This document shows positions 1 to 64,000 of a stretch of 64,000 nt of DNA, in pieces; the first letter of the stretch is position 1, and each line of letters begins with the position of its first letter. The notes under the pieces were generated by a model, which saw nothing but the letters and a program-made list of their open reading frames with translations, was not told the origin of the DNA and did not search any database. The stretch is taken from contig NZ_JAPUVI010000022.1 of NCBI RefSeq assembly GCF_029255285.1, positions 186,001-250,000 on the forward strand, read 5' to 3'. A program made the position numbers and the translations under genes. This DNA comes from Accumulibacter sp. Lineage in GTDB: Bacteria; Pseudomonadota; Gammaproteobacteria; Burkholderiales; Rhodocyclaceae.

Positions 1-1
1 A

Positions 2-877
2 GGCTCAGCAACCGTAGCCACGCTGGTACTCGTTCCACTCGATAACTTATCCTGGCGTACGTTTCAACCCTCGCAGATTCCACTCGGCGCCTGGGTGGCG
101 GAGGCGCATTTGGCATTGGCGGACCTTGCCCGCCGCTTGGTCCGCGGACCGCTCGGTTTTTGCCTCTCACTTTCCATCACTCAGGTCGACCCGCTGTTCG
201 CGCCGCGCGGCGAAGACCACGCTGACAGTCGAAGCAGTAACTATGTCGAAACAGGCTGGATCGACCTGGATGGCAACTTCGAGCAGTACTGGAGCGTGCG
301 AGGCAAGAATTTGCGCCAAAACGTGCGCAAGCAGAAGAGCAAGCTCGTCACCGAGGGAAGGACCGTCGAGATGCGCTCGCTGACTGATCCTTCGCACTTG
401 GCGCAAGCGGTCGAACGCTACGGCGCGCTCGAAAGTGCTGGCTGGAAAGGCCAACAGGGAACAGCGATCCATCGTGACAATGCGCAGGGGAAGTTTTACC
501 GGCGACTTCTGGAGGACGCGGCACGGCGTGGCGAGGCCGTCGTCTATGAATACCTGTTCGACGGGCAGGTTGTCGCCTCCAACCTTTGCCTGCAACGCAA
601 AGGTACACTGGTGGTTCTGAAGACGACCTACGATGAATCGATTGACTATTACTCGCCTGCCGTCCTGCTGCGGTACGATGAGTTGGCGTCCCTCTACCAC
701 GGAAAATCGGTTCGCCGGCTTGAGTACTACGGCCGTATGATGGACTGGCATACCAAGTGGACGGGTAACAAACGTCAGCTCTATCACCTGACGCTGTATC
801 GCTGGCCCCTTCTCAAACCGCTCGCCGAATGGCGTCGTCGCCGAACCGTGTCACCCACGGCGGCTCACGACCATTGA
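2..877 (+). CDS. GNAT/CelD-BcsL-like acyltransferase, 5' end outside window
   Basis: The reading frame is open from base 2, so the gene begins upstream; 291 residues are visible. The visible part resembles the Acetyltransf_6 (CelD/BcsL, FemAB-like double-GNAT) fold: the segment LRQNVRKQKSKL is followed by a conserved ESAGWKG block and the GKFYRRLLEDAARRGEAVVYE helix-strand unit, then a WTGNKRQLYHL end. Family members transfer acyl or aminoacyl groups during exopolysaccharide, cellulose or cell-wall assembly in the cytoplasm. The next gene, 450 bases on, is a membrane acyltransferase, which fits an exopolysaccharide modification cluster. The substrate cannot be told. The internal GTG at 95 is not a convincing start because the frame continues upstream of it. 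Confidence 0.7.
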   Translation, partial: GSATVATLVLVPLDNLSWRTFQPSQIPLGAWVAEAHLALADLARRLVRGPLGFCLSLSITQVDPLFAPRGEDHADSRSSNYVETGWIDLDGNFEQYWSVRGKNLRQNVRKQKSKLVTEGRTVEMRSLTDPSHLAQAVERYGALESAGWKGQQGTAIHRDNAQGKFYRRLLEDAARRGEAVVYEYLFDGQVVASNLCLQRKGTLVVLKTTYDESIDYYSPAVLLRYDELASLYHGKSVRRLEYYGRMMDWHTKWTGNKRQLYHLTLYRWPLLKPLAEWRRRRTVSPTAAHDH

Positions 878-1327
878 GCGACCTCCCGCGCCTACCGACC
901 CCAGAGCGACCAAACCGACCAGGGTCCGGACAGGCGTCGGCGTGCCGCCGGTAGACACAGGTGCCGCGGACGCTGATGCGCGATACCTGTGACGCTCGTC
1001 CGACCAGTGACCGCTTGGGCAAGCAACGGTGTCAATCGCCCAGGCACCGCGAAAGCACTGACGATTCTTTCACGCTCAGTACAGCTTTTCGCGTGTATCT
1101 TCCGGTCTGTATGGAGGAGCGTGGTCGAGCGGCAGGCACCGAAGCAATGAGCCGCCGTTCGCGGAAGACGGGCCCAGCGAAGCAAGCCGCGCTGGTGCGA
1201 GGGCATCGTCGAGTTGGATGCGCGACACGACCATCGACCCCAGCATCAACGCCACAGGCCGGCCAGTGATACGCTTGGCCGACCGAGTTTTTTCTACCTA
1301 GGGACTTGCGGGGAGGATCGAACGCGA
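878..1327. other. Intergenic stretch without a recognisable gene
   Basis: About 450 bases lie between the acetyltransferase and the acyltransferase-3 gene. Short overlapping frames on both strands show no family resemblance and no good ribosome-binding site. A GGGAGG at 1311-1316 is the likely Shine-Dalgarno of the next gene. I see no tRNA, terminator or repeat. Confidence 0.5.
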
Positions 1328-2386
1328 ATGATCGATCAGACTTCAAACTCAAGCAGGGCAGGCGCCGCATCCGGCAGCAACCGGCTCGTCGAAATCGACG
1401 CGCTGCGTGGGGTAGCGGCGCTGGCGGTAGTCCTGTTTCACTACACCACGCACTACGCGAGAGTCTTTGGGGCCGACCCGCCACCCTCGATTTCCGTGTC
1501 AGGGGGCCACTACGGCGTCAATCTGTTTTTCATCATCAGCGGCTTCGTGATTTTCATGACGCTAGACCGGACCGCGAAACCGATGGATTTTGTCGTCTCA
1601 CGATTCAGCCGCCTGTTTCCCGCCTATTGGGTAGCGATCGTCATGACCTTTTCGCTCACTCACCTGTTGGGCCTGCCGGGTAAGCTGGTCGACATCGGTG
1701 CCGCAGTCGGCAACCTGATCATGATTCACGGCCTGTTTCGCGTTCCCCATGTCGACGGGGTCTACTGGACACTGGAAGTGGAATTGTTGTTTTATTGTGG
1801 GATGCTCGCCCTCTTCCGGCTGCGCCGCCTCGACAGCATTCACTATGTCCTGCTCGGTCTATTGGCGGCACGACTGACCTACTTCGTGCTGGAAAAGGCC
1901 TTTGGCATCGATCTGTCATGGACGATCTACCGCCTCCTGATCCTCCGACATATCCCCTGGTTTGCGCTGGGCATATCGATATACCTTGCCACCCGACGAC
2001 GCGAGGGGGAATCCAGGCGTGCGCCAGCGTTGACCGCCGCCTGCGCAATCGTGACGCTGCTCATTGCCGAATCGGTCTTCGTCGGCATGCTGGCGGTGAT
2101 TCTCGCCGGCGCCGTCTTCCTTGCCGCAACCGCGCGTCTGTCGCCACTCCGGCATGCCGTTTTCGTCTGGTTGGGCGCCATCTCCTACCCACTGTACTTG
2201 CTCCACGAAAACATCGGCTGGAGCATTCAACTGCGCTTGCAGGCGCTCGGCGTGCCGATCGATCTCACCGTCGTGCTGGCCATGGCCACCAGCCTCACCC
2301 TGGCAACCGCTCTGACGCACTGGGTAGAGCAACCGGCCATGCGCTGGATTCGCGCTCGCTACCGCCGTCGACTGGCGCTGGCATGA
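1328..2386 (+). CDS. Acyltransferase 3 family integral membrane protein (OafA/NodX-like)
   Basis: This 352-residue protein probably O-acetylates (or otherwise acylates) a polysaccharide or lipid-linked sugar at the inner membrane. Near the N-terminus is the family hallmark, EIDALRGVAALAVVLFHY, containing the arginine and histidine of the acyltransferase-3 motif. Many hydrophobic segments follow, consistent with about ten membrane helices, and VYWTLEVELLFY is the second family landmark. The frame opens at 1214, but the ATG at 1328 is preferred: GGGAGG lies upstream and the 38 extra residues are hydrophilic and unlike the family. It ends about 165 bases before the TPR gene, on the same strand. 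The substrate is unknown; a role in exopolysaccharide decoration is inferred from context. Confidence 0.85.
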   Translation: MIDQTSNSSRAGAASGSNRLVEIDALRGVAALAVVLFHYTTHYARVFGADPPPSISVSGGHYGVNLFFIISGFVIFMTLDRTAKPMDFVVSRFSRLFPAYWVAIVMTFSLTHLLGLPGKLVDIGAAVGNLIMIHGLFRVPHVDGVYWTLEVELLFYCGMLALFRLRRLDSIHYVLLGLLAARLTYFVLEKAFGIDLSWTIYRLLILRHIPWFALGISIYLATRRREGESRRAPALTAACAIVTLLIAESVFVGMLAVILAGAVFLAATARLSPLRHAVFVWLGAISYPLYLLHENIGWSIQLRLQALGVPIDLTVVLAMATSLTLATALTHWVEQPAMRWIRARYRRRLALA

Positions 2387-2550
2387 TCCGAGTCGACCGC
2401 GCACCACGTCAAGACACACTGGCGGCGCGCTACGGCCGCTGTCTTGGCCGACAGGCGCAGCGCGGTCAAGCGGGTGAGAATAGGCAGGCCCCGCCGAAGC
2501 CGCGACGCTCGTCACAGTCCACCATCGACCCCCGCAAAGGAAACACAAGA

Positions 2551-3327
2551 ATGTTCACGCACTTCGAACGCCTGAAGTTTCTGTCAGCCACCACCACCCG
2601 GTGCTTCGTACTGGCTTTGGCGCTGATCGGTGCCGCCACGCGTGCTGGCGGGCAAGTCAAAGATGCGACAGCTGAAGAAATGGCCCTCCTCCCGTCCTAC
2701 TGCACCTATGTACAAGGCACCGGAAAGTACGAGACCCCTGAGGCCAAACGGTGGGCCGCACGCATGGGACCGGGCTTCTCCGCCATGCATCATTACTGCT
2801 GGGGACTGATGAACTGGCAACGTGCCATGCGCGGCAACATGCCGGCAAAAAATCGCGACTTCCTTCTCGGAACGGTGCGGCAGGACTACCTGTACGTCGT
2901 CAAGACGACCAGTAGCAACTTCATCATGCTGCCGGAAATCCATACCCGAATCGGCCAGGTGGAACTGCGCCTTTCGCTCTACCATGATGCCGAAAAGTCG
3001 TTTGCGCGCGCGCGCGCGCTCCGTCCGGACTACTGGCCGGCCTATTCCTACTGGGCGGACTTTCTGATCACCGCCGGCAAGAAAGCCGAAGCCAAGCAGC
3101 TGGTGAAAGCCGGCCTGGAGTACAGCCCCGGATCACGCATGTTGCGCGACCAGTATCGCTTGCTGGGTGGGAATTTTTCCGAGATCGTTCAGAAGACCGC
3201 ACCAGCAAGAGCCGGTGCGGAATCGGGGATAGCCGATCCGGCACTAGAGGCGACGGCTCCCGACGCCAACGAGAACTCGGCCGCAACCGAAGCTCCCGAC
3301 GAAGCGCTGATCGGCGATATCGACTAG
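2551..3327 (+). CDS. Secreted tetratricopeptide-repeat protein
   Basis: The frame is open from 1795, overlapping the acyltransferase gene, but the real start is the ATG at 2551 with AAAGGA just upstream, giving 258 residues. Residues 1-34 look like a Sec signal peptide: basic start, hydrophobic LALALIGAATRAG, then a short processing region. Residues about 120-205 form TPR-like helix pairs (RIGQVELRLSLYHDAEKSFARARAL, then YWPAYSYWADFLITAGKKAEA). The last 40 residues are acidic and low-complexity. TPRs mediate protein-protein contacts; a periplasmic scaffold for polysaccharide or matrix export is plausible from the neighbours but not shown. Before residue 120 there are conserved-looking Cys and Trp residues (YCTYV, YCWGLMNW) that I cannot assign. 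Confidence 0.7.
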   Translation: MFTHFERLKFLSATTTRCFVLALALIGAATRAGGQVKDATAEEMALLPSYCTYVQGTGKYETPEAKRWAARMGPGFSAMHHYCWGLMNWQRAMRGNMPAKNRDFLLGTVRQDYLYVVKTTSSNFIMLPEIHTRIGQVELRLSLYHDAEKSFARARALRPDYWPAYSYWADFLITAGKKAEAKQLVKAGLEYSPGSRMLRDQYRLLGGNFSEIVQKTAPARAGAESGIADPALEATAPDANENSAATEAPDEALIGDID

Positions 3328-3423
3328 ACTGGCCGCCGCGTGCTCGCGTCGTGTGGCCGACAGTGCGTAGCGGCGTGATAGCATCAATCGCAACTTTGGT
3401 GTTGCTTGGCTACGCGCCGCTGC

Positions 3424-6400
3424 TCAGCGAGCTTCACCCCAGGGAGTTGGCTTGCCGAAGAAGTAGCCCTGCCCATAATCCACACCAAGGTTGCAAAGAC
3501 GTTCGGCAATCGCTGCGTTACACACGTACTCGGCAACGGTCCGGATACCCATGGCGTGGCTCATCTGGTTGATGGCAGCGACCAGAGCATCGTCCCGCGT
3601 GTTCTCACACATGTCTTTGACGAAGCTGCCGTCGATCTTGAGGTAGTCGACCGGCAGCGTCTTGAGGTAATGGAAAGACGATAGCCCGCTGCCGAAGTCA
3701 TCGAGCGCCAATTGACAACCGTGCCGCTGAAGCGCCGCCATCAGTTCGAGAGCTGGCCCGAGATTCTGAATGGCCGCCGTTTCGGTAATTTCGAAGCAAG
3801 CCATATGGGCCGGGAAAGCATGCTCCGCGAACTGTCCTTCGATGAAATCGAGAAGGCTTTCGTCGCTCAGCGAGTTGCCCGACAGGTTGATCGCCAGCTT
3901 GGCACCGGCCACTCCGACGCCCTTGGCGTACTCCTTGAAAGCCGTCTGAATCACCCAGCGATCAATGGCTCCCATCAGGCTATAACGTTCCGCCGCCGGG
4001 ATGAAGGCCGCCGGCAATACCAGTTCGCCTTGGCGCTGCGCATTGCCTTGATGAGCGACCCGCAACAGGGCTTCGTAGCGAACGGTCTGAAAATCCGGAC
4101 CCGGCAAGGCGACGATCGGTTGATAGTGAAGCCGGAACAACCCCTGTTCGAGGGCGTCTCTCAGGCCCGCCGCACCAAGAATTTCGCTATGGCGCTGGGT
4201 ACTTTGGTTGTCGGTTCTCTGGTAGACGTGTACGCGGTTACGGCCCAGTTCCTTGGCCGTATAGCAGGCGACGTCCGCCTCGCTCAGCAACTGTACGGTG
4301 TCCTGCGTCTCGGCGGTTATCGGCACCAAGCCAATGCTGACGCCAATCTGGTAGCTCCGTCCCTGCCAGTAGAAGCGGTGCTCATGAACCGTGCGCACCA
4401 CCGACTGAGCAATCACGTAGGCCCGCTCAAGCGGACAGTTCTCCTGAAGGAGAGCGAACTCGTCGCCGCCGATCCGCGCCAAGGTATCCGTCTCGCGGAA
4501 CATGCCGGCCAGAATGGTGTTGATCTGCTGCAGTAGTTCATCGCCAGCGGCATGGCCAGCCGTATCGTTGACCACTTTGAACTGGTCGAGGTCAAGGTAA
4601 CACAGCACATGCCGCGCGCCGTCGTAGCGCGCGCTCTTGACGGCCCGCTGCAAGCGCCGCTCGAATTCCGGCCGATTGATCAGGCCGGTCAAGGCGTCGT
4701 GAGTTGCGTCGTAGGCCAACTGACGGGCAAGCCGACGGGTTTCGGTGACGTTGTGAAAGACCAGAATGGCCCCCATCAAGCGGTTGTCGCGCCCGCGTAT
4801 CGGTGCGACGGAATCGTCGATGTCGTATTCCCGACCATCGCGGGCGACCAGCACGGAATGGCTGGCCAAGCTGACGATTCTTCCTTCCTGCAGACAACGT
4901 CTGACCGGGTCGGCTGCCGGCTGACGAGATTGATCATTGACAATCCGGAACACTTCGTGCGAACAGCGACCCCTCGCTTCGGCCAGTGCCCAGCCGGTAA
5001 GCGCCTCCGCCACCGGATTGAGGTAATCGATACAGCCTGCCGCATCAGTCGTAATCACCGCATCGCCGATCGAATGCAGAGTCACCAGCGCGCGTTCCTT
5101 CGCTTCGAACAAGGCGTGCTCAACACGTTTACGTTCCGTAATCTCGATACTGACGCCGATCAGTTGTTCGACCGAGCCGTCATCGCTCCGGATCGGCGCC
5201 TTGATCGTATGGAACCAACGCATCTCGCCGCCGCGATCGACGAACCTGATCTCCCGCTCGACCCGACGCCGCCTGCCGTCAAGAATCGCTTGATCATCCT
5301 CGCGCAGCGTCTTCAGAAGGTCCGGGTCAGTCACAAAATCTGGCAAGGCGTGACCGACCATTTGCCCCGGCGTCCGGTCGAAACTGACTGCCAGGCTGCG
5401 ATTGGCAAGCTGAATCGTTCCTTGTCGGTCAAGGACGAATATGAAGTGTGGATTGGCGTCGATGACAGTTCTGAGAAACGCCCGCTGCTGCTCGATTTCC
5501 CGCTGCGCGAGCAGGAGTCGCTCGACCAGCCTGACGTTACGGAAACAGGCGGCGATGCTGCCGACGAAAACGTTCAGCAAACTGCGGTCGAGCGTCTCCA
5601 GAACCTGCCCGGAATCCAGGAAGATGGCTGCTTCCTGGTGCGGCGACGCGTTCAAGTAGAGGACGGCGTAGTCGCCGCCGAAGACGTGCTGGCGGCGTGT
5701 CATGCTGGTCAGGATGGCGGAAACGATACGCTGCTCCGGCAAGGCTTCCAGCGGCCGCGCGATGAAACCAGCGTGACGACCGGCGGCACCGACGACATAA
5801 CAGTGTTCACCGTCGCCACCCAGTGGGGAACCCTTCTGCGTGCACACGATGCCGTCCACCGGTAGTTTGAGCAGCGCCGCGAGTTGGGTGAGAACTCCCT
5901 CAGCCAGATTGGCGATGGCGTGCTCCTCCATCAAGTCGGCCGCCGCCCGAACGATCAGTTCGAGGCCACGCCGATGCTCGGCAATGGCGTGTAGCTGCTG
6001 ATACGAGCGCAACGCCGAACTGACCGTCGTGATCAGGCGAGTGTGGGTCAACTCACCCTTGGTACGATAATCGTTGATGTCGTATTCCTGGATAACGGTC
6101 AACTCGGGCGCATAACCCGGCTCGCCAGTGCGCAGAATCAGTCGGCACTCCGCTAGACCCAGTTCGTCGCGAATATAGCCGACCAAGTCGAGACCGGCCT
6201 GCGCGGTCTCCATGACGACATCGAGCAACGCCACGGCAACATCTGGATGGACGTCCAGTTGCCGCCGCGCCTCACCACCACTGTGAGCATGTAGTAGGTG
6301 CAGCGGGCGACCAAAGACACGCAGATCGCTAAGAACGAAACGCGTCACACTGTGCACCTCGGGGTCGTCGTCCACCACCAGCACCTTCCAAGGCAAAGGA

Positions 6401-6465
6401 CCCGTTGAGGGCAGCGTGTCGGGTGGCTCGGTGTCGTCCGTCCAGCGGAGCAGTTCGTCGTTCAT
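3424..6465 (-). CDS. Response regulator with REC-DUF3369-PAS-PAS-GGDEF-EAL domains
   Basis: This 1013-residue cytoplasmic protein controls cyclic-di-GMP. In order it has a receiver domain (about 25-150; acidic triad around residue 33 and phospho-acceptor Asp82 in ALLDVVMET), a DUF3369-type GAF-like domain (about 155-330), two PAS domains (about 340-455 and 465-585), a diguanylate cyclase domain (intact GGDEF at 666-670) and a phosphodiesterase domain (intact EAL at 798-800, with DDFGSG later). Both catalytic signatures are complete, so either activity, or a switch between them, is possible. No histidine kinase gene lies next to it, so the partner kinase must be elsewhere. It converges on the TPR gene and sits downstream of tRNA-Pro, separated from it by a terminator. 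The ATG is preceded by GGAAG. Confidence 0.93.
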
Positions 6466-6542
6466 ACGAGGTCTTCCAAGGCAGGGCGATCGTACTCCAC
6501 GGCAGGATCAGGGAAAAGGCAGACCCGCGTCAAGGACGAAAG

Positions 6543-6570
6543 AAAAAAGCCAACCCTAAAGGGTTGGCTT
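6543..6570 (-). terminator. Rho-independent terminator after tRNA-Pro
   Basis: A near-perfect hairpin (AAGCCAACCCT paired with AGGGTTGGCTT, two-base loop) is followed on the minus strand by a run of six T (the A-run at 6543-6548). It lies about 15 bases past the tRNA-Pro 3' end and should end the tRNA transcript before the GGDEF/EAL gene. Confidence 0.88.
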
Positions 6571-6585
6571 CTGTCTGCATTTCAG

Positions 6586-6662
6586 TGGTCGGGGCGCCGG
6601 GATTCGAACTCGGGACCCCTTGCACCCCATGCAAGTGCGCTACCAGGCTGCGCCACGCCCCG
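6586..6662 (-). tRNA. tRNA-Pro (anticodon GGG)
   Basis: On the minus strand a 77-base cloverleaf is visible: acceptor stem CGGGGCG/CGCCCCG, discriminator A, an encoded CCA end, a TTCGAATC T-loop and an anticodon stem CTTGC/GCAAG around the loop ATGGGGT, which gives anticodon GGG. A TATAAT hexamer lies 11 bases upstream and a rho-independent terminator follows, so it is a single-gene unit. Confidence 0.96.
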
Positions 6663-6673
6663 ACGAGTTATCA

Positions 6674-6679
6674 ATTATA
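6674..6679 (-). promoter_or_regulatory. -10 element for tRNA-Pro
   Basis: TATAAT on the minus strand, eleven bases before the mature tRNA 5' end, matches the sigma-70 -10 consensus exactly. No good -35 hexamer is seen at 16-18 bases. Confidence 0.5.
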
Positions 6680-6923
6680 GCCGAAACGTAGGCAGAGGTG
6701 GCTCTGCTTGTTAGGAGGAAAAACCTGCTTTGACAAGCGCGGAGTCTTGTCCGTAGGGCGATGGGGAGACAGCGCGCAGGATTGCGCTCGAGGGAATCGA
6801 AGCGGGGACTCTGCCTCTCGGTGCACGCTCCATGTTGACTGGCCGCCACGACAGACGTACTGGAGAGGGGGTAGACGCGACGCGCTTTCCCCCCGGTCCG
6901 CTACGACACCGTGAACAAGCGCC

Positions 6924-9338
6924 TCAATGCGTGATCACCACCTGTGCGCTAGCGCCCTCGGCGGCAGTCACCGCGGGTCCCGCGAGCGAATCGGTCGGAC
7001 AAGGCTCCGGCCTGCGCTCAAGCGCCAGCTCGAGAACCCGATCAATCCACCGGACCGGAACAATTTCCAGTTTGTTCTTGATATTGTCAGGAATCTCGGC
7101 CAAGTCACGGACGTTCTCCTCCGGTATCAACACCCTGGCCAAGCCACCACGGACCGCCGCCAGGAGCTTTTCCTTGAGCCCGCCAATCGGCAAGACCTCT
7201 CCGCGCAGAGTTATCTCGCCGGTCATGGCGACATCGCAGCACACCGGAATGCCAGTCAGCACCGAAACCAGAGCGGTGCAAATACCGACTCCAGCCGAAG
7301 GTCCGTCCTTCGGGATAGCGCCTTCCGGAAGGTGAATATGAATGTCACTCTTCTGATAGAAATCGTGGTCTATGCCCAGCGACTGAGCACGCTTACGCAC
7401 CACCGACAGCGCCGCCTGGACCGACTCCTGCATCACCTCGCCGAGTTTGCCCGTTGTCGTCGTTTTGCCCTTGCCAGGCAACACCACCGCCTCGATGGTC
7501 AGCAGTTCGCCGCCGACTTCTGTCCACGCCAGACCCGTCACCTGTCCGACCTGGTTCTCGCGCTCGGCGACGCCGAAGCTGTACCGTCGAACACCGAGGA
7601 ACTTGTCGAGATTGCGCGCGCTGACCGCCATTTTCGTCTGACTCTTCTTGAGCAACAGCGTCTTCACTACTTTGCGGCAGATCTTGGAGATGTCGCGTTC
7701 GAGCGATCGTACCCCCGCCTCACGCGTGTAGTAGCGGACGATGTCGCGCAGCGCGCTTTCGGCCACCGTCAGTTCCGTTGTCTTCAGCCCATTGTTCTTC
7801 ATCTGCTTGGGCAGGAGGTAGCGCTGGGCGATATTGACCTTTTCGTCCTCCGTGTATCCCGAAAGCCGAATCACTTCCATGCGATCGAGCAGCGGCGCGG
7901 GGATGTTCAGGGTATTCGCCGTGGCCACGAACATGATCTCGGACAAGTCGTATTCGACTTCCACGTAGTGGTCGACAAAGGTTGAGTTTTGTTCCGGGTC
8001 AAGCACTTCGAGTAAGGCCGAACTCGGATCGCCACGGAAATCCTGCCCCATCTTATCGACTTCGTCGAGCAGGAACAGTGGATTCTTGACGCCAATCTTG
8101 CTCATGTTCTGCAAAATCTTGCCTGGCATCGAGCCGATGTAAGTTCGGCGATGGCCGCGAATTTCGGCCTCGTCACGCACCCCGCCCAGGCTCATGCGGA
8201 CGAACTTGCGGCCCGTGGCGCGTGCTATCGACTGTCCAAGCGAGGTCTTGCCCACTCCAGGCGGACCCACCAGACAAAGAATCGGCGCCTTCAGCCGATC
8301 GACCCGCTGCTGTACGGCGAGGTACTCGATGATGCGCTCCTTGACTTTTTCTAGTCCCCAGTGGTCGGCGTCGAGAATTTTTCCGGCCGCCGCCAAGTCC
8401 TTGCTGGTTCGTGTACGCTTCCGCCAAGGTAGGCCGCTCAGCGTTTCGATGAAATTGCGCACGACCGTCGCCTCGGCCGACATCGGCGACATCAAGCGGA
8501 GCTTCCTGAGTTCCGACTCGGCTTTGGCGAGGCCTTCCTTGCTCATGCCTGCCGCCTTGACCTTTTTCTCGAGTTCATCGAGATCGGCCCCCTCCTCGCC
8601 TTCTCCAAGTTCCTTCTGAATTGCCTTGACCTGCTCGTTCAGGTAGTACTCGCGCTGGCTCTTCTCCATTTGCCGCTTCACGCGACCGCGGATTCGTTTT
8701 TCCACCTGCAGGATATCGATCTCGGCTTCGAGTTGGGTCAGCAGACGTTCGATGCGCGCACGGATATCGAACATCTCGAGAATTTCCTGCTTCTGCTCAA
8801 GCTTCAGCGGCAAGTGCGCGGCGATCGTATCGGCCAGACGACCCGCCTCCTCGATGCCAGCGATCGAGGTCAGGATCTCCGGTGGAATCTTCTTGTTGAG
8901 CTTGACGTATTGATCGAACTGAGCGATGACCGCACGGCGCAGGGCTTCAACTTCATGGTTGACGCCATCCTCCGCAGCAATCGGACGAGCACGTGCAAAA
9001 AACATCTCGTCGCGCGCCTCAATTGCCTCGAGACGCGCTCGCTGCGCACCTTCGACGAGCACCTTGACCGTCCCATCGGGCAGTTTCAGCATCTGCAGGA
9101 TGTTCGCCACACAGCCAACGACGTACAGGTCGTCTCCTTCGGGATCATCCTTGACAGCCGATTTCTGCGCGACAAGCAATATGCTCTTGCCGACTTCCAT
9201 GGCGACTTCGAGGGCTTTGATCGATTTCGGCCGCCCGACAAACAATGGAATCACCATGTGCGGGAAGACCACTACGTCGCGCAACGGCAACAGCGGCAGT
9301 TCGACTGGCTCAGTAGCCAGCTTGGGGGTTGCAGACAT
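6924..9338 (-). CDS. lon: ATP-dependent protease Lon
   Basis: Lon is the cytoplasmic AAA+ serine protease that degrades misfolded and regulatory proteins. The 804 residues contain the substrate-binding N-domain (starting [22 protein letters not shown]), a coiled-coil middle, the AAA+ module with Walker A GPPGVGKT and FLLDEVDKM, and the protease domain with the PKDGPSAG motif. The nucleophile is Ser681 and the dyad lysine, in GGLKEK, is Lys724, the same 43-residue spacing as in Escherichia coli Lon. It ends the tig-clpP-clpX-lon cluster, about 80 bases after clpX. The ATG has an AAAGGG ribosome-binding site. The length is normal for the family. Confidence 0.98.
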
Positions 9339-9421
9339 CGATTGTGCCCTTTAGGTAATAGTCGATAGCCACAGATGGTGGCATGGACCAGTATTTCAAG
9401 CCGCGCGGCGCGGCTAGCACA

Positions 9422-10690
9422 TCAGTTGCCGCCAGAAACCTTCGGCTGACCAGAGTAAATCAGAAGGGGTTGAGCATCACCCACGATTACGTTCTCGTCG
9501 ACTATCACTTCTGAGACATTCTCCATTCCTGGAAGTTCGTACATCGTGTCGAGCAACACGGACTCGATGATCGAACGTAGGCCACGCGCGCCGGTCTTCC
9601 GCTCGAGAGCTTTCCGGGCAATCGCCATCATTGCCGCCTGACGTATTTCGAGCGCCACTCCCTCCATCCCGAACAGTTTCTGATACTGTTTGACTAGCGC
9701 ATTCTTTGGCTCGACGAGGATCTGCACCAATGCCGCCGCCGACAGTTCCTCGAGCGTGGCAATCACCGGCAGCCGACCGATGAGTTCCGGAATCAATCCG
9801 AACTTGATGAGGTCTTCCGGCTCGACGCTACGTAGCACGTCACCGATCGCTTTTCGGTTGTCTTTGCTCTTGACTTCGGCGCCAAAGCCGATACCTCCAC
9901 GATCCGAGCGATTGCGAATGACCTTCTCGAGACCGTCGAACGCGCCACCGCAAATGAACAGAATGTTCGTCGTGTCTACTTGTACGAAGTCCTGATTCGG
10001 GTGCTTTCGCCCGCCTTGTGGTGGTACCGACGCGACCGTCCCTTCGATCAGCTTGAGCAGCGCCTGTTGCACGCCTTCGCCCGAGACGTCACGGGTGATC
10101 GAGGGATTGTCGGACTTGCGCGAGATCTTGTCGATTTCGTCGATATAGACGATCCCGCGCTGCGCTTTCTCGGTATCGTAATCCGCTTTCTGAAGCAACT
10201 TCTGAATGATGTTCTCGACGTCCTCACCGACGTAACCCGCTTCGGTCAGAGTCGTTGCGTCAGCCATCACAAAAGGCACGTCGAGCATTCGGGCCAGCGT
10301 CTGCGCGAGCAGAGTCTTACCCGATCCAGTGGGCCCAATGAGCAGGATGTTGCTCTTGGCCAGCTCGACCTCTTCACTGCTACGGCCGTAGTGACGCAGC
10401 CTCTTGTAGTGGTTATACACCGCCACCGACAGAATCCGCTTCGCTTGGTCCTGGCCGATCACGTACTGGTCAAGCAACGCCGAGATCTCTCTCGGCGTCG
10501 GCAGATCCGTTTTCGCGCCTTTGCCCTGGTCGCCGGCGATCTCGTCGCGAACAATATCGTTGCAGAGCTCGATGCACTCGTCGCAGATGAAGACCGACGG
10601 CCCAGCGATCAGTTTCTTCACCTCATGCTGACTCTTGCCACAGAACGAGCAGTAGAGCAGTTTCTCACTGCCACCCTTCTTTTCCGTCAT
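9422..10690 (-). CDS. clpX: ClpXP protease ATP-binding subunit ClpX
   Basis: ClpX is the hexameric AAA+ unfoldase that feeds substrates into ClpP. The 422 residues start with the four-cysteine zinc-binding domain (CSFCGKS and CDECIELC), then Walker A GPTGSGKT, Walker [11 protein letters not shown] and the C-terminal small domain. The KHPNQDF and IGFGAEV pore and ClpP-contact regions match the family. It lies about 50 bases downstream of clpP on the same strand, the usual operon order. Confidence 0.98.
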
Positions 10691-10741
10691 GCCAACACCT
10701 ACCTTCTTCTCAAGCCGAATGGAAGCCCGCCGGAAGCAAAA

Positions 10742-11371
10742 TCAAATCGCCTCTCGATTGGCCAGCACCTTGTCGATTAGACCGTATTCTGCCGCTTCCT
10801 GCGCCGAAAGGAAATTGTCGCGATCCGTGTCACGTTCAATACGTTCGATCGCCTGCCCGGTATGGTGAGCCATCAATTCGTTGAGCTTGGCGCGCAAGGA
10901 AAGGATTTCCTTGGCGTGAATCGCGATGTCCGAAGCCTGGCCCTGAAATCCCCCCATCGGCTGATGAATCATCACCCGCGAGTTGGGTAGCGCAAAACGC
11001 TTGCCGCGCGTACCCGCTGCCAGCAGGAAAGCGCCCATCGAGCAGGCCTGGCCCATGCATAGCGTCGACACGTCGGGTTTGATGAACTGCATCGTGTCAT
11101 AAATCGAGAGGCCGGCCGATACCGCGCCGCCCGGCGAGTTGATGTAGAAGTGAATGTCCTTGTCCGGGTTTTCCGCCTCCAGAAAGAGGAACTGCGCCAC
11201 CACGAGATTGGCCGTCACGTCATTGACCGGTCCGATCAGGAAAACGACTCTTTCCTTTAGCAGTCGCGAGTAGATGTCGTACGCGCGCTCGCCGCGGCCG
11301 CTCTGCTCGACGACCATCGGGACCAAGCCCAGTGCCTGTGGATTCCAACTTCTGCTACGCTCGCCACCCAT
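10742..11371 (-). CDS. clpP: ATP-dependent Clp protease proteolytic subunit ClpP
   Basis: ClpP forms the tetradecameric peptidase chamber used by ClpX (and ClpA). The catalytic serine lies in [15 protein letters not shown], the histidine in [10 protein letters not shown] and the aspartate in [10 protein letters not shown]. The frame is open 105 bases further upstream, but the ATG at 11371 gives the standard length of 209 residues and has GAGGGA eight bases before it. The residue before the serine is Cys where Ala is common; this should not affect catalysis. It sits between tig and clpX. Confidence 0.97.
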
Positions 11372-11403
11372 ATTGCGTCCCTCTTTCCGAAAATACCGTC
11401 TGT

Positions 11404-12723
11404 TCAGGATGCTTGTCCCATCAATTCCGCAAAGGGGACAGTCCTTTCCGTCCCCTGTACCCGCGTCAGCACCCACTCGACCACGTTGGCCTCAACCGCC
11501 GCTCCTTCGAACTCGGCCAGGCGCTCCGCCTGCGCATAGTACCAGCGCACGACCTCGTCGGGATGCTCGTAGCTTTGCGCCGCTTCCTCGACCAACTCCC
11601 GCACTTGTTGCGGTTTGGCCTGCAGTTGATGAAGTCGGACGATCTCGGCCAGAATCAGGCCCAGACTGACGCGTCGCCGCGCCTGGTCGGCAAACCACTC
11701 AGGTTGCATCGGCAAGTCCTTGACCTTCATGCCACGCTGCTCCATATCGTGGCGCGCGACTTCCATCAGTCGCTCGACCTCTCGTTCAACCAGCGTCACC
11801 GGGACCTCAATCGGATTGTTCTCCAGCAGGATGTCCATCACCTGGCCAGTCATCTTGGCCTGTAGACGCCGCTTCACTTCGCGCCGGAGATTGGCCTCGA
11901 TCTCGGCACGCATCTTGTCCACATTACCGTCCTCAACTCCCAGGGCCTTGGCGAAGTCGGCATCGACATCCGGCAAGACGGCTTCGCAGACCTCCTTGAC
12001 CGAGACCTCGAAGGTTACTGACTGACCCGCCAACTCTTTGGCAAAATACTCGGTCGGAAACGTCATCTCGAAAGACTTGGATTCGCCGGCAGAGGTGCCG
12101 ACTACCGCGTTCTCGAAGTCCGAAAGCATCTTTCCGTCGCCGAGCACGAAACGATAGTCCTTGCCCTGGCCTCCGGAAAACGGTTCTCCATCTTTCTTGC
12201 CGAAAAAGTCGATGGTCACGCGATCGGACGTTGTGGCGGCCCGATCGACCGGCTCATAGCGCACGCGCTGCTTGCGCAGAATCTCGACCGTCGCGTCGAT
12301 TTCGGCTTCGCCGACCTCGAGTAACGGGCGCTCAATCTTGACACCTGACAAGTCGCTCAAGGTGATTTCCGGATAGACCTCGAACACGGCCGAGAACTCG
12401 ATATGCGTAGTGCTGTCCGAACTCTTGGTTTCGATCCTCGGCGCACCGGCGACTCGCAATTGCTGCGCCGTGACAACTTCGTGAAACACGCGCCCAAGAG
12501 CTTCGCTCAGGGCTTCATGGCGCACCTGCTCGCCATGTTGTTGCCTGATTATGTTAGCTGGTACCTTGCCCGGCCGAAATCCCGGCATCTTGATATTCTT
12601 ACCGAGGCGTCTCAGGCGCTGGTCAACATCCTTGTCGAGTTGGGCACGGTCTACCGACAGATCGAGTCGGCGCTCAAGGGCCTTCATTGCTGGTGCGTCA
12701 GAATTAGCGGCGTTAGTTTCCAT
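11404..12723 (-). CDS. tig: Trigger factor, ribosome-associated chaperone and prolyl isomerase
   Basis: Trigger factor binds nascent chains at the ribosome exit. The 439 residues comprise the N-terminal ribosome-binding domain with the signature [12 protein letters not shown] (about 48-59), a FKBP-type domain (around 155-240, with [16 protein letters not shown]) and the alpha-helical C-terminal chaperone arm. The ATG at 12723 has AAGGA six bases before it. It is the first gene of the tig-clpP-clpX-lon cluster; clpP begins 33 bases after its stop. Confidence 0.97.
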
Positions 12724-13262
12724 TATGAATCCTTGTGATACGGGCTGACAGGTGACTGGACCCCGGCTTGGTCAATGAAGCCCGCACCTCCATGGCGAGC
12801 TGCACCGGCAGCAAGATAGAAGTACGGAGATCGTTCTCCGCCTCGAACTGTCGCCCGAAACCCGGAGAAACCATACGGCAACTGGTCTTCAGAAGCATTC
12901 GCGACGAGCCCCAAGACCTGCGGTGGGCGCCGGAATAAGGTCGCTCGCCACGGCTTGGCGCCCGCGTCCGCACGACGGCTCCACCTAGGCGAACGAAAAG
13001 CGTCCGATTCTACCGCAATCTTTCCGCGCTCGGAACCCATCGCCTTCGCCTTGTAGCCTTCGCCATCGCCGAGGGAATCTGCCCTTCTGGTCAATAGCCG
13101 AAGAATCCGTTGGTTAAGGGCTGTCTATGAACATCGGGTAACGATGACCCAGGGCTTGGCTCGCATCCGTACTCGGTACGCGGCCAGGGCCTCGCCACGC
13201 AGGCTAGGCGGTAAGCGCCGGTAAACCCGCCGACGAGCGGGAACAACCTTCATCTCGCGCCT
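12724..13262. other. Intergenic stretch upstream of tig
   Basis: About 540 bases separate tig from cysB. The promoter of the tig operon must lie here, but I see no convincing -35/-10 pair. Minus-strand frames at 12713-12973 and 12723-13094 overlap the tig start and resemble nothing. No tRNA or repeat is seen. Confidence 0.5.
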
Positions 13263-14210
13263 TCAAAGCTGATACTCGGAGTCTGGCCGAACGCCACCCA
13301 TCGCCATGTCCACCGCCTTTTTGGTCAGGTGCGAGGCGAAGAGCTCGATGAAATCGTATTCGTATCGCCGGACGTGGGTGCCGCGTCGCAGACCGATGCG
13401 CGTCGTGTTCGAGCCGAACAGGTGCTCGGCGGGAATCGCGTGCAGACCGATGTCGCGCAATGGATCGTAGGCCATGCGTGCGATGATCCCGAGGCCGAGA
13501 CCGAGGCTGACGTAGGTCTTGATCACGTCGGCGTCGATGGCTGTCAACACGACATTGGTCGTCAGCTGCGCCAGTTCGAACGCCTTGTTGATCCGCGAGC
13601 GACCGGCGAAGGCCGAGTCGTAGGTAATCAGCGGCCAACGCGCCAGGACCGCCAACGACAAGGTCTTTTCACCCAGAATCGGATGCCCGTCGGGAGCGAT
13701 CACGCAGTGCGCCCACTGGTAGCACGGCAGCATCACCAGTTGCGGATACTGATCGAGCGCTTCGGTGGCGATCGCGATGTCGGCCTCGCCTTTCAGTGTC
13801 CATTCGGCGATCTGCGTCGGATGCCCCTGATGCAACGACAGCCGGACCAGCGGATGCCGATCGACGAACTTCTTGACGACCGCCGGCAACGCGTAGCGCG
13901 CTTGTGTATGCGTGGTGGCGATGACCAGGCTACCGGAGTCGCCACTGGAGAACTCCTCGCCGACACGCCGAATGTTCTCCGCGTCGCGCAACATGCGCTC
14001 GGCGATTTCCAGAACCAGCTTGCCCGGCTCGGTAATCGCCGTCAGGCGCTTGCCACTACGTTCGAAGACCATCACCCCGAGTTCGTCCTCGAGCAGTTTG
14101 ATCTGCTTGGAGATCCCGGGCTGTGACGTGAATAGCGTCGTCGCCGCTTCCGACACGTTGAGCTTTTGTCGGGCGACCTCGACCAGATAGCGAAGTTGCT
14201 GGAGTTTCAT
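13263..14210 (-). CDS. cysB: LysR-type transcriptional regulator of the CysB family
   Basis: CysB activates sulfate assimilation genes in response to the sulfur signal (O-/N-acetylserine in enterics). The 315 residues begin MKLQQLRYLVEVAR, followed by the winged helix-turn-helix LNVSEAATTLFTSQPGISKQIKLLE, the part that binds DNA. Residues 93-300 form the periplasmic-binding-protein-like effector domain with TTHTQARYALP, the CysB-type ligand-binding start. It is transcribed away from the sulfate assimilation operon across an AT-rich gap, the standard arrangement for a divergent LysR regulator. Cbl is a possible alternative, but the location makes CysB the better name. Confidence 0.92.
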   Translation of the reverse strand: MKLQQLRYLVEVARQKLNVSEAATTLFTSQPGISKQIKLLEDELGVMVFERSGKRLTAITEPGKLVLEIAERMLRDAENIRRVGEEFSSGDSGSLVIATTHTQARYALPAVVKKFVDRHPLVRLSLHQGHPTQIAEWTLKGEADIAIATEALDQYPQLVMLPCYQWAHCVIAPDGHPILGEKTLSLAVLARWPLITYDSAFAGRSRINKAFELAQLTTNVVLTAIDADVIKTYVSLGLGLGIIARMAYDPLRDIGLHAIPAEHLFGSNTTRIGLRRGTHVRRYEYDFIELFASHLTKKAVDMAMGGVRPDSEYQL

Positions 14211-14316
14211 CCGCCACTCAAAATAACTTCTAATTATAATAATCTAACTGAACATTCTTTTTCTAACAAGCGGCTCGCTGCTACGATGCACCTCTTTTTT
14301 CTTGTGGCGCAGCGCG
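14211..14316. promoter_or_regulatory. AT-rich divergent control region between cysB and the cys cluster
   Basis: The first part of this gap (about 14219-14265) is strikingly AT-rich compared with the flanking genes (TTCTAATTATAATAATCTAA). Divergent LysR regulators usually bind such gaps, so CysB operators and both promoters are expected here. No single site can be assigned by eye. Confidence 0.55.
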
Positions 14317-15093
14317 ATGGACTGGATGTACACTTTGTCGGGCTTTGTCGTCGGCGCCATCGTCGGGCTTACCGGTGTTGGCGGCGGCTCCTTGATGACG
14401 CCGTTGCTGGTGCTCCTTTTCGGTATCCATCCGGCAACGGCGGTCGGCACCGACCTGCTTTACGCGGCACTCACCAAAGCTGGCGGAACCGTTGTGCACG
14501 CCCGCAAGCGGCACGTTGACTGGCGCGTCACCCGCCTGCTGGCGACCGGAAGCATCCCCGCCGCAGCGCTCACCATCTGGGCGCTGTCGCTGCTGCCCAA
14601 ACAAAGCCCGACCGTCTCACACGTCATTTCGTTCGCCTTGGGCGTGGCCTTGCTGCTCACCGCCGCGGCGATCATTTTCCGCCAGAAGCTGCAGCAGCAG
14701 GCGCTGGCCCATGCCGACGACGCCGCACACACCCAGTTGCGGGCGCCGATCACGATCGCCGTCGGCACCCTGCTCGGAGTTCTGGTGACCGTTTCCTCGG
14801 TTGGTGCTGGTGCACTCGGCGCAGCCGTTTTGTTCTACCTTTACCCCAGGTTGCCGGCGATCCGCATCGTCGGCACCGACGTTGCGCACGCGGTGCCGCT
14901 GACCCTGGTCGCGGGTCTCGGCCACTGGCTGATCGGCAGCGTTGACTGGTCACTGCTCGGGAGCCTGCTGCTCGGCTCACTGCCCGGGATCTGGCTCGGC
15001 AGCCACGCCTCGGCAAGAGTTCCAGACCGCTTCCTACGCCCCATCCTGGCCGGCATGCTGGTCCTCATCGGGGGCAAGCTGATTGCCCTCTAG
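14317..15093 (+). CDS. TauE/SafE-family membrane transporter (sulfur compound export/import)
   Basis: The protein has 258 residues from the ATG at 14317 and about eight hydrophobic segments. The family signatures are VVGAIVGLTGVGGGSLMTPLL near the start and a second copy-like GVLVTVSSVGAGALGAAVL near residue 150, the inverted-repeat pattern of TauE/SafE proteins. Members move sulfite, sulfate, sulfoacetate or similar anions. Its place between cysB and the sulfite reductase suggests a role in sulfate or sulfite transport. A TTG at 14302 would add five residues; the ATG was preferred. No strong ribosome-binding site is visible for either. Confidence 0.85.
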   Translation: MDWMYTLSGFVVGAIVGLTGVGGGSLMTPLLVLLFGIHPATAVGTDLLYAALTKAGGTVVHARKRHVDWRVTRLLATGSIPAAALTIWALSLLPKQSPTVSHVISFALGVALLLTAAAIIFRQKLQQQALAHADDAAHTQLRAPITIAVGTLLGVLVTVSSVGAGALGAAVLFYLYPRLPAIRIVGTDVAHAVPLTLVAGLGHWLIGSVDWSLLGSLLLGSLPGIWLGSHASARVPDRFLRPILAGMLVLIGGKLIAL

Positions 15094-15148
15094 CGACGTG
15101 AGCGCCACCTGACACCGGCCGGCTTTTCACTCTTCGAAGGAGCGAGCG

Positions 15149-16858
15149 ATGTATCGCTACGACAGTACTGACCAACGGATCATCGACGAGCGCGTCGCCC
15201 AGTACCGCGACCAAATCGCGCGCCACCTGGCCGGCGAACTCTCGGCCGACGAGCTGCGCCCGCTACGCTTGCAGAATGGGCTCTACATCCAGCGGCACGG
15301 CCCGATGTTGCGCATCGCCATCCCCTACGGCATGCTCGCCGCCAGACAGTTGCGCAAGCTGGCCGAAATCTCGCGCCGCTACGACCGTGGTGTCGGCCAC
15401 TTCACGACGCGGCAAAACATGCAGCTCAACTGGCCTCAGCTCGAACAGACCCCCGAAATCCTGGGCGAACTGGCGGGCGTCGAAATGCACGCCGTACAGA
15501 CTTCGGGCAACTGCATCCGCAACATCACGACCGACCACTTCGCCGGCTGCGCGCCGGACGAACTCGTCGACCCACGCCCGTACTGCGAACTGCTACGCCA
15601 GTGGTCGACCTTCCATCCAGAATTCGCTTTCCTGCCGCGCAAGTTCAAGATTGCGGTCAACGCCGCGGCTAGCGATCGCGCCGTGATCCGGGCGCACGAC
15701 ATCGGCCTCGACCTGATGATCGACGAAGCTGGTGAAATCGGCTTTCGCGTTTTCGTCGGCGGCGGCCTCGGGCGCACGCCGATCCTCGGCAAACCGATTC
15801 GAGACTTCCTGCCGCGCCGCCACCTGCTGTCCTACCTCGAAGCGATCCTGCGCGTTTACAACCGTTACGGTCGACGAGACAACATGTACAAGGCGCGCAT
15901 CAAAATTCTCCTGCAGGCGCTTGGCGTCGAGGAGTTTGCCCGGCAAGTGGATGACGAATGGTCGTATCTGTGCGATGGTCCGACGACCGTACCTGACACC
16001 GAGTTCGCTCGCCTGGCAGGGCATTTCGCGCCTCCGCCCTGGGAAACGCTGCCCGCCGAAGACCTCGCCCACAGCAGGCGGCTGCACAGCGAAAAAGCCT
16101 TTGCCAACTGGGTCAAGCGCTGCGTGCATGACCACCGCACACCGGGTTATGCCGCCGTCACGCTGTCGCTGAAGGCGCCTGGCGCCGCCCCCGGCGACAT
16201 CACCGACGAACAGATGCTGGTCGTCGCCGATCTCGCCGAGCGCTTCAGCTTCGGCGAGTTGCGGGTCACCCACGAGCAGAACATCGTGCTCGCCGATGTC
16301 CGGCAGTGCGATCTCTACGAGGTCTGGCAGATCGCCCGTCGCCACCGGCTGGCGACGGCCAACGTCGGTCTGCTGACCGACATGATCTGTTGTCCGGGCG
16401 GTGACCTCTGCGCCTTGGCCAACGCGCGCTCGGTTCCGATCGCCGATGCCGTACAGCAAAAGTTCGACGACCTCGACTATCTCTACGATATTGGCGACAT
16501 TTCGCTCAACATTTCGGGCTGCATGAACTCCTGTGGTCATCATCACGTAGCCAACATCGGCATCCTCGGCGTCGACAAGAACAACGAAGAGTGGTACCAG
16601 ATCACCATCGGCGGTCAGCAAGGGAACGCCGCGGCGATCGGCAAGGTCATTGGTCCCTCGTTCTACGCCCAGGAAGTACCGCTGGTCATCGAAGCCCTGA
16701 TCGACGTCTATCGCGAAAACCGGAGCGCCAGCGAGCGCTTCATCGACACACTGCAGCGCATAGGCAGCGAGCCCTTCAAGGCCCGCGCCTACGCCGGTCG
16801 CGACCGCCGGCGAGTGGCGCAGGTCGACAGCAAGGAAAAGGAACTGGTTGATGCCTAG
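15149..16858 (+). CDS. cysI: Siroheme-dependent sulfite (nitrite/sulfite) reductase hemoprotein
   Basis: This enzyme makes the six-electron reduction of sulfite to sulfide in the cytoplasm. The 569 residues show both ferredoxin-like halves; the 4Fe-4S/siroheme cysteines are in CPGGDLC (CX5C) and CMNSC (CX3C). FTTRQNMQL and RVTHEQNIVL are the siroheme-contact arginine/asparagine motifs. AAGGAG stands before the ATG. It overlaps the DUF934 gene by eight bases and is followed by cysH, cysD and cysN. A nitrite reductase is an alternative by sequence alone, but the neighbours argue for sulfite. No flavoprotein CysJ is nearby, so ferredoxin or the DUF934 protein may supply electrons. Confidence 0.93.
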   Translation: MYRYDSTDQRIIDERVAQYRDQIARHLAGELSADELRPLRLQNGLYIQRHGPMLRIAIPYGMLAARQLRKLAEISRRYDRGVGHFTTRQNMQLNWPQLEQTPEILGELAGVEMHAVQTSGNCIRNITTDHFAGCAPDELVDPRPYCELLRQWSTFHPEFAFLPRKFKIAVNAAASDRAVIRAHDIGLDLMIDEAGEIGFRVFVGGGLGRTPILGKPIRDFLPRRHLLSYLEAILRVYNRYGRRDNMYKARIKILLQALGVEEFARQVDDEWSYLCDGPTTVPDTEFARLAGHFAPPPWETLPAEDLAHSRRLHSEKAFANWVKRCVHDHRTPGYAAVTLSLKAPGAAPGDITDEQMLVVADLAERFSFGELRVTHEQNIVLADVRQCDLYEVWQIARRHRLATANVGLLTDMICCPGGDLCALANARSVPIADAVQQKFDDLDYLYDIGDISLNISGCMNSCGHHHVANIGILGVDKNNEEWYQITIGGQQGNAAAIGKVIGPSFYAQEVPLVIEALIDVYRENRSASERFIDTLQRIGSEPFKARAYAGRDRRRVAQVDSKEKELVDA

Positions 16859-17372
16859 GATCATCAAGAACGAGAACATCGTCGAAGACGAGTGGCGGCT
16901 TATCACTCTGGCAGCCGGCGAAACGCCGACCGACGTTGCACTGCCAAACGCTTGGCTGCTGGTGCCGCTCGCCGTCTGGCTGGCGCGACGCGAAGAACTG
17001 GTCGCCCGCCAGACGCCGCTCGGCGTCTGGCTGGATAGCCACGAAGGGCCGGAAGCTCTAGCCAGCGACCTCGATCGCCTCAGCGTCGTGGGCGTTCATT
17101 TCCCAAAATTTACCGACGGGCGGGCTTACTCGAGCGCCCGCCTGCTGCGAGAACGCTACCACTACCGGGGCGAGATACGGGCCCTTGGCGACGTCCTACA
17201 GGATCAGCTCTTCTATATGCGCCGTTGCGGCATCGATGCCTACGTGCTGCGCGCCGACAAGGACATCGAGAAGGCACTAGCCGGCCTGCGGGTGTTCAGC
17301 GACTCCTACCAGGCAGCCGTTGACCAACCACAACCGCTATTTCGGCGCCGCAGCGCTGCGGAGGCCGCATGA
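16851..17372 (+). CDS. DUF934 protein, sulfite reduction accessory
   Basis: The 173 residues match the DUF934 family, known as a constant neighbour of CysI-type sulfite reductases in proteobacteria and described as a probable oxidoreductase in sulfite reduction; its biochemistry is not settled. Conserved features include VHFPKFTDGRAYSSARLLRERY, GEIRALGDVLQDQLFYMRRCGIDAY and a helical end. It overlaps cysI by eight bases and cysH by four (ATGA), so translation is probably coupled. The ATG at 16851 is preferred over the TTG three bases before it. Confidence 0.9.
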   Translation: MPRIIKNENIVEDEWRLITLAAGETPTDVALPNAWLLVPLAVWLARREELVARQTPLGVWLDSHEGPEALASDLDRLSVVGVHFPKFTDGRAYSSARLLRERYHYRGEIRALGDVLQDQLFYMRRCGIDAYVLRADKDIEKALAGLRVFSDSYQAAVDQPQPLFRRRSAAEAA

Positions 17373-18094
17373 ACGCCCGACAGAAGCTCGACGACCCGGC
17401 GCTGCTCGACACCCTGGCGACACGCGTCGACGCGGCACGCCGTCTTCTACGCGAGATTGCCGATGACTTCTCGCCCGCGGCTTTCGCCAACAGCCTCGGG
17501 GCCGAGGACATGGTGCTGACCGATCTGATCGCGCGTGACCGGCTGACGATCGACATCTTCTCGCTCGACACCGGACGCCTGCCGCCCGAGACCTACGACC
17601 TCATCGCCGAAGTCAAGAAGCGCTATGAGCTCGTGCTCCGGCTCTACTATCCGCGCCACGACCTGCTCGAAGCCTGGACACTGGAGAACGGCATCAACGC
17701 CTTTTACGAGTCGGTCGAGCTGCGCCAGGGCTGCTGCTTGGTGCGCAAGGTCGAACCGCTGCGGCGCGCGCTGGCCGGCCGCAAGGCGTGGATCACCGGC
17801 CAGCGGGCGAGCCAGGCCGCAACTCGCGAAGGCTTGCCGCTGCGCAGTGTAGACACGGCCAACGGCGGGCTGACCAAGTTCAACCCGCTCGCCGAATGGA
17901 GCGAGCGCGAGGTGTGGGCTTACCTCGCGCAGAACCACGTTCCGTACAACGCGCTGCACGACAGGTTCTACCCGAGCATCGGCTGCGCACCCTGTACGCG
18001 GCCGACAACGCCCGGCGAAGATGTCCGCGCCGGCCGCTGGTGGTGGGAGAATCCGCAATCCAAGGAATGCGGCCTGCACGTCAAGCGCAGCTGA
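17369..18094 (+). CDS. cysH: Adenylyl-sulfate (APS) reductase, thioredoxin-dependent
   Basis: This enzyme reduces APS (or PAPS) to sulfite. The 241 residues have the PP-loop nucleotide-binding start (FANSLGAEDMVLTDLI) and DTGRLPPETY. Two adjacent cysteines in GCCLVRK and the pair in CAPCTR are the 4Fe-4S cluster ligands that mark the assimilatory APS type; ECGLH at the end carries the catalytic cysteine. This fits the absence of an APS kinase domain in the neighbouring cysN. It starts four bases inside the DUF934 gene and is followed by cysD. Confidence 0.94.
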   Translation: MNARQKLDDPALLDTLATRVDAARRLLREIADDFSPAAFANSLGAEDMVLTDLIARDRLTIDIFSLDTGRLPPETYDLIAEVKKRYELVLRLYYPRHDLLEAWTLENGINAFYESVELRQGCCLVRKVEPLRRALAGRKAWITGQRASQAATREGLPLRSVDTANGGLTKFNPLAEWSEREVWAYLAQNHVPYNALHDRFYPSIGCAPCTRPTTPGEDVRAGRWWWENPQSKECGLHVKRS

Positions 18095-18122
18095 CGTCCC
18101 GCAATTCAGAGACAGGTCAACC

Positions 18123-19043
18123 ATGAGTACAGCCACACTCTCGCGAGTCACCCTTTCGCACCTCGACTGGCTCGAATCCGAAGCCATCCACATCATGCGC
18201 GAGGTTGCCGGCCAATGCAGTAATCCGGTCCTCCTCTTCTCCGGCGGCAAGGACTCGATTTGCCTGCTGCGCATCGCGGAGAAAGCCTTTCGCCCCGGTC
18301 GCTTCCCTTTTCCGTTGATGCACATCGACACGGGCCACAATTACCGCGCCGTGACCGACTTTCGCGACCGAAGGGCGGCAGAACTCGGCGAGCGGCTGAT
18401 CGTCCGCTCGGTCGAGGATTCGATGGCGCGCGGCACCGTGGTCCTGAAGTCGCCCGACGAACCGCGCAACAAGCACCAGTCGGTGACTCTGCTCGAGGCG
18501 ATCGAGGAATTCGGCTTCGATGCCTGCATCGGCGGTGCGCGGCGCGACGAGGAGAAGGCGCGCGCCAAGGAGCGCATCTTTTCGTTCCGCGACGAGTTCG
18601 GGCAGTGGGACCCGAAGAACCAGCGACCGGAACTGTGGGATCTCTACAACGCGCGCAGCTTCAAAGGCGAGAACATGCGCGTCTTCCCGATCTCGAACTG
18701 GACCGAGATCGACGTCTGGCAATACATTGAACGCGAAAATCTGGCGCTACCGTCGATCTACTTCGCCCACCGCCGACCGATCGTCCGTCGCGCCGGGGGA
18801 TTGCTGCCGGTCACCGAAGTCACGCCGGCGCGACCCGGCGATACGATTGAGCACCTGATGGTCCGTTTTCGCACCGTCGGCGACATCACCTGCACCGCAC
18901 CGGTCGAATCCGAGGCCGACAGCGTCGCCGCGATCATTGCCGAAACGGCGGTCACGACGATCACCGAACGCGGTGCCACCCGCCTCGACGACCAGACATC
19001 GGAGGCGTCGATGGAACAACGCAAGAAAGAAGGCTATTTCTGA
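18123..19043 (+). CDS. cysD: Sulfate adenylyltransferase subunit 2
   Basis: CysD, with CysN, makes APS from sulfate and ATP. The 306 residues contain the PP-loop SGGKDS, DTGHNYRAVTDFRD and GGARRDEEKARAKER, all family landmarks. The frame opens at 18021 inside cysH, but the ATG at 18123 gives the usual CysD length. The stop overlaps the ATG of cysN by one base, so the two subunits are coupled. Confidence 0.97.
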   Translation: MSTATLSRVTLSHLDWLESEAIHIMREVAGQCSNPVLLFSGGKDSICLLRIAEKAFRPGRFPFPLMHIDTGHNYRAVTDFRDRRAAELGERLIVRSVEDSMARGTVVLKSPDEPRNKHQSVTLLEAIEEFGFDACIGGARRDEEKARAKERIFSFRDEFGQWDPKNQRPELWDLYNARSFKGENMRVFPISNWTEIDVWQYIERENLALPSIYFAHRRPIVRRAGGLLPVTEVTPARPGDTIEHLMVRFRTVGDITCTAPVESEADSVAAIIAETAVTTITERGATRLDDQTSEASMEQRKKEGYF

Positions 19044-20332
19044 TGTCGGCGATCGAAAGACTCCCCAACGAACCTATCCCGGACAACGGCCTGCTGCGCT
19101 TTCTGACCTGCGGCAGCGTGGATGACGGCAAGAGCACCCTGATTGGCCGTCTGCTTTTCGACAGCAAGACGATTCTCGCCGACACCTTACACGCCATCCA
19201 GCGTACCTCGGCCAAACGCGGCCTCGATGTCGTGGACCTGTCGCTATTGACCGACGGGCTGCAGGCCGAGCGCGAGCAGGGAATCACGATCGACGTCGCC
19301 TATCGCTACTTTACGACCGGCACGCGCAAGTACATTATTGCCGACGCACCGGGCCATGAGCAGTACACGCGCAACATGGTCACTGCGGCATCGACCGCCG
19401 ATCTGGCAATCATCCTGATCGATGCCCGCAAGGGCGTTCTGACGCAGACCCGCCGCCATTCCTACCTGGCGCATCTGGTCGGCATCCCGCACGTCGTCGT
19501 CGCCGTGAACAAGATGGACCTGGTCGACTACTCCCCGGCCACCTTCGCCCGGATCAAGGCCGACTACCTCGAGTTCGCCACCGCGCTCGGCATCGCCGAC
19601 GTACGCTTCCTCCCGATGTCGGCGCTCAATGGCGACATGATCGTCGAGCGTGGCGAGCGTCTCGACTGGTACGATGGGCCGACCTTGCTCGAAATCCTCG
19701 AAACCGTTACCGCAATCCATGCTGAACACGCCGAGAAATTCCGCTTCCCCGTACAGTACGTGTGCCGCCCGCAAGACTCGGCCAACCCGGAACTGCACGA
19801 TTATCGTGGCTTCATGGGACGTGTCGAGTCCGGCGAGCTGGCGATAGGCGACGCCGTGACGGTGCTGCCGGCAGGCCGCGAAACCCGCGTCAAGGACATC
19901 CGTATCCTCGATCGCTCGCTGCCCAGCGCGGTCGCCGAGCAATCGGTGACCATCCTGCTCGACGACGAGATCGACGTCTCGCGTGGCGACATGATCGTCA
20001 AGACCGGTGAGTTGCCGAACATCGCCAAGCAGATCGACGCGATGTTGTGCTGGTTGTCCGAGTCTCCGCTCGATCCGCGCCGTAAGTACCTGTTGCGCCA
20101 CACGACACGCGACAGCAAGGCGATGCTGGCCGGCATCGAGTTCCGCGTCGACATCAATACTCTGCAGCAACAGCCGGCCGAACGACTGGTGATGAACGAC
20201 ATCGCCCGAGTCCGCTTCAAGCTGGCGCAGCCGATCTTTGCCGACCTCTATGCCGAGAGCCGCGGCACCGGCGCCTTCATCGTCATCGACGAGTCGTCGA
20301 ACAACACGGTCGCTGCCGGCATGATCGTCTGA
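19043..20332 (+). CDS. cysN: Sulfate adenylyltransferase subunit 1 (GTPase)
   Basis: CysN is the GTPase that drives APS synthesis by CysD. The 429 residues carry G1 GSVDDGKSTLIGRLL, the switch region around EREQGITIDVAYRYF, G3 DAPGHEQYTRNM and G4 NKMDLVD, followed by two beta-barrel domains. There is no C-terminal APS kinase (CysC) domain, consistent with a route through APS reductase. The next gene starts ten bases after its stop, so it may be in the same transcript. Confidence 0.97.
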   Translation: MSAIERLPNEPIPDNGLLRFLTCGSVDDGKSTLIGRLLFDSKTILADTLHAIQRTSAKRGLDVVDLSLLTDGLQAEREQGITIDVAYRYFTTGTRKYIIADAPGHEQYTRNMVTAASTADLAIILIDARKGVLTQTRRHSYLAHLVGIPHVVVAVNKMDLVDYSPATFARIKADYLEFATALGIADVRFLPMSALNGDMIVERGERLDWYDGPTLLEILETVTAIHAEHAEKFRFPVQYVCRPQDSANPELHDYRGFMGRVESGELAIGDAVTVLPAGRETRVKDIRILDRSLPSAVAEQSVTILLDDEIDVSRGDMIVKTGELPNIAKQIDAMLCWLSESPLDPRRKYLLRHTTRDSKAMLAGIEFRVDINTLQQQPAERLVMNDIARVRFKLAQPIFADLYAESRGTGAFIVIDESSNNTVAAGMIV

Positions 20333-20342
20333 GCACAACCCG

Positions 20343-21419
20343 ATGGACATCCACGGCAAACCGATCGAGGAACGCATCGACTGGCTGTTCGGTCTGGCCG
20401 ACCGCCACGGTACGATCTTCCGCAGCCCGGAAGCCTGGCTGGCGCGCGAACGCTACCTTGCCGAGCATCCGACGGCAATTGCCGTCCTCAAGTGCATGGA
20501 CGGCCGGATCAACATCCCGGTCGCGACCAACACGCCGGTGGGCATCCTGATGCCATTCCGCAATCTCGGCGGCATCTTCGATCTTGGCTGGCCGCACCTC
20601 GGCGAAGTGCTGGCCCATCACGTGCAGCGCGTCGTCAGCGCCGGCCGGCATGTGGTCTTCCTGGTCACCTATCACTATTCGCAAGGCGACCCGCGTCGCG
20701 GCTGCGCCGGTTTCCAGTGCGACACGGCAGCGGCAATTGCCCACACCTACGAAATTCGCCGCCAGGTCGAACATATTTTCGGTACCGACCACAGCACCGT
20801 CTATCCTCTGGTCTGCGGTTTCGAGACCGACGAGGATGCGCTGGTAATCCACGGCACGGCTGGCGACAAGCTCGACCTGGCGACGCTCACGTCCACCGAC
20901 CGCGCCACGCTCGAACTCCGCCTGGCCGCCCTGCTGCCCGACATGCCGGCACGCATGCGGGCCGACCTGCTACCTCTGCTGTACGGCAATCTCGAACACA
21001 TCGAGAACGTGCGAGCACAGATTCGCCGCAACGAGCGCCTGCTCGACATCGAGCATCGCGAATGGATGATCTGCCTCGGACGCGGCTTCGACTTCCTGCA
21101 CACGCCCAACATCGCGCTGATCATCGGGCCCTATAGTCCCAACCTCGACGTTCCGATCCGCCGCGCGGCCGGCATCATCGAAGCCAACATGCAGGCCGGC
21201 CGCATCCCAAGCGACGGCTTCCTGCTCCTGGCCTCGGTGCCCTACGACGAGATCGGCATCGACCGCGCGCGGGCCGAACTCAAGTCACGCTTTCTCTCGA
21301 CTTTCGCGGCCGACGTCATACGTACCGAGTTTCCCCGCCTGGGGGAGCAAATGGCGATCCGCACCGCGGTTCTCGACTGGCGCTCGCGCACCCTCCAGAC
21401 GATCGCCGCCGGCACCTAA
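20343..21419 (+). CDS. CsoSCA-like carbonic anhydrase domain protein
   Basis: This 358-residue protein resembles the catalytic part of the carboxysomal shell carbonic anhydrase (CsoSCA, epsilon/beta-type). Likely zinc ligands are Cys51 (in KCMDGRIN), His111 and Cys121 (in TYHYSQGDPRRGCAGF); Asp53 and Arg55 would form the usual Asp-Arg dyad. CsoSCA in carboxysomes is longer and sits with shell genes, none of which appears here. Instead it lies ten bases after cysN, in the same direction, so it may be cotranscribed with sulfate assimilation. The protein probably interconverts CO2 and bicarbonate in the cytoplasm; no signal peptide is present. The link with sulfur metabolism is not explained. 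Confidence 0.75.
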   Translation: MDIHGKPIEERIDWLFGLADRHGTIFRSPEAWLARERYLAEHPTAIAVLKCMDGRINIPVATNTPVGILMPFRNLGGIFDLGWPHLGEVLAHHVQRVVSAGRHVVFLVTYHYSQGDPRRGCAGFQCDTAAAIAHTYEIRRQVEHIFGTDHSTVYPLVCGFETDEDALVIHGTAGDKLDLATLTSTDRATLELRLAALLPDMPARMRADLLPLLYGNLEHIENVRAQIRRNERLLDIEHREWMICLGRGFDFLHTPNIALIIGPYSPNLDVPIRRAAGIIEANMQAGRIPSDGFLLLASVPYDEIGIDRARAELKSRFLSTFAADVIRTEFPRLGEQMAIRTAVLDWRSRTLQTIAAGT

Positions 21420-21585
21420 GGCGGCGCGCCGGATCGCCGCCGCGCCACCCTGGGCAAGATCGCGACGGAAAATTTGTTCTCGCACTGGAGTCAGAGGCTG
21501 TGAATTTTTCACTTCTTCAGCACAATTGGCGCGACCGGACAGCTGGCGCCAGCCTAGGTTGAATTATGCGTAATTCGTGTTCTGG

Positions 21586-21720
21586 TTAGCCGTTCGGCCT
21601 GGATCTGGTTCGTTTTCGCGCTTTTCTCCCGGTCGGCCTGCCTTGCGGTACGACGGACGTGCCTGTTCCTAGGCCGACGAGTTGGGGTGCGAGGGTAACC
21701 GCGCGCATGAGGTTGTGGAG
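21586..21720 (-). pseudogene. Possible C-terminal scrap of a transposase
   Basis: The minus-strand frame over these bases reads LHNLMRAVTLAPQL and then a basic tail, like the ends of several IS transposases (hydrophobic helix plus basic residues). It stops exactly where the IS3-like end begins, so it may be an older element cut by later insertions. The resemblance is weak. Confidence 0.25.
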
Positions 21721-21721
21721 T

Positions 21722-21976
21722 TGACCCTTTTCGGTGGACACCTGATGCTTACGCAACAAGGAGTCCAAGGTGCCGAAAAGCAGACCACCGTACCCGGCGG
21801 AATTTCGCCAACAGATCGTCGAACTGGCGCAGGCTGGCCGAAGCCCGCAAGAGTTGTCTCGGGAGTTCGGGCCGACCAGCCAGACCATTGTCAACTGGCT
21901 GGCGCAAGCAGCCCGCGACGCCAGCAAGCCCTTGCCTGGCAAAGAGGGCTTGAGCAGTACCGAGCGGGCTGTGTGA
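21722..21976 (+). mobile_element. Truncated IS3-family element with orfA fragment
   Basis: The GTG-started frame at 21770-21976 begins MPKSRPPYPAEFRQQIVEL and is the helix-turn-helix OrfA of IS3-family elements (QELSREFGPTSQTIVNWL). It runs only 68 residues and then meets IS256-like sequence, so the leucine zipper of OrfA and all of OrfB are missing. The TGACCCTTTTCGGTGGACACC at about 21722 looks like an IS3-type end. It is a remnant and cannot transpose by itself. Confidence 0.75.
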
Positions 21977-22564
21977 CCTGAAGGCGCGCGGCCTGGCACG
22001 GGGGCCCCCAGTTGGCAGTCGGCGACGGGGCACTTGGCTTCTGGGCGGCGCTCGATCAGATCTATCCCGAGACCCGTGCTCAGCGCTGCTGGGTACACAA
22101 GAGCGCCAACGTGCTCAATGAACTCCCCAAGAGCCTGCAGGGCAAGGCCAAGGCGGCGCTGCACGAGATCTGGATGGCGCCGAGCGCAGGCGATCGTCGC
22201 CTTCGATGCCTTCCTGAAGAGCTACCAAGCGAAGTACCCGGAGGCCACCGATAAGCTCGTCAAGGACCGCGAAGCCTTGCTCGCCTTCTACGACTTTCCG
22301 GCCGAGCACTGGATGCGCCTGCGCACCACCAACCCCGTCGAGTCGACCTTCGCCACCGTCCGCCAGCGCACCACGCGCACCAAGAACTGCGTGTCGCGCG
22401 CCACCTTCCTGGGGCTCGCGTTCAAGCTGGTCCAGGAGGCCCAGAAGAGCTGGCGGCGCATTCGGGGCACCGAACGCATCGCCGATCTGCTCGCCGGCAT
22501 GGTCTTCAAGGACGGCGTTCCGGCGCCCGACAATCCCCCGGAACGCCAGCCGATGGCCGCCTGA
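21975..22564 (+). pseudogene. Degenerate IS256-family (mutator-type) transposase, 3' part
   Basis: Three frames together give the C-terminal half of an IS256 transposase: DLKARGL at 21975, then (shifted) LAVGDGALGFWAALDQIYPETRAQRCWVHKSANVLNELP, then (shifted again near 22185) AIVAFDAFLKSYQAKYP through NPVESTFATVRQRT to the stop at 22564. The order and motifs match the family, but the N-terminal half is missing and at least two frameshifts break what is left. It directly abuts the IS3 fragment on the left and lies about 230 bases from the HIT-ADH gene on the right. Confidence 0.85.
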
Positions 22565-22580
22565 TCGCTCAATGCCCATG

Positions 22581-22610
22581 GAATGCCATACACCAGAATG
22601 CCATACACCA
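22581..22610 (+). repeat. Tandem 15-bp duplication at the IS256 end
   Basis: The 15-mer GAATGCCATACACCA occurs twice head-to-tail with no difference. It lies just past the transposase remnant, next to CTTGACAATAGTTCC, and is probably the terminal inverted-repeat region of the IS256 element, duplicated. Confidence 0.8.
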
Positions 22611-22797
22611 GACTTGACAATAGTTCCAGAATATGACGAGATCCAGACCGCTGTGAACACCCCCCCGCTATGCCAGTGACGGCAAACGACATATTGAGCA
22701 AGAGTTGAATTTGGCATGTCGGCAATTCTGCAATTGATAACAGGCCCCGAGATTCTGGGTGTAGTGTCGGATCTCCTATCCTATTGAGGTGAACTTC

Positions 22798-24927
22798 ATG
22801 GACAACCCTTATAAGTTCGTCGGGGAAGGTATCCCCTACCAAAGAGTGAGTTTTTGTCTGCCACGTTGGGGTGACTTTTACGTCCGTAACGAAAAGCGTG
22901 CCGGACGCACGCTACCACTGCAGCGGGCGGACTGCCCATTCTGCGACATGGCGACGGGTGTCACAATACCGCCTGGCTCGATCAGACGCGTGCAATTCGG
23001 CAACGAGGATTACGTCGTTGTATCCAACAACAATCCTATCGTCCAAGGCCAGTGGATGCTTATCCCGGCTCCGACCGACATCGCGCATCCAGCCCACAGG
23101 CTTGACCTAAACTCCAACGATGTCCGCCTCGCGCTGTGCCTCGCACAAGGTAAGGCGCCACATGTCGAAAAAGTCCCTACGGTTTGCTATGTCAATACGC
23201 TTCCCGGCTCTGGCCGTTCGGTCGCTCACTTGCACATCAACTGCGTGCCAGCGTGCAACGTCCCGAGATTGCCGCCGGTAGTCGTTCCCTGGCAGATCTG
23301 CACGGCCGGGGCCTGCACTATTTCACGCTTGGCCGGTGCCCCCTTCTACGCTATCGTGGTGCAGGGCAATGACGACGAGGCGCTCGCGGAACTTGTCGCC
23401 GACCTGCATCAAAGGATGAACGAGTGGCAGCAGCCGTACAATCTGCTCGTCTACAGTGATGACCTAACGTCGGCTTCCGTACGCGTCGCACTTGTGCCGC
23501 GTGATGCAGAGTATTGCGAAGCGGCCGACCAGCGCATCGGCGGACTGGAATTCCTGACCGGAGTCCTGATACCCGGTTCGGCGCGCATTGGAATGATGGA
23601 CACGATCCTCCGTGATCGCGCACTTTCTCAGGCGACGCTCAAGGCAGATGCGCAGCTGCACCTTGAACGCAGACTGCGTGGTGCTTACGATCTTCCGCCA
23701 GCCGGCTCGGTTGTACGCGCAAGGTCAGACGGTGGAAATCGGTACAAGGGGCTAATTGAGCAGAACACTATTCTTAGTCAGAGCATCGGTCGCCCACCGC
23801 CGAAAAGGAGCGGCAAAGGCCCGGTCTTTGGCGTGATCGACCGCGAATGCTGGTCTTACAAGTCGGTCTATCCACAACGTAGTTTTCACGACAATCGCGT
23901 CAACGCGAACGTGTTGGTGAGGATCACCCGAGCGAGCATCTGCCAGTCCGACCGCCGGGTCTTGGCAAACGAGAAGTCGGCGGAGGTGCGGGAACTTGCT
24001 CTGGGACACGAGGGTGGCGGCTACGTGGTTGATCCCGGGCCGTGGGAAAAGGAACTGGCGGCGGGGGAGAAAGTCGTCGTGCTGCCGCACCTTAGTTGCG
24101 GCAATTGTGAGCAATGTCATGGCTATATGTCGAATCTCTGTCCACAGATGGAACATCTTGGCTTCCACCTTCACGGGAATCTCGCCACACTGATGGCCTT
24201 CCCGTATCAATGCGTGCTACCGGTGGGCGCTGATTTCCCAGACGATGCCTTGCCACTAGTCGAGCCCTTGGCCTGCGTATTGCGCGCGCTCTTCCGCCTC
24301 CGTCTCGGCTTGCGCTTGCTGCCCCCGGGGGACAGGACAATGACCATCTTTGGTGGAGGACCGATGGGTTACCTCACCGCACTGGCGGTCAAACGCAACT
24401 GGCCGACGGTGGGCCTAACGATCGTCGAGCCAAGCGCGTCTCGGCGTAGCGTCATCGACAATTTGCAAGACGGATTCGATGTCGTCGAGAAAATGCCGCG
24501 GGGACGAAGGAGCTCAATTACCTTTGTTGCCGCCAGTGCTTATTCGGCGACAGTCGCTGCGCTAGACGCAACCGACTTCGGCGGTACAGCGCTCCTCTTC
24601 TCTGGGATCAACACTGGTGACCGTGTCAGAGAACGATGTGGGAGTTTTTCGGCCGATGAATTAGAGCATTACCATCGCTCCGAAGTTGTGCTGCAGCATG
24701 AGGCAGACGCGAATCACAGAATTAATCTCATTGGCTCCAGTGGATACATCCTTGATGACGTTACGCGATCGCTCAGCGAACTTCGCCAACACTACGAACA
24801 TCAATACAAGAAGTTGCAGACAGAGCAAATCGACGGCTTGTCTCCCCGAGTCGAGGCTCTCTTGTCAAGCCGGGGCGTGGACGATCCCGCCGTAGCTGAA
24901 ACGCTCAAGGTACTGATTCGCATCTAG
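22798..24927 (+). CDS. GalT/HIT-like nucleotidyltransferase fused to zinc-dependent alcohol dehydrogenase
   Basis: The 709-residue protein joins two enzymes. Residues 1-250 look like a GalT/HIT-superfamily nucleotidyl transferase or phosphorylase: a CPFC zinc pair (Cys46, Cys49), a Gly-Gln-Trp strand before LIPAPTDIAHPAH, and HLHIN at 144-148, where His146 would be the nucleotidylated nucleophile and Asn148 replaces the usual Gln. Residues about 350-700 are a medium-chain dehydrogenase: catalytic-zinc Cys382 (SICQSD) and GHE at 403-405, structural-zinc cysteines 434, 437, 440 and 448, and a GGGPMG Rossmann turn at 519-524. A nucleotide-linked sugar or polyol is a likely substrate, but I cannot name it. 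The ATG at 22798 has TTGAGG eight bases upstream. It heads a three-gene unit of lower GC than its surroundings. Confidence 0.72.
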   Translation: MDNPYKFVGEGIPYQRVSFCLPRWGDFYVRNEKRAGRTLPLQRADCPFCDMATGVTIPPGSIRRVQFGNEDYVVVSNNNPIVQGQWMLIPAPTDIAHPAHRLDLNSNDVRLALCLAQGKAPHVEKVPTVCYVNTLPGSGRSVAHLHINCVPACNVPRLPPVVVPWQICTAGACTISRLAGAPFYAIVVQGNDDEALAELVADLHQRMNEWQQPYNLLVYSDDLTSASVRVALVPRDAEYCEAADQRIGGLEFLTGVLIPGSARIGMMDTILRDRALSQATLKADAQLHLERRLRGAYDLPPAGSVVRARSDGGNRYKGLIEQNTILSQSIGRPPPKRSGKGPVFGVIDRECWSYKSVYPQRSFHDNRVNANVLVRITRASICQSDRRVLANEKSAEVRELALGHEGGGYVVDPGPWEKELAAGEKVVVLPHLSCGNCEQCHGYMSNLCPQMEHLGFHLHGNLATLMAFPYQCVLPVGADFPDDALPLVEPLACVLRALFRLRLGLRLLPPGDRTMTIFGGGPMGYLTALAVKRNWPTVGLTIVEPSASRRSVIDNLQDGFDVVEKMPRGRRSSITFVAASAYSATVAALDATDFGGTALLFSGINTGDRVRERCGSFSADELEHYHRSEVVLQHEADANHRINLIGSSGYILDDVTRSLSELRQHYEHQYKKLQTEQIDGLSPRVEALLSSRGVDDPAVAETLKVLIRI

Positions 24928-24937
24928 CAGAGACCAT

Positions 24938-25987
24938 ATGGAACCAAGACGCGTTGCGTTGATCGGTGCAGGTTCTATCGCTGCCTGTCACGCCTATGCC
25001 ATGAGAGCGTTGCCTTTTTACTATCCAGGTGCACCGCGCGTCGAGTTGGCTTACGTTACCTCGGCGACTGTCGCGACGCGCGACGCGTTTGCCGAGCGTT
25101 ACGGTGTTCGTGAAGCGCTCTCTCTAGAAGCTCTTGCGCGGCGATCAGATTTCGATAGCGTCTACATCCTCAGCCCAAACGCCCAACACTTCTCACATTT
25201 TCGCTTTGCAGCAGAATGTGACAATGTGGCACGTATCTACTTAGAGAAGCCTGTCTGCACAACCATAGACGACGAGCGTGCGCTTGCAGCGTACTCAGGC
25301 GTAGCTAGAGTTCAAACCGGCTTCCAATTCCTCCAAAATAGTGCTGTACGACTTGCGTTACGGCTCTGCCGCGAACGCCGGTTTGGTGTACCTGTCCATT
25401 TTCAAGTGCGTTACCTTCACAGCGGCTATCTCGATCACGAATATCGCTCACGGCGCGCTGAGAGGATGATGCCCGCCCCAGAAGGCGGGGCTCTGATCGA
25501 TCTGGGCTCACATGCGTTCAGCCTAGCGGTCGCCTTCCTCGGTGACGGCTTGCGCGTTGTCGATGCGTCCGCGAGTAGCGCGTTCCCAGATGTACCATCG
25601 GACCTGTGTACGATGGCGCTGTGCCGTGATGTTGACACTGGAGCAGTAGGGATGGTTATGGCCAGCCGTGTTTCCGCTGGCGCCGGTGAGTTGCTCGAAG
25701 TAGAGTTGCGCGGCACTATGGGGGGATTTCGTCTGTCGACCGAAAATGCGGAATTCCTCGAGTTGTTTTCGCTCTCCTCAGACAAGAGCCAGATATTGCG
25801 AACGTCGAGCGGTTACACTCCCTTGAGCACGTTCCCTAACCGTGTGGTGTTAGGCGGATGGCTGCGCTCACTCGTTCACGCTAACTACTTGTTTCTTAAC
25901 GACCAGGAAGACGACCCCTTCGCCGACCTGCGCCACGGTCTGACTGTTCAGCGCCTGCTTAGAGACGCGGCGCGGCACCTCAATTAA
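24938..25987 (+). CDS. Gfo/Idh/MocA-family NAD(P)-dependent oxidoreductase
   Basis: The 349 residues start with the Rossmann motif ALIGAGSIAACHA and show the family's catalytic EKP (in YLEKPVCTT) and the GGALIDLGSHAFSLAVAFLGDG helix that carries the active-site Asp/His. Enzymes of this family oxidise or reduce sugars, inositols or nucleotide sugars. It begins ten bases after the HIT-ADH fusion and ends twelve bases before the SorC-like gene, so the three are probably one operon acting on one sugar-like compound. Codon use is less GC-rich than in the core genes nearby. Confidence 0.88.
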   Translation: MEPRRVALIGAGSIAACHAYAMRALPFYYPGAPRVELAYVTSATVATRDAFAERYGVREALSLEALARRSDFDSVYILSPNAQHFSHFRFAAECDNVARIYLEKPVCTTIDDERALAAYSGVARVQTGFQFLQNSAVRLALRLCRERRFGVPVHFQVRYLHSGYLDHEYRSRRAERMMPAPEGGALIDLGSHAFSLAVAFLGDGLRVVDASASSAFPDVPSDLCTMALCRDVDTGAVGMVMASRVSAGAGELLEVELRGTMGGFRLSTENAEFLELFSLSSDKSQILRTSSGYTPLSTFPNRVVLGGWLRSLVHANYLFLNDQEDDPFADLRHGLTVQRLLRDAARHLN

Positions 25988-25999
25988 GGAAAACAGACT

Positions 26000-27397
26000 A
26001 TGTATGACGAAAAACTCATGGAATTGGAGCTTCAGAAAGCGGCAGCCTTCTATTGCGAAGGATTGACCATACAAGAGATCTCTGAAATCGTCTCCCAACC
26101 TTTGAGCGAAGTGCAGAGAATGATCCAACACGCTGAGCAAAGCGGCTACTTCGAGTATCGTCCGCAGCTGTTCCCTAACCGCATTCTCCCCGAGGTTGGC
26201 GCCTACATCAAAGACGAGGTGCTCACGGCTGCACTGCGCCGCGTACTGAACGAGAGCCTTGAGCTGAGGCTTATTACGCTGCACATCGCGCGCTCACCAG
26301 CTAGCATGTTCCGTCTTTATGAGATCGAGGCCGACGAATCGAGCGTTGCCCACAAGAAGTACCGAGAGGCTGAGCTCGTTTCCCTCAAGCTATGCGGCTC
26401 AAAAGCCGCAGATCATCTTTGTAGCAAACTCTTCGACGACCGAGATCACACAATTGGCGTAAACTGGGGCAACGCTGTCAAGTTGACCATTGATCAAATC
26501 CGCCCGATGCCGAGCACACTGCGGGACGGGCTACTGTCTGTGATCAGTCTTTTCGGGGATCTCGATTTTCACCCTCAACAGCCGTTGACCGGTCAAAAAA
26601 CGTTCAATCACGTCAATTGTAACCGGCACGTTCAGCAGCTGGCAATGCGGTTGGGAAGTCGGTCCGAGGCTGTCTCGCTCAGCGTACCTGGATTCATTCC
26701 GTCCCATTTTGCTGAAGATGGTGCTACATTGGAAGCGATTCGTAGTTTTCTGGGCAGCCATGCTTCCTACCAGCGGATTTTTGGGGATCTGCCAGGCAAC
26801 GATCCCGTCAGACCACGCGCCTACAACGGCATCATCGACGTCGATAGTGACGCCCACATTACGAAGATGGACACAATAATCACGGGTTTCGGCTCGGCGG
26901 ACACTTACACCGACGCGTTCCACTACCTTAGTTTCTGGCTTAGCGAGGAAGAGAGCCAGATACTACGGAGCCACTGCCGCGAAGGCAGGGTTGTCGGGGA
27001 CATCGCTGGGCATCTGGTGCCGTCGATCAAAGGCGAGAAGGACGACGTTTTGATGCGCTTCCTCAGACGTATCAACAGCCGCATCCTCGCCGCGCAGCCT
27101 AGTGACTTCGTCGACGTGGCATGTCGCCACCGCAAAAACGGCCTTGGTGCAGGCGTGGTCGGGGTCACCGTCGGCGCACGCAAGGCGAAAATTCTGGCCA
27201 GACTGCTTTCGAAGTCGCCTGCGCCGGTCTCCGCGCTATTTATCGATACTCACTTAGCATTATCTCTGCTCGCCGATCTTAGCCCGACCGAGTTTGGAAC
27301 ATACCTTAGAGGAGCAGAGGGGCGGCTTCTGGTTGAGGACGCCAAGGAGTGGTCTGCAGGTACGCAAACTCTCATTCCCGCACTGTCCCACATCTGA
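26000..27397 (+). CDS. SorC/DeoR-type sugar-responsive transcriptional regulator (long form)
   Basis: The 465 residues have an N-terminal helix-turn-helix (AAFYCEGLTIQEISEIVSQPLSEVQRMIQHAE) and a C-terminal sugar-phosphate-binding domain: VNWGNAVKLTIDQI, LAMRLGSRSEAVSLSVPGFI and VVGDIAGHL are the SorC-family blocks. It is longer than usual SorC regulators (about 320 residues), with extra sequence after the HTH and a roughly 100-residue C-terminal addition. As last gene of the three-gene unit it probably controls it in response to a phosphorylated sugar. AAGGAA stands before the ATG. Confidence 0.72.
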   Translation: MYDEKLMELELQKAAAFYCEGLTIQEISEIVSQPLSEVQRMIQHAEQSGYFEYRPQLFPNRILPEVGAYIKDEVLTAALRRVLNESLELRLITLHIARSPASMFRLYEIEADESSVAHKKYREAELVSLKLCGSKAADHLCSKLFDDRDHTIGVNWGNAVKLTIDQIRPMPSTLRDGLLSVISLFGDLDFHPQQPLTGQKTFNHVNCNRHVQQLAMRLGSRSEAVSLSVPGFIPSHFAEDGATLEAIRSFLGSHASYQRIFGDLPGNDPVRPRAYNGIIDVDSDAHITKMDTIITGFGSADTYTDAFHYLSFWLSEEESQILRSHCREGRVVGDIAGHLVPSIKGEKDDVLMRFLRRINSRILAAQPSDFVDVACRHRKNGLGAGVVGVTVGARKAKILARLLSKSPAPVSALFIDTHLALSLLADLSPTEFGTYLRGAEGRLLVEDAKEWSAGTQTLIPALSHI

Positions 27398-27518
27398 ATC
27401 GGATCATGACCTGTTCAAACGGTACTTTGAAGCCGTCAGGCCGGGAAATCGACCGGGAAGAACCACGCGACGCGCCTAGCTGTTAGAATCGCCGCCTCTC
27501 CCGCCCTTGGCCAGCGCC

Positions 27519-28274
27519 ATGTCCACGCCCTCTCGCCTGATTTTCGGCTTTCATTCGACACTCGCCAAGCTGCGCCACGACCCGGAAGCGGTGCGTGAGA
27601 TCTACGTCGATGCCGGCCGCAAGGATTCCCGTCTGCGTGATCTGGTACGGCAGGCGGAGTTCGCCGGCGTACGCGTCCTGCCGGTCGCGGGCTCGCGCCT
27701 GGAAAGCATGGCACCCGGCGCCCGGCATCAGGGAGTCATCGCCACCGTTGACGCGACACAGCGCCATGTGACGCTCGACGACATTCTCGAGACGCTCGAA
27801 GAACCAGCGTTGCTGCTGATCCTCGATGGGATTCAGGATCCGCACAATCTCGGCGCCTGTCTGCGCGTCGCCGACGCCGTCGGCGCGCACGCCGTGATTG
27901 CCCCCAAGGATCGCGCTGTCGGCCTGACGCAAACCGCTGTCAAGGTGGCGAGCGGAGCCGCCGAGACGGTACCTTACATCACGGTCACCAATCTCGCGCG
28001 CACGCTGCGTGAAATCAAGGAGCACGAGATCTGCGTCATCGGCACCGACGCGTCGGCCGGCAAGGATCTCTACGCCGCCGGCTGGCCAGCGGCCAGCGCC
28101 TGGGTACTCGGCGCCGAAGGCGACGGCCTGCGGCGCTTGACCCGCGAGGCTTGCGATCAACTGGTCAGCATTCCGATGCTCGGATCGGTCGCCAGCCTAA
28201 ACGTTTCGGTGGCCGCCGGGGTCTGCCTCTTCGAGGCGCGCCGACGGCTCGCCAGCCCATCGCTTGCCGGCTAG
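27519..28274 (+). CDS. rlmB: 23S rRNA (guanosine-2251-2'-O)-methyltransferase RlmB
   Basis: This SPOUT (TrmH-family) enzyme methylates the ribose of G2251 in the 23S rRNA P-loop. The 251 residues hold the small substrate-binding N-domain (RLIFGFHSTLAKLRHDPEAVREIY) and the knotted SAM domain with LDGIQDPHNLGACLRVADAVGAHAVI, VLGAEGDGLRRL and SIPMLGSVASLNVSVAAGV. The ATG at 27519 fits the family length; a TTG twelve bases earlier is in frame. It returns to high-GC core-genome composition and marks the right border of the lower-GC island. It converges on the Wzc-like gene. Confidence 0.96.
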   Translation: MSTPSRLIFGFHSTLAKLRHDPEAVREIYVDAGRKDSRLRDLVRQAEFAGVRVLPVAGSRLESMAPGARHQGVIATVDATQRHVTLDDILETLEEPALLLILDGIQDPHNLGACLRVADAVGAHAVIAPKDRAVGLTQTAVKVASGAAETVPYITVTNLARTLREIKEHEICVIGTDASAGKDLYAAGWPAASAWVLGAEGDGLRRLTREACDQLVSIPMLGSVASLNVSVAAGVCLFEARRRLASPSLAG

Positions 28275-28295
28275 ACCGCCGCGGCGCGCCAACGG

Positions 28296-30554
28296 CTACG
28301 TCTTGTACGAGTAACGGTAGACGTAGCCCTTGTAGCCGTAGCGGTAGCGCTGGCGACTGACGTTGAGGTCGTTGAAGACAAAGCCCCTGACCTGCACGCC
28401 CGCCTGATTGAGGCGCTTGACCGCCTGCTCCAGCTCACGAATCGGGTGTTTGCCGGCGCGGGCGACCATCAGCGTCGCGCCGACATGGCGACCAATGATC
28501 GCCGCGTCGGATACCGCGAGCACCGGCGGCGCATCGACGATGACCGTATCGAAGTTCGCCGCGAGTTCGCCGAGCAGTTCCTCGAAGCGTCGATGCATCA
28601 GCAGTTCGGATGGATTTGGCGGAATCTGGCCGGTAGTCACCACCCACATGTTGGGCACCGCACAGGGCTTCAGGACCGCGTCGAGGGCGGCCTGTCCGGC
28701 AACATACTCGGATACGCCGAGCGCGCGTTCGAGGCCGAACTCCTTGTGGATGTGCCCACGACGCAAGTCGGCGTCAACGATGACGACGCGCTTGCCAACC
28801 TGCGCCAGAACCGCGCCCAGATTCTTGGAAATGAAACTCTTGCCCAGACTCGGGCTCGATCCGGTGATCAGCAGCGAATTGCGCTGGGCGTCCAGGAGAG
28901 CAAAGTGAAGCGTCGTGCGCAGACCGCGCAGACTCTCGACCGCATCTTCCTCGGGATAGGCTACCGCCAACAGTTCGGTGGCGCCACCGCTGCGCGCCCG
29001 ACGATGCAACTCAAGCTCCGTCTTGCAGTGCGGCACCGTCGCATAGACCGGCAGGCCGAGTTGCGATTCGATGACATCGGGGTCTTCGACGACCACCCGC
29101 AGCGAGCGCAGCAGCCAGATCGCCACCATGCTTACCAGCAAGCCGAGCAGAAGAGCAACCCCCAGGATGGCCGCCGGTTTCAGGCTGACGGGTTCACGCG
29201 CCACCGCGGCGACATCGATGATACGTACGTCGCCGACCGTCCCCGCCTTCGCTACCCGAAGTTGCTGGGCGGTGTTGAGCAACTCGGTATAGAGACGTGT
29301 CGACACCTCGACATCCCGCGCCAGACGCAGCACCGTCTGCTGGGTATCGGGCAGGCGCGCGACATCGCCTTCGAACTGCTTGCGTCTTTCGTTGAGGCGC
29401 GCCAGCTTATTGTCGACTGCCTGGATTCGCGGGTGCTCGGGGGTAAAGTTCTGGCGCAGTTCGTCGCGCTCCTGCTTGAGCAGGACCGCGGCGTTCTCCA
29501 CATCGACCAGTGATTTCAATATGCCCTGGGTTTCCAGGCTCAGGTCCAGCGAGCCACGACTCTGGCGATAGTTGTTATAGGCGGCCTCGGCGCTATCCAC
29601 TTGCGTTTTTAGCGCGGGCAACTGGGTGTCTAGAAACTTAAGTGTCTTCTCGGCTTCGGCAGAACGTCGCTCGACGTTCTGCCGAACATAGGTGTTCAGG
29701 ATATCGTCGAGCACCAGGCCGATTTCTGCGGGATCGAGACCGGTCAGCGTCAGTTCGAGAATGCCGGATTTCTTGCCCCGCTCCTTGACCGAATACCTCT
29801 TACGCAATTCGTCAACCGCGGACTCCGCGGAGCGCTTCATCAGCCGGAAGTGCGTCCCTGGGCGCGCCTTCAATAGCGGCACGAAGATGGAATAGCCCTG
29901 GCCGCTTGCCCGAATTCCCGTCCGACCGCTGAGAACCAGTTGGTCGTCCATGTCGAAGACTTCGTAGGCACCAGCTTCGCCAGCGACCAGGCTGAGTTTT
30001 TCGTCCAGCGCCCGCTCCGGAACATCCAGCGCATCGACCTGGATCTTTTCTCCACCCCACGCGAAGCTGGAGAATGCCAGCCACGGCGAATTCGGCTCGC
30101 TCCCCTCGTAGCGCCGCGCGACAGCGTCGCCGATCAGCGGCAGGGTCCGGGGTCGGGCGACGATATCGAGCTTGAGCTTGGCGATGACGCGCCCAAGAAC
30201 CATTCGCGAGCCGAGGATTTCGAGTTCCGCCGAGACTGTCGTGTCATCGCCCAGCAAGGGTTGTAAAGCTTTCAGAGAACCGACGCCCGGGCTCTTCTCC
30301 TCGACCTGAAGCAAGCCGTCTGCCCGGTAGACGGGCTTGGCGACGAACACCCAGGCCAGACCGAGAAGCAGCGCCAAGAGGCTGATCGCGGCAATCAACC
30401 AGCGGTAGTCGATAAGTACCGCGATGATCTCTCCGAGCGCCAGACCTTCCTCCTCATCTTCGGGAGCGACTTGCTGCAGCGACGGCGTCGGCAGCCCGCT
30501 ACCCCCGGGGGCTGCGGGCACGTTGAACGAGGGCTTGAGCTGGTCGTTTTCCAT
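28296..30554 (-). CDS. Wzc/EpsB-like chain-length regulator and tyrosine autokinase
   Basis: This inner-membrane protein polymerises and exports surface polysaccharide together with the outer-membrane pore. The 752 residues have an N-terminal Wzz domain with membrane helices (near residues 55-72 and about 455-475), a periplasmic coiled coil between them, and a C-terminal BY-kinase with Walker A GSSPSLGKS (565-573), Walker A' VVIVDADLRRG and Walker B TVIVDAPP. The last residues contain a seven-tyrosine cluster, the autophosphorylation tail. The cognate phosphatase and Wza-like exporter are the next genes upstream. No strong ribosome-binding site is visible before the ATG. Confidence 0.94.
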   Translation of the reverse strand: MENDQLKPSFNVPAAPGGSGLPTPSLQQVAPEDEEEGLALGEIIAVLIDYRWLIAAISLLALLLGLAWVFVAKPVYRADGLLQVEEKSPGVGSLKALQPLLGDDTTVSAELEILGSRMVLGRVIAKLKLDIVARPRTLPLIGDAVARRYEGSEPNSPWLAFSSFAWGGEKIQVDALDVPERALDEKLSLVAGEAGAYEVFDMDDQLVLSGRTGIRASGQGYSIFVPLLKARPGTHFRLMKRSAESAVDELRKRYSVKERGKKSGILELTLTGLDPAEIGLVLDDILNTYVRQNVERRSAEAEKTLKFLDTQLPALKTQVDSAEAAYNNYRQSRGSLDLSLETQGILKSLVDVENAAVLLKQERDELRQNFTPEHPRIQAVDNKLARLNERRKQFEGDVARLPDTQQTVLRLARDVEVSTRLYTELLNTAQQLRVAKAGTVGDVRIIDVAAVAREPVSLKPAAILGVALLLGLLVSMVAIWLLRSLRVVVEDPDVIESQLGLPVYATVPHCKTELELHRRARSGGATELLAVAYPEEDAVESLRGLRTTLHFALLDAQRNSLLITGSSPSLGKSFISKNLGAVLAQVGKRVVIVDADLRRGHIHKEFGLERALGVSEYVAGQAALDAVLKPCAVPNMWVVTTGQIPPNPSELLMHRRFEELLGELAANFDTVIVDAPPVLAVSDAAIIGRHVGATLMVARAGKHPIRELEQAVKRLNQAGVQVRGFVFNDLNVSRQRYRYGYKGYVYRYSYKT

Positions 30555-30679
30555 GGTTTATCCGAAATTACGTTCGCCGGACAAGAGGCCGGGCGTCTAA
30601 ACGTAGCAAGCGGGCCTACCCCGTCCGGCTGGCGCTGTCGCCTCGACGGAATCGCCAGGTGGGGCGGCCGACTCAGGGA

Positions 30680-31879
30680 TCAGAAAGGGGGCTGACGCGC
30701 GCCGAAGAGCGGGAATTGTGTCTGGCTGGTCAGGTTGAGCATCGTCGCTGTCGGCAGGATGTTGGCAATCACCCGTTGCCAGCGAACCACCGCCGCCGCA
30801 TCGACGTACACGATGTCGCGCGGCCGCAGCGGAAAGCGGTCGGCGAGCAGCATGGCGTCCGGCAGACGGGAATCGAGATGAAAGACCTCGGGCGTGTCGG
30901 TGTTGCCGCGCATGACGTAGATCCAGCGCGGGTCGGCCGTATTCTGGTTGATATAACCGGCGTCGCTGAGCGCTTCGGCGAGCGTCGACCGCTTCTTGTT
31001 CATCACCAGCGAACCCGGCTTGGCCACCTCGCCAAGGACGAAAATCTTGTTGTAACTGCGGTCCGAGACGTTGACGATGTCGCCTTGCTCGAGCAGCGCA
31101 TTCTGCTCCGTCGCACCGTAGTCGTACATGGCCTGGATATCGACCAGATAGGTCGTACCGCGACGCGTCAGCAACACACGGCTGTGATCGGCTTCGGGAG
31201 TGAAGCCGCCGGCGCGGTTGACCGCCTCGAGAACCGTCATCGGAACGTCGGTCACCTGCTGGATTCCCGGTTTGGCCACTTCGCCGACGACATAGACCTG
31301 CTGGCTACGGAAAGCGACCATGCGAACGTCGAGTTGGACCTTTTCGATATACTTGGCCAGCTTGGCCGACAACAAGGTGCGTACCTCGCTGGTCGTCTTG
31401 CCCTGAACCTTCAGAACTCCGGCGTAAGGGAAGAAAATCGTCCCGTCGTCGGCGACGACGGTACCCGCCTGCTCGGCGGTACGAAAACTGCCGGCCGGAA
31501 TGGTCAGCTCGGGATGGTCCCAGACAATGATGGAGATGATGTCCCCCGGACCCAGTCGATACTCCGGGGCCGGCTTCAGCTTGTCCTCGCCAGGGCGCAG
31601 ATTGGTCTTCGTCGCCGACGTAGCACCACTCGTCCCGTCACCGGACGGCGGACGCACAGCTTTGAACAAGTCGATGATCAGTTCAGCCGTGATCGGCTTG
31701 ATCCGCACATTGGCCGGAACCAGGGCGTCGCCTTGCTGAACCGGCAGCCTGACGTCCGATTCGTCCCGGCTGCTATAGCTCAGATTTCCCGGAACGATGC
31801 TGCAACCGACCAACGCGCTGACGCCGAAAAGCACCACAATCTGGCGAATCATGCCAGACCAAGCAGGCGACGCCCTCAT
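30680..31879 (-). CDS. Wza-like outer-membrane polysaccharide export lipoprotein
   Basis: The 399 residues start with a lipoprotein signal peptide (IRQIVVLFGVSALVGC, lipobox LVGC), then the Poly_export domain (YRLGPGDIISIIVWDHPELTIPAG) and two SLBB domains (PYAGVLKVQGKT and VYVVGEVAKPGIQ; FVLGEVAKPGSL). It forms the outer-membrane channel for capsule or exopolysaccharide. AGGAG lies six bases before the ATG at 31879. It is followed after 125 bases by the Wzc-like kinase, the standard pairing, and preceded by a 450-base gap. Confidence 0.93.
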   Translation of the reverse strand: MRASPAWSGMIRQIVVLFGVSALVGCSIVPGNLSYSSRDESDVRLPVQQGDALVPANVRIKPITAELIIDLFKAVRPPSGDGTSGATSATKTNLRPGEDKLKPAPEYRLGPGDIISIIVWDHPELTIPAGSFRTAEQAGTVVADDGTIFFPYAGVLKVQGKTTSEVRTLLSAKLAKYIEKVQLDVRMVAFRSQQVYVVGEVAKPGIQQVTDVPMTVLEAVNRAGGFTPEADHSRVLLTRRGTTYLVDIQAMYDYGATEQNALLEQGDIVNVSDRSYNKIFVLGEVAKPGSLVMNKKRSTLAEALSDAGYINQNTADPRWIYVMRGNTDTPEVFHLDSRLPDAMLLADRFPLRPRDIVYVDAAAVVRWQRVIANILPTATMLNLTSQTQFPLFGARQPPF

Positions 31880-32330
31880 GCTGAACTCCTCATTTCTTCT
31901 CCTCTTTTCCTTCGCTGGCGCGCTCTTGCCAAGCGCGGAGTCTACTATCTACTACACCGGCCGGGAATCCCAAGCCAGGCGATCAAGCCGCGTCGCCCGC
32001 GACGGACCACAGGATGCGCCATCGAGCGACGCGGCGTGGCGAGTTCCCAGCGCGCTCACCACCGGCGACCCAGCCCGAGAACGCGCTCGCCAACCAACTC
32101 AGCCGACGGGGAAGCGCTCCACCCGACCGCTCCGACTCGGTACCGACCAGGGGTGCGCCGCGCGCCCCGGGAAAATGCGACCCTGGTCGGCGCCTACGGT
32201 CATCGCGACCCCGGCCTCTAGCTGAGAAAACCCCGACCCTGTGGTCGCTGACCCTTGCGCCCGTCACCCAGTTCTTCCCGCCAGTGGACACGCCAGCCCT
32301 TACGAGTCGACGGGGCGACCATCATGTCAC
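31880..32330. other. Intergenic stretch between the Wza-like and Wzb-like genes
   Basis: About 450 bases inside an otherwise same-direction polysaccharide cluster show no recognisable gene. Frames on both strands are low-complexity, Arg-rich shadows. A promoter for the wza-wzc pair may lie here; none is clear by eye. Confidence 0.5.
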
Positions 32331-32774
32331 TCAGGCGCAGAGTTTGCTGACCCAGGGGTCCACGGCAGCCTCAATCAACTCGAGCGCTTCGGCGTGCGCC
32401 GCGTCGCCGCGCCGATACGGGTCGGGAATCTCGGTCCTCGTCCAGTGTCCGAGCAGAAAGGTCTTGCCACGCGCCGTCGGATCCATCGCTAGAACGGCGT
32501 CGCGATGGTGCTTTTCCATGACCAGCACGAGGTCGGCCCAGCGCAGGCGTTCCGGAGTCAATTGACTCGCCCGGTGCAGGCTCAGGTCCACGCCACGCGC
32601 CTGCATCAGCGCGCGAGTGGTTTCCTCCGCCGGATGATCGACCAGCGCGCCGATACCGGCAGAGCATGCTTCGACCGGCCGTCCCGCCCTCTCGATGCGC
32701 TGACGAAGCAGAAACTGTGCGGCCGGGCTACGGCAAATGTTGCCCGTACAGACGGTGAGGACCTTCTTGAACAC
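32331..32774 (-). CDS. Low-molecular-weight protein-tyrosine phosphatase (Wzb/EpsP-like)
   Basis: The 147 residues begin with the phosphatase P-loop VCTGNICRSPAAQFLLRQR (C-x5-R, nucleophile in CTGNICR) and have the general-acid aspartate in EIPDPYRRGD. It would dephosphorylate the tyrosine tail of the Wzc-like kinase and so control polysaccharide export. The start is a GTG. It begins twelve bases after the WecA-like gene ends, so the two are likely cotranscribed. Confidence 0.93.
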   Translation of the reverse strand: MFKKVLTVCTGNICRSPAAQFLLRQRIERAGRPVEACSAGIGALVDHPAEETTRALMQARGVDLSLHRASQLTPERLRWADLVLVMEKHHRDAVLAMDPTARGKTFLLGHWTRTEIPDPYRRGDAAHAEALELIEAAVDPWVSKLCA

Positions 32775-32786
32775 TTCAGATCGCTT

Positions 32787-34319
32787 TCATGCTGGAGGAA
32801 CGCTAATTTCGAACCCGATGCCGCTGTCGCTGATCGCCTCGCCACGTTCCAGGGAGTAGATCAGGGTACTCCGCATATGACGGCGATCGACATACTGGCC
32901 GCCTCCCCTGATGCCAAGAGAAGACGCGTAGATGGATCGCAGGTCGTGCTGATTGTGGCGGCACAGAAACAACCGAACCTCGACGCCTGGCTGCCGGGCG
33001 AGACGTCTTCTGACACGCAAGGTATCGCGGTGGACGGTGCCAATCATCTGTTCATCGCCGTTGATCGGTATGTGCACCACGCAGTAGGTGTTGCGCCCAT
33101 CGGGAGAAGATCGGTCGGTCTGGTACACGCTGATCTGGTAGTCATAGCCACTGCGAAGCCCGTTCGAAATGATGCCAAGCAGGTCGCGAAATTGGTCGCG
33201 ACGAACAAAACCGACAAAAATCCCACGCACCTGGACCGACGGCAACCCAAGGCTACGGTTGATCTGGCGCAACCAGGGTACGAGCCGCCAGGGGCGGGCG
33301 ATGATCAGCGTGTAGACTGCGAAAACCACGAGGAACAACCAGAACATCAGGTACTCGGGAACGCCTAGCAGGAAGCCGCCGATGCCGAACAGAGCGAAGG
33401 CTGCCTGCACCATGACGGCGATAGCGACGATGTCGCCAACCCGGAAACCCGCCCGCACGAAGAGGTGGTGGAGATGATGGCGATCGGCCCGGAAAGGCGA
33501 CTTGCCCAACCAGACACGCCGGATCATCACGCCAACGGTGTCCATCAGCGGCAAGGCGAATAGCCAGAGAGCCGTGGTCGGCGTCATCGCTGCCTCACTT
33601 CCCTGCGACAGGGCGATGAACAACCACGCGAAGACGAAACCGAGAAGCATGCTGCCGTTGTCGCCGAGGAAAACCCGGGCCCGGCTGTTACCCGGGTAAC
33701 GCAAATTGTAAAAGAGGAAACCGACGACCGCGCCCATCATGGCAACGATGAAAAAGACGTCGGCAAGATGATTGCTGCGATGCGCGACCAGGGCAACGAG
33801 CGCCAGGCTTACCAGGCTCACCGACCCCGACAGACCGTCGATCCCGTCGATCATGTTGACCGCGTTGATCAGCCCCATAGTGGCGAAGATCGTCACCGGG
33901 ATAGCCAGCCAGCCAAGCTCGACGGTAATTCCGGGGAGGAGTTCGCCAAGCGAGCGCAGTTCCACGCCGCCGAGTACGACCATCGACAAAGCAACGACGG
34001 CTTGAACGACGAAACGCGGTTTGAAACCCAGGTGCCAGATGTCGTCGGCCAGACCGGCAACGAAAATCGCCAGCGCGCCAAAGAGGATGGCGCTGAGCGG
34101 CATCAGCGTGGCGCCGCGAAACCACCAATCGACAAACGGAAACGCGGTGAGGATGACCGCCATGATACCGATTCCACCCACGAATGGTGTGCCGGTGTCG
34201 TGCTGTTTATGGCCGCCGGGGCGGTCTACGACTCCCAGGCGACTGGCCACTGCTACACCCAGTCGGATGGCCACCCCGGATATCAACAGGCAGACGCCAA
34301 ACAAAACGGCCAGTTCCAC
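32787..34319 (-). CDS. WecA/MraY-family undecaprenyl-phosphate glycosyl-1-phosphate transferase with C-terminal extension
   Basis: This polytopic membrane enzyme loads the first sugar phosphate onto undecaprenyl phosphate. Motifs in order: GGHKQHDTGTPFVGGIGI, the double aspartate GLADDIWHLG, NMIDGIDGLSG, FLGDNGSM and the HHLHHLF cytoplasmic histidine loop. About eleven membrane segments fill the first 350 residues; the last roughly 150 residues are soluble and not part of the core family. The frame opens at 34325, but GGAGG lies five bases before the GTG at 34319, which is preferred (510 residues). The sugar is probably a UDP-N-acetylhexosamine, which is not provable here. Confidence 0.9.
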   Translation of the reverse strand: MELAVLFGVCLLISGVAIRLGVAVASRLGVVDRPGGHKQHDTGTPFVGGIGIMAVILTAFPFVDWWFRGATLMPLSAILFGALAIFVAGLADDIWHLGFKPRFVVQAVVALSMVVLGGVELRSLGELLPGITVELGWLAIPVTIFATMGLINAVNMIDGIDGLSGSVSLVSLALVALVAHRSNHLADVFFIVAMMGAVVGFLFYNLRYPGNSRARVFLGDNGSMLLGFVFAWLFIALSQGSEAAMTPTTALWLFALPLMDTVGVMIRRVWLGKSPFRADRHHLHHLFVRAGFRVGDIVAIAVMVQAAFALFGIGGFLLGVPEYLMFWLFLVVFAVYTLIIARPWRLVPWLRQINRSLGLPSVQVRGIFVGFVRRDQFRDLLGIISNGLRSGYDYQISVYQTDRSSPDGRNTYCVVHIPINGDEQMIGTVHRDTLRVRRRLARQPGVEVRLFLCRHNQHDLRSIYASSLGIRGGGQYVDRRHMRSTLIYSLERGEAISDSGIGFEISVPPA

Positions 34320-34426
34320 GGCCACCTCCAGAATGTCGACTTGGACTTGCTACTTGCCGCCAGGATACCAGCCCTGATCCAGCCGCGCTACGCGCGCCTA
34401 CACTTTTAGGGGCCGCCGCCAGACAA

Positions 34427-34448
34427 ACAGAGCCCTCACGGGCTCTGT
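34427..34448 (-). terminator. Hairpin downstream of the PEP-CTERM gene
   Basis: ACAGAGCCC pairs perfectly with GGGCTCTGT around a four-base loop, about 60 bases past the PEP-CTERM stop. On the minus strand it is followed by TTTGTCT, a weak T-run, so it may terminate or attenuate the abundant PEP-CTERM transcript before the WecA-like gene. Confidence 0.6.
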
Positions 34449-34508
34449 CTTCGCACTGTCAAAGACCGACGCGCTAGCCGCCCGCCGGTTTCTGGTCAGA
34501 CCGTTGCC

Positions 34509-35318
34509 TCACACACGACGACGGCGACCGAGGAACAGACCCACAAGACCGATGCCGAACAGAGCCAGCGACTCCGGCTCCGGAATCGCGATGTCGAAGT
34601 TGGCGTTATAGGAGCCATCGCTGGTCGCGACACCCGACGGCGTGCCCCAGAAGCCATAGCCATAGCCCGTGCTGCCGCCGAACGAATACTTCACCACCTC
34701 GCTCACCTGCAAGCCGTCTTTCAGATCGACTTTGAAAACCGCTTCCAGGAAGGGGGTTGCGTTCAGCAGGCCAGCCAATCCGACGTGTACCTTGGTAGCG
34801 AAGATGTCGACGTACGAGATGTTGGGATCGCTCACCAACTGCCACGGCGCCATACCACCGAGTGCCGCATTGCCGGCGAAGAACTGGTCGAGCGCGTCAT
34901 CCATTTTGTCGCTGCTCAACACGCCCAGTCCGGCCCGATGGGCAGCGCCCTGGATGTACTGCCTGGCCAGCGCCCGGTCACTACCTGCCCAATCCGCCAA
35001 CTGCAGGCTGCTCAGGGTGATGCCATGCCCGCTCCCGTCGCTGCCGCTCAAGATGGTAACCGGCCCGAAACCGGGAAAAACATTTCCGCCAAACTTATTC
35101 AGTTCGACGTTGCCCCCCGGGGCAGCAGCGCTCCCAGCCAGAGCCGAGGCGATGTTCGCCGGGCTCGGCACCGCGAGGGTCAGCAACGGGCCACCAGTAT
35201 AGACGTTGATACCGCCCGTGATAGCCACACCGGTAATTGGAACGGCCGCCGCACCGGCGGATGCGACCAGACCCAGTACAGCCAAAGCGATTTTGGTCTT
35301 GCTACCCAATGCATTCAT
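34509..35318 (-). CDS. PEP-CTERM sorting domain protein
   Basis: The 269 residues begin with a signal peptide (KTKIALAVLGLVASAGAAAVP) and end with a PEP-CTERM tripartite tail: PEPES, a hydrophobic helix LALFGIGLVGLFLG, and RRRRV. Such proteins are sorted by exosortase to the surface or matrix, and their genes cluster with exopolysaccharide loci. The middle is Gly/Ala/Ser-rich with no enzymatic motif. The frame opens at 35441, but the ATG at 35318 has AAGGAG seven bases before it and restores the signal peptide. A sigma-54-type promoter lies about 150 bases upstream. No exosortase gene is in the window. Confidence 0.9.
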   Translation of the reverse strand: MNALGSKTKIALAVLGLVASAGAAAVPITGVAITGGINVYTGGPLLTLAVPSPANIASALAGSAAAPGGNVELNKFGGNVFPGFGPVTILSGSDGSGHGITLSSLQLADWAGSDRALARQYIQGAAHRAGLGVLSSDKMDDALDQFFAGNAALGGMAPWQLVSDPNISYVDIFATKVHVGLAGLLNATPFLEAVFKVDLKDGLQVSEVVKYSFGGSTGYGYGFWGTPSGVATSDGSYNANFDIAIPEPESLALFGIGLVGLFLGRRRRV

Positions 35319-35463
35319 GGACAACTCCTTTGGTTTCAAGCACCAGTCCTTTTCGGAAACCGGTCGATGAGGGTTTAAATAGGTTTCACAAGTCTTGGTT
35401 TTCGGGCACCCAAGCGAAAAAACTCGTGTTCCCCTCAACAAAAACCTGACTCAGCAACTTCAT

Positions 35464-35480
35464 AGCAAGATTCATACCAA
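35464..35480 (-). promoter_or_regulatory. Sigma-54 (RpoN) promoter of the PEP-CTERM gene
   Basis: On the minus strand TTGGTATGAATCTTGCT matches the -24/-12 consensus (TGGYAY-N5-TTGCW); the invariant GG and GC are exactly 12 bases apart. It lies about 146 bases before the PEP-CTERM start codon. PEP-CTERM genes in betaproteobacteria are known to be controlled by RpoN with the PrsK/PrsR two-component system, which fits. Confidence 0.75.
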
Positions 35481-35541
35481 AAAACTTTTATACTTATAAA
35501 TCAATATAATATATGAAATCTGCCGAATCAAAGGGAGGGTA

Positions 35542-35560
35542 GTGTAAAGAAAGTCGACAC
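35542..35560 (-). promoter_or_regulatory. Candidate enhancer site for the sigma-54 activator
   Basis: GTGTAAAGAAAGTCGACAC, an imperfect 19-bp inverted repeat with GTGT/ACAC ends, lies about 60 bases beyond the -24 element (roughly -90 to -107 from the expected transcription start), a usual place for an upstream activator site. Binding by a PrsR-like regulator is inference. Confidence 0.4.
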
Positions 35561-35990
35561 ATCTTCCAGCGAAAAGTCATTGTAGTACCTTGTCCCGCCG
35601 GTGGCGTCCATCAAACTCTCACGCCAACCGTAGGGTGGCGCCAACGACCCACGTTTGGCCGCAATGCGCACCATAACACCAGACTGGCTTAAGAAAAAGC
35701 TGGCATCAACCTATCCTGATACGAAAGGCCTGGATCGAGCCTGGATGCTGCCTATGGGGCGGCAATGCCTCCTGGCCGAGGTGTCGAGTGCGACGATCCA
35801 TGCTCAGCGAAAAGTATCGCTTGCCGACGAAAGGGAGCTATGGAACCACGGATCAATGCACCTCAGCATGCGCCAAAGCCGCTCCAAGTCGGAAAGCGGA
35901 GCACCAGCGCTCGGGTGTCGCGCGGTTCCGGCCGATTTCTCCGGGATTCAAACCCTCGTTCTGGGCTTCCCCGCCTCTTCTCGGGGCCCC
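35561..35990. other. Non-coding or degenerate stretch left of the IS21 element
   Basis: About 430 bases contain short frames on both strands (one at 35655-36041 runs into the IS end) without family resemblance or ribosome-binding sites. A possible older insertion remnant cannot be excluded. No tRNA or terminator is seen. Confidence 0.4.
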
Positions 35991-36171
35991 TTCGGCTGCG
36001 TATTTCGCGCCATCGTGACCGGTGATTTCGCCGAAGCGTGACCGTCGTTTCACGAAAGCGTGACCGCGATTTCGCGCTGAACGTGACCGATGAGGAAGAT
36101 GTTGCATGAATAGTTCAAGGTAGCCTCGCCGCTTTTTGAAAGCGGTCGGGATGCCACAGGAAAGACTATCC

Positions 36172-37692
36172 ATGCGTAAGATCAGAGATGTACTGCGATA
36201 CCGGCACAGCGCCGGCCTGAGCCTTGAGGCGATTGCCCGGGCGCTCAAGATTTCCAAAGGTGTAGTCGCCAAATACCTGCGGCTGGCAATGGCTGCCGGG
36301 CTGTCGTGGCCGATTCCCGACACGCTGGATGATGCGGCGCTGGAGAAACTGCTCTACCAGCAAGGCGCCGCTCGCGAGCCGACCTTTGCCGAACCCGACT
36401 ACGCCTTGGTGCATCAGGAACTAAAGAAGAAAGGCGTGACGCTGACGCTGCTCTGGGAAGAGTATCGGCAAGCCGTCGGTGAGCGCGGCTATCAGTACAC
36501 CGCCTTCTGTACCCGCTACCGGGACTGGGCCGGCAAGCTCAAGCGCTCGATGCGCCAGATTCATCGGGCCGGCGAGAAACTGTTTGCGGACTATGCCGGC
36601 CCCACCGTGCCGATTGTTGATGCCATGACTGGAGAAATCCAGCCGGCCAGTATCTTCGTCGCCGTGCTCGGCGCGTCGAGCTATACCTTCGCCTGCGCCA
36701 CACCAGGACAAACCCAAGCCGACTGGCTGACCGGCATGGGCCGCGCCTTGGCATTCATCGGCGGCGTGCCGGCCCTGATCGTCCCCGACAACCCGCGCGC
36801 TCTGGTCTCCGGCGCCGACCGCTACGAACCCGAGCTCAATCGGGCCACTGCCGAATTCGCCCACCCCTACGATACCGTGATCCTGCCGGCCCGACCCCGC
36901 AAACCGCAGGACAAGGCCAAGGTTGAATCCGGCGTGCAGGTGGTGGAGCGCTGGATTCTCGCTCGCCTGCGCCATCGGCGTTTCTTCTCGGTCGCCGAAC
37001 TTGATGCCGCCATTCTTGAACTGCTGCCCGCACTGAACACCCGCCCCTTCAAGAAATTGCGGGGCTGTCGGCAGAATGCCTTTGCCCAAGTGGATGCCCC
37101 GTACCTGCGCCCCCTCCCAGTGTCTGCCTTCGTCATTGCCGAGTGGAAGAAAGCTACGGTCAACATCGATTACCACGTCGAATTTGAGCGCAATTACTAC
37201 AGCGTGCCGCATGCCCTGATCCATCAGGCCGTCGAGTTGCGCATTACGCGTCACATGGTCGAAGTGCTGGCCAAAGGCAAGCGCGTCGCCAGCCATCCCC
37301 GCAGCCGTCGGAAGGGGCATTACGCCACGCTGGCCGAGCATATGCCGGCCGCTCATCGGGCACATGCCGAGTGGTCGCCGGGCAAGCTGCAGACCTGGGC
37401 GGCATCGGTCGGCCCCTCGACGGCAGAGCTGGTCAAGCGCCTGCTACTGGAGAAGAAACACCCGGAACAGGGCTATCGGGCCTGTCTGGGCCTGATGCGT
37501 CTGGCACGCAACCATGGTCAGGCGCGGATGGAGGCAGCGTGCGAACGCGCACTGGCCGTCGGCGCCCATGGCTACCGCTCGGTCGCCTCAATTCTTGAGA
37601 ACGGGCTAGACCGTCAGCCTGTTCTCCCCCAACAAGCCGAACTGGCTTTGCCGGATCACGCCAATGTGCGCGGTCCGGATTACTACCACTGA
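36172..37692 (+). CDS. istA: IS21 transposase IstA
   Basis: IstA catalyses IS21 transposition. The 506 residues start with a helix-turn-helix ([23 protein letters not shown]) and hold an rve-type DDE core: Asp in [14 protein letters not shown], Asp in [12 protein letters not shown] and Glu in [11 protein letters not shown]. The ATG at 36172 with AGGAAAG before it is preferred over in-frame TTG and ATG codons upstream. istB follows after 17 bases. Confidence 0.95.
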
Positions 37693-37709
37693 CCCAGAAA
37701 GGAAATCTG

Positions 37710-38450
37710 ATGTTGATGGAACAGACCCTACGCACCCTGAAGGCCTTGCGCCTGCCAGGCATGGCCGCCGCCTTCGAGGAACAGCAGCACCAGGCCGCCA
37801 TGGCCGAGCTGTCATTCGATGAGCGTTTCGGCCTGCTCGTTGAGCGCGAGCATGCCTGGCGGGAGAACCGCCGGCTAACCCGCCTGCTCCGTGAGGCCAA
37901 GCTGAAATCTTCGCAAGCCTGTGTCGAAGACATCCGCTATGGCAACGGTCGCAAGCTCGACAAGTCGCTGATGGCGCAATTATCAACTTGCCAGTGGATA
38001 CACCAACACCAGAACCTGGTGCTGACCGGCGCCACCGGCTGCGGCAAGACCTGGTTGGCCTGTGCCTTCGGCAATGCCGCCTGCCGGCAGGGACTATCCG
38101 TCGTCTATGTACGCACGCCGCGCCTCTTCGAAGAGCTGCGCATCGCCCATGGCGACGGGAGCTTCGGCAAGCGCCTCAGCACGCTGGCCAAGACAGATTT
38201 GCTGATCCTCGACGATTGGGGGCTGGCACCGCTCAATCAGGCTGAGCGCAACGATTTACTGGAGGTGCTCGATGACCGCGTCGGCACGCGCTCCACCCTG
38301 ATCACCAGTCAGTTGCCACCGGCGCATTGGCATGCCTATCTCAATGATCCGACGCTAGCCGACGCCATCCTGGATCGGGTGCTGCATGCCGCACACAAGG
38401 TGGAATTGACTGGCGAGTCCTTGCGTAAAACCGAAAAGGCGCCAGCATGA
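37710..38450 (+). CDS. istB: IS21 helper ATPase IstB
   Basis: IstB is the DnaC-like AAA+ ATPase that selects the target and stimulates IstA. The 246 residues include the N-terminal IstB helical part ([20 protein letters not shown]), Walker [13 protein letters not shown] and Walker [19 protein letters not shown] precedes the ATG. The gene is intact. Confidence 0.95.
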
Positions 38451-38714
38451 TCCGCCTCGCCTCAAACCCGGCTTACCCACCGCGCCGGTCGCCTTCGGTA
38501 GAGAGGAGCCTCCGTCGCCCGGTGCCGTGGATAAGCCTCTCCTGGGTCTCATTTCACACCATCGTGACCACCGCTTCGCCAGAGCGTGACCGCGATTTCA
38601 CAAAAAGCGTGACCGTTTAAGGTAAACTCAATCCGTACCCATGCAGCATCAACCCATCGGTCACGATGCCGTGAAATCACCGGTCACGTTCCGCGAAATG
38701 CGCATTCGGCTTAC

Positions 38715-39701
38715 TCAGGGCGCGACTTGACTGTGAACGGCGAGGAGCTGCCGCTTGGCAATGACCAGGTTGGCCAAGCCGAACAGGGCATGGAGCTGTG
38801 CCGTGTTCTTGGCCAAGCCCTTGTAACGCACTTTCCTGTAGTGAAACAGGTTCTTGACAATGTGGAAGGGGTGTTCGACCTTCGACCGAATGCTCGCCTT
38901 TACCTATTCCAGACGATGCAACCGTTTCCCCAGTTGGCTCTCCTGCAAAACGGCCTTGAGCTTGCCGCGCTTCATCGCGACCTGCCGGTCAACGTCCCGC
39001 GCCTTCCGTTCTTCGCGTTTCTCGACGCCGGTATTGCCTGCGTCGAGAAACACGCTCTTCTTTTCCCCGTGCCATACCGGCGCGGTCTAGGTCACGTCCG
39101 CCACGTTCGCCGCCCTCCCCACCACGCTGTGCACCAACCCGCTCTCGGCATCGACACCAAGGTGCACCTTCATGCCGAAGCACCACTGCTTCCCCTTCTT
39201 CGTCTGGTGCATCTCCGGGTCGCGAGCCTTGGCCTCATTCTTGACTGACGGCGCCGCCGCGATGATCGTCGCGTCCGCGATCGCCCCTTCCCGCATCATC
39301 CGGCCCGCGGCAGACAAGCGGCCGTTGATCGCTTCGAACAGCGGCTTCGTCAGACCATGCTTCTCCAGAAGGTGCCGGAACGGCAACAGCGTCGTCGCAT
39401 CCGGTGCCGATTCCCGCGACAGGTCAATCCCGACAAACCCCAGCAACGGCTGGCTGTCGGTGATCGCTTCTTCCACACCCTCATCCGACAGGCTGTACCA
39501 CTGCGGCACCCGATACACCCTCAACATCTGCTTCAGACCTACCGGCGGACGACCCTGCCGGCCTTTCGGCTAGCACGCTTCGATCACCCCCAGCAGTTCG
39601 GCCCACGGCATCACTTGCTCCATCTCAGCAAGGAACAACTCCCGTCGCCTCGTCTGCTTCTTGCTCTCAAACCCCACTTGGGAAAAACCGATCCGCTTCA
39701 T
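38715..39701 (-). pseudogene. Decayed IS5-family transposase
   Basis: Reading on the minus strand from the ATG at 39701 gives a full-length IS5-type DDE transposase: MKRIGFSQVGFESKKQTRR, then WAELLGVIEAC and an in-frame TAG, then the GRQGRPPVGLKQML to NEAKARDPEMHQTKKGKQW core, a TAG after AANVADV, FLDAGNTGVEKREERK and a further stop before [13 protein letters not shown]. At least three in-frame stops make it inactive. The order of motifs (AYYPK-like site, DATTLL, IVDAT-like, AKVEHPF) is that of the IS5/IS1182-related group. IS21 sits at its 3' end. Confidence 0.88.
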
Positions 39702-39807
39702 CTCGCTATTCAAAATGCGTTGAAATTCTCAGACTATCCCATGCGGATATGTGGAAGTTAAATCAGCGCTTCCCTTACTTGTTCCCTACACAGGACAAGG
39801 CTCATGC

Positions 39808-39836
39808 TTGTCAGCAGACAGTGAATCGGCGATAAT
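39808..39836 (+). promoter_or_regulatory. Sigma-70 promoter of tRNA-Leu
   Basis: TTGTCA (39808-39813) and GATAAT (39831-39836) are separated by exactly 17 bases and lie 37 bases before the tRNA. Five of six bases in each hexamer match consensus. Confidence 0.6.
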
Positions 39837-39873
39837 CGCAGGCTTATTCTGAAGTGTTTCTCGCGGTCTCAGT

Positions 39874-39960
39874 GCCGAGATGGCGGAATCGGTAGACGCA
39901 GCGGACTCAAAATCCGCCGATGGAGACATCGTGGGGGTTCGATTCCCCCTCTCGGCACCA
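39874..39960 (+). tRNA. tRNA-Leu (anticodon CAA)
   Basis: An 87-base class II tRNA: acceptor GCCGAGA/TCTCGGC, discriminator A, encoded CCA, anticodon stem GCGGA/TCCGC around the loop CTCAAAA giving anticodon CAA, a long variable arm and a GTTCGATTC T-loop. It sits at the edge of an accessory patch of insertion sequences and a decayed adhesin. Confidence 0.96.
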
Positions 39961-40132
39961 GACAATCGATCAGTTCAAGGTAGTTTCTAGCAGCCAGTCT
40001 GCCGGACTTGACGCCGGCCGGGCCTCCGACGCTCTGCACGATGCGGGACAGAAAATCCGGATGCGATTGGGTTTTTGCAGGGTTTTCGCCTCATTTCCCT
40101 TGCTGCGGACGCAATGCGGCCAGGCGCTTCAC

Positions 40133-40505
40133 CTATCCACGCGAGGCAATCTTGTCGTCGGGAGCTGGCACCACGCCGGTCGCTCGGCGATGAAGTACGT
40201 GCCGGAGCCGTTGTTTTCGGGGACAGCGAGGAACCGTGAACGGCTTGATCCGACGCGGCGACGTCGCTCGTGACGAGATCGCCGAAGGACTGCGGATCGA
40301 CCTAGAAGAGTGCCGCGCGAACGTTTTTGGCTTCGTTCGGGTATTCGTCGATGTTGTTCTTGCCATCGGCCACGACGGGCGTCGCCGCGGCAGCGGATGG
40401 GTACGTCCAGCATCGCGCTTTCGTTGGCATAGGACTCGCCCGGCGCGAGAGCGGCAGTGTTCTGGAACTGGCCAACGAAACGATCGTCGCTGGAAATGCA
40501 GGTCC
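40133..40505 (-). pseudogene. Frameshifted remnant of a CARDB-type adhesin repeat
   Basis: No single frame is long, but joining minus-strand frames gives typical CARDB/adhesin repeat text: SSDDRFVGQFQNTAALAPGES with YANESAMLDVPI, then in another frame AVVADGKNNIDEYPNEAKN with VRAALF, a TAG, VDPQSFGDLVTSDVAASDQAV, then (shifted) ENNGSGTYF and (shifted) PDDKIASRG. CARDB domains occur in long secreted or surface proteins. At least three frameshifts and a stop show decay. It begins right after the stop of the small hypothetical gene and ends about 170 bases from tRNA-Leu. Confidence 0.6.
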
Positions 40506-40847
40506 TCAGCCGCCCGACTTGCGCCGCTCGGCCTCGGCCCACAATACCTTGGCAAAGGACTTCCAGGCCGGACCGCCGTGGCTTTCGATTCCCAGGTCGG
40601 CGCTTTCCTGCATCGTCTTCAACATGATCGCGGCCAGGCCGAAGAGGTCCAGTTTGGCCATGAACGTCGGGTCCGGAGACTCGGAAGCCTTAAGCCTGAC
40701 TTCGGAGGCCGAATGGTCGAGCGCCTCCCGTGCGAGTTCGCGCACCTGCAGCTTATCCGCCCAGTCGATTCCGAGGACGATGCCTTTGCGCTCGATTTCG
40801 AGTTCGATCTCCCTAGTATCCGCCGCGTAATCCTCAAAACCTGCCAT
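40506..40847 (-). CDS. Small conserved-looking hypothetical protein
   Basis: The 113 residues (MAGFEDYAADTREIELEIE...) are hydrophilic, mostly helical and without signal peptide or membrane segment. AGGAGA stands right before the ATG, and codon use agrees with neighbouring genes, so it is likely real. I do not recognise the family. It lies between an HExxH protein gene and the CARDB remnant, all on the minus strand. Confidence 0.55.
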   Translation of the reverse strand: MAGFEDYAADTREIELEIERKGIVLGIDWADKLQVRELAREALDHSASEVRLKASESPDPTFMAKLDLFGLAAIMLKTMQESADLGIESHGGPAWKSFAKVLWAEAERRKSGG

Positions 40848-41030
40848 CGTTCTCTCCTATGGTCGCCGACCCTTGCGAGGCACAAGCCATTATCCCTTAC
40901 AACAAGGCACCGGTTGTCTGGCGTGGCCTCTCGGCACCAGCGCACGGCGGGCTACCGTGTGGCCGTGACGACAGGCGGCAGGGCAAGCGCTGCCTGACAT
41001 CGGGCGCACCGGCGGTAGCGAACGCCCGCC

Positions 41031-41810
41031 TCAGCGGCTACCCTCCGGGATACGCCGCCTGATTTCGCCGTCGCAACTGTTGGTCACGCGAGCGTACTCC
41101 TCGGCGGTGTCGATCAGCGCCTGCGCGCCATCGGCGCGCGCGAGCTCACGCTGCATATAGGGCAGCCAACGGTCGTCGAGTTCCTGCTGCAGGCGGGCCT
41201 GCGCCTGACCGACCGGGCCGCGCCAGGGTGCTCCACTGGCGAAGCGACGGCCGAGAGTCTCGGCGACGTCTTTCTCGATCGCCGCGAGTTGCGCCTGATA
41301 CGTCTCGACATGGCGCAACTCATGCCGATAGATCGCGTCATAAGCGCAGCCGCCGGCGGGAAATTCTTTCGCCAAATAGACGGTGATCGGCCTGAACCCG
41401 AGGCTCACAGTGACCTGCGGACTGGCGCATTCCCAACGGCCGAGGGGGTCGACGTAAACCGCGGTCGTGATCGCGACCTGGGCGATCGCCTTGCCTCGCG
41501 TCAGCCCGAGCACATGCTTTCCGGCTGGCGCCAAAGCAGACCCCAGATGGGTCAATTCCCGGTAGCCGTACTGCGTGCTGACGGTCACACGCTCGTCGAT
41601 GCGTTTCAAGGTCACCGACGGCCGCGGCAACTGGTCGCAGGGGTCGGCCCAGGGCGGCCTGGACCAGACAAGCAACAGCAGAAAACCCGGCCAGATCGTC
41701 ACGAGAAGCTCCGAGTCGACACGCCACCACCAACCACCGGCGTAGCGCCAAAGCAAATGCCGGCGCAGCTTCTTGCCTCCTCCGGCACGCCGGCCGGAAC
41801 GCGCTATCAT
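41031..41810 (-). CDS. Membrane-anchored protein with HExxH motif (DUF922-like)
   Basis: The protein has 259 residues from the ATG at 41810; a basic start is followed by one hydrophobic segment (LLVTIWPGFLLLLVW), a signal anchor. The motif YRHELRHVETYQAQL carries HExxH, the zinc-binding signature of metallopeptidases, in a context like DUF922-type putative secreted zinc proteases. CDQL, GYREL and VDPLGRWECASPQVTVSLGF come before it. A periplasmic role is likely; catalysis is not proven. The frame is open 294 bases further upstream into the divergent decarboxylase gene, but that part is Arg-rich shadow. Confidence 0.6.
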   Translation of the reverse strand: MIARSGRRAGGGKKLRRHLLWRYAGGWWWRVDSELLVTIWPGFLLLLVWSRPPWADPCDQLPRPSVTLKRIDERVTVSTQYGYRELTHLGSALAPAGKHVLGLTRGKAIAQVAITTAVYVDPLGRWECASPQVTVSLGFRPITVYLAKEFPAGGCAYDAIYRHELRHVETYQAQLAAIEKDVAETLGRRFASGAPWRGPVGQAQARLQQELDDRWLPYMQRELARADGAQALIDTAEEYARVTNSCDGEIRRRIPEGSR

Positions 41811-41950
41811 GGCGGAAGCGCCCTCGCCGGCCAGTCGGTAGCATAGCGCGTTCCGGCGGCTTCGCCGATGAGGCGCGGCCAGGGAAACCGTCTTCTTGCC
41901 ACCGGAATACAACGCTGCCCCCTTCGACCAGCCACCGAGGAACACCGAAC

Positions 41951-43378
41951 ATGAATACAGGCAGCGACCCGACAGCCAGGGTGACGGAACGGACTCTCGC
42001 CCGCGCCCACCAACTCGCCACCGCCTTTCTGACTTCGCTGCCGGAACGCCCGGTGAGTCTCGTCGCATCGCCAGAAGACATGCGTGCGGCGCTCGACGAA
42101 GCACTTCCGGAAACCGGCAGCGACCCCACGGCCGTTATCGAGGAATGGTTCGCACGCGCCGAGCGCGGCATCACCGCCTCGCCCGGTCCGCGCTTTTTCG
42201 GCTTCGTGACCGGGGGCGTAACTCCAGCAGCACTGGCCGGCGATTGGCTCGCCTCGGCCATCGATCAGAACGCCGGCATGTGGGCGAGCAGCCCGGCGGC
42301 GGTGCAGACCGAACTGGTCGTCCTGCGCTGGCTGAAAGATCTGTTCGGTTTGCCGGCGGAGTGGGCCGGTGCGCTGACCAGTGGCGCCACCATGGCCAAC
42401 CTCGTCGGCCTCGGCGCGGCGCGCCAGTGGGCCGGACGGCGGCTCGGCTTCGACGCGGCGCGCGATGGCTTGGCGGGTCAGCCGCCCATCACCGTCGTAT
42501 CGAGCAGCGAAATCCACCTCAGTGCCAGCAAGTGCCTGGGAACGCTCGGCCTCGGCCGCCAGCGGCTACGCCAGGTGGCGGCGGCAGGCGGCTCGGTGGA
42601 TGTCGCGGCGATGAGGAGCCTGCTGCGTACGATCGACGGGCCGGTGATCATCGTCGGCAACGCCGGCGAGGTGAATAGCGGCCACTTCGACGACCTCGGC
42701 GCGCTGGCCGATCTGCGCGATTCGCATCCTGCCGGCGCGTGGCTGCACATCGACGGGGCGTTCGGCCTCTTCGCTGCCGTGTCGCCCGGCCTCGCGCACC
42801 TGTGCCGCGGCGTCGAGCGTGCCGACTCGCTGGCCTCGGACGCTCACAAGTGGCTCAACGTGCCCTACGACAGCGGCTTCGCCTTCGTCCGCGACGCCGC
42901 CATCCTGCGCGAGTCCTTCGCCGCAAGCGGTGCCTATGTCGTGGGCGGCGCGGGCTGGGATCCCTTGACGCATGTCCCGGAAATGTCGCGCCGTTTCCGC
43001 GCGCTGGCTGCGTGGTGCGCTCTCAAGGCGTTTGGCCGGGCGGGATATCGCGCGGTGGTCGAGCGCTGTGTGGACAACGCCGCCGCCTTCGCCCGCTGGG
43101 TCGACGCGACACCCGGCGTCGAGCTGATGAACCCGGTGCCGCTCAACATCGTCTGCTTTCGCCTCGTCGGCCGCGAGGACGGCGAGCTAGCGACCGACGA
43201 ACTGAATCGCCGGGCGGTAAAGGAAATTCAGGCGGACGGCCGGGCCTTCGTGACCGGAACAGTCTGGAACGGGCGCGCCGCCATCCGCGCCGCGTTCGAC
43301 AACTGGCGAACGACGCGGCAAGACGTCGAACGACTGCAGGCGGCCGTGGAGGACGTGGCCATAGCGCTCATGCGTTAA
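41951..43378 (+). CDS. Pyridoxal-phosphate-dependent decarboxylase (group II)
   Basis: The 475 residues belong to the aromatic-amino-acid/glutamate decarboxylase family: PRFFGFVTGGVTPAALAGDWL, the PLP-phosphate region ALTSGATMANLVGLGAAR, HIDGAFGLFA, and the PLP lysine in SDAHKWLNVPYDSG. It decarboxylates an amino acid in the cytoplasm; the substrate cannot be told (family members act on aromatic amino acids, glutamate or aspartate). GAGGA lies ten bases before the ATG. It stands alone between divergent and convergent genes. Confidence 0.92.
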   Translation: MNTGSDPTARVTERTLARAHQLATAFLTSLPERPVSLVASPEDMRAALDEALPETGSDPTAVIEEWFARAERGITASPGPRFFGFVTGGVTPAALAGDWLASAIDQNAGMWASSPAAVQTELVVLRWLKDLFGLPAEWAGALTSGATMANLVGLGAARQWAGRRLGFDAARDGLAGQPPITVVSSSEIHLSASKCLGTLGLGRQRLRQVAAAGGSVDVAAMRSLLRTIDGPVIIVGNAGEVNSGHFDDLGALADLRDSHPAGAWLHIDGAFGLFAAVSPGLAHLCRGVERADSLASDAHKWLNVPYDSGFAFVRDAAILRESFAASGAYVVGGAGWDPLTHVPEMSRRFRALAAWCALKAFGRAGYRAVVERCVDNAAAFARWVDATPGVELMNPVPLNIVCFRLVGREDGELATDELNRRAVKEIQADGRAFVTGTVWNGRAAIRAAFDNWRTTRQDVERLQAAVEDVAIALMR

Positions 43379-43484
43379 GCGGCCCGCCCTGCGCCGGCTT
43401 TCCGAACACCCGGAAGGCGAACCTGGTCGACCCCGCGATTCCGGTGCCGCGGCGCGCGACAAACCGTTTCCTCACTCGCGGCGC

Positions 43485-44105
43485 CTATCCTGGCCAGAAC
43501 AGCGCGCCGACCAGAAGGGCCGCGAGCAGTCCGGCCAGCACGTCGAGCGTCCAGTGCGCGCGCAACACGATTACGACGATCATCTGCAGCACGGCGAGCA
43601 GCACGCCGACGACGGTCAGTGCGGGAAACCCGAGAGTCGCCAACTGGATCGCTCCATACACGGCCAGTGCGGTGTGTCCGGAAAAGAAGAAGTCGTTGCC
43701 CACCGCGTAGGTGACGAACAGCGAAGGAAATCCGGGATGGCGCCAGATGATCCCCGGTGGTGCCGGTAGCGCGACAACCGCCTGGCTCAACTGGCGAAGA
43801 ACGAATAGACACAGCAGCCCCCAGAACGGGCCGAAGCTCGGACCGATGATGGCGTAGCCGAGGACGAAAAGAGTCACCGCATCGACCCCCAGCGAGCTGC
43901 CGATCAGCAGCCCGTCGGCCGCGCGCCGATGGGCGTGCAGCCAGGCGTTGGCGCCAGCGCTGAGGCTGTGCAGGTGGTCGTAGATCCCGCCATCCGCCAG
44001 ACGGCGCTCGCCGATCAGACGTTGCGTGACGAACCAGGCCACCAGACCAGCGACTATACCGAGTAGCCGCAGGCCCAGGGTTTCCAGTGACGGCAGATCC
44101 GGCAT
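43485..44105 (-). CDS. PAP2-like membrane phosphatase
   Basis: The 206 residues have about five or six hydrophobic segments. FFFSGHTALAVYG and AHWTLDVLAG give the SGHTA...H-x3-D signature of PAP2_C/sphingomyelin-synthase-like phosphatases, which act on lipid phosphates or phosphocholine/ethanolamine headgroups. It starts three bases after the stop of the hexapeptide transferase, so both are one unit, perhaps modifying a membrane lipid or lipid-linked sugar. Confidence 0.75.
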   Translation of the reverse strand: MPDLPSLETLGLRLLGIVAGLVAWFVTQRLIGERRLADGGIYDHLHSLSAGANAWLHAHRRAADGLLIGSSLGVDAVTLFVLGYAIIGPSFGPFWGLLCLFVLRQLSQAVVALPAPPGIIWRHPGFPSLFVTYAVGNDFFFSGHTALAVYGAIQLATLGFPALTVVGVLLAVLQMIVVIVLRAHWTLDVLAGLLAALLVGALFWPG

Positions 44106-44108
44106 CGC

Positions 44109-44846
44109 TCAAGCCGCGCCGCCGTCGGCCGAACGCCCCGCGGCTCCTTCCATTTCGATCCGCTGGGCGGGAATCCCGGCCCAGGTTTCACCGGCCGGGA
44201 TACGAGTGTTCGGCAGGACGAAGGAGCCCGCCAGCACCTTGGCCTTTGCGCCGACCTCGACGCCGCCCATGATGATCGCCCGCAGTCCGATGGTCGCACC
44301 AGCGCCAAGTCTGACCGGCGCCACGACCAGATAGCCGCTCTGCGCGTAGTGCGCCATGACGCTCGCACTGCCGCCGATGGTCACACCATCGGCCATTTCG
44401 ATCAGCGAGGGATCGGCGATGGCTGTCGAATTGATGGTCACGTTGCGTCCGATCTTCATCCCCATCAACCGATAGTAGATCTGAGCGAAGGGAGAGGGAG
44501 TCACGAACTCGAGAAAAGAGTAACGAACCACCAGGGTGAGCGTGCAATGGACGTACCAGCGCAGCGCCATCAGCGATACCGCCGAGCCCCGATAGGGCTG
44601 CAGCCGCCCGCCGAGAACGAGGTTCAGCACCGGAGCGACCAGCAACAGTGTCAGGCCATACGCAAAGTAGCTGCCGGCCAGTGCCAGTCCGGTCAACGGG
44701 TAGCGCCAAGCGCTGGTCAGGGTTGCCAGTTGCGGGGTAAAGACCCCGGTGAACAGCCAGACCGCCGCACCCAGCGCCAGACCGGCGGCGACGATGGCAA
44801 GAGCGATGAAGGGCAGTGGACCGACGAGAGACAGAAGTCTTTGCAT
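44109..44846 (-). CDS. Membrane-anchored hexapeptide-repeat acyltransferase
   Basis: The 245 residues have two or three membrane segments in the first 90 residues (LPFIALAIVAAGLALGAAVWL and YPLTGLALAGSYFAYGLTLLL) and then a left-handed beta-helix of hexapeptide repeats (IGRNVTINSTAIADPSLIEM, VTIGGSASVMAHYAQ, GATIGLRAIIMGGVEVGAKAKVLAGS). Such soluble domains acetylate sugars or amino groups; anchored forms resemble the C-terminal part of Pls/PosA-type synthetases. It forms a unit with the PAP2-like gene. The acceptor is unknown. Confidence 0.75.
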   Translation of the reverse strand: MQRLLSLVGPLPFIALAIVAAGLALGAAVWLFTGVFTPQLATLTSAWRYPLTGLALAGSYFAYGLTLLLVAPVLNLVLGGRLQPYRGSAVSLMALRWYVHCTLTLVVRYSFLEFVTPSPFAQIYYRLMGMKIGRNVTINSTAIADPSLIEMADGVTIGGSASVMAHYAQSGYLVVAPVRLGAGATIGLRAIIMGGVEVGAKAKVLAGSFVLPNTRIPAGETWAGIPAQRIEMEGAAGRSADGGAA

Positions 44847-45161
44847 ACGAGTGGGTGGAGTAAGTTGGTGGCAAACGGCGCGCGCCGCGCCAGCAGGAGT
44901 CCTGCAGAGCGGATTGTAAGCGACGATTGGCGGACGTCAGCCCGAGGACTGGCGAGAAAATCTCGGGCAGGCGCCCGCGAAAGCTACTTTCGCGGGCTGG
45001 ATCGGCTGTCACACGGCTGGATGGTGTATAGTCCGCGTGGCGGGAGCGGCCGGCCAGACGTTCGCTGGCTCAACCCTCCCGGGCCCGACAGCTCGATGGG
45101 CTCTGCCCGGCGATGTTCTGAAACCGACACCCTCCATCAACTGTGATCAGCGGAGCGCAAC
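44847..45161. other. Divergent intergenic region with two hairpins
   Basis: This 315-base gap holds two neighbouring inverted repeats: CCCGAG/CTCGGG (44941-44967) and a perfect 11-bp stem GCCCGCGAAAG/CTTTCGCGGGC with a three-base loop (44973-44997). A TATAGT at 45027-45032 is a possible -10 for the FHA-EAL gene. Neither hairpin has a T-run, so they are not ordinary terminators. Confidence 0.55.
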
Positions 45162-46280
45162 GTGGAAAGGCAATGGTTCCTGGAGTCGATCGCGGCCAAT
45201 GGCTCGCATCTCACCTACCAGATCACGCAATTGCCGTTTCGTATCGGTCGCGATCCCGATAACGACCTCGTTCTCACTTCGCGCGGCCTGAGCCGACATC
45301 ACGCGCTGCTCACGCCCGACATCAGCGGCCGCATCCGGCTGACCGATCTGAACAGTACCAACGGCAGCTTCGTCGGCCGCCAGCGCGTCGAAGGATCCTG
45401 CCTGCTCGACGACAAGGACATCGTGCACTTCGGCACCGCCGAATTCCGCCTGCGCCTGCGCGTCGAGGAAACAAGCGGCGGCGACCAGTTACGCACCATG
45501 CTGGTGCCGAGCGGTTTGCGCTTGTCGGAAATGTTCGTCGCCCACGAGCGGGAGTTCCTCGACCTGCTCGACGGCTACGGCATGTCGGGTGCCGCGCAAC
45601 CGATCGTCGAAGCACAGAGCCGAAGAGTCGTGGCCTACGAATTGCTCGGTCGCGCCAACCACCCGCTCTTGCCGACCTCGCCGATGCGCCTCTTCTCGCT
45701 GGCCAGCGCGCTCGATCGCGAGGTCGAGTTGAGCGTCGCCTTCCGCCGCTTCGGCATCGCGATGATTGCACCGCGTCTGCAAGGCTTCGCGTTGTTTGCC
45801 AACACCCATCCCAAGGAAACGTTCAGCGAGGAATTCTTCGCCTCGCTGGTCAGCCTGCGCGAGCAAAACCCGGGGCTCGACCTGGTGATCGAAATCCATG
45901 AAACCGCCGTCACCGACAGCCGGCGCCTGATCGAGCTTGCCGCGCGCTTCCGCGATATCGGCATACGCTTCGCCTACGACGATTTCGGCGCCGGTCAGGC
46001 GCGGCTCAGCGAACTCGGCGAGGCTCCGGCCCATTTCGTGAAGTTCGACATGGGGCTGCTGCACGACATCCACCTGGCCAGCGAGCGCAAACGACACGTC
46101 GTCAGCGACCTCGTCAAACTCGTTCTTGACCTCGGTTCGGTGCCGCTGGCCGAGGGGATCGAGCTGGAAGCCGAAGCGGAGGTATGCCGGGAGATGGGCT
46201 TTCAGCTCATACAGGGCTTTCTCACCGGTAAACCGATTCCGGTCGACCAGTTGCAAGGCCCCCGTCAGATCGCCGGCTAG
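45162..46280 (+). CDS. FHA domain-EAL domain protein
   Basis: The 372 residues begin with a forkhead-associated phosphothreonine-binding domain (FRIGRDPDNDLVL, GLSRHHALL, LTDLNSTNGSFVG; about residues 25-100) and continue with an EAL-type domain (about 130-365): YELLGR in place of EALLR, EIHETAV, AYDDFGAGQARL, VKFDMGLLHDI and AEGIELEAEAEVCREMG. Most metal and base residues seem present, but the signature is ELL, so activity is uncertain. FHA domains in secretion systems read Thr kinase signals. The GTG start has GGAG before it. Its stop shares CTAG with the converging eCIS gene. Confidence 0.85.
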   Translation: MERQWFLESIAANGSHLTYQITQLPFRIGRDPDNDLVLTSRGLSRHHALLTPDISGRIRLTDLNSTNGSFVGRQRVEGSCLLDDKDIVHFGTAEFRLRLRVEETSGGDQLRTMLVPSGLRLSEMFVAHEREFLDLLDGYGMSGAAQPIVEAQSRRVVAYELLGRANHPLLPTSPMRLFSLASALDREVELSVAFRRFGIAMIAPRLQGFALFANTHPKETFSEEFFASLVSLREQNPGLDLVIEIHETAVTDSRRLIELAARFRDIGIRFAYDDFGAGQARLSELGEAPAHFVKFDMGLLHDIHLASERKRHVVSDLVKLVLDLGSVPLAEGIELEAEAEVCREMGFQLIQGFLTGKPIPVDQLQGPRQIAG

Positions 46281-49200
46281 GGTAGCAGCGTGATGTAGCG
46301 CTTGGCCACGAAGCCCGTGCTAGCCGGCTGCTCGATGGCATACCAGGTGCCGAATTCACCGATCACCCGTACCGACGTTCCGGTCGGCAGGCGGCCGCTG
46401 GCGCTGCTCGCCGTCGTCGGACGACTGCGTACCATCAGATCGTCGCGTACCGTCGCCACCACGCCGTTGCGGCGCAGGGGTGTCACCGCGAAATCGTTCT
46501 GGTCGGGGACGTCAGCGCGGCCAAGGTTGATATTGGCGTTGGGCGGGCGCGTCGGATCGCGGGATCCGGCGAGCGGCCGGCCGATGGCGGCAAGAATTTC
46601 GTCTTCCGATCCCAGTGGACCGAGCGCCGCGTCGATGCCGGCCGCCGCCGGGAAGGTCGGCCCGGCGCCGAGCAAGCCACGCAAGTAGACGACGTGGGCC
46701 GGCAGCGGCGACGGAGGCGGTGAGGCCAGCGGTGCATGGCGTGCCGCCAGCAAGGCAATCTTGAGCTGGGCGGCAACCGGTGGCAGCAGCAGGAGATCGG
46801 CCAGTTGCGGCATGACGAAGTTCATGTCGACGTGCGGCGCGGCCAGTGCGCAACTGCCGAAGCGCGCCAGTTCGGTCATGAACCGGCCACGACGCGCCGG
46901 GTTGTACTGCATCCATACCTGCTCGAGAGTGATCGCCACGCGCATGTTTCCGGTACTCGTCGGGTCGGCGGTCACGCGGCTGAACAGTTGATTGACCTGC
47001 GCAACGTTGCCGGCGATCACCGCCAGGGCGCTGTCGATCTGGGCGGCCGACGAGTGGTTCTCCATGTACAGGACGAACACCCGGTCGGCCAGTTCGCCGA
47101 GTTGGCGGATGGCCTCGCCACTGCCCCAGTAGTGATTGGCCGCCAGATCGTAGAGCGGCTGAATGACGGCTTCGCGCCAGGTATCGGTAGCCACCGCGCC
47201 CAGATGCGTCGATCGCCCGGCGCCGATGCGGCGCAACATCGCATCGCGGCAGGCATGCGTCCCGGCCACCTGGTCGCGTGCCCAGCACTCGAGTACGGCC
47301 CGCAGGCAACCGGTCGGTTCGGTCCCGAATTCGACGTACACCAGCTTGTCGGCCACCAGATCGGGGTCGCCGGGGACGCTCAGACCGATGTCGGTCGACC
47401 CGGGGCGAAGGAAAGTCGTTTGCGACGGCGCGAACGACGCATCGGCGCCGAGCACCGTGGCCCCCGGGCCGGCCATCTTCGCCACCACGTCACGCAGGCT
47501 GGGGTCGGCGGCCAACGCCGCGTTGACGTCGGCGGCGGCGTCGGCCGGCAAGGCGCGCAAGGCCGAGCCAACGGCATGCGAGTTGGTCAGGCAGGCATCA
47601 AGAACGATTCGGCGCTGCGTCGGATCGCCGCTCATCAGGCCGGTCAGGGCGCTCATCAGGGCCGTCGTGTTGGCACCCGCGGTGCCACTCGTGCCCAGGG
47701 CGTCGACGGTCATCGCCGCACCCGCGCTACCGGCCAGATTGAGCACCGTCGCGTTGCCGTGGCCGCCGATCAGCGCCTGGTAAATCCGGCCATTGATCCC
47801 GTAGCGTGCCGCCACCGGAGCCAGTTGCGACTGATAGCCACCCACCGTCGCGTGCCCTTCGATGACGATGGTCAGGATGTCGGTACTGCTCACCATGTCC
47901 TGCAGGCCGAGATTGCGATGGAAGGCCCCGTTGTCGTCGACCGCCGGGTAGAGCACGACCGTCAGGGGTCGCCGCAAGGGCGACCAGGGCGACTGGGCCA
48001 GTTGCGGGTAGGCTTCGTTGCCGACCAGACCGTCCAGCGTCCCCTTGGTGAAATGGTGGAAAGTTCGCGCATAGGTGATCCGGCCGTGATAGGTATGCGG
48101 CAGGGCGCCTTCGCGACGCAGGGCGAGGAAGGATTCGACTTCGCTGCCGTCATTGGCCGACAGGACCGGCGTGCAGGTCGTCAGATAGCTGATGAAGTTG
48201 CCCAGTTCGGGCATCGCCGGATCGACGAGCTTTTCGAACGGCCCCTTGCTCGCCGCCGGATTCGGCGGCGCACGCATGACCAGCGACAGGTTGGCCGCCG
48301 GCCAGGCGGCTTCCAAAGTCGTCAGGTCGCGCCCCCAGCTCTCGGCCTCGTTGATGTTGCTCGTCGAACGCAACCAAGCGGTGTGGTCGGTCGCCGCGCC
48401 TTCGGCGTATTTCTCGAGCGGCGCGTAGATCGCCGGAATGCCTTTGCCGATGATGTCGCCGACCCTGAGATCGCCAGCCCCGGCCACGACGTTCGGGCGC
48501 TCGGCAAAACGATCGAGCTCGCGGAACGCCGCCAGTGCCGCCGCGTCGGCCTGCAAGGCCGGGCTCGTCGCCCAGTCGAGCTGACTGTCGGTGAGCATCG
48601 AGAAGCCGGACAGCGTCATCGCCCGGATACTCGCCGGCGTCTCCGAGGTCTGCGCCGGCGTGCGCGTCACCGCCGGCCAGCGCAGGACGATCGGGTCGCC
48701 AGCGCTCTGCTGCTGAGCGACGTGCGCCAGTTCGTGAGCGATCAGATCCTGGCCTTCGGGCGTGTCCGGCCGGTACTTGCCCTGCGCAAAAGCGATGTGA
48801 TCCCCCACCGTGAAGGCGTCGGCCGCCAGCCGATCCGCCTCACGGGCGGCCGCCAGACCGCTGTGGATGCGCACACGCGACAGATCGGCCCGCATGCGCT
48901 GCTCAAAGTAGCCGCGCGTCGGTAGGTCAAGCTCGATGCCAGCGCCCAGACGGTCGACCACGCTCTCGTCAACCGCAGTCGGCAGGGCTGGCGCAGCCTC
49001 CGCGGCGCGGCGCGGCATCACCGACTGCTTGGGCGCCACGGACATCATCGGCGGCGCTTGTGACGAGGAACTCGCCGCGACCGGCATGGAACACATCAAG
49101 GCCTTTTCGTCGCTGACCACCTGATTGTTCTTGTCCAGCGTCTCGATCGACGGCGGCGCCGAGTCGCCCGTCACCACACCTTTCATGGCGTCGCCATCGA

Positions 49201-52200
49201 GCTTGGGCTGCTCGACCTTGATCGCGTCGGCAGGCTTCTCGGGCCGGATCTTGCCGCTCTTCGAGTTGTAGCCCAGACTGCCCGACGCCTTGATGCCAAT
49301 CGGCAACTTGTAGTTGGCTTCAGCCAGCGTCCAGTCCTTCTTCCACACCGTAACGGTGTCGACCAAAAGGTTGAGGCGGGCCGACACTTCGCCGAACAGA
49401 CGGAACTTCAGTTCCGGCGAAATGTCGAGATCCAGCGTGTTGGTGATGTCCAGCCCCTTGGCTCGACTGTAGGTGAATTCGGACTTCGCCGAAAGCACGG
49501 GTTTGTCGGCCGGGATGCCGGCCGTCGCTTCGGCGCCGACACTGCCGACCAGTTCGGCCACCGCCGCACCGAAGATCAGATTGATCTTGGCATCGGCGCC
49601 GAAGCCGGCATCGGCATAGACCGCGAAAGTCCCGCCGCCGCCGATTTCGAGCGTCTGGAAATCCGCCTTGGCCGGATCGAATTCCTTGATTTCGATGGTG
49701 ATTCCGGTCAGCTTTGCGGGCCCGACGCTGGCATGCGCCTTGGCCGAGATCGAGGCCGAGAAGGTGATGCCGACGCTCACCGAACCGACCGCAAAACCGA
49801 GCCCCGGCAGCGGCACCGGCGGCGTCGAAAAGGTCTTGTTGAAAAACTCGCCGCCGTCCTTGGGATACTTGCCGAAGACCTCGAAGTCCTTGGTCTTCAG
49901 ATTACCGCCGACGCGCACCGAGCCGTCCGGCAACAAGCGCAGCTTCAGCGTGCCGTCCAGCTTGTCCTTGATGAACTCGGCCTTGATGTCGGCCGCGCCG
50001 AACACTTTGAAGTCCTTGCCCGCGCCCTTGTCGCCGCGCACACCGGTTTTCTCGTCGACCGTGGCGTTGGTGACGCCCGCCGTGACCTTGCCGTCGAGCG
50101 GACCTTTCTTGACGCTGAATTCGCCTTCGACGAGCACCGAACCGTCATCATAGCTGAACTTCAGCTTGGCGCCGCTGAGCCCCGGCAACTTGGGCGTGAC
50201 ATCGCCACTGGCGGCGACTTTCCAGCCCTTGTCGCCCTGCGTGACGCTGACCGTGATGTCGGCCTTCTCGACTCCCGGCACCTTCTCGTCGATGCCGAGC
50301 TTGCCGGTGATCTGCAGCGTGTCCTTGCCGTAGCCGACGGTCAGCGATGCGCTCTTGAGGCCGGGAATGTCCGGCTCCACACTGCCGGTCGCGGTAAACA
50401 AGGACTCGGCGTAGGCCGCCTTGAGCGTCGCCGACTTGATCCCCTTGACCTTGTCCGGATTGGTGATACCCAGCGTGCCGCCGCCGAAGAAGCCCTTGCT
50501 GCTAGAGTAGCCGAGGTCGACGGTGGCCAGATCGAACAGCTTGCGGTCGGCGGTCAGCGTCCCCTTGGCGACGAGTTCGGGCCCCTTCGGCCCGGCCTTG
50601 ACGGTCACCGAGAGGATGCCGGCGCCCAGACCGGCGATCGTGAAGCTGATCGAGCCGTCGGCACCCAAGCCTTGCGTCGCGAAGAAGAGCGTCAGACTGA
50701 CATCGTCTATGGTCAGACCGGGAACCGGCAGCTTGCCTTTCAACTGCTCGATGGAGAAGGTATGTTCGAAGGCGAAATCGTCGCCGCGCCAGCGCACCGG
50801 AATCGGCACGCCGGAGATCAAGGGGTGAGTCGTGGTCAGGGTTCCGTCGACGCTGAGTTTGCCGCGCACGAAAGCGAGCTCGCCGAAGCTGACCGGGCTG
50901 GCGCCTTCGACTTCGACTTGCGGCGGCGACAGGCTCGACAGTGCGCCGGCGTATTTTTTGCCTGAAACGCTGTTCAGGGTGCTCTGGAACGTGGTTCCCT
51001 TGTTCGCCTTGACGCCCTTCGGCAAATCCCAGGAGCCCTTCAGCTCGCCGACACTGCCGGTATGGTCCTTGTCGAGGTCGGCCGTCAGCGTGATCGACTT
51101 GAGTTCGATCCCGGCCAGGCGACCGCTGTCGATCAAGGTGACCGTCTTCTTGTTGCGCGGAAAGGCGTCGATGAAGCCCTGGCCGGTGTAGGAGTAGAGC
51201 GCGAAACGCGTCTTGTCGTTGCCGTCGTCCTTCGCCGGGCGCTTCTCGTCCTGCAGCCAGATCAGGTGCTTGCCCTCGCTAATCTGCTGGCGGCTCCAGA
51301 ACTGCGCCGTCTTCTCGGGGTTCTTGCCCTCGCCGCCGCCTTCCACGGTCTTGAAGTCGACGTCGTTCTCGTCGAGATACTTCTTTACCAGCGCGTCGCC
51401 GGTATTCTTGTCCACGGCACCGAGGTACACCTTCACGTTGGCGTAGATCACGGCGCGCAACTGCGAACCGACGTTCGTGTTGTGCGCTCCGGTCAACAAC
51501 TCGTAGTTGTCGAAGGCATCGGCGCCGCCGAGTTGCACTTCAACGATGTGGTCGACCTGCAGGGGCGACTTCAGCCAGCTCCCGTCCGGCGTCCATGTCG
51601 GAACCTTGAGTTGCTCGATGAGCTCGCCCTCGGTGCCCGAGAGGCTCTTCTCCTGCGCTCCGTAGAAGGTCAGCGTCTGGCGACCGCCACCGACCTGGAA
51701 GCCGATCGCCGCGTAGTAGGCGGCGAGATCGAGTTTTTCTTTCCACTTCTTGACCTGCTCGGTCTGGAAAGGCGGCGTCTTGCGGTCGTAGCCCTTGGGG
51801 CGACGCAACGACTTACCGGCCAGCTTTTTGTAGAGATCGGCATGCCGCGCCTTGATCGCGGGCAGCTTCAGCGTTTCCAGCGCCGGCCGCGCCGCCTTGT
51901 CCTTCGCCGGATCGATGGCATCGCTGGCAATGTCGTTGGCGTCCTTGTACTTCGGATTGTCGGGCTTGCGGCGCACGACGTTGCTCACCGCCATGGAATC
52001 GTTCTGCAGCACGTGCGCCAGTTCGTGCGCCAGCAACGTCCGGCCCGACGACGTTGCCGGCTGGTACTCGCCGGCCGCGAAAGCGACGTGGTTGCCCCAG
52101 GTAAAGGCACGCGCGCGCAACAGACGGGCCGCTTCGCCGGCGCTGTCGTCGGCATGGATGCGCACCTCGCTCAGATCCCGGCCCAGACGCTGCTCGAAGA

Positions 52201-52918
52201 AGGCGCGCGTGTCGGCGTCGAGCGGCACGCCGGCACCAAGGCGCGACAACAGTTCGGCCGCCGTCGCGGGAACGTTGCCGGCGGCTGGCCGATCGCGCGC
52301 CGCGGCGCTGGCTGCCGCCTGGCGCTTGACCAAGCCTTCGTCCGGCACCGCCGACGCCGCCGTCGCCGTCGGCGGGGGATTGGGCACCTGACCCGCACGC
52401 TTGCCGTCGGTAGCGGCCGCCGCATTCGCTGTTGGCACCGGTTTGGCCACCGGCACAGGCGTCGCCGGCGCCGTTGGCGAAACCTTGCCACCTCCCCCGC
52501 CCGACGCCGCACGCGGCTCCTGACGCTTGATCTGTTCGCCCGGCGAACGACCGGGAGCTACGCCGGCGCCAGACGCAACGGCCGGCTCGGGCTGGCGCAT
52601 CACGCGCTGGGCGATAGCGTCGGCCTCGCGCTCGACCGCGTCGCCCGGCTCGCTGACCGCGAGTTTGGCGCGTACGGCCAAACGGTCGAAGCGTTGCTGG
52701 CTACTGCCGGACGGTGCCGCCGAAGCGCCCTGGCTTGTGGCTGGCGAGCCCGCCCGGATTTGCGACGCCTGCCGGCCGACGACCGCCCCCGGCTCGACCG
52801 GACGCGCTTCAGGCGGTCTGGCGTCCGGCGCTTTCTGCCCACGTTCCGCCTGGCCGGTTTTGGCCGGTGGCGTGGCCGGTTTCTTGAAGTCCGCGGCGGG
52901 TGGAGCGGCGGCAGGCAT
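46277..52918 (-). CDS. Giant eCIS-associated protein with two DUF4157 domains, HNH-like and caspase-like motifs
   Basis: This 2213-residue protein closes the contractile-injection operon. Order: Pro/Ala-rich disordered N-terminus; DUF4157 no. 1 (about 225-305; HELAH at 298-302), the eCIS-core domain found on injection-system cargo; an HNH-like nuclease motif (LQVDHIVEVQLGG, His457, then DNYELL and HNTNVGS); about 600 residues of Gly/Lys-rich beta repeats; a low-complexity link; DUF4157 no. 2 (about 1320-1400; HELAH at 1395-1399); a region with a caspase/CHAT-like pair, His1720 in IGGHGNATVLNL and Cys1776 in IVLDACLTNS; and an SH3-like end (VRSRPTTASSASGRLPTG). The activities are inferred from motifs. 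The gene looks like two cargo proteins joined end to end. Its start lies 15 bases after the previous stop. Confidence 0.8.
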   Translation of the reverse strand: MPAAAPPAADFKKPATPPAKTGQAERGQKAPDARPPEARPVEPGAVVGRQASQIRAGSPATSQGASAAPSGSSQQRFDRLAVRAKLAVSEPGDAVEREADAIAQRVMRQPEPAVASGAGVAPGRSPGEQIKRQEPRAASGGGGGKVSPTAPATPVPVAKPVPTANAAAATDGKRAGQVPNPPPTATAASAVPDEGLVKRQAAASAAARDRPAAGNVPATAAELLSRLGAGVPLDADTRAFFEQRLGRDLSEVRIHADDSAGEAARLLRARAFTWGNHVAFAAGEYQPATSSGRTLLAHELAHVLQNDSMAVSNVVRRKPDNPKYKDANDIASDAIDPAKDKAARPALETLKLPAIKARHADLYKKLAGKSLRRPKGYDRKTPPFQTEQVKKWKEKLDLAAYYAAIGFQVGGGRQTLTFYGAQEKSLSGTEGELIEQLKVPTWTPDGSWLKSPLQVDHIVEVQLGGADAFDNYELLTGAHNTNVGSQLRAVIYANVKVYLGAVDKNTGDALVKKYLDENDVDFKTVEGGGEGKNPEKTAQFWSRQQISEGKHLIWLQDEKRPAKDDGNDKTRFALYSYTGQGFIDAFPRNKKTVTLIDSGRLAGIELKSITLTADLDKDHTGSVGELKGSWDLPKGVKANKGTTFQSTLNSVSGKKYAGALSSLSPPQVEVEGASPVSFGELAFVRGKLSVDGTLTTTHPLISGVPIPVRWRGDDFAFEHTFSIEQLKGKLPVPGLTIDDVSLTLFFATQGLGADGSISFTIAGLGAGILSVTVKAGPKGPELVAKGTLTADRKLFDLATVDLGYSSSKGFFGGGTLGITNPDKVKGIKSATLKAAYAESLFTATGSVEPDIPGLKSASLTVGYGKDTLQITGKLGIDEKVPGVEKADITVSVTQGDKGWKVAASGDVTPKLPGLSGAKLKFSYDDGSVLVEGEFSVKKGPLDGKVTAGVTNATVDEKTGVRGDKGAGKDFKVFGAADIKAEFIKDKLDGTLKLRLLPDGSVRVGGNLKTKDFEVFGKYPKDGGEFFNKTFSTPPVPLPGLGFAVGSVSVGITFSASISAKAHASVGPAKLTGITIEIKEFDPAKADFQTLEIGGGGTFAVYADAGFGADAKINLIFGAAVAELVGSVGAEATAGIPADKPVLSAKSEFTYSRAKGLDITNTLDLDISPELKFRLFGEVSARLNLLVDTVTVWKKDWTLAEANYKLPIGIKASGSLGYNSKSGKIRPEKPADAIKVEQPKLDGDAMKGVVTGDSAPPSIETLDKNNQVVSDEKALMCSMPVAASSSSQAPPMMSVAPKQSVMPRRAAEAAPALPTAVDESVVDRLGAGIELDLPTRGYFEQRMRADLSRVRIHSGLAAAREADRLAADAFTVGDHIAFAQGKYRPDTPEGQDLIAHELAHVAQQQSAGDPIVLRWPAVTRTPAQTSETPASIRAMTLSGFSMLTDSQLDWATSPALQADAAALAAFRELDRFAERPNVVAGAGDLRVGDIIGKGIPAIYAPLEKYAEGAATDHTAWLRSTSNINEAESWGRDLTTLEAAWPAANLSLVMRAPPNPAASKGPFEKLVDPAMPELGNFISYLTTCTPVLSANDGSEVESFLALRREGALPHTYHGRITYARTFHHFTKGTLDGLVGNEAYPQLAQSPWSPLRRPLTVVLYPAVDDNGAFHRNLGLQDMVSSTDILTIVIEGHATVGGYQSQLAPVAARYGINGRIYQALIGGHGNATVLNLAGSAGAAMTVDALGTSGTAGANTTALMSALTGLMSGDPTQRRIVLDACLTNSHAVGSALRALPADAAADVNAALAADPSLRDVVAKMAGPGATVLGADASFAPSQTTFLRPGSTDIGLSVPGDPDLVADKLVYVEFGTEPTGCLRAVLECWARDQVAGTHACRDAMLRRIGAGRSTHLGAVATDTWREAVIQPLYDLAANHYWGSGEAIRQLGELADRVFVLYMENHSSAAQIDSALAVIAGNVAQVNQLFSRVTADPTSTGNMRVAITLEQVWMQYNPARRGRFMTELARFGSCALAAPHVDMNFVMPQLADLLLLPPVAAQLKIALLAARHAPLASPPPSPLPAHVVYLRGLLGAGPTFPAAAGIDAALGPLGSEDEILAAIGRPLAGSRDPTRPPNANINLGRADVPDQNDFAVTPLRRNGVVATVRDDLMVRSRPTTASSASGRLPTGTSVRVIGEFGTWYAIEQPASTGFVAKRYITLLP

Positions 52919-52933
52919 CGTTCCCGGCCCCCG

Positions 52934-55900
52934 TCAACCGGCGTTGAGTTCGAAGAAGATCACCTCGTCGTAATCGTTCGCGACGAGGCCGATCTCGGTG
53001 AGCTGCCCGCGGTCGTGCGCGTTGATTTCCTGGACCACCTGGCGCGCCGCGGCCGGCGCAGGCCTGCCGGCCGCCACCAGTGCCTCGACAACCGCCTTCA
53101 GCCGCTCCGGAGCGCCGGCATCCGGCGCGGCCTTGGTCGTCGCCAAGGTGACGCCGCGCACCGGCTGGTCGACGTTCAGCGAGGCGATGAAGTTGGCCAG
53201 CGCCGCCCCCTGCGGCGTGTTGTCGGCGAACTCCAGGGGACTGCGCGGCGCTTCCTTGTTCAGGTAATGATTCGGGGCATCCCAGTTGCCGTAGATGAGC
53301 AGCGCATTGCGCGTTTCGCCGGCCGCGGCGCTGACCACCAGCAAGCCACCGTCGAGAGCACCGTCGGCCAGCGGTGGCGGCGGTTGTGGAATCGCCGCCA
53401 GAGCACCCTCGCCCGCCGCCGGCGGCCGGGTCAGACTGGCGATCTGCTGCAACATGTTGCGCAGGCGGAAGTGATTCTGCCAACCCTGCCCGGTCGCCGG
53501 CGCGCTTTCCCATACGCGTCCGAGAACCACTTGCGGCGCCGGTGCCGCCAGGCGCCACATCGCCAGCACGCGTTCGGCCGATTCTTCGGCAAAGCTGCTC
53601 TCGTCACGGAAGCGCAGGATCCCCACGCGCTGGAACTTGAACCGTGCAAGGTTCTCGGGGTCGCCCTTGTCGAGCGCCGCCTTGAGAAGTTCGAAATCCT
53701 TGAGCGTTTCCAGCCGCAGATGCCAGACCTGGAAAGCCTCGACCGCCGGAACGACGAGCGGCGCGCAGACCGGTCCGCACAGGTGCGTGCGCGCCCGGCG
53801 GAACATCACCCAGTCCTGCACGGCGCGTACCTGCTGCGCCGCCGGCAGGTCGAGCGTCGGGAACAGCCGGCGCCGCGCACGGGCCAGGAAAGCGGCGTCG
53901 TCGCTCACTTCGGCGATCGCCAGCAGCGTATTCATCACCGCTACGCCGAGTGCATCCGTCGCAGCGGGCATGCCGGCCAGCGCGCTCATGACGAGCAAAG
54001 GCTGGCGAGCTGCCAGCGTGGCGTCTCCGGACAAGCCGACGCCGCTGCTCGCCAGCGCCCGCACGACGTTCTGCAGCACCGCCTTCTTGGCCTCCGTCGA
54101 GTTGCTCACCGAGAGCACGGCGCGGCGCGGCGATTCCTGCCAATCGATGAACACCGGCGAATTCGACGGGTCATGCCGCTGATCGTCGAGAATGAAGCTG
54201 CCGGCATCACCGTCGCCCCGGCGCAGCAGCGTCAGGCGCAAGGTGCTGCGCCTGGCGTCGGGTTTCCGCGTTTCCGTTCCACCGACCATCGTACTGCTGG
54301 CGATCATGTCCATCTGCACCAGCAGTTCGACGTAGTCCTCGACGAACTTGCGCGACAGAACCGTCAGCTCGCCGGTCAGCGTCGCGACGGTGCCCCGACG
54401 ACCGGCAATCACCCGCAGTTCCGCCTTGACGTCGAGCGCCCCGCCAAGCCCCAGGTCGAAGGGGTCGCCGCCCACGTCGCCGGCCAGGTAGACACTGTAG
54501 CGACCGATTTCGAGCGCCAGCTTCTGCTCGCGCTTGAACTCGAGACCGGAGACCTCCTGCGGCTCGGCGGAGGTAGTCAGCGTCAGGCCGTAGCTGCCGT
54601 CGTCGCGCGTCTCGCTGCGCGCCATTCCGGAAAGAGTCAACGCCAGCAGCGGGTTGTCCACCCGATCGTAGGCCTTCTCCGCCACCTCCGCCGGCGCACC
54701 ACCGTAAGCGTTCTCGTCGGGCGCCGCCGCGGCCGCCGGAGCAGCCGGAGCCGGAGCCGGGGCCGCGTCGACCGCCGCGGCGGCTTCCGTCTTGCTCTCA
54801 AGCGAACCGAAGTCGAATACGGTCAGCGCGGCCGCCCGCATGTCGACCTGCCACCAGGTGCCGGCCGCCTGCCTCTGCAGGTCCACCACCTGACCGTCCG
54901 GAACGAAGATCTCGACCTCTTCGAACTCGCCGGGATGATCGATGCCGCGCGTCAGCGACAGGCGCTGCAGATGCTGCGCTTCGCTCAGCAGGTGGGCAAT
55001 CTCGTCGGCCCGCACGGCATGGTAGTGCAGGCGGACGCCCTCGCCGAACATGCGCGCCAGTTGTTCCTCGAGCGCCGTCTTGCCGGGCGAGACCGGCAGG
55101 TAACCGGCCGGCGGAAGTTCGACGAAGCCGGCGTTGATCAGCATGCGTTGTGCCGGCAGGGCACCCTTGCCGAGTTCCGCCTCGGCGAGCTGGCTGCTCA
55201 GATCGTAGAGCTCAGCGTAGGCCAGCTTCACTTCATTGGCCGCCTCCAGAGCGCCTTTCTTGCTCGGCTTGTCGCCGAAGGACTGGACGATCTTCTCGGC
55301 GCTGTCGCGATACCTTTTGTGCAGCGCCTCGAGTTCCTGGCGCGTCCTGTCGAGCAACAGGCGCAGTTCCGCGCAATCTTCGGCCGGCGTGACGACCGCG
55401 CTGCCGGCATCGAAAAGGCTGCTGAGCTGGCACTGAAACTGGAGGATCTGCGCCACGAAGACGTTCCACGGGCGCATCGCCAGGCGCCCCTGCCAATAGC
55501 CGCGCGCCTGTGTATCCATGCGCTCGCGCCGCCCGCTCCAGGCATCGAGAACGCGATTGACGCCGGCTTCACGCACCAGCAGTCCGATCACCACTTCATC
55601 GCGCCCATACAGGCCGGCCGGCTCGCACCAGATCCCGCTGGCCAGCCCCGCCGCGCTGAGCGCGTTCGCCGCCAGCCACGGCTCGGCGGCAAAGTAGGCC
55701 GATGCCACACGGTTGCGCAGATGCACATGCGAGGTCGCAACCGCGCTGCTCGCCGGCAACAGCAGCTTGATGGGACGCAGACGCAGAACGACGCCTTCGC
55801 GCCACCAGGGATGCCGCGCGTCGCTGGCGCAGGCGCTCTCGCACAATTTGCCGAAAACCGGCTCATTGCCACACTGCCCTTCGACCGGGCCGACGGTAAT

Positions 55901-56329
55901 CTCGTAGATCGCCAGCGCGGAGCTCTCCTTGACGCCACCCTTGTCGGTGGCCAGACAATCGGCGAGTTCGGCGTTGCCACTCGCCGGCGCTGGCGTCGCA
56001 CCGGCCAACAGATCGGCGATCGCCGTCTGCATTTCGGCGGTCGCGAGAACGAAATTGCCCGCCGCCGTAACCGCCAGCCCGGCGCCGACCCGCAGATCCG
56101 CCCCGCTGACGGCAATCCCCATCCCGTGTACGACACCCCAGCCGCCAGCCAGATTGGCCAGCCGGGTGCGCGTGCGGTGGTAATCCTGTTCGAGCGCAAA
56201 AGCATCGGCGCGCAGGAACTGCCCATCGAAGTAATGCAGGCGGGTCAGTGGGCTCGCCTGCTCGATGAAGGCGACGCCGTCTTTGACGCTAATCTCGACG
56301 GTCTCGCCGGTGATTTCGTTTTTGCCCAT
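52934..56329 (-). CDS. Large eCIS structural protein with tail-module N-terminus
   Basis: The 1131 residues begin with a module (RLHYFDGQFLRADAFALEQDYH, GGWGVVHGMGIAVSG, LRVGAGLAVTAAGNFVLA) that also starts the neighbouring protein encoded upstream. Residues 330-400 form a coiled coil, followed by an Ala/Pro linker near residue 530 and a long C-terminal part I cannot assign. Conserved-looking cysteine groups (CGNEPVFGKLCESAC, HLCGPVCAP) lie on both sides. Proteins with this start occur in phage-tail-like injection loci. A baseplate or spike-associated role is inferred from place and size. It starts two bases after the preceding gene's stop. Confidence 0.6.
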   Translation of the reverse strand: MGKNEITGETVEISVKDGVAFIEQASPLTRLHYFDGQFLRADAFALEQDYHRTRTRLANLAGGWGVVHGMGIAVSGADLRVGAGLAVTAAGNFVLATAEMQTAIADLLAGATPAPASGNAELADCLATDKGGVKESSALAIYEITVGPVEGQCGNEPVFGKLCESACASDARHPWWREGVVLRLRPIKLLLPASSAVATSHVHLRNRVASAYFAAEPWLAANALSAAGLASGIWCEPAGLYGRDEVVIGLLVREAGVNRVLDAWSGRRERMDTQARGYWQGRLAMRPWNVFVAQILQFQCQLSSLFDAGSAVVTPAEDCAELRLLLDRTRQELEALHKRYRDSAEKIVQSFGDKPSKKGALEAANEVKLAYAELYDLSSQLAEAELGKGALPAQRMLINAGFVELPPAGYLPVSPGKTALEEQLARMFGEGVRLHYHAVRADEIAHLLSEAQHLQRLSLTRGIDHPGEFEEVEIFVPDGQVVDLQRQAAGTWWQVDMRAAALTVFDFGSLESKTEAAAAVDAAPAPAPAAPAAAAAPDENAYGGAPAEVAEKAYDRVDNPLLALTLSGMARSETRDDGSYGLTLTTSAEPQEVSGLEFKREQKLALEIGRYSVYLAGDVGGDPFDLGLGGALDVKAELRVIAGRRGTVATLTGELTVLSRKFVEDYVELLVQMDMIASSTMVGGTETRKPDARRSTLRLTLLRRGDGDAGSFILDDQRHDPSNSPVFIDWQESPRRAVLSVSNSTEAKKAVLQNVVRALASSGVGLSGDATLAARQPLLVMSALAGMPAATDALGVAVMNTLLAIAEVSDDAAFLARARRRLFPTLDLPAAQQVRAVQDWVMFRRARTHLCGPVCAPLVVPAVEAFQVWHLRLETLKDFELLKAALDKGDPENLARFKFQRVGILRFRDESSFAEESAERVLAMWRLAAPAPQVVLGRVWESAPATGQGWQNHFRLRNMLQQIASLTRPPAAGEGALAAIPQPPPPLADGALDGGLLVVSAAAGETRNALLIYGNWDAPNHYLNKEAPRSPLEFADNTPQGAALANFIASLNVDQPVRGVTLATTKAAPDAGAPERLKAVVEALVAAGRPAPAAARQVVQEINAHDRGQLTEIGLVANDYDEVIFFELNAG

Positions 56330-56331
56330 GA

Positions 56332-57651
56332 CTAGCCCCTGAAGATGGTGGTGGTTAGGGTGCGGCCGTCGCTATCCGGAAGCAGCGCACCGGCGGGAAT
56401 CAGATTGGCGCCGAGCAGTGGCGTGCTGCCCGTGCCGACGACGCTGACGCGCAGCCGCGAGCCGACCGGTGCGCGATCGAGCGTCAGCGTGACGCTTGGC
56501 TGCGCCGGATCGCTCTCGTCGTAGGTCGGCGCGGCGAGGACGAAAGTCTTCCAGCCTTCGTCGTCGAGGTACTCGCTGACGCCGAAGGCCACCGCCTGGA
56601 CGCTGGCGACCGCCAGTCGCTGACTGAAAACGAGCGTCAGGTCGCTGCCGGCCAGCGTCGCGCCGCCGCCGACGACGACCGCGCCGGCCGCCGCCGCGGG
56701 CGGCGGCTCGGTCAGCAGCAAGGCCTGCAGCAGGTAGCCGGGCAGCAGGCTGTCGCGCCCGCCGAGTTCGACGCTGCCGATCGTCGCCTGCCAGCCGCTG
56801 GCGTCCTGCCAGACATGCACGTCGCGCAAGCGGGCGATCGGCAGGCGGAGTTCATCGTCGTCGGCCGCGTCCATCAGCTCGTCGGCCACCAAGGGCGACA
56901 TTTCGGCCACCGCGCGCGCGCTGACTTCGCGCAGCAGTGCGGCGCGAGCCGCTGCCTGGTCGGCGGCCGGCAAGGTCGGCAAGACGGCCAGGCGGTCGGT
57001 CAGCCACTGCTCGGCCGGCAGCGGCTGGCCGGCGCTGTCGGTCGCCATGGGAAGCCGCCCGAAGTAGCGTTGCAACAGGTGATAGGGCGTCGGCGAAGCC
57101 GCCGCCGGCGCCTCGACGTGCCGCACCAGCGCCAGTTGCGGGCGCTCGCAGAGACGCGCGTAGGCGATGTCGGCGGCACTGCCGGCGCAGGGCTCGGCGA
57201 TCGCCGGCACCGGTTGGGCGAGGCAAGTGCCGTAGCCGACGATCACGTCGAGGTCGAAGCGGGCATCCTTGACCGCTTCGATATCGTCGAATTCCTCATC
57301 GCCGGCGTGCTTTTCCCACCACTTGGGCAGGCTGACGCATTGCTCGACGTCGAGCAGGAGATCGCGGCCGAGTGCGTCGATGGCATAGCCGGGACCGACG
57401 TGCAGTTCGAAATCGTCGGTATCGAAGCGCACCGGATAGCCGGCGACGACGCCGCTGCCGTGCAGCAGGCGCTGATGGCGGCGCAGACGGCCGACGTGGA
57501 AGCCCTGCTCGGCGCGCAGATCGGCAACACCGAGCAACATGCCGAAGTGGTAATTCGGCGCGCACTGCGGGTTGTCGGGCAGGCTCGCCGCACAGCGGTC
57601 GATCACCGGTACGCCGCTGCAGGCAAGTCCGGGGGTGTCGTTCGCTTTCAT
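56332..57651 (-). CDS. eCIS structural protein, paralogous N-terminal module plus Ig-like end
   Basis: The 439 residues start with YHFGMLLGVADLRAEQGFHV, HGSGVVAGYPVRF and LHVGPGYAIDALGRDLLLD, the same module as in the next gene, then a middle helical part with Cys residues, and a C-terminal beta domain (LTLVFSQRLAVASVQAVAF to LRVSVVGTGSTPLLGANLIP) resembling bacterial Ig-like folds. It overlaps or abuts both neighbours on the minus strand, so it belongs to the injection operon. A structural or adaptor role is likely; no enzyme motif is seen. Confidence 0.6.
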   Translation of the reverse strand: MKANDTPGLACSGVPVIDRCAASLPDNPQCAPNYHFGMLLGVADLRAEQGFHVGRLRRHQRLLHGSGVVAGYPVRFDTDDFELHVGPGYAIDALGRDLLLDVEQCVSLPKWWEKHAGDEEFDDIEAVKDARFDLDVIVGYGTCLAQPVPAIAEPCAGSAADIAYARLCERPQLALVRHVEAPAAASPTPYHLLQRYFGRLPMATDSAGQPLPAEQWLTDRLAVLPTLPAADQAAARAALLREVSARAVAEMSPLVADELMDAADDDELRLPIARLRDVHVWQDASGWQATIGSVELGGRDSLLPGYLLQALLLTEPPPAAAAGAVVVGGGATLAGSDLTLVFSQRLAVASVQAVAFGVSEYLDDEGWKTFVLAAPTYDESDPAQPSVTLTLDRAPVGSRLRVSVVGTGSTPLLGANLIPAGALLPDSDGRTLTTTIFRG

Positions 57652-57665
57652 GGCCGTCTCCGTGC

Positions 57666-59039
57666 TCAGTAAAGCGACGCGCTGCGCGCGACCGCCGTCG
57701 CACGCTGGCGCTGCGTCTCGCTCTCAGCCAACCGATCGGCGCTGGCGCGCCAGTGCGCGGCACTCGCCGCGGCCACCTTGCGCTGCGCCAGCCGGGCCGC
57801 GCTCAGGGCACCCGCCAGCGCCGCCTCGGCGCTGTCCAGCTCCGCCAGCAGCGCGGCCGACGTCGGTGGTCCCTGCAACAGCGTCAATCGCGCCAGCGCG
57901 CCGTCGAGGCTGTCGAGTGCCTCCCAGAGGGTGTCGGGAACGGCCGCCAGCCAGGACTGCAGGATCGACCGCTCGCCGGCGTCGAGCGCGGCGCGCGCGC
58001 TGGCCAGGTCGGCTGCCTTGCCGTCGAGCGCGGCGCGCGCCGCACTCAGCGTCGTCGCTTCGAGTTGCACCAGGGTCGCATCGGGATCCGCCTTCAGCGC
58101 CGCATAGAGCGCCTGATCATAGCTCGCCTGCGCGGCTCGCCGCGCGAGCTGCGCGTCGTCGACCGCCTTCAGCTTGACGAGCGCCGATTCGCGCGCCGAC
58201 TGGCGGCCCGCGTCGTGCAGGCGGGCCTGCTGCCAGGGCGTCAGAATCGGGAAGCGGGTCGGCGGAAGCGCCACCGGCAGCGCCGCCAGACGCTCCAGTG
58301 TCGCCGTGTCGGCGGCGAGCGCCGACGCCGCCTGAAAGCGCGCCGCCAGCGCCCGGCGCGCCGCATCGAAGGCCCGCTGCGCCTGCCCCACAGCGTCGTG
58401 GCTGGCCGTGAAGGCAGCCGCCTCGACCGCCGCCGCGCTGCTCACTGACGCCTCGACGATCGCTCGCCGCGCCCGTACACGCTTGAGAAAATCCTTTTCC
58501 GCCGTGCCGCTGGCGGGAAATTCGCCTTCGACACGAGCGCGCGCGTCGGCGCCAAAACTGCCGAGCGCCGCCGCGGCGTCGGCCGCCAGACCGGCGAGGC
58601 TGCCGCTAATCAAAGCGTCGGCCATCGAAGCCCGCTCCGCGGCATCCTGGCTGGCTTGCACCAGAGCGCGCCGCGCTGCGTCCAGTTCGCCGGTCAGCTC
58701 GGCGGCCCGCTCCTGGTGCGCCGACAGGCCGGCGCGCCGTCGCTGTACCGCGAGTTCGCCATCGGCCAGTCGGTCATTGGCGGTCGCCAGCCCGATCAGA
58801 GCCTCTTCCATGCGCCGCAGCAACGGGTCGCCGTCGGCCGGCATGGGGATGGCGGCCAGTTCACGGCGCGCTGCCGCGAGGTCGTCGGCGGCCTGCCGCG
58901 CCGCGTCGGCCGACGACCGCTGCGCCGCCTGCGCTGCCGCCAGGGCATTGCCGAGCGTCACCACCGCCGCCTGCTCGGCACGCAGAGCGGTGTCGAGGCG
59001 AGAGACCTCGTCGGTCCAGTATTGGGTCAGGGTGGCCAT
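57666..59039 (-). CDS. Alanine-rich coiled-coil protein of the eCIS operon
   Basis: The 457 residues are dominated by Ala, Arg, Asp, Glu and Leu in heptad-like patterns, predicting long coiled coils (RLDTALRAEQAAVVTLGNALAAAQAA; RRRAGLSAHQERAAELTGELDAARR). There is no signal peptide and no membrane segment. AGGAGG is six bases before the ATG at 59039; an earlier start at 59060 would overlap the AAA+ gene. A length-setting or chaperone-like role beside the ATPase is possible but not recognised from sequence. Confidence 0.65.
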   Translation of the reverse strand: MATLTQYWTDEVSRLDTALRAEQAAVVTLGNALAAAQAAQRSSADAARQAADDLAAARRELAAIPMPADGDPLLRRMEEALIGLATANDRLADGELAVQRRRAGLSAHQERAAELTGELDAARRALVQASQDAAERASMADALISGSLAGLAADAAAALGSFGADARARVEGEFPASGTAEKDFLKRVRARRAIVEASVSSAAAVEAAAFTASHDAVGQAQRAFDAARRALAARFQAASALAADTATLERLAALPVALPPTRFPILTPWQQARLHDAGRQSARESALVKLKAVDDAQLARRAAQASYDQALYAALKADPDATLVQLEATTLSAARAALDGKAADLASARAALDAGERSILQSWLAAVPDTLWEALDSLDGALARLTLLQGPPTSAALLAELDSAEAALAGALSAARLAQRKVAAASAAHWRASADRLAESETQRQRATAVARSASLY

Positions 59040-59053
59040 GGAAATTCCTCCTG

Positions 59054-61199
<2,146 letters not shown>

Positions 61200-61207
<8 letters not shown>

Positions 61208-62678
61208 AGCGAATCCTCAGAACGCAGGCCAGCCACGGCAACCAGCCGGGATCCAGATCGAGGCCGAGACGGCGCGTGCTGACGTCCACCGAATCGAGCG
61301 GCAGAACGAGTTCGATCCAGCCGGGCTCGCAACGGAGCCGGCCACGGCGCCGGCAAACCGTTGCCAGGCGAGGCGCCGCCATTTCAGGTGCTGCCTCGGC
61401 CAGCCACGCCGCCCAGCCGTCGACCAACCCCGCGGCGTACTCGGCAAGCCGCGCCGGCAAGTCGCCGGCCGGCACTTCGCCACCGCAGAACGCCGCGCGC
61501 GCGGCATCGCCGGCCGGCACGCCTAGCGCATCGGCAAGCCCGCGCAGCAACATCGCCAAGCCATCGGGCGCCACTTCGGGCTGCGCCGCCAGCCAGTCCA
61601 GCGCACCGCTGGCCGGCAGGCGGCCGAGCCAGAACAGCAGGCCGCCCCAGTCGGTGGTTTCCCAGCGACCGGCTTCGGGCAGTTCGGGCAGATCCGGCAA
61701 GCGATGCGCTTGCTGCGGCTCGTACGCCTCCTCGAGTCCGTCGCGCGCCATGCCGGCCGTTGCCGTCGGCAACGGCACGACGGATGGTGCCTCGGCCGGC
61801 CGGCTTGCACTCACCCATCGGCGCGCTCCGGCTTCTCCGACCGCGGCCGCGAGCTCGGCCCGCACCGTCGCCAGCCGCGCCCGCAGGACGGCCGGCGGCA
61901 TTCCCTCCGCGGGCCATTTGAGCGCGGCCAGCAGGACGCTCAGGAGGTCGACATGGCGCGCCGCGAACGGCGCTCGCGCCGCCGCCCAGTGCAGCCACTG
62001 CCGTGTCTGCGGGTCGTCCGCCAGCGACCACGCCGCATCGTCATCGCCGGCCACTCGCCGGCCGGGCGTCGGCAAGACGCGGCGACCGGCGTCGACGTAG
62101 GCCGCAGTGCGTGGACTGGCCGCCAGCAGGCTATCCCACGCCGCCGCCGGCAGCGCGCGCAGCAGGGCGCTGAACGCCGCCGTGTCGGGCTCGGCGAACA
62201 TCAACCGGTGGATGACCGGCCACACCAGAGACGGCTCGCCGACCAGCAGGGCCGTCCCGGCGGCGAGTACCGCTTCGGCTTCCTGGCCGGCGCGCGCGAT
62301 GAGCCCCATGCGCTGCCACGCCCACTGCCGGTGGCACTCGCCCAGCGCACTGCGGTACAGGAGATCGGTCAGCGCCGCGCGCCGGCTGGCATAGCGCAGG
62401 GTTGACGACTCACCTCCACCGCTCATCGTCCGCGCGATGGCGCGGCGCAGTTCGCCCTGCCACTGCGCGCCGACGTCCTCGGCGCCGGCGTCGATCGACC
62501 AGCGCAGGGCGAGCGGCAGGCGGCCGATGAACAGCCACTCGTCGTCACCCACCAGACCGGCGCTGAGCGCCTCGCCGTCGGCCGCCGCGCAAGCGCGCAG
62601 CCAAGCGTCGCGACGCTCGTCCGGCAAGGGCAGCGGACTGCGGAAGCGGGCGCGCAGACGTTCGATGGCGAGGCTCAT
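61200..62678 (-). CDS. eCIS operon protein of unknown function
   Basis: The frame is open from 63527, but the first part is a shadow of the tail gene; the ATG at 62678 overlaps the tail gene stop (ATGA) and gives 492 residues. The sequence is Ala/Leu/Arg-rich and helical with WLFIGRLPLALRWSIDAG near the start and WGGLLFWLGRLPASGALDWL near residue 340; the latter resembles the conserved hydrophobic end-block of proteins often called contractile-injection tape-measure proteins in such loci, but the likeness is not firm. No membrane signal or catalytic motif is seen. Confidence 0.6.
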
Positions 62679-64000
62679 GACTGCTCCCGATCGAGTTCCG
62701 GCCGCCCGAGCAGATAGCCCGCACCGAGCACGGCGTCGCCCATAAGACCCGGCTGAAATCCCGCCGACTGGCCGATCACCGACGAGATGCCGAGGTGCGC
62801 CCCGAGGCCGGCGCGAATTCCGCTGTCGGCAGTGCACAGCGTGAAATCGGTGTGCGCGGGCTTGTGCAGTTCGAGCAGGCGGCGTACGCAGCCAAGTTGC
62901 CGCGCATCGAGCGTGGCGACGACGCTGACCGTGAAACGGTGCGCGAAGTCGTCGAAATTCTCGAAATCGTCGCCGGATGGCGGCTGGTCGCTGGCCAGCG
63001 CCTGCCGTCGCGGGTCGCCGATGGCACCGCCGACCCGGTAACCGACGCCGAGTACGGCCTGCGAAGCATTGACCTGCGTGTTGCCGACGACGCCCCCGCC
63101 GCGCAAGCGGAAATGCTCGACGATCACCACTTCGGCGCCGGTGAGGATCTCGACCATGCGCCGCAGGCTGGCGAGCGTGCCGCGGGTCCGGAAGAGGTTC
63201 GCGGCTTCGGCGATCATCCGCCGCTGCACCTCGGCCGGCCAGCAGGGATCGAGCACCAGGCCGAGGAAGGAGGCCAGCCACGGCAAGGCTTGCGCGGGCG
63301 CGATCCGGGAATCGAGCAGACGGTGGCGGTCGCCGGACACCGACTGCCATTCGTCGAGCATGGCGGCCGGCGGCATCAGGTAGCGGAAGAGGAAATCGCG
63401 CGCCGCGGCTTCGCGCCACAGCGTGCGTGGCAGCTTCTTCAGCAGATCGTGGCCCGGGTACTCGGCGCGTGCGCCACGCAGGCGCGGGCTCTTGCTGCGC
63501 GTGCCGGAGAACTCGAAAACCAGCCACAGGTAGCGGCCGGGCGGCACGATCAGCGGCGCCTCGTAGAGCGCGAAGCCGTCTGCCGCGACCGGCGTCAGCG
63601 GCCGCGCCGACGGGTCACGGAAGAGCGCCTGCGTTTCCCGCCCGTCGTTTTCCCAGGTGTGCTGCGAGAGCACCGGCACCTCGCCGGCCAGGCCCTGGCC
63701 GTCGATCGGGTCGCCGAACTCCAGGTCGTCACGCGTGAACGCGCGAAAACGGATGCCGGTGCCGGCCGGGAGGCACGCTTCGACGATCAGGCGACCCCAC
63801 GACATCTGATCGTGCTCGGCATCGAGCGCGAACGAAAAGAGCCGGCCGCTCTGGCGATATTGCGCCCGCGCCGGCGCGGCATGCCGCAGGCCCTGCGCCG
63901 TCCAGTAGGCGACCCGTCCATCGGGCGCGAGAACGATGCCGCGCCCGTCGTAATGCGGCGCCACCAGCGGCGGCAGCAGCGTCGGCTGATTGCCGAGCAG
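62675..64000 (-). CDS. Phage-tail-like protein I (TIGR02242-like baseplate component), 5' end outside window
   Basis: The frame is open through the right edge, so the start lies outside; about 440 residues are visible. LPRTLWREAAARDFLFRYLMPP, APAQALPWLASFLGLVLDPCWP and LFRTRGTLASLRRMVEILTGAEV match the phage tail protein I family found in P2-like phages and injection systems, where it is part of the baseplate wedge. The N-terminal part contains a beta-rich carbohydrate-like sandwich (GRYLWLVFEFSG). It is the first visible gene of the operon; the sheath, tube and baseplate genes should continue beyond 64000. Confidence 0.85.
   Translation of the reverse strand: MLGNQPTLLPPLVAPHYDGRGIVLAPDGRVAYWTAQGLRHAAPARAQYRQSGRLFSFALDAEHDQMSWGRLIVEACLPAGTGIRFRAFTRDDLEFGDPIDGQGLAGEVPVLSQHTWENDGRETQALFRDPSARPLTPVAADGFALYEAPLIVPPGRYLWLVFEFSGTRSKSPRLRGARAEYPGHDLLKKLPRTLWREAAARDFLFRYLMPPAAMLDEWQSVSGDRHRLLDSRIAPAQALPWLASFLGLVLDPCWPAEVQRRMIAEAANLFRTRGTLASLRRMVEILTGAEVVIVEHFRLRGGGVVGNTQVNASQAVLGVGYRVGGAIGDPRRQALASDQPPSGDDFENFDDFAHRFTVSVVATLDARQLGCVRRLLELHKPAHTDFTLCTADSGIRAGLGAHLGISSVIGQSAGFQPGLMGDAVLGAGYLLGRPELDREQS

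Follow-up and report, generated by a model that had tools for sequence, protein, structure and literature searches.

The last gene of an operon for an extracellular contractile injection system (eCIS), a syringe-like particle, in Accumulibacter sp., a bacterium of wastewater, encodes a 2213-residue protein that is probably a dual-payload cargo, built of exchangeable cassettes behind a single leader. The gene lies in a window of 64,000 nucleotides (contig NZ_JAPUVI010000022.1, assembly GCF_029255285.1). In the proposed architecture, two cassettes are joined in frame behind one N-terminal leader: cassette A, comprising a DUF4157 domain, a candidate nuclease of the HNN type and an extended beta-rich stretch, and cassette B, comprising a DUF4157 domain, a caspase-like region, about 300 further residues and an SH3 domain. 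We infer effector activities, delivery and any processing from the genes: the chain would probably be loaded once, through its single leader, and both effectors would be delivered jointly at a fixed 1:1 ratio. Coordinates are given in Table 1.

Table 1. Features of the tandem cargo gene and neighboring operon genes; positions refer to the window and residues to the 2213-residue protein.
Feature	Position	Strand	Basis
Tandem eCIS cargo gene, 2213 aa, last gene of the eCIS operon	46277..52918	-	ORF, Pfam, homologues
Leader motif KLAVSEPGDAVEREAD..., residues 85-108, before the first DUF4157; proposed loading region	52595..52666	-	motif search
eCIS_core/DUF4157 copy 1, residues 232-308, HELAH at 298	51995..52225	-	104.8 bits, E 9.3e-30
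HNN/HNH-type nuclease candidate, residues ~345-560 (approximate boundaries), motif 454-484	51239..51886	-	alignment, Pfam HNH in P0004
Beta-rich stretch of cassette A, residues ~561-1245 (approximate boundaries)	49184..51238	-	model, beta moment
Block differing from two Accumulibacter relatives, coding nt 359-4154	48765..52560	-	sequence comparison
eCIS_core/DUF4157 copy 2, residues 1330-1406, HELAH at 1395; holds the exchange boundary	48701..48931	-	101.8 bits, E 8.1e-29
Cassette B, residues 1411-2213	46280..48688	-	sequence comparison
Caspase-like (clan CD-like) candidate region, residues 1640-1860	47339..48001	-	conserved His1720/Cys1776; putative fold
His1720 codon	47759-47761	-	GGHG 1718-1721
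Cys1776 codon	47591-47593	-	LDAC 1773-1776
Bacterial SH3 domain, residues 2161-2209	46292..46438	-	Pfam SH3_3 E 6.7e-8; PDB SH3 domains, best E 1.1e-6
Operon gene upstream of the cargo gene, weakly CIS13-like, 1131 aa	52934..56329	-	E 4.6e-4, 19.5 bits, far below curated 370
CIS13-like eCIS protein, 439 aa	56332..57651	-	E 9.9e-11, 41.5 bits, below curated 370
AAA ATPase of the eCIS operon, 717 aa	59054..61207	-	Pfam AAA E 8.6e-25

The reading frame starts at an ATG and is uninterrupted over all 2213 codons, and Pfam eCIS_core (cut-off 22 bits) matches the protein twice (whole-protein E 1.9e-56). In the whole assembly (4.19 Mb in 113 contigs), nothing else matches at E ≤ 0.001; the HELAH motifs of the two copies are 1097 residues apart, and each is followed by the Gln of HExxHxxQ. 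The earlier note on this DNA had described an eCIS cargo candidate with two such domains about 1100 residues apart, an HNH-like motif behind the first and GGHG (His1720) with Cys1776 behind the second. All of this was borne out: both domains exceed the cut-off, the gene closes the eCIS operon, the DH pair stands at 456-457 and the two other motifs are in place. The layout it proposed, with two different candidate effectors each behind its own DUF4157 in one frame, is likewise supported.

Fusion of two adjacent genes by misassembly or frameshift was weighed as a source of this frame, and several sister genomes do carry separate single-DUF4157 genes next to each other. Against it, long stop-free tandem frames occur in four assemblies from two genera, with diverged linkers. 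Because tandem frames recur in three other assemblies (2253, 2221 and 2356 residues), such an artefact is very unlikely, to the point of being negligible.

Upstream of the cargo gene, on the same strand and contig, are genes for two sheath proteins, two tube-type proteins, a VgrG-like hub and a spike, together with baseplate J, Tail_P2_I and AAA genes. The leader motif occurred once per chain, at the N-terminus, in all five tandem proteins. By the pattern used, it was absent from many single-DUF4157 proteins, and its role as a loading region is therefore a guess. No Shine-Dalgarno-like site was found before the internal start codons examined in three of four linkers; the fourth, in a Pseudoduganella relative (P0004), contains one weak site.

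Evidence for exchangeable cassettes came from two Accumulibacter relatives (L006 and L008), with which cassette B is shared at 82-91%, while cassette A is different. Compared with L006, DNA identity was 54-60% in cassette A and 73% over the gene's initial 300 bases, against 75-88% in five upstream windows, 80-90% in cassette B and 77-83% downstream; the effector part is thus swapped between flanks conserved at 75-90%. Between L006 and L008, cassette A was 89-97% identical and cassette B just 75-82%. The comparison establishes, at the level of sequence, that cassette A was replaced as a block between relatives, with the right boundary falling inside the second DUF4157. A partial third DUF4157 is present at the exchange joint in L006, and the linkers between cassettes are not conserved. 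In the Pseudoduganella relative, the DUF4157-nuclease-beta domain unit occurs twice in tandem, and its two halves align across 1128 columns with 28% identity (E 1e-114).

A broader reading, offered tentatively and considered somewhat unlikely, takes the DUF4157 copies as standard joints of a leader-tagged multi-cassette chain, that is, as recombination joints for effector swaps and possibly as effector-releasing enzymes too. If it were true, one loading event would deliver several toxins.

The first effector is an HNN-type nuclease candidate. In eight aligned cassettes from seven proteins (alignment A6, which leaves out G363, split across two contigs, and G027, weak and partial), D456, H457, E460, N471 and N480 were invariant. 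The conserved D-H pair, the Asn and the metal-binding His or Asn of HNH/HNN nucleases are thereby represented by D456, H457, N471 and N480, and we take the motif to be akin to the HNN and DUF1524-like variants. With Pfam HNH (PF01844) it shares the DH, N, N pattern, and the Pseudoduganella protein exceeds the family cut-off of 21.4 bits (26.4 bits); the 2213-residue protein itself, at 13.3 bits, stays below it, and two of five cassettes matched at E ≤ 1. Unlike in that family, the third His, before N480, is kept in only two of the eight cassettes, and the domain sits between a DUF4157 and a long beta-rich stretch. Searches of cassette A against PDB sequences gave best E values of 0.67 and 0.056, and pLDDT in the nuclease region of the structure model was mostly below 50.

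The beta-rich stretch, located between the nuclease candidate and the second DUF4157, was absent from the earlier note. Its residues 673-1012 were modeled as antiparallel strands with block-mean pLDDT of 50-84, its beta moment was the highest of five regions compared, and it gave weak barrel-like matches.

In cassette B, a caspase-like identity is plausible, judging from two conserved motifs. The clan CD pattern consists of a His-Gly and a Cys, each after a hydrophobic stretch. His1720 and Cys1776, 56 residues apart, are both preceded by such stretches, and the pattern was kept in all four aligned proteins (its own and those with 91%, 82% and 27% identity), with spacings of 56 and 62. The earlier note had regarded loss of these two residues in homologues as contradicting its caspase-like assignment; both are retained even in the most distant one, from G366. 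The assignment itself stands in part only: the dyad is conserved, but no clan CD family was matched in Pfam, NCBIfam or PDB sequences, and the structure model of the region had a pLDDT of 30. A CHAT identity was not supported: in hhalign comparisons, run without a power control, against a profile built from 12 CHAT stretches that genomes of the genus encode, only the Cys block aligned, with probabilities of 0.3% and 0.2% (the former at an effective alignment size of 1.5).

It is quite possible, although we lean against it, that cassette B is not a peptidase and that GGHG and LDAC are chance features of another fold. The missing matches to Pfam or NCBIfam families and to PDB peptidase sequences, the PADLOC search of four proteins, also without a match, and the low CHAT value are consistent with this. 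Moreover, invariant columns make up 59 of the 213 aligned in the region, so that retention of two given residues is not rare, and His1781 is likewise conserved. Speaking for a peptidase are the loss of two other histidines of the aligned region (His1667 and His1689) where His1720 and Cys1776, its only Cys, were kept, and the position of both motifs behind hydrophobic stretches as in clan CD. The C-terminal SH3 domain was a further feature absent from the earlier note.

Whether the two halves exist as separate genes was answered differently for each. Cassette A stands alone with a single DUF4157 in three genomes (G020, G188 and G261), in two of which (G020 and G188) its gene directly follows an AAA ATPase gene. 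Cassette B was found outside a tandem once, in G366 (protein P0005), with one DUF4157 and the leader motif ahead; this gene is damaged: a break splits it into two frames, and the contig stops before its 5' end is reached. The sequences thus indicate that cassette A clearly, and cassette B probably, exists outside the fusion. Within the genus, cassette B occurred solely in tandem frames (three of three genomes), and in the phylum sample of 398 genomes it was found in its own genome only.

In large multi-effector toxins of the MARTX type, effectors are released by cysteine-protease domains. The present protein is similar in combining several effectors and a candidate clan CD peptidase in one polypeptide, and differs in its presumed delivery by an injection particle. 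By analogy, the caspase-like domain of cassette B might cut the chain and free the nuclease cassette, as the earlier note had suggested. The conserved dyad, 56 residues apart and behind hydrophobic stretches, and the confinement of cassette B to tandem frames within the genus fit this proposal, as does the available text of Zhang et al. 2012 (PMC3482391), in which caspase-like domains are releasing peptidases or C-terminal toxins and the PVC system is among the export routes of these toxins. Since two tandem proteins, P0004 and P0011, lack a caspase-like domain, self-processing of this kind is not supported. The domain also occurs once outside a tandem, although in the broken P0005 gene; behind it Pfam finds the SH3 domain only, and the linkers are unconserved. 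Altogether, such cutting appears improbable.

Alternatively, each DUF4157 might be a releasing peptidase, so that the chain would be cut twice into two free effectors. This is compatible with a dual-payload cargo of exchangeable cassettes, and we consider it rather unlikely. HELAH and the following Gln are kept in both copies, and autoproteolysis of the domain was proposed by Zhang et al. 2012 (PMC3482391). On the other side, point mutants of the putative metalloprotease motifs in AlgoCIS were, in the portion of that paper available, unimpaired in killing by Cgo1 in E. coli (PMC8894135), and the linkers, which are unconserved, show no evident cleavage site.

DUF4157 serves as the chief marker of injection-particle cargo, and its role is unsettled according to the accessible parts of Geller 2021 (PMC8213781) and Danov 2024 (PMC11297309). 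The single-DUF4157 eCIS toxins described there resemble the present protein in having the domain N-terminal to a variable effector, linkers sometimes exceeding 1000 residues and a location at the eCIS operon 3' end, whereas the present chain unites two DUF4157-effector units behind a single leader. AlgoCIS likewise combines two DUF4157 cargoes with differing C-termini in one particle, and its Cgo1 and Cgo2 were shown to fill the tube lumen (PMC8894135, same portion); these are encoded by separate genes, in contrast to the single fused gene found here. Tme of Streptomyces davawensis, as far as the accessible text of PMC11126660 describes it, is similarly long (about 2250 residues) and likewise combines a nuclease with an N-terminal DUF4157, but it has one DUF4157, a tape-measure-like middle and the nuclease at the C-terminus, not behind the first of two DUF4157 copies.

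The earlier note was aware of no description of this layout. In the accessible portions of the literature naming DUF4157, no chain was found in which an effector follows each of two DUF4157 units, although supplementary tables may hold one. PVC-metallopeptidase polymorphic toxins, however, do include proteins with a second copy of the domain, and HNH and caspase-like domains are listed among them (Zhang et al. 2012, PMC3482391, available text). There, the second copy occupies the toxin position at the extreme C-terminus; what differs here is that an effector follows it, and that the internal cassette is the exchanged one. Since the chain has DUF4157 twice and exchangeable effectors behind a single leader, it makes the role of the domain testable: whether a single copy suffices for loading, whether each copy acts on its own effector, and whether the chain is cut. 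It also suggests that one loaded molecule can bring more than one effector into a particle.

Beyond these genomes, viral contigs gave no match to either cassette with two patterns each. Four class-level matches to cassette B were obtained, two of which (G116 and G253) cover the SH3 part alone, and plasmids yielded a weak SH3 match only. With P0005 as query, 78 plasmid records matched, and among the 30 matches listed all fell in residues 17-326, the DUF4157 part and slightly beyond. P0005 also showed a marginal PDB match to 6f91, an alpha-1,2-mannosidase (E 3.4e-4), in residues 427-511, ahead of its His/Cys region.

Pfam confirmed that DUF4157 (eCIS_core) occurs twice in one uninterrupted frame, as the earlier note had claimed, with scores of 104.8 and 101.8 bits, and recognised a C-terminal bacterial SH3 domain. 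HELAH starts at residues 298 and 1395, and His1720 and Cys1776 stand where they had been reported. No other DUF4157 copies were found in the genome (4.19 Mb, 113 contigs), of which the window's contig is C22. The cargo gene is the final gene of an eCIS operon. Upstream on the same strand are genes for CIS13-like proteins, an AAA ATPase, a Tail_P2_I/CIS12-like protein and baseplate J, together with genes for a VgrG-like spike and hub and two each for tube-type and sheath proteins. At locus L003, the eCIS operon shows these two sheath-type and two tube-type genes. DNA matching the FHA/EAL neighbour of the cargo gene occupies the equivalent position in L006, an Accumulibacter locus. The long antisense frame probably arises as a shadow frame from the GC-rich coding DNA.

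Coordinates of the features discussed (window positions unless a locus is named)
Feature	Position	Strand	Remarks
Tandem cargo frame	46277-52918	minus	stop-free, 2213 residues
Neighbour gene bearing signatures of FHA and of EAL (cyclic di-GMP phosphodiesterase)	45162-46280		convergent, adjoins cargo gene
Open frame	51062-56335	plus	1757 codons, antisense to cargo gene and neighbour
Part of cargo gene resembling Cereibacter plasmid proteins	49184-50434		residues 829-1245
eCIS operon region	L003:12615-17551		
P0011	L046:7768-11214 (G014:C65)		1148 residues
P0005/P0006 and P0007	L040:12688-18592 (G366:C2)		neighbouring DUF4157 proteins
DUF6519 protein near P0010	L042:13556-18112 (G261:C65)		

As far as the accessible parts of the papers show, one-effector DUF4157 cargo is well known (PMC8213781, PMC11297309), and two separate DUF4157 cargoes for one particle (PMC8894135) and very long nuclease cargo with a single DUF4157 (PMC11126660) have been described. 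Nuclease and caspase-like domains are likewise known in the DUF4157-type export route, as are proteins carrying a second DUF4157-type domain, in their case at the extreme C-terminus (PMC3482391). In contrast, the window cargo appears as two fused DUF4157-effector units, the internal one exchanged. Neither two such units in one chain nor exchange of an internal unit was found in the accessible literature on DUF4157 cargo.

A search for related loci yielded three. The proteins of L006 and L008, both from Accumulibacter, have 2253 and 2221 residues and the overall layout of the window cargo. In the 2356-residue protein of L007 (Pseudoduganella namucuonensis), the caspase-like part is missing, and the second half repeats the series of DUF4157, nuclease motif and beta stretch; the two halves are 28% identical over 1128 columns (E 1e-114). 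DUF4157 was present in 33 of 61 genomes, and frames with at least two copies, called from match place and frame length, in four of these 33 (G000, G004, G012, G014). The G014 protein, P0011, also has two copies but is otherwise distinct; its first codon is GTG, and the region after each DUF4157 gave no clear family match. Two or three neighbouring, separate single-DUF4157 genes were observed in the sister genomes at G010:C9, G015:C1, G007:C139 and G025:C59, and such genes are a plausible source of a fused cargo.

Cassette A comprises the first DUF4157, a nuclease candidate and a beta-rich stretch. Within its nuclease-like motif (residues 454-484), D456, H457, E460, N471 and N480 were invariant in all eight aligned cassettes, drawn from seven proteins and 22-55% identical to that of the window. 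The residue preceding N480 varies (His in two, Ser in three, Ala in two, Arg in one), and the motif is therefore HNN rather than strict HNH. HNH matches in Pfam and PHROGs were weak for the window cargo; P0004, the L007 protein, reached 26.4 bits in Pfam (cut-off 21.4) and E 1.9e-5 against a PHROGs HNH family. Antiparallel strands were predicted for the beta stretch, with block-mean pLDDT of 50-84 over residues 673-1012, and its beta moment was the highest of five regions. Matches to barrel proteins were weak, and part of the stretch (residues 829-1245) is 25% identical (E 2e-6) to hypothetical proteins encoded on Cereibacter plasmids. As a guess, the stretch might have a membrane-related role.

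The DNA comparisons suggest that cassette A was replaced as a block, at least twice. Matches between the window cargo gene and that of L006 were confined to the first 358 bases and the part from base 4155 onwards (86.7%). With flanks included, identity was about 81% upstream and 82% downstream of the gene and 86.7% in cassette B, but undetectable in the block; in 300-base windows the block reached 54-60%, against 75-88% upstream, 73% in the gene's first window, 80-90% in cassette B and 77-83% beyond. Between L006 and L008, the block was 89-97% identical, upstream windows 77-84% and cassette B 75-82%. Downstream of its cargo gene, L008 is only 44-52% identical to the window and not collinear. 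Residue 1385, within the second DUF4157 and ten residues ahead of its HELAH, marks the right boundary in the comparison with L006; there L006 carries an extra partial DUF4157 (third match, E 2.2e-5), and its HELAH-type motifs occur at three places. A 15-copy DUF4157 tree was used for named pairs only, because six of its twelve inner branches are open and a long branch leads to one row: the second copy of the window cargo groups with the second copy of Pseudoduganella (96/93), and the second copy of L006 with that of L008 (100/99).

Cassette B (residues 1411-2213) is 27% identical to a piece from G366, the two being collinear through most of the first 560 residues of the cassette, and the profile match between them covers positions 4-559. 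In the aligned part of residues 1640-1860, 59 of 213 columns were invariant in all four rows; His1720, Cys1776 and His1781 were kept, His1667 and His1689 were not. The His and Cys motifs, with a spacing of 56 or 62 residues, each follow a hydrophobic stretch, which is the pattern of clan CD peptidases. Profile searches, PDB sequence comparison and CHAT comparison gave no support for a caspase-like region, and the structure model failed. The proposed dyad is conserved in the G366 piece, and the region is a caspase-like candidate at somewhat better than even odds. CHAT domains matched in all 16 searched genomes of the genus (15 over the cut-off), with up to seven per genome.

Outside the tandem, the halves were unevenly found as separate genes. 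Within the genus, cassette A was detected in 5 of 28 genomes (the fifth, G027, a weak partial match) and in G020 forms a 1196-residue protein with one DUF4157. In the class, it matched 4 of 369 genomes, the window's own included, with single-DUF4157 proteins in G188 (1172 residues) and G261 (1222) and a copy split over two contigs in G363. As the proteins in G020, G188 and G261 show, cassette A also exists as ordinary single-DUF4157 cargo. Cassette B matched 4 of the 369 (SH3 part only in two, the own genome, and G366); none was found beyond the own genome in a phylum sample of 398. Its putative single-DUF4157 form comes from one damaged gene, in G366, whose frame has one DUF4157 with the leader motif ahead, runs into the contig end on the 5' side and is broken on the 3' side into two frames, SH3 lying in the second.

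Cassette B occurs in 3 of 28 genomes of the genus, always in the tandem frame, which would fit the self-processing cargo of the earlier note, with cassette B cutting the chain; the existence of tandem chains that lack cassette B makes this reading less likely. DUF4157 itself may instead do the cutting, a proposal dating from 2012 (PMC3482391); for AlgoCIS, the accessible part of the report states that mutants in putative metalloprotease motifs retained the killing effect (PMC8894135). The leader motif, a short N-terminal motif ahead of the first DUF4157, was found once in each of the five tandem proteins, and P0005, P0007, P0008 and P0009 have it as well; by the pattern used, it is absent from many other single-DUF4157 proteins in a scan that did not cover P0010. 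This single leader suggests that the tandem chain would be loaded once, as a whole, and both candidate effectors would then travel together.

In G366, P0005/P0006 is broken and cut by the contig end, its neighbour P0007 carries HELGH near the C-terminus, and genes further along the locus look flagellar by eye. A DUF6519 protein lies near P0010 of G261; DUF6519 is listed as an eCIS marker in the accessible part of PMC12923769.
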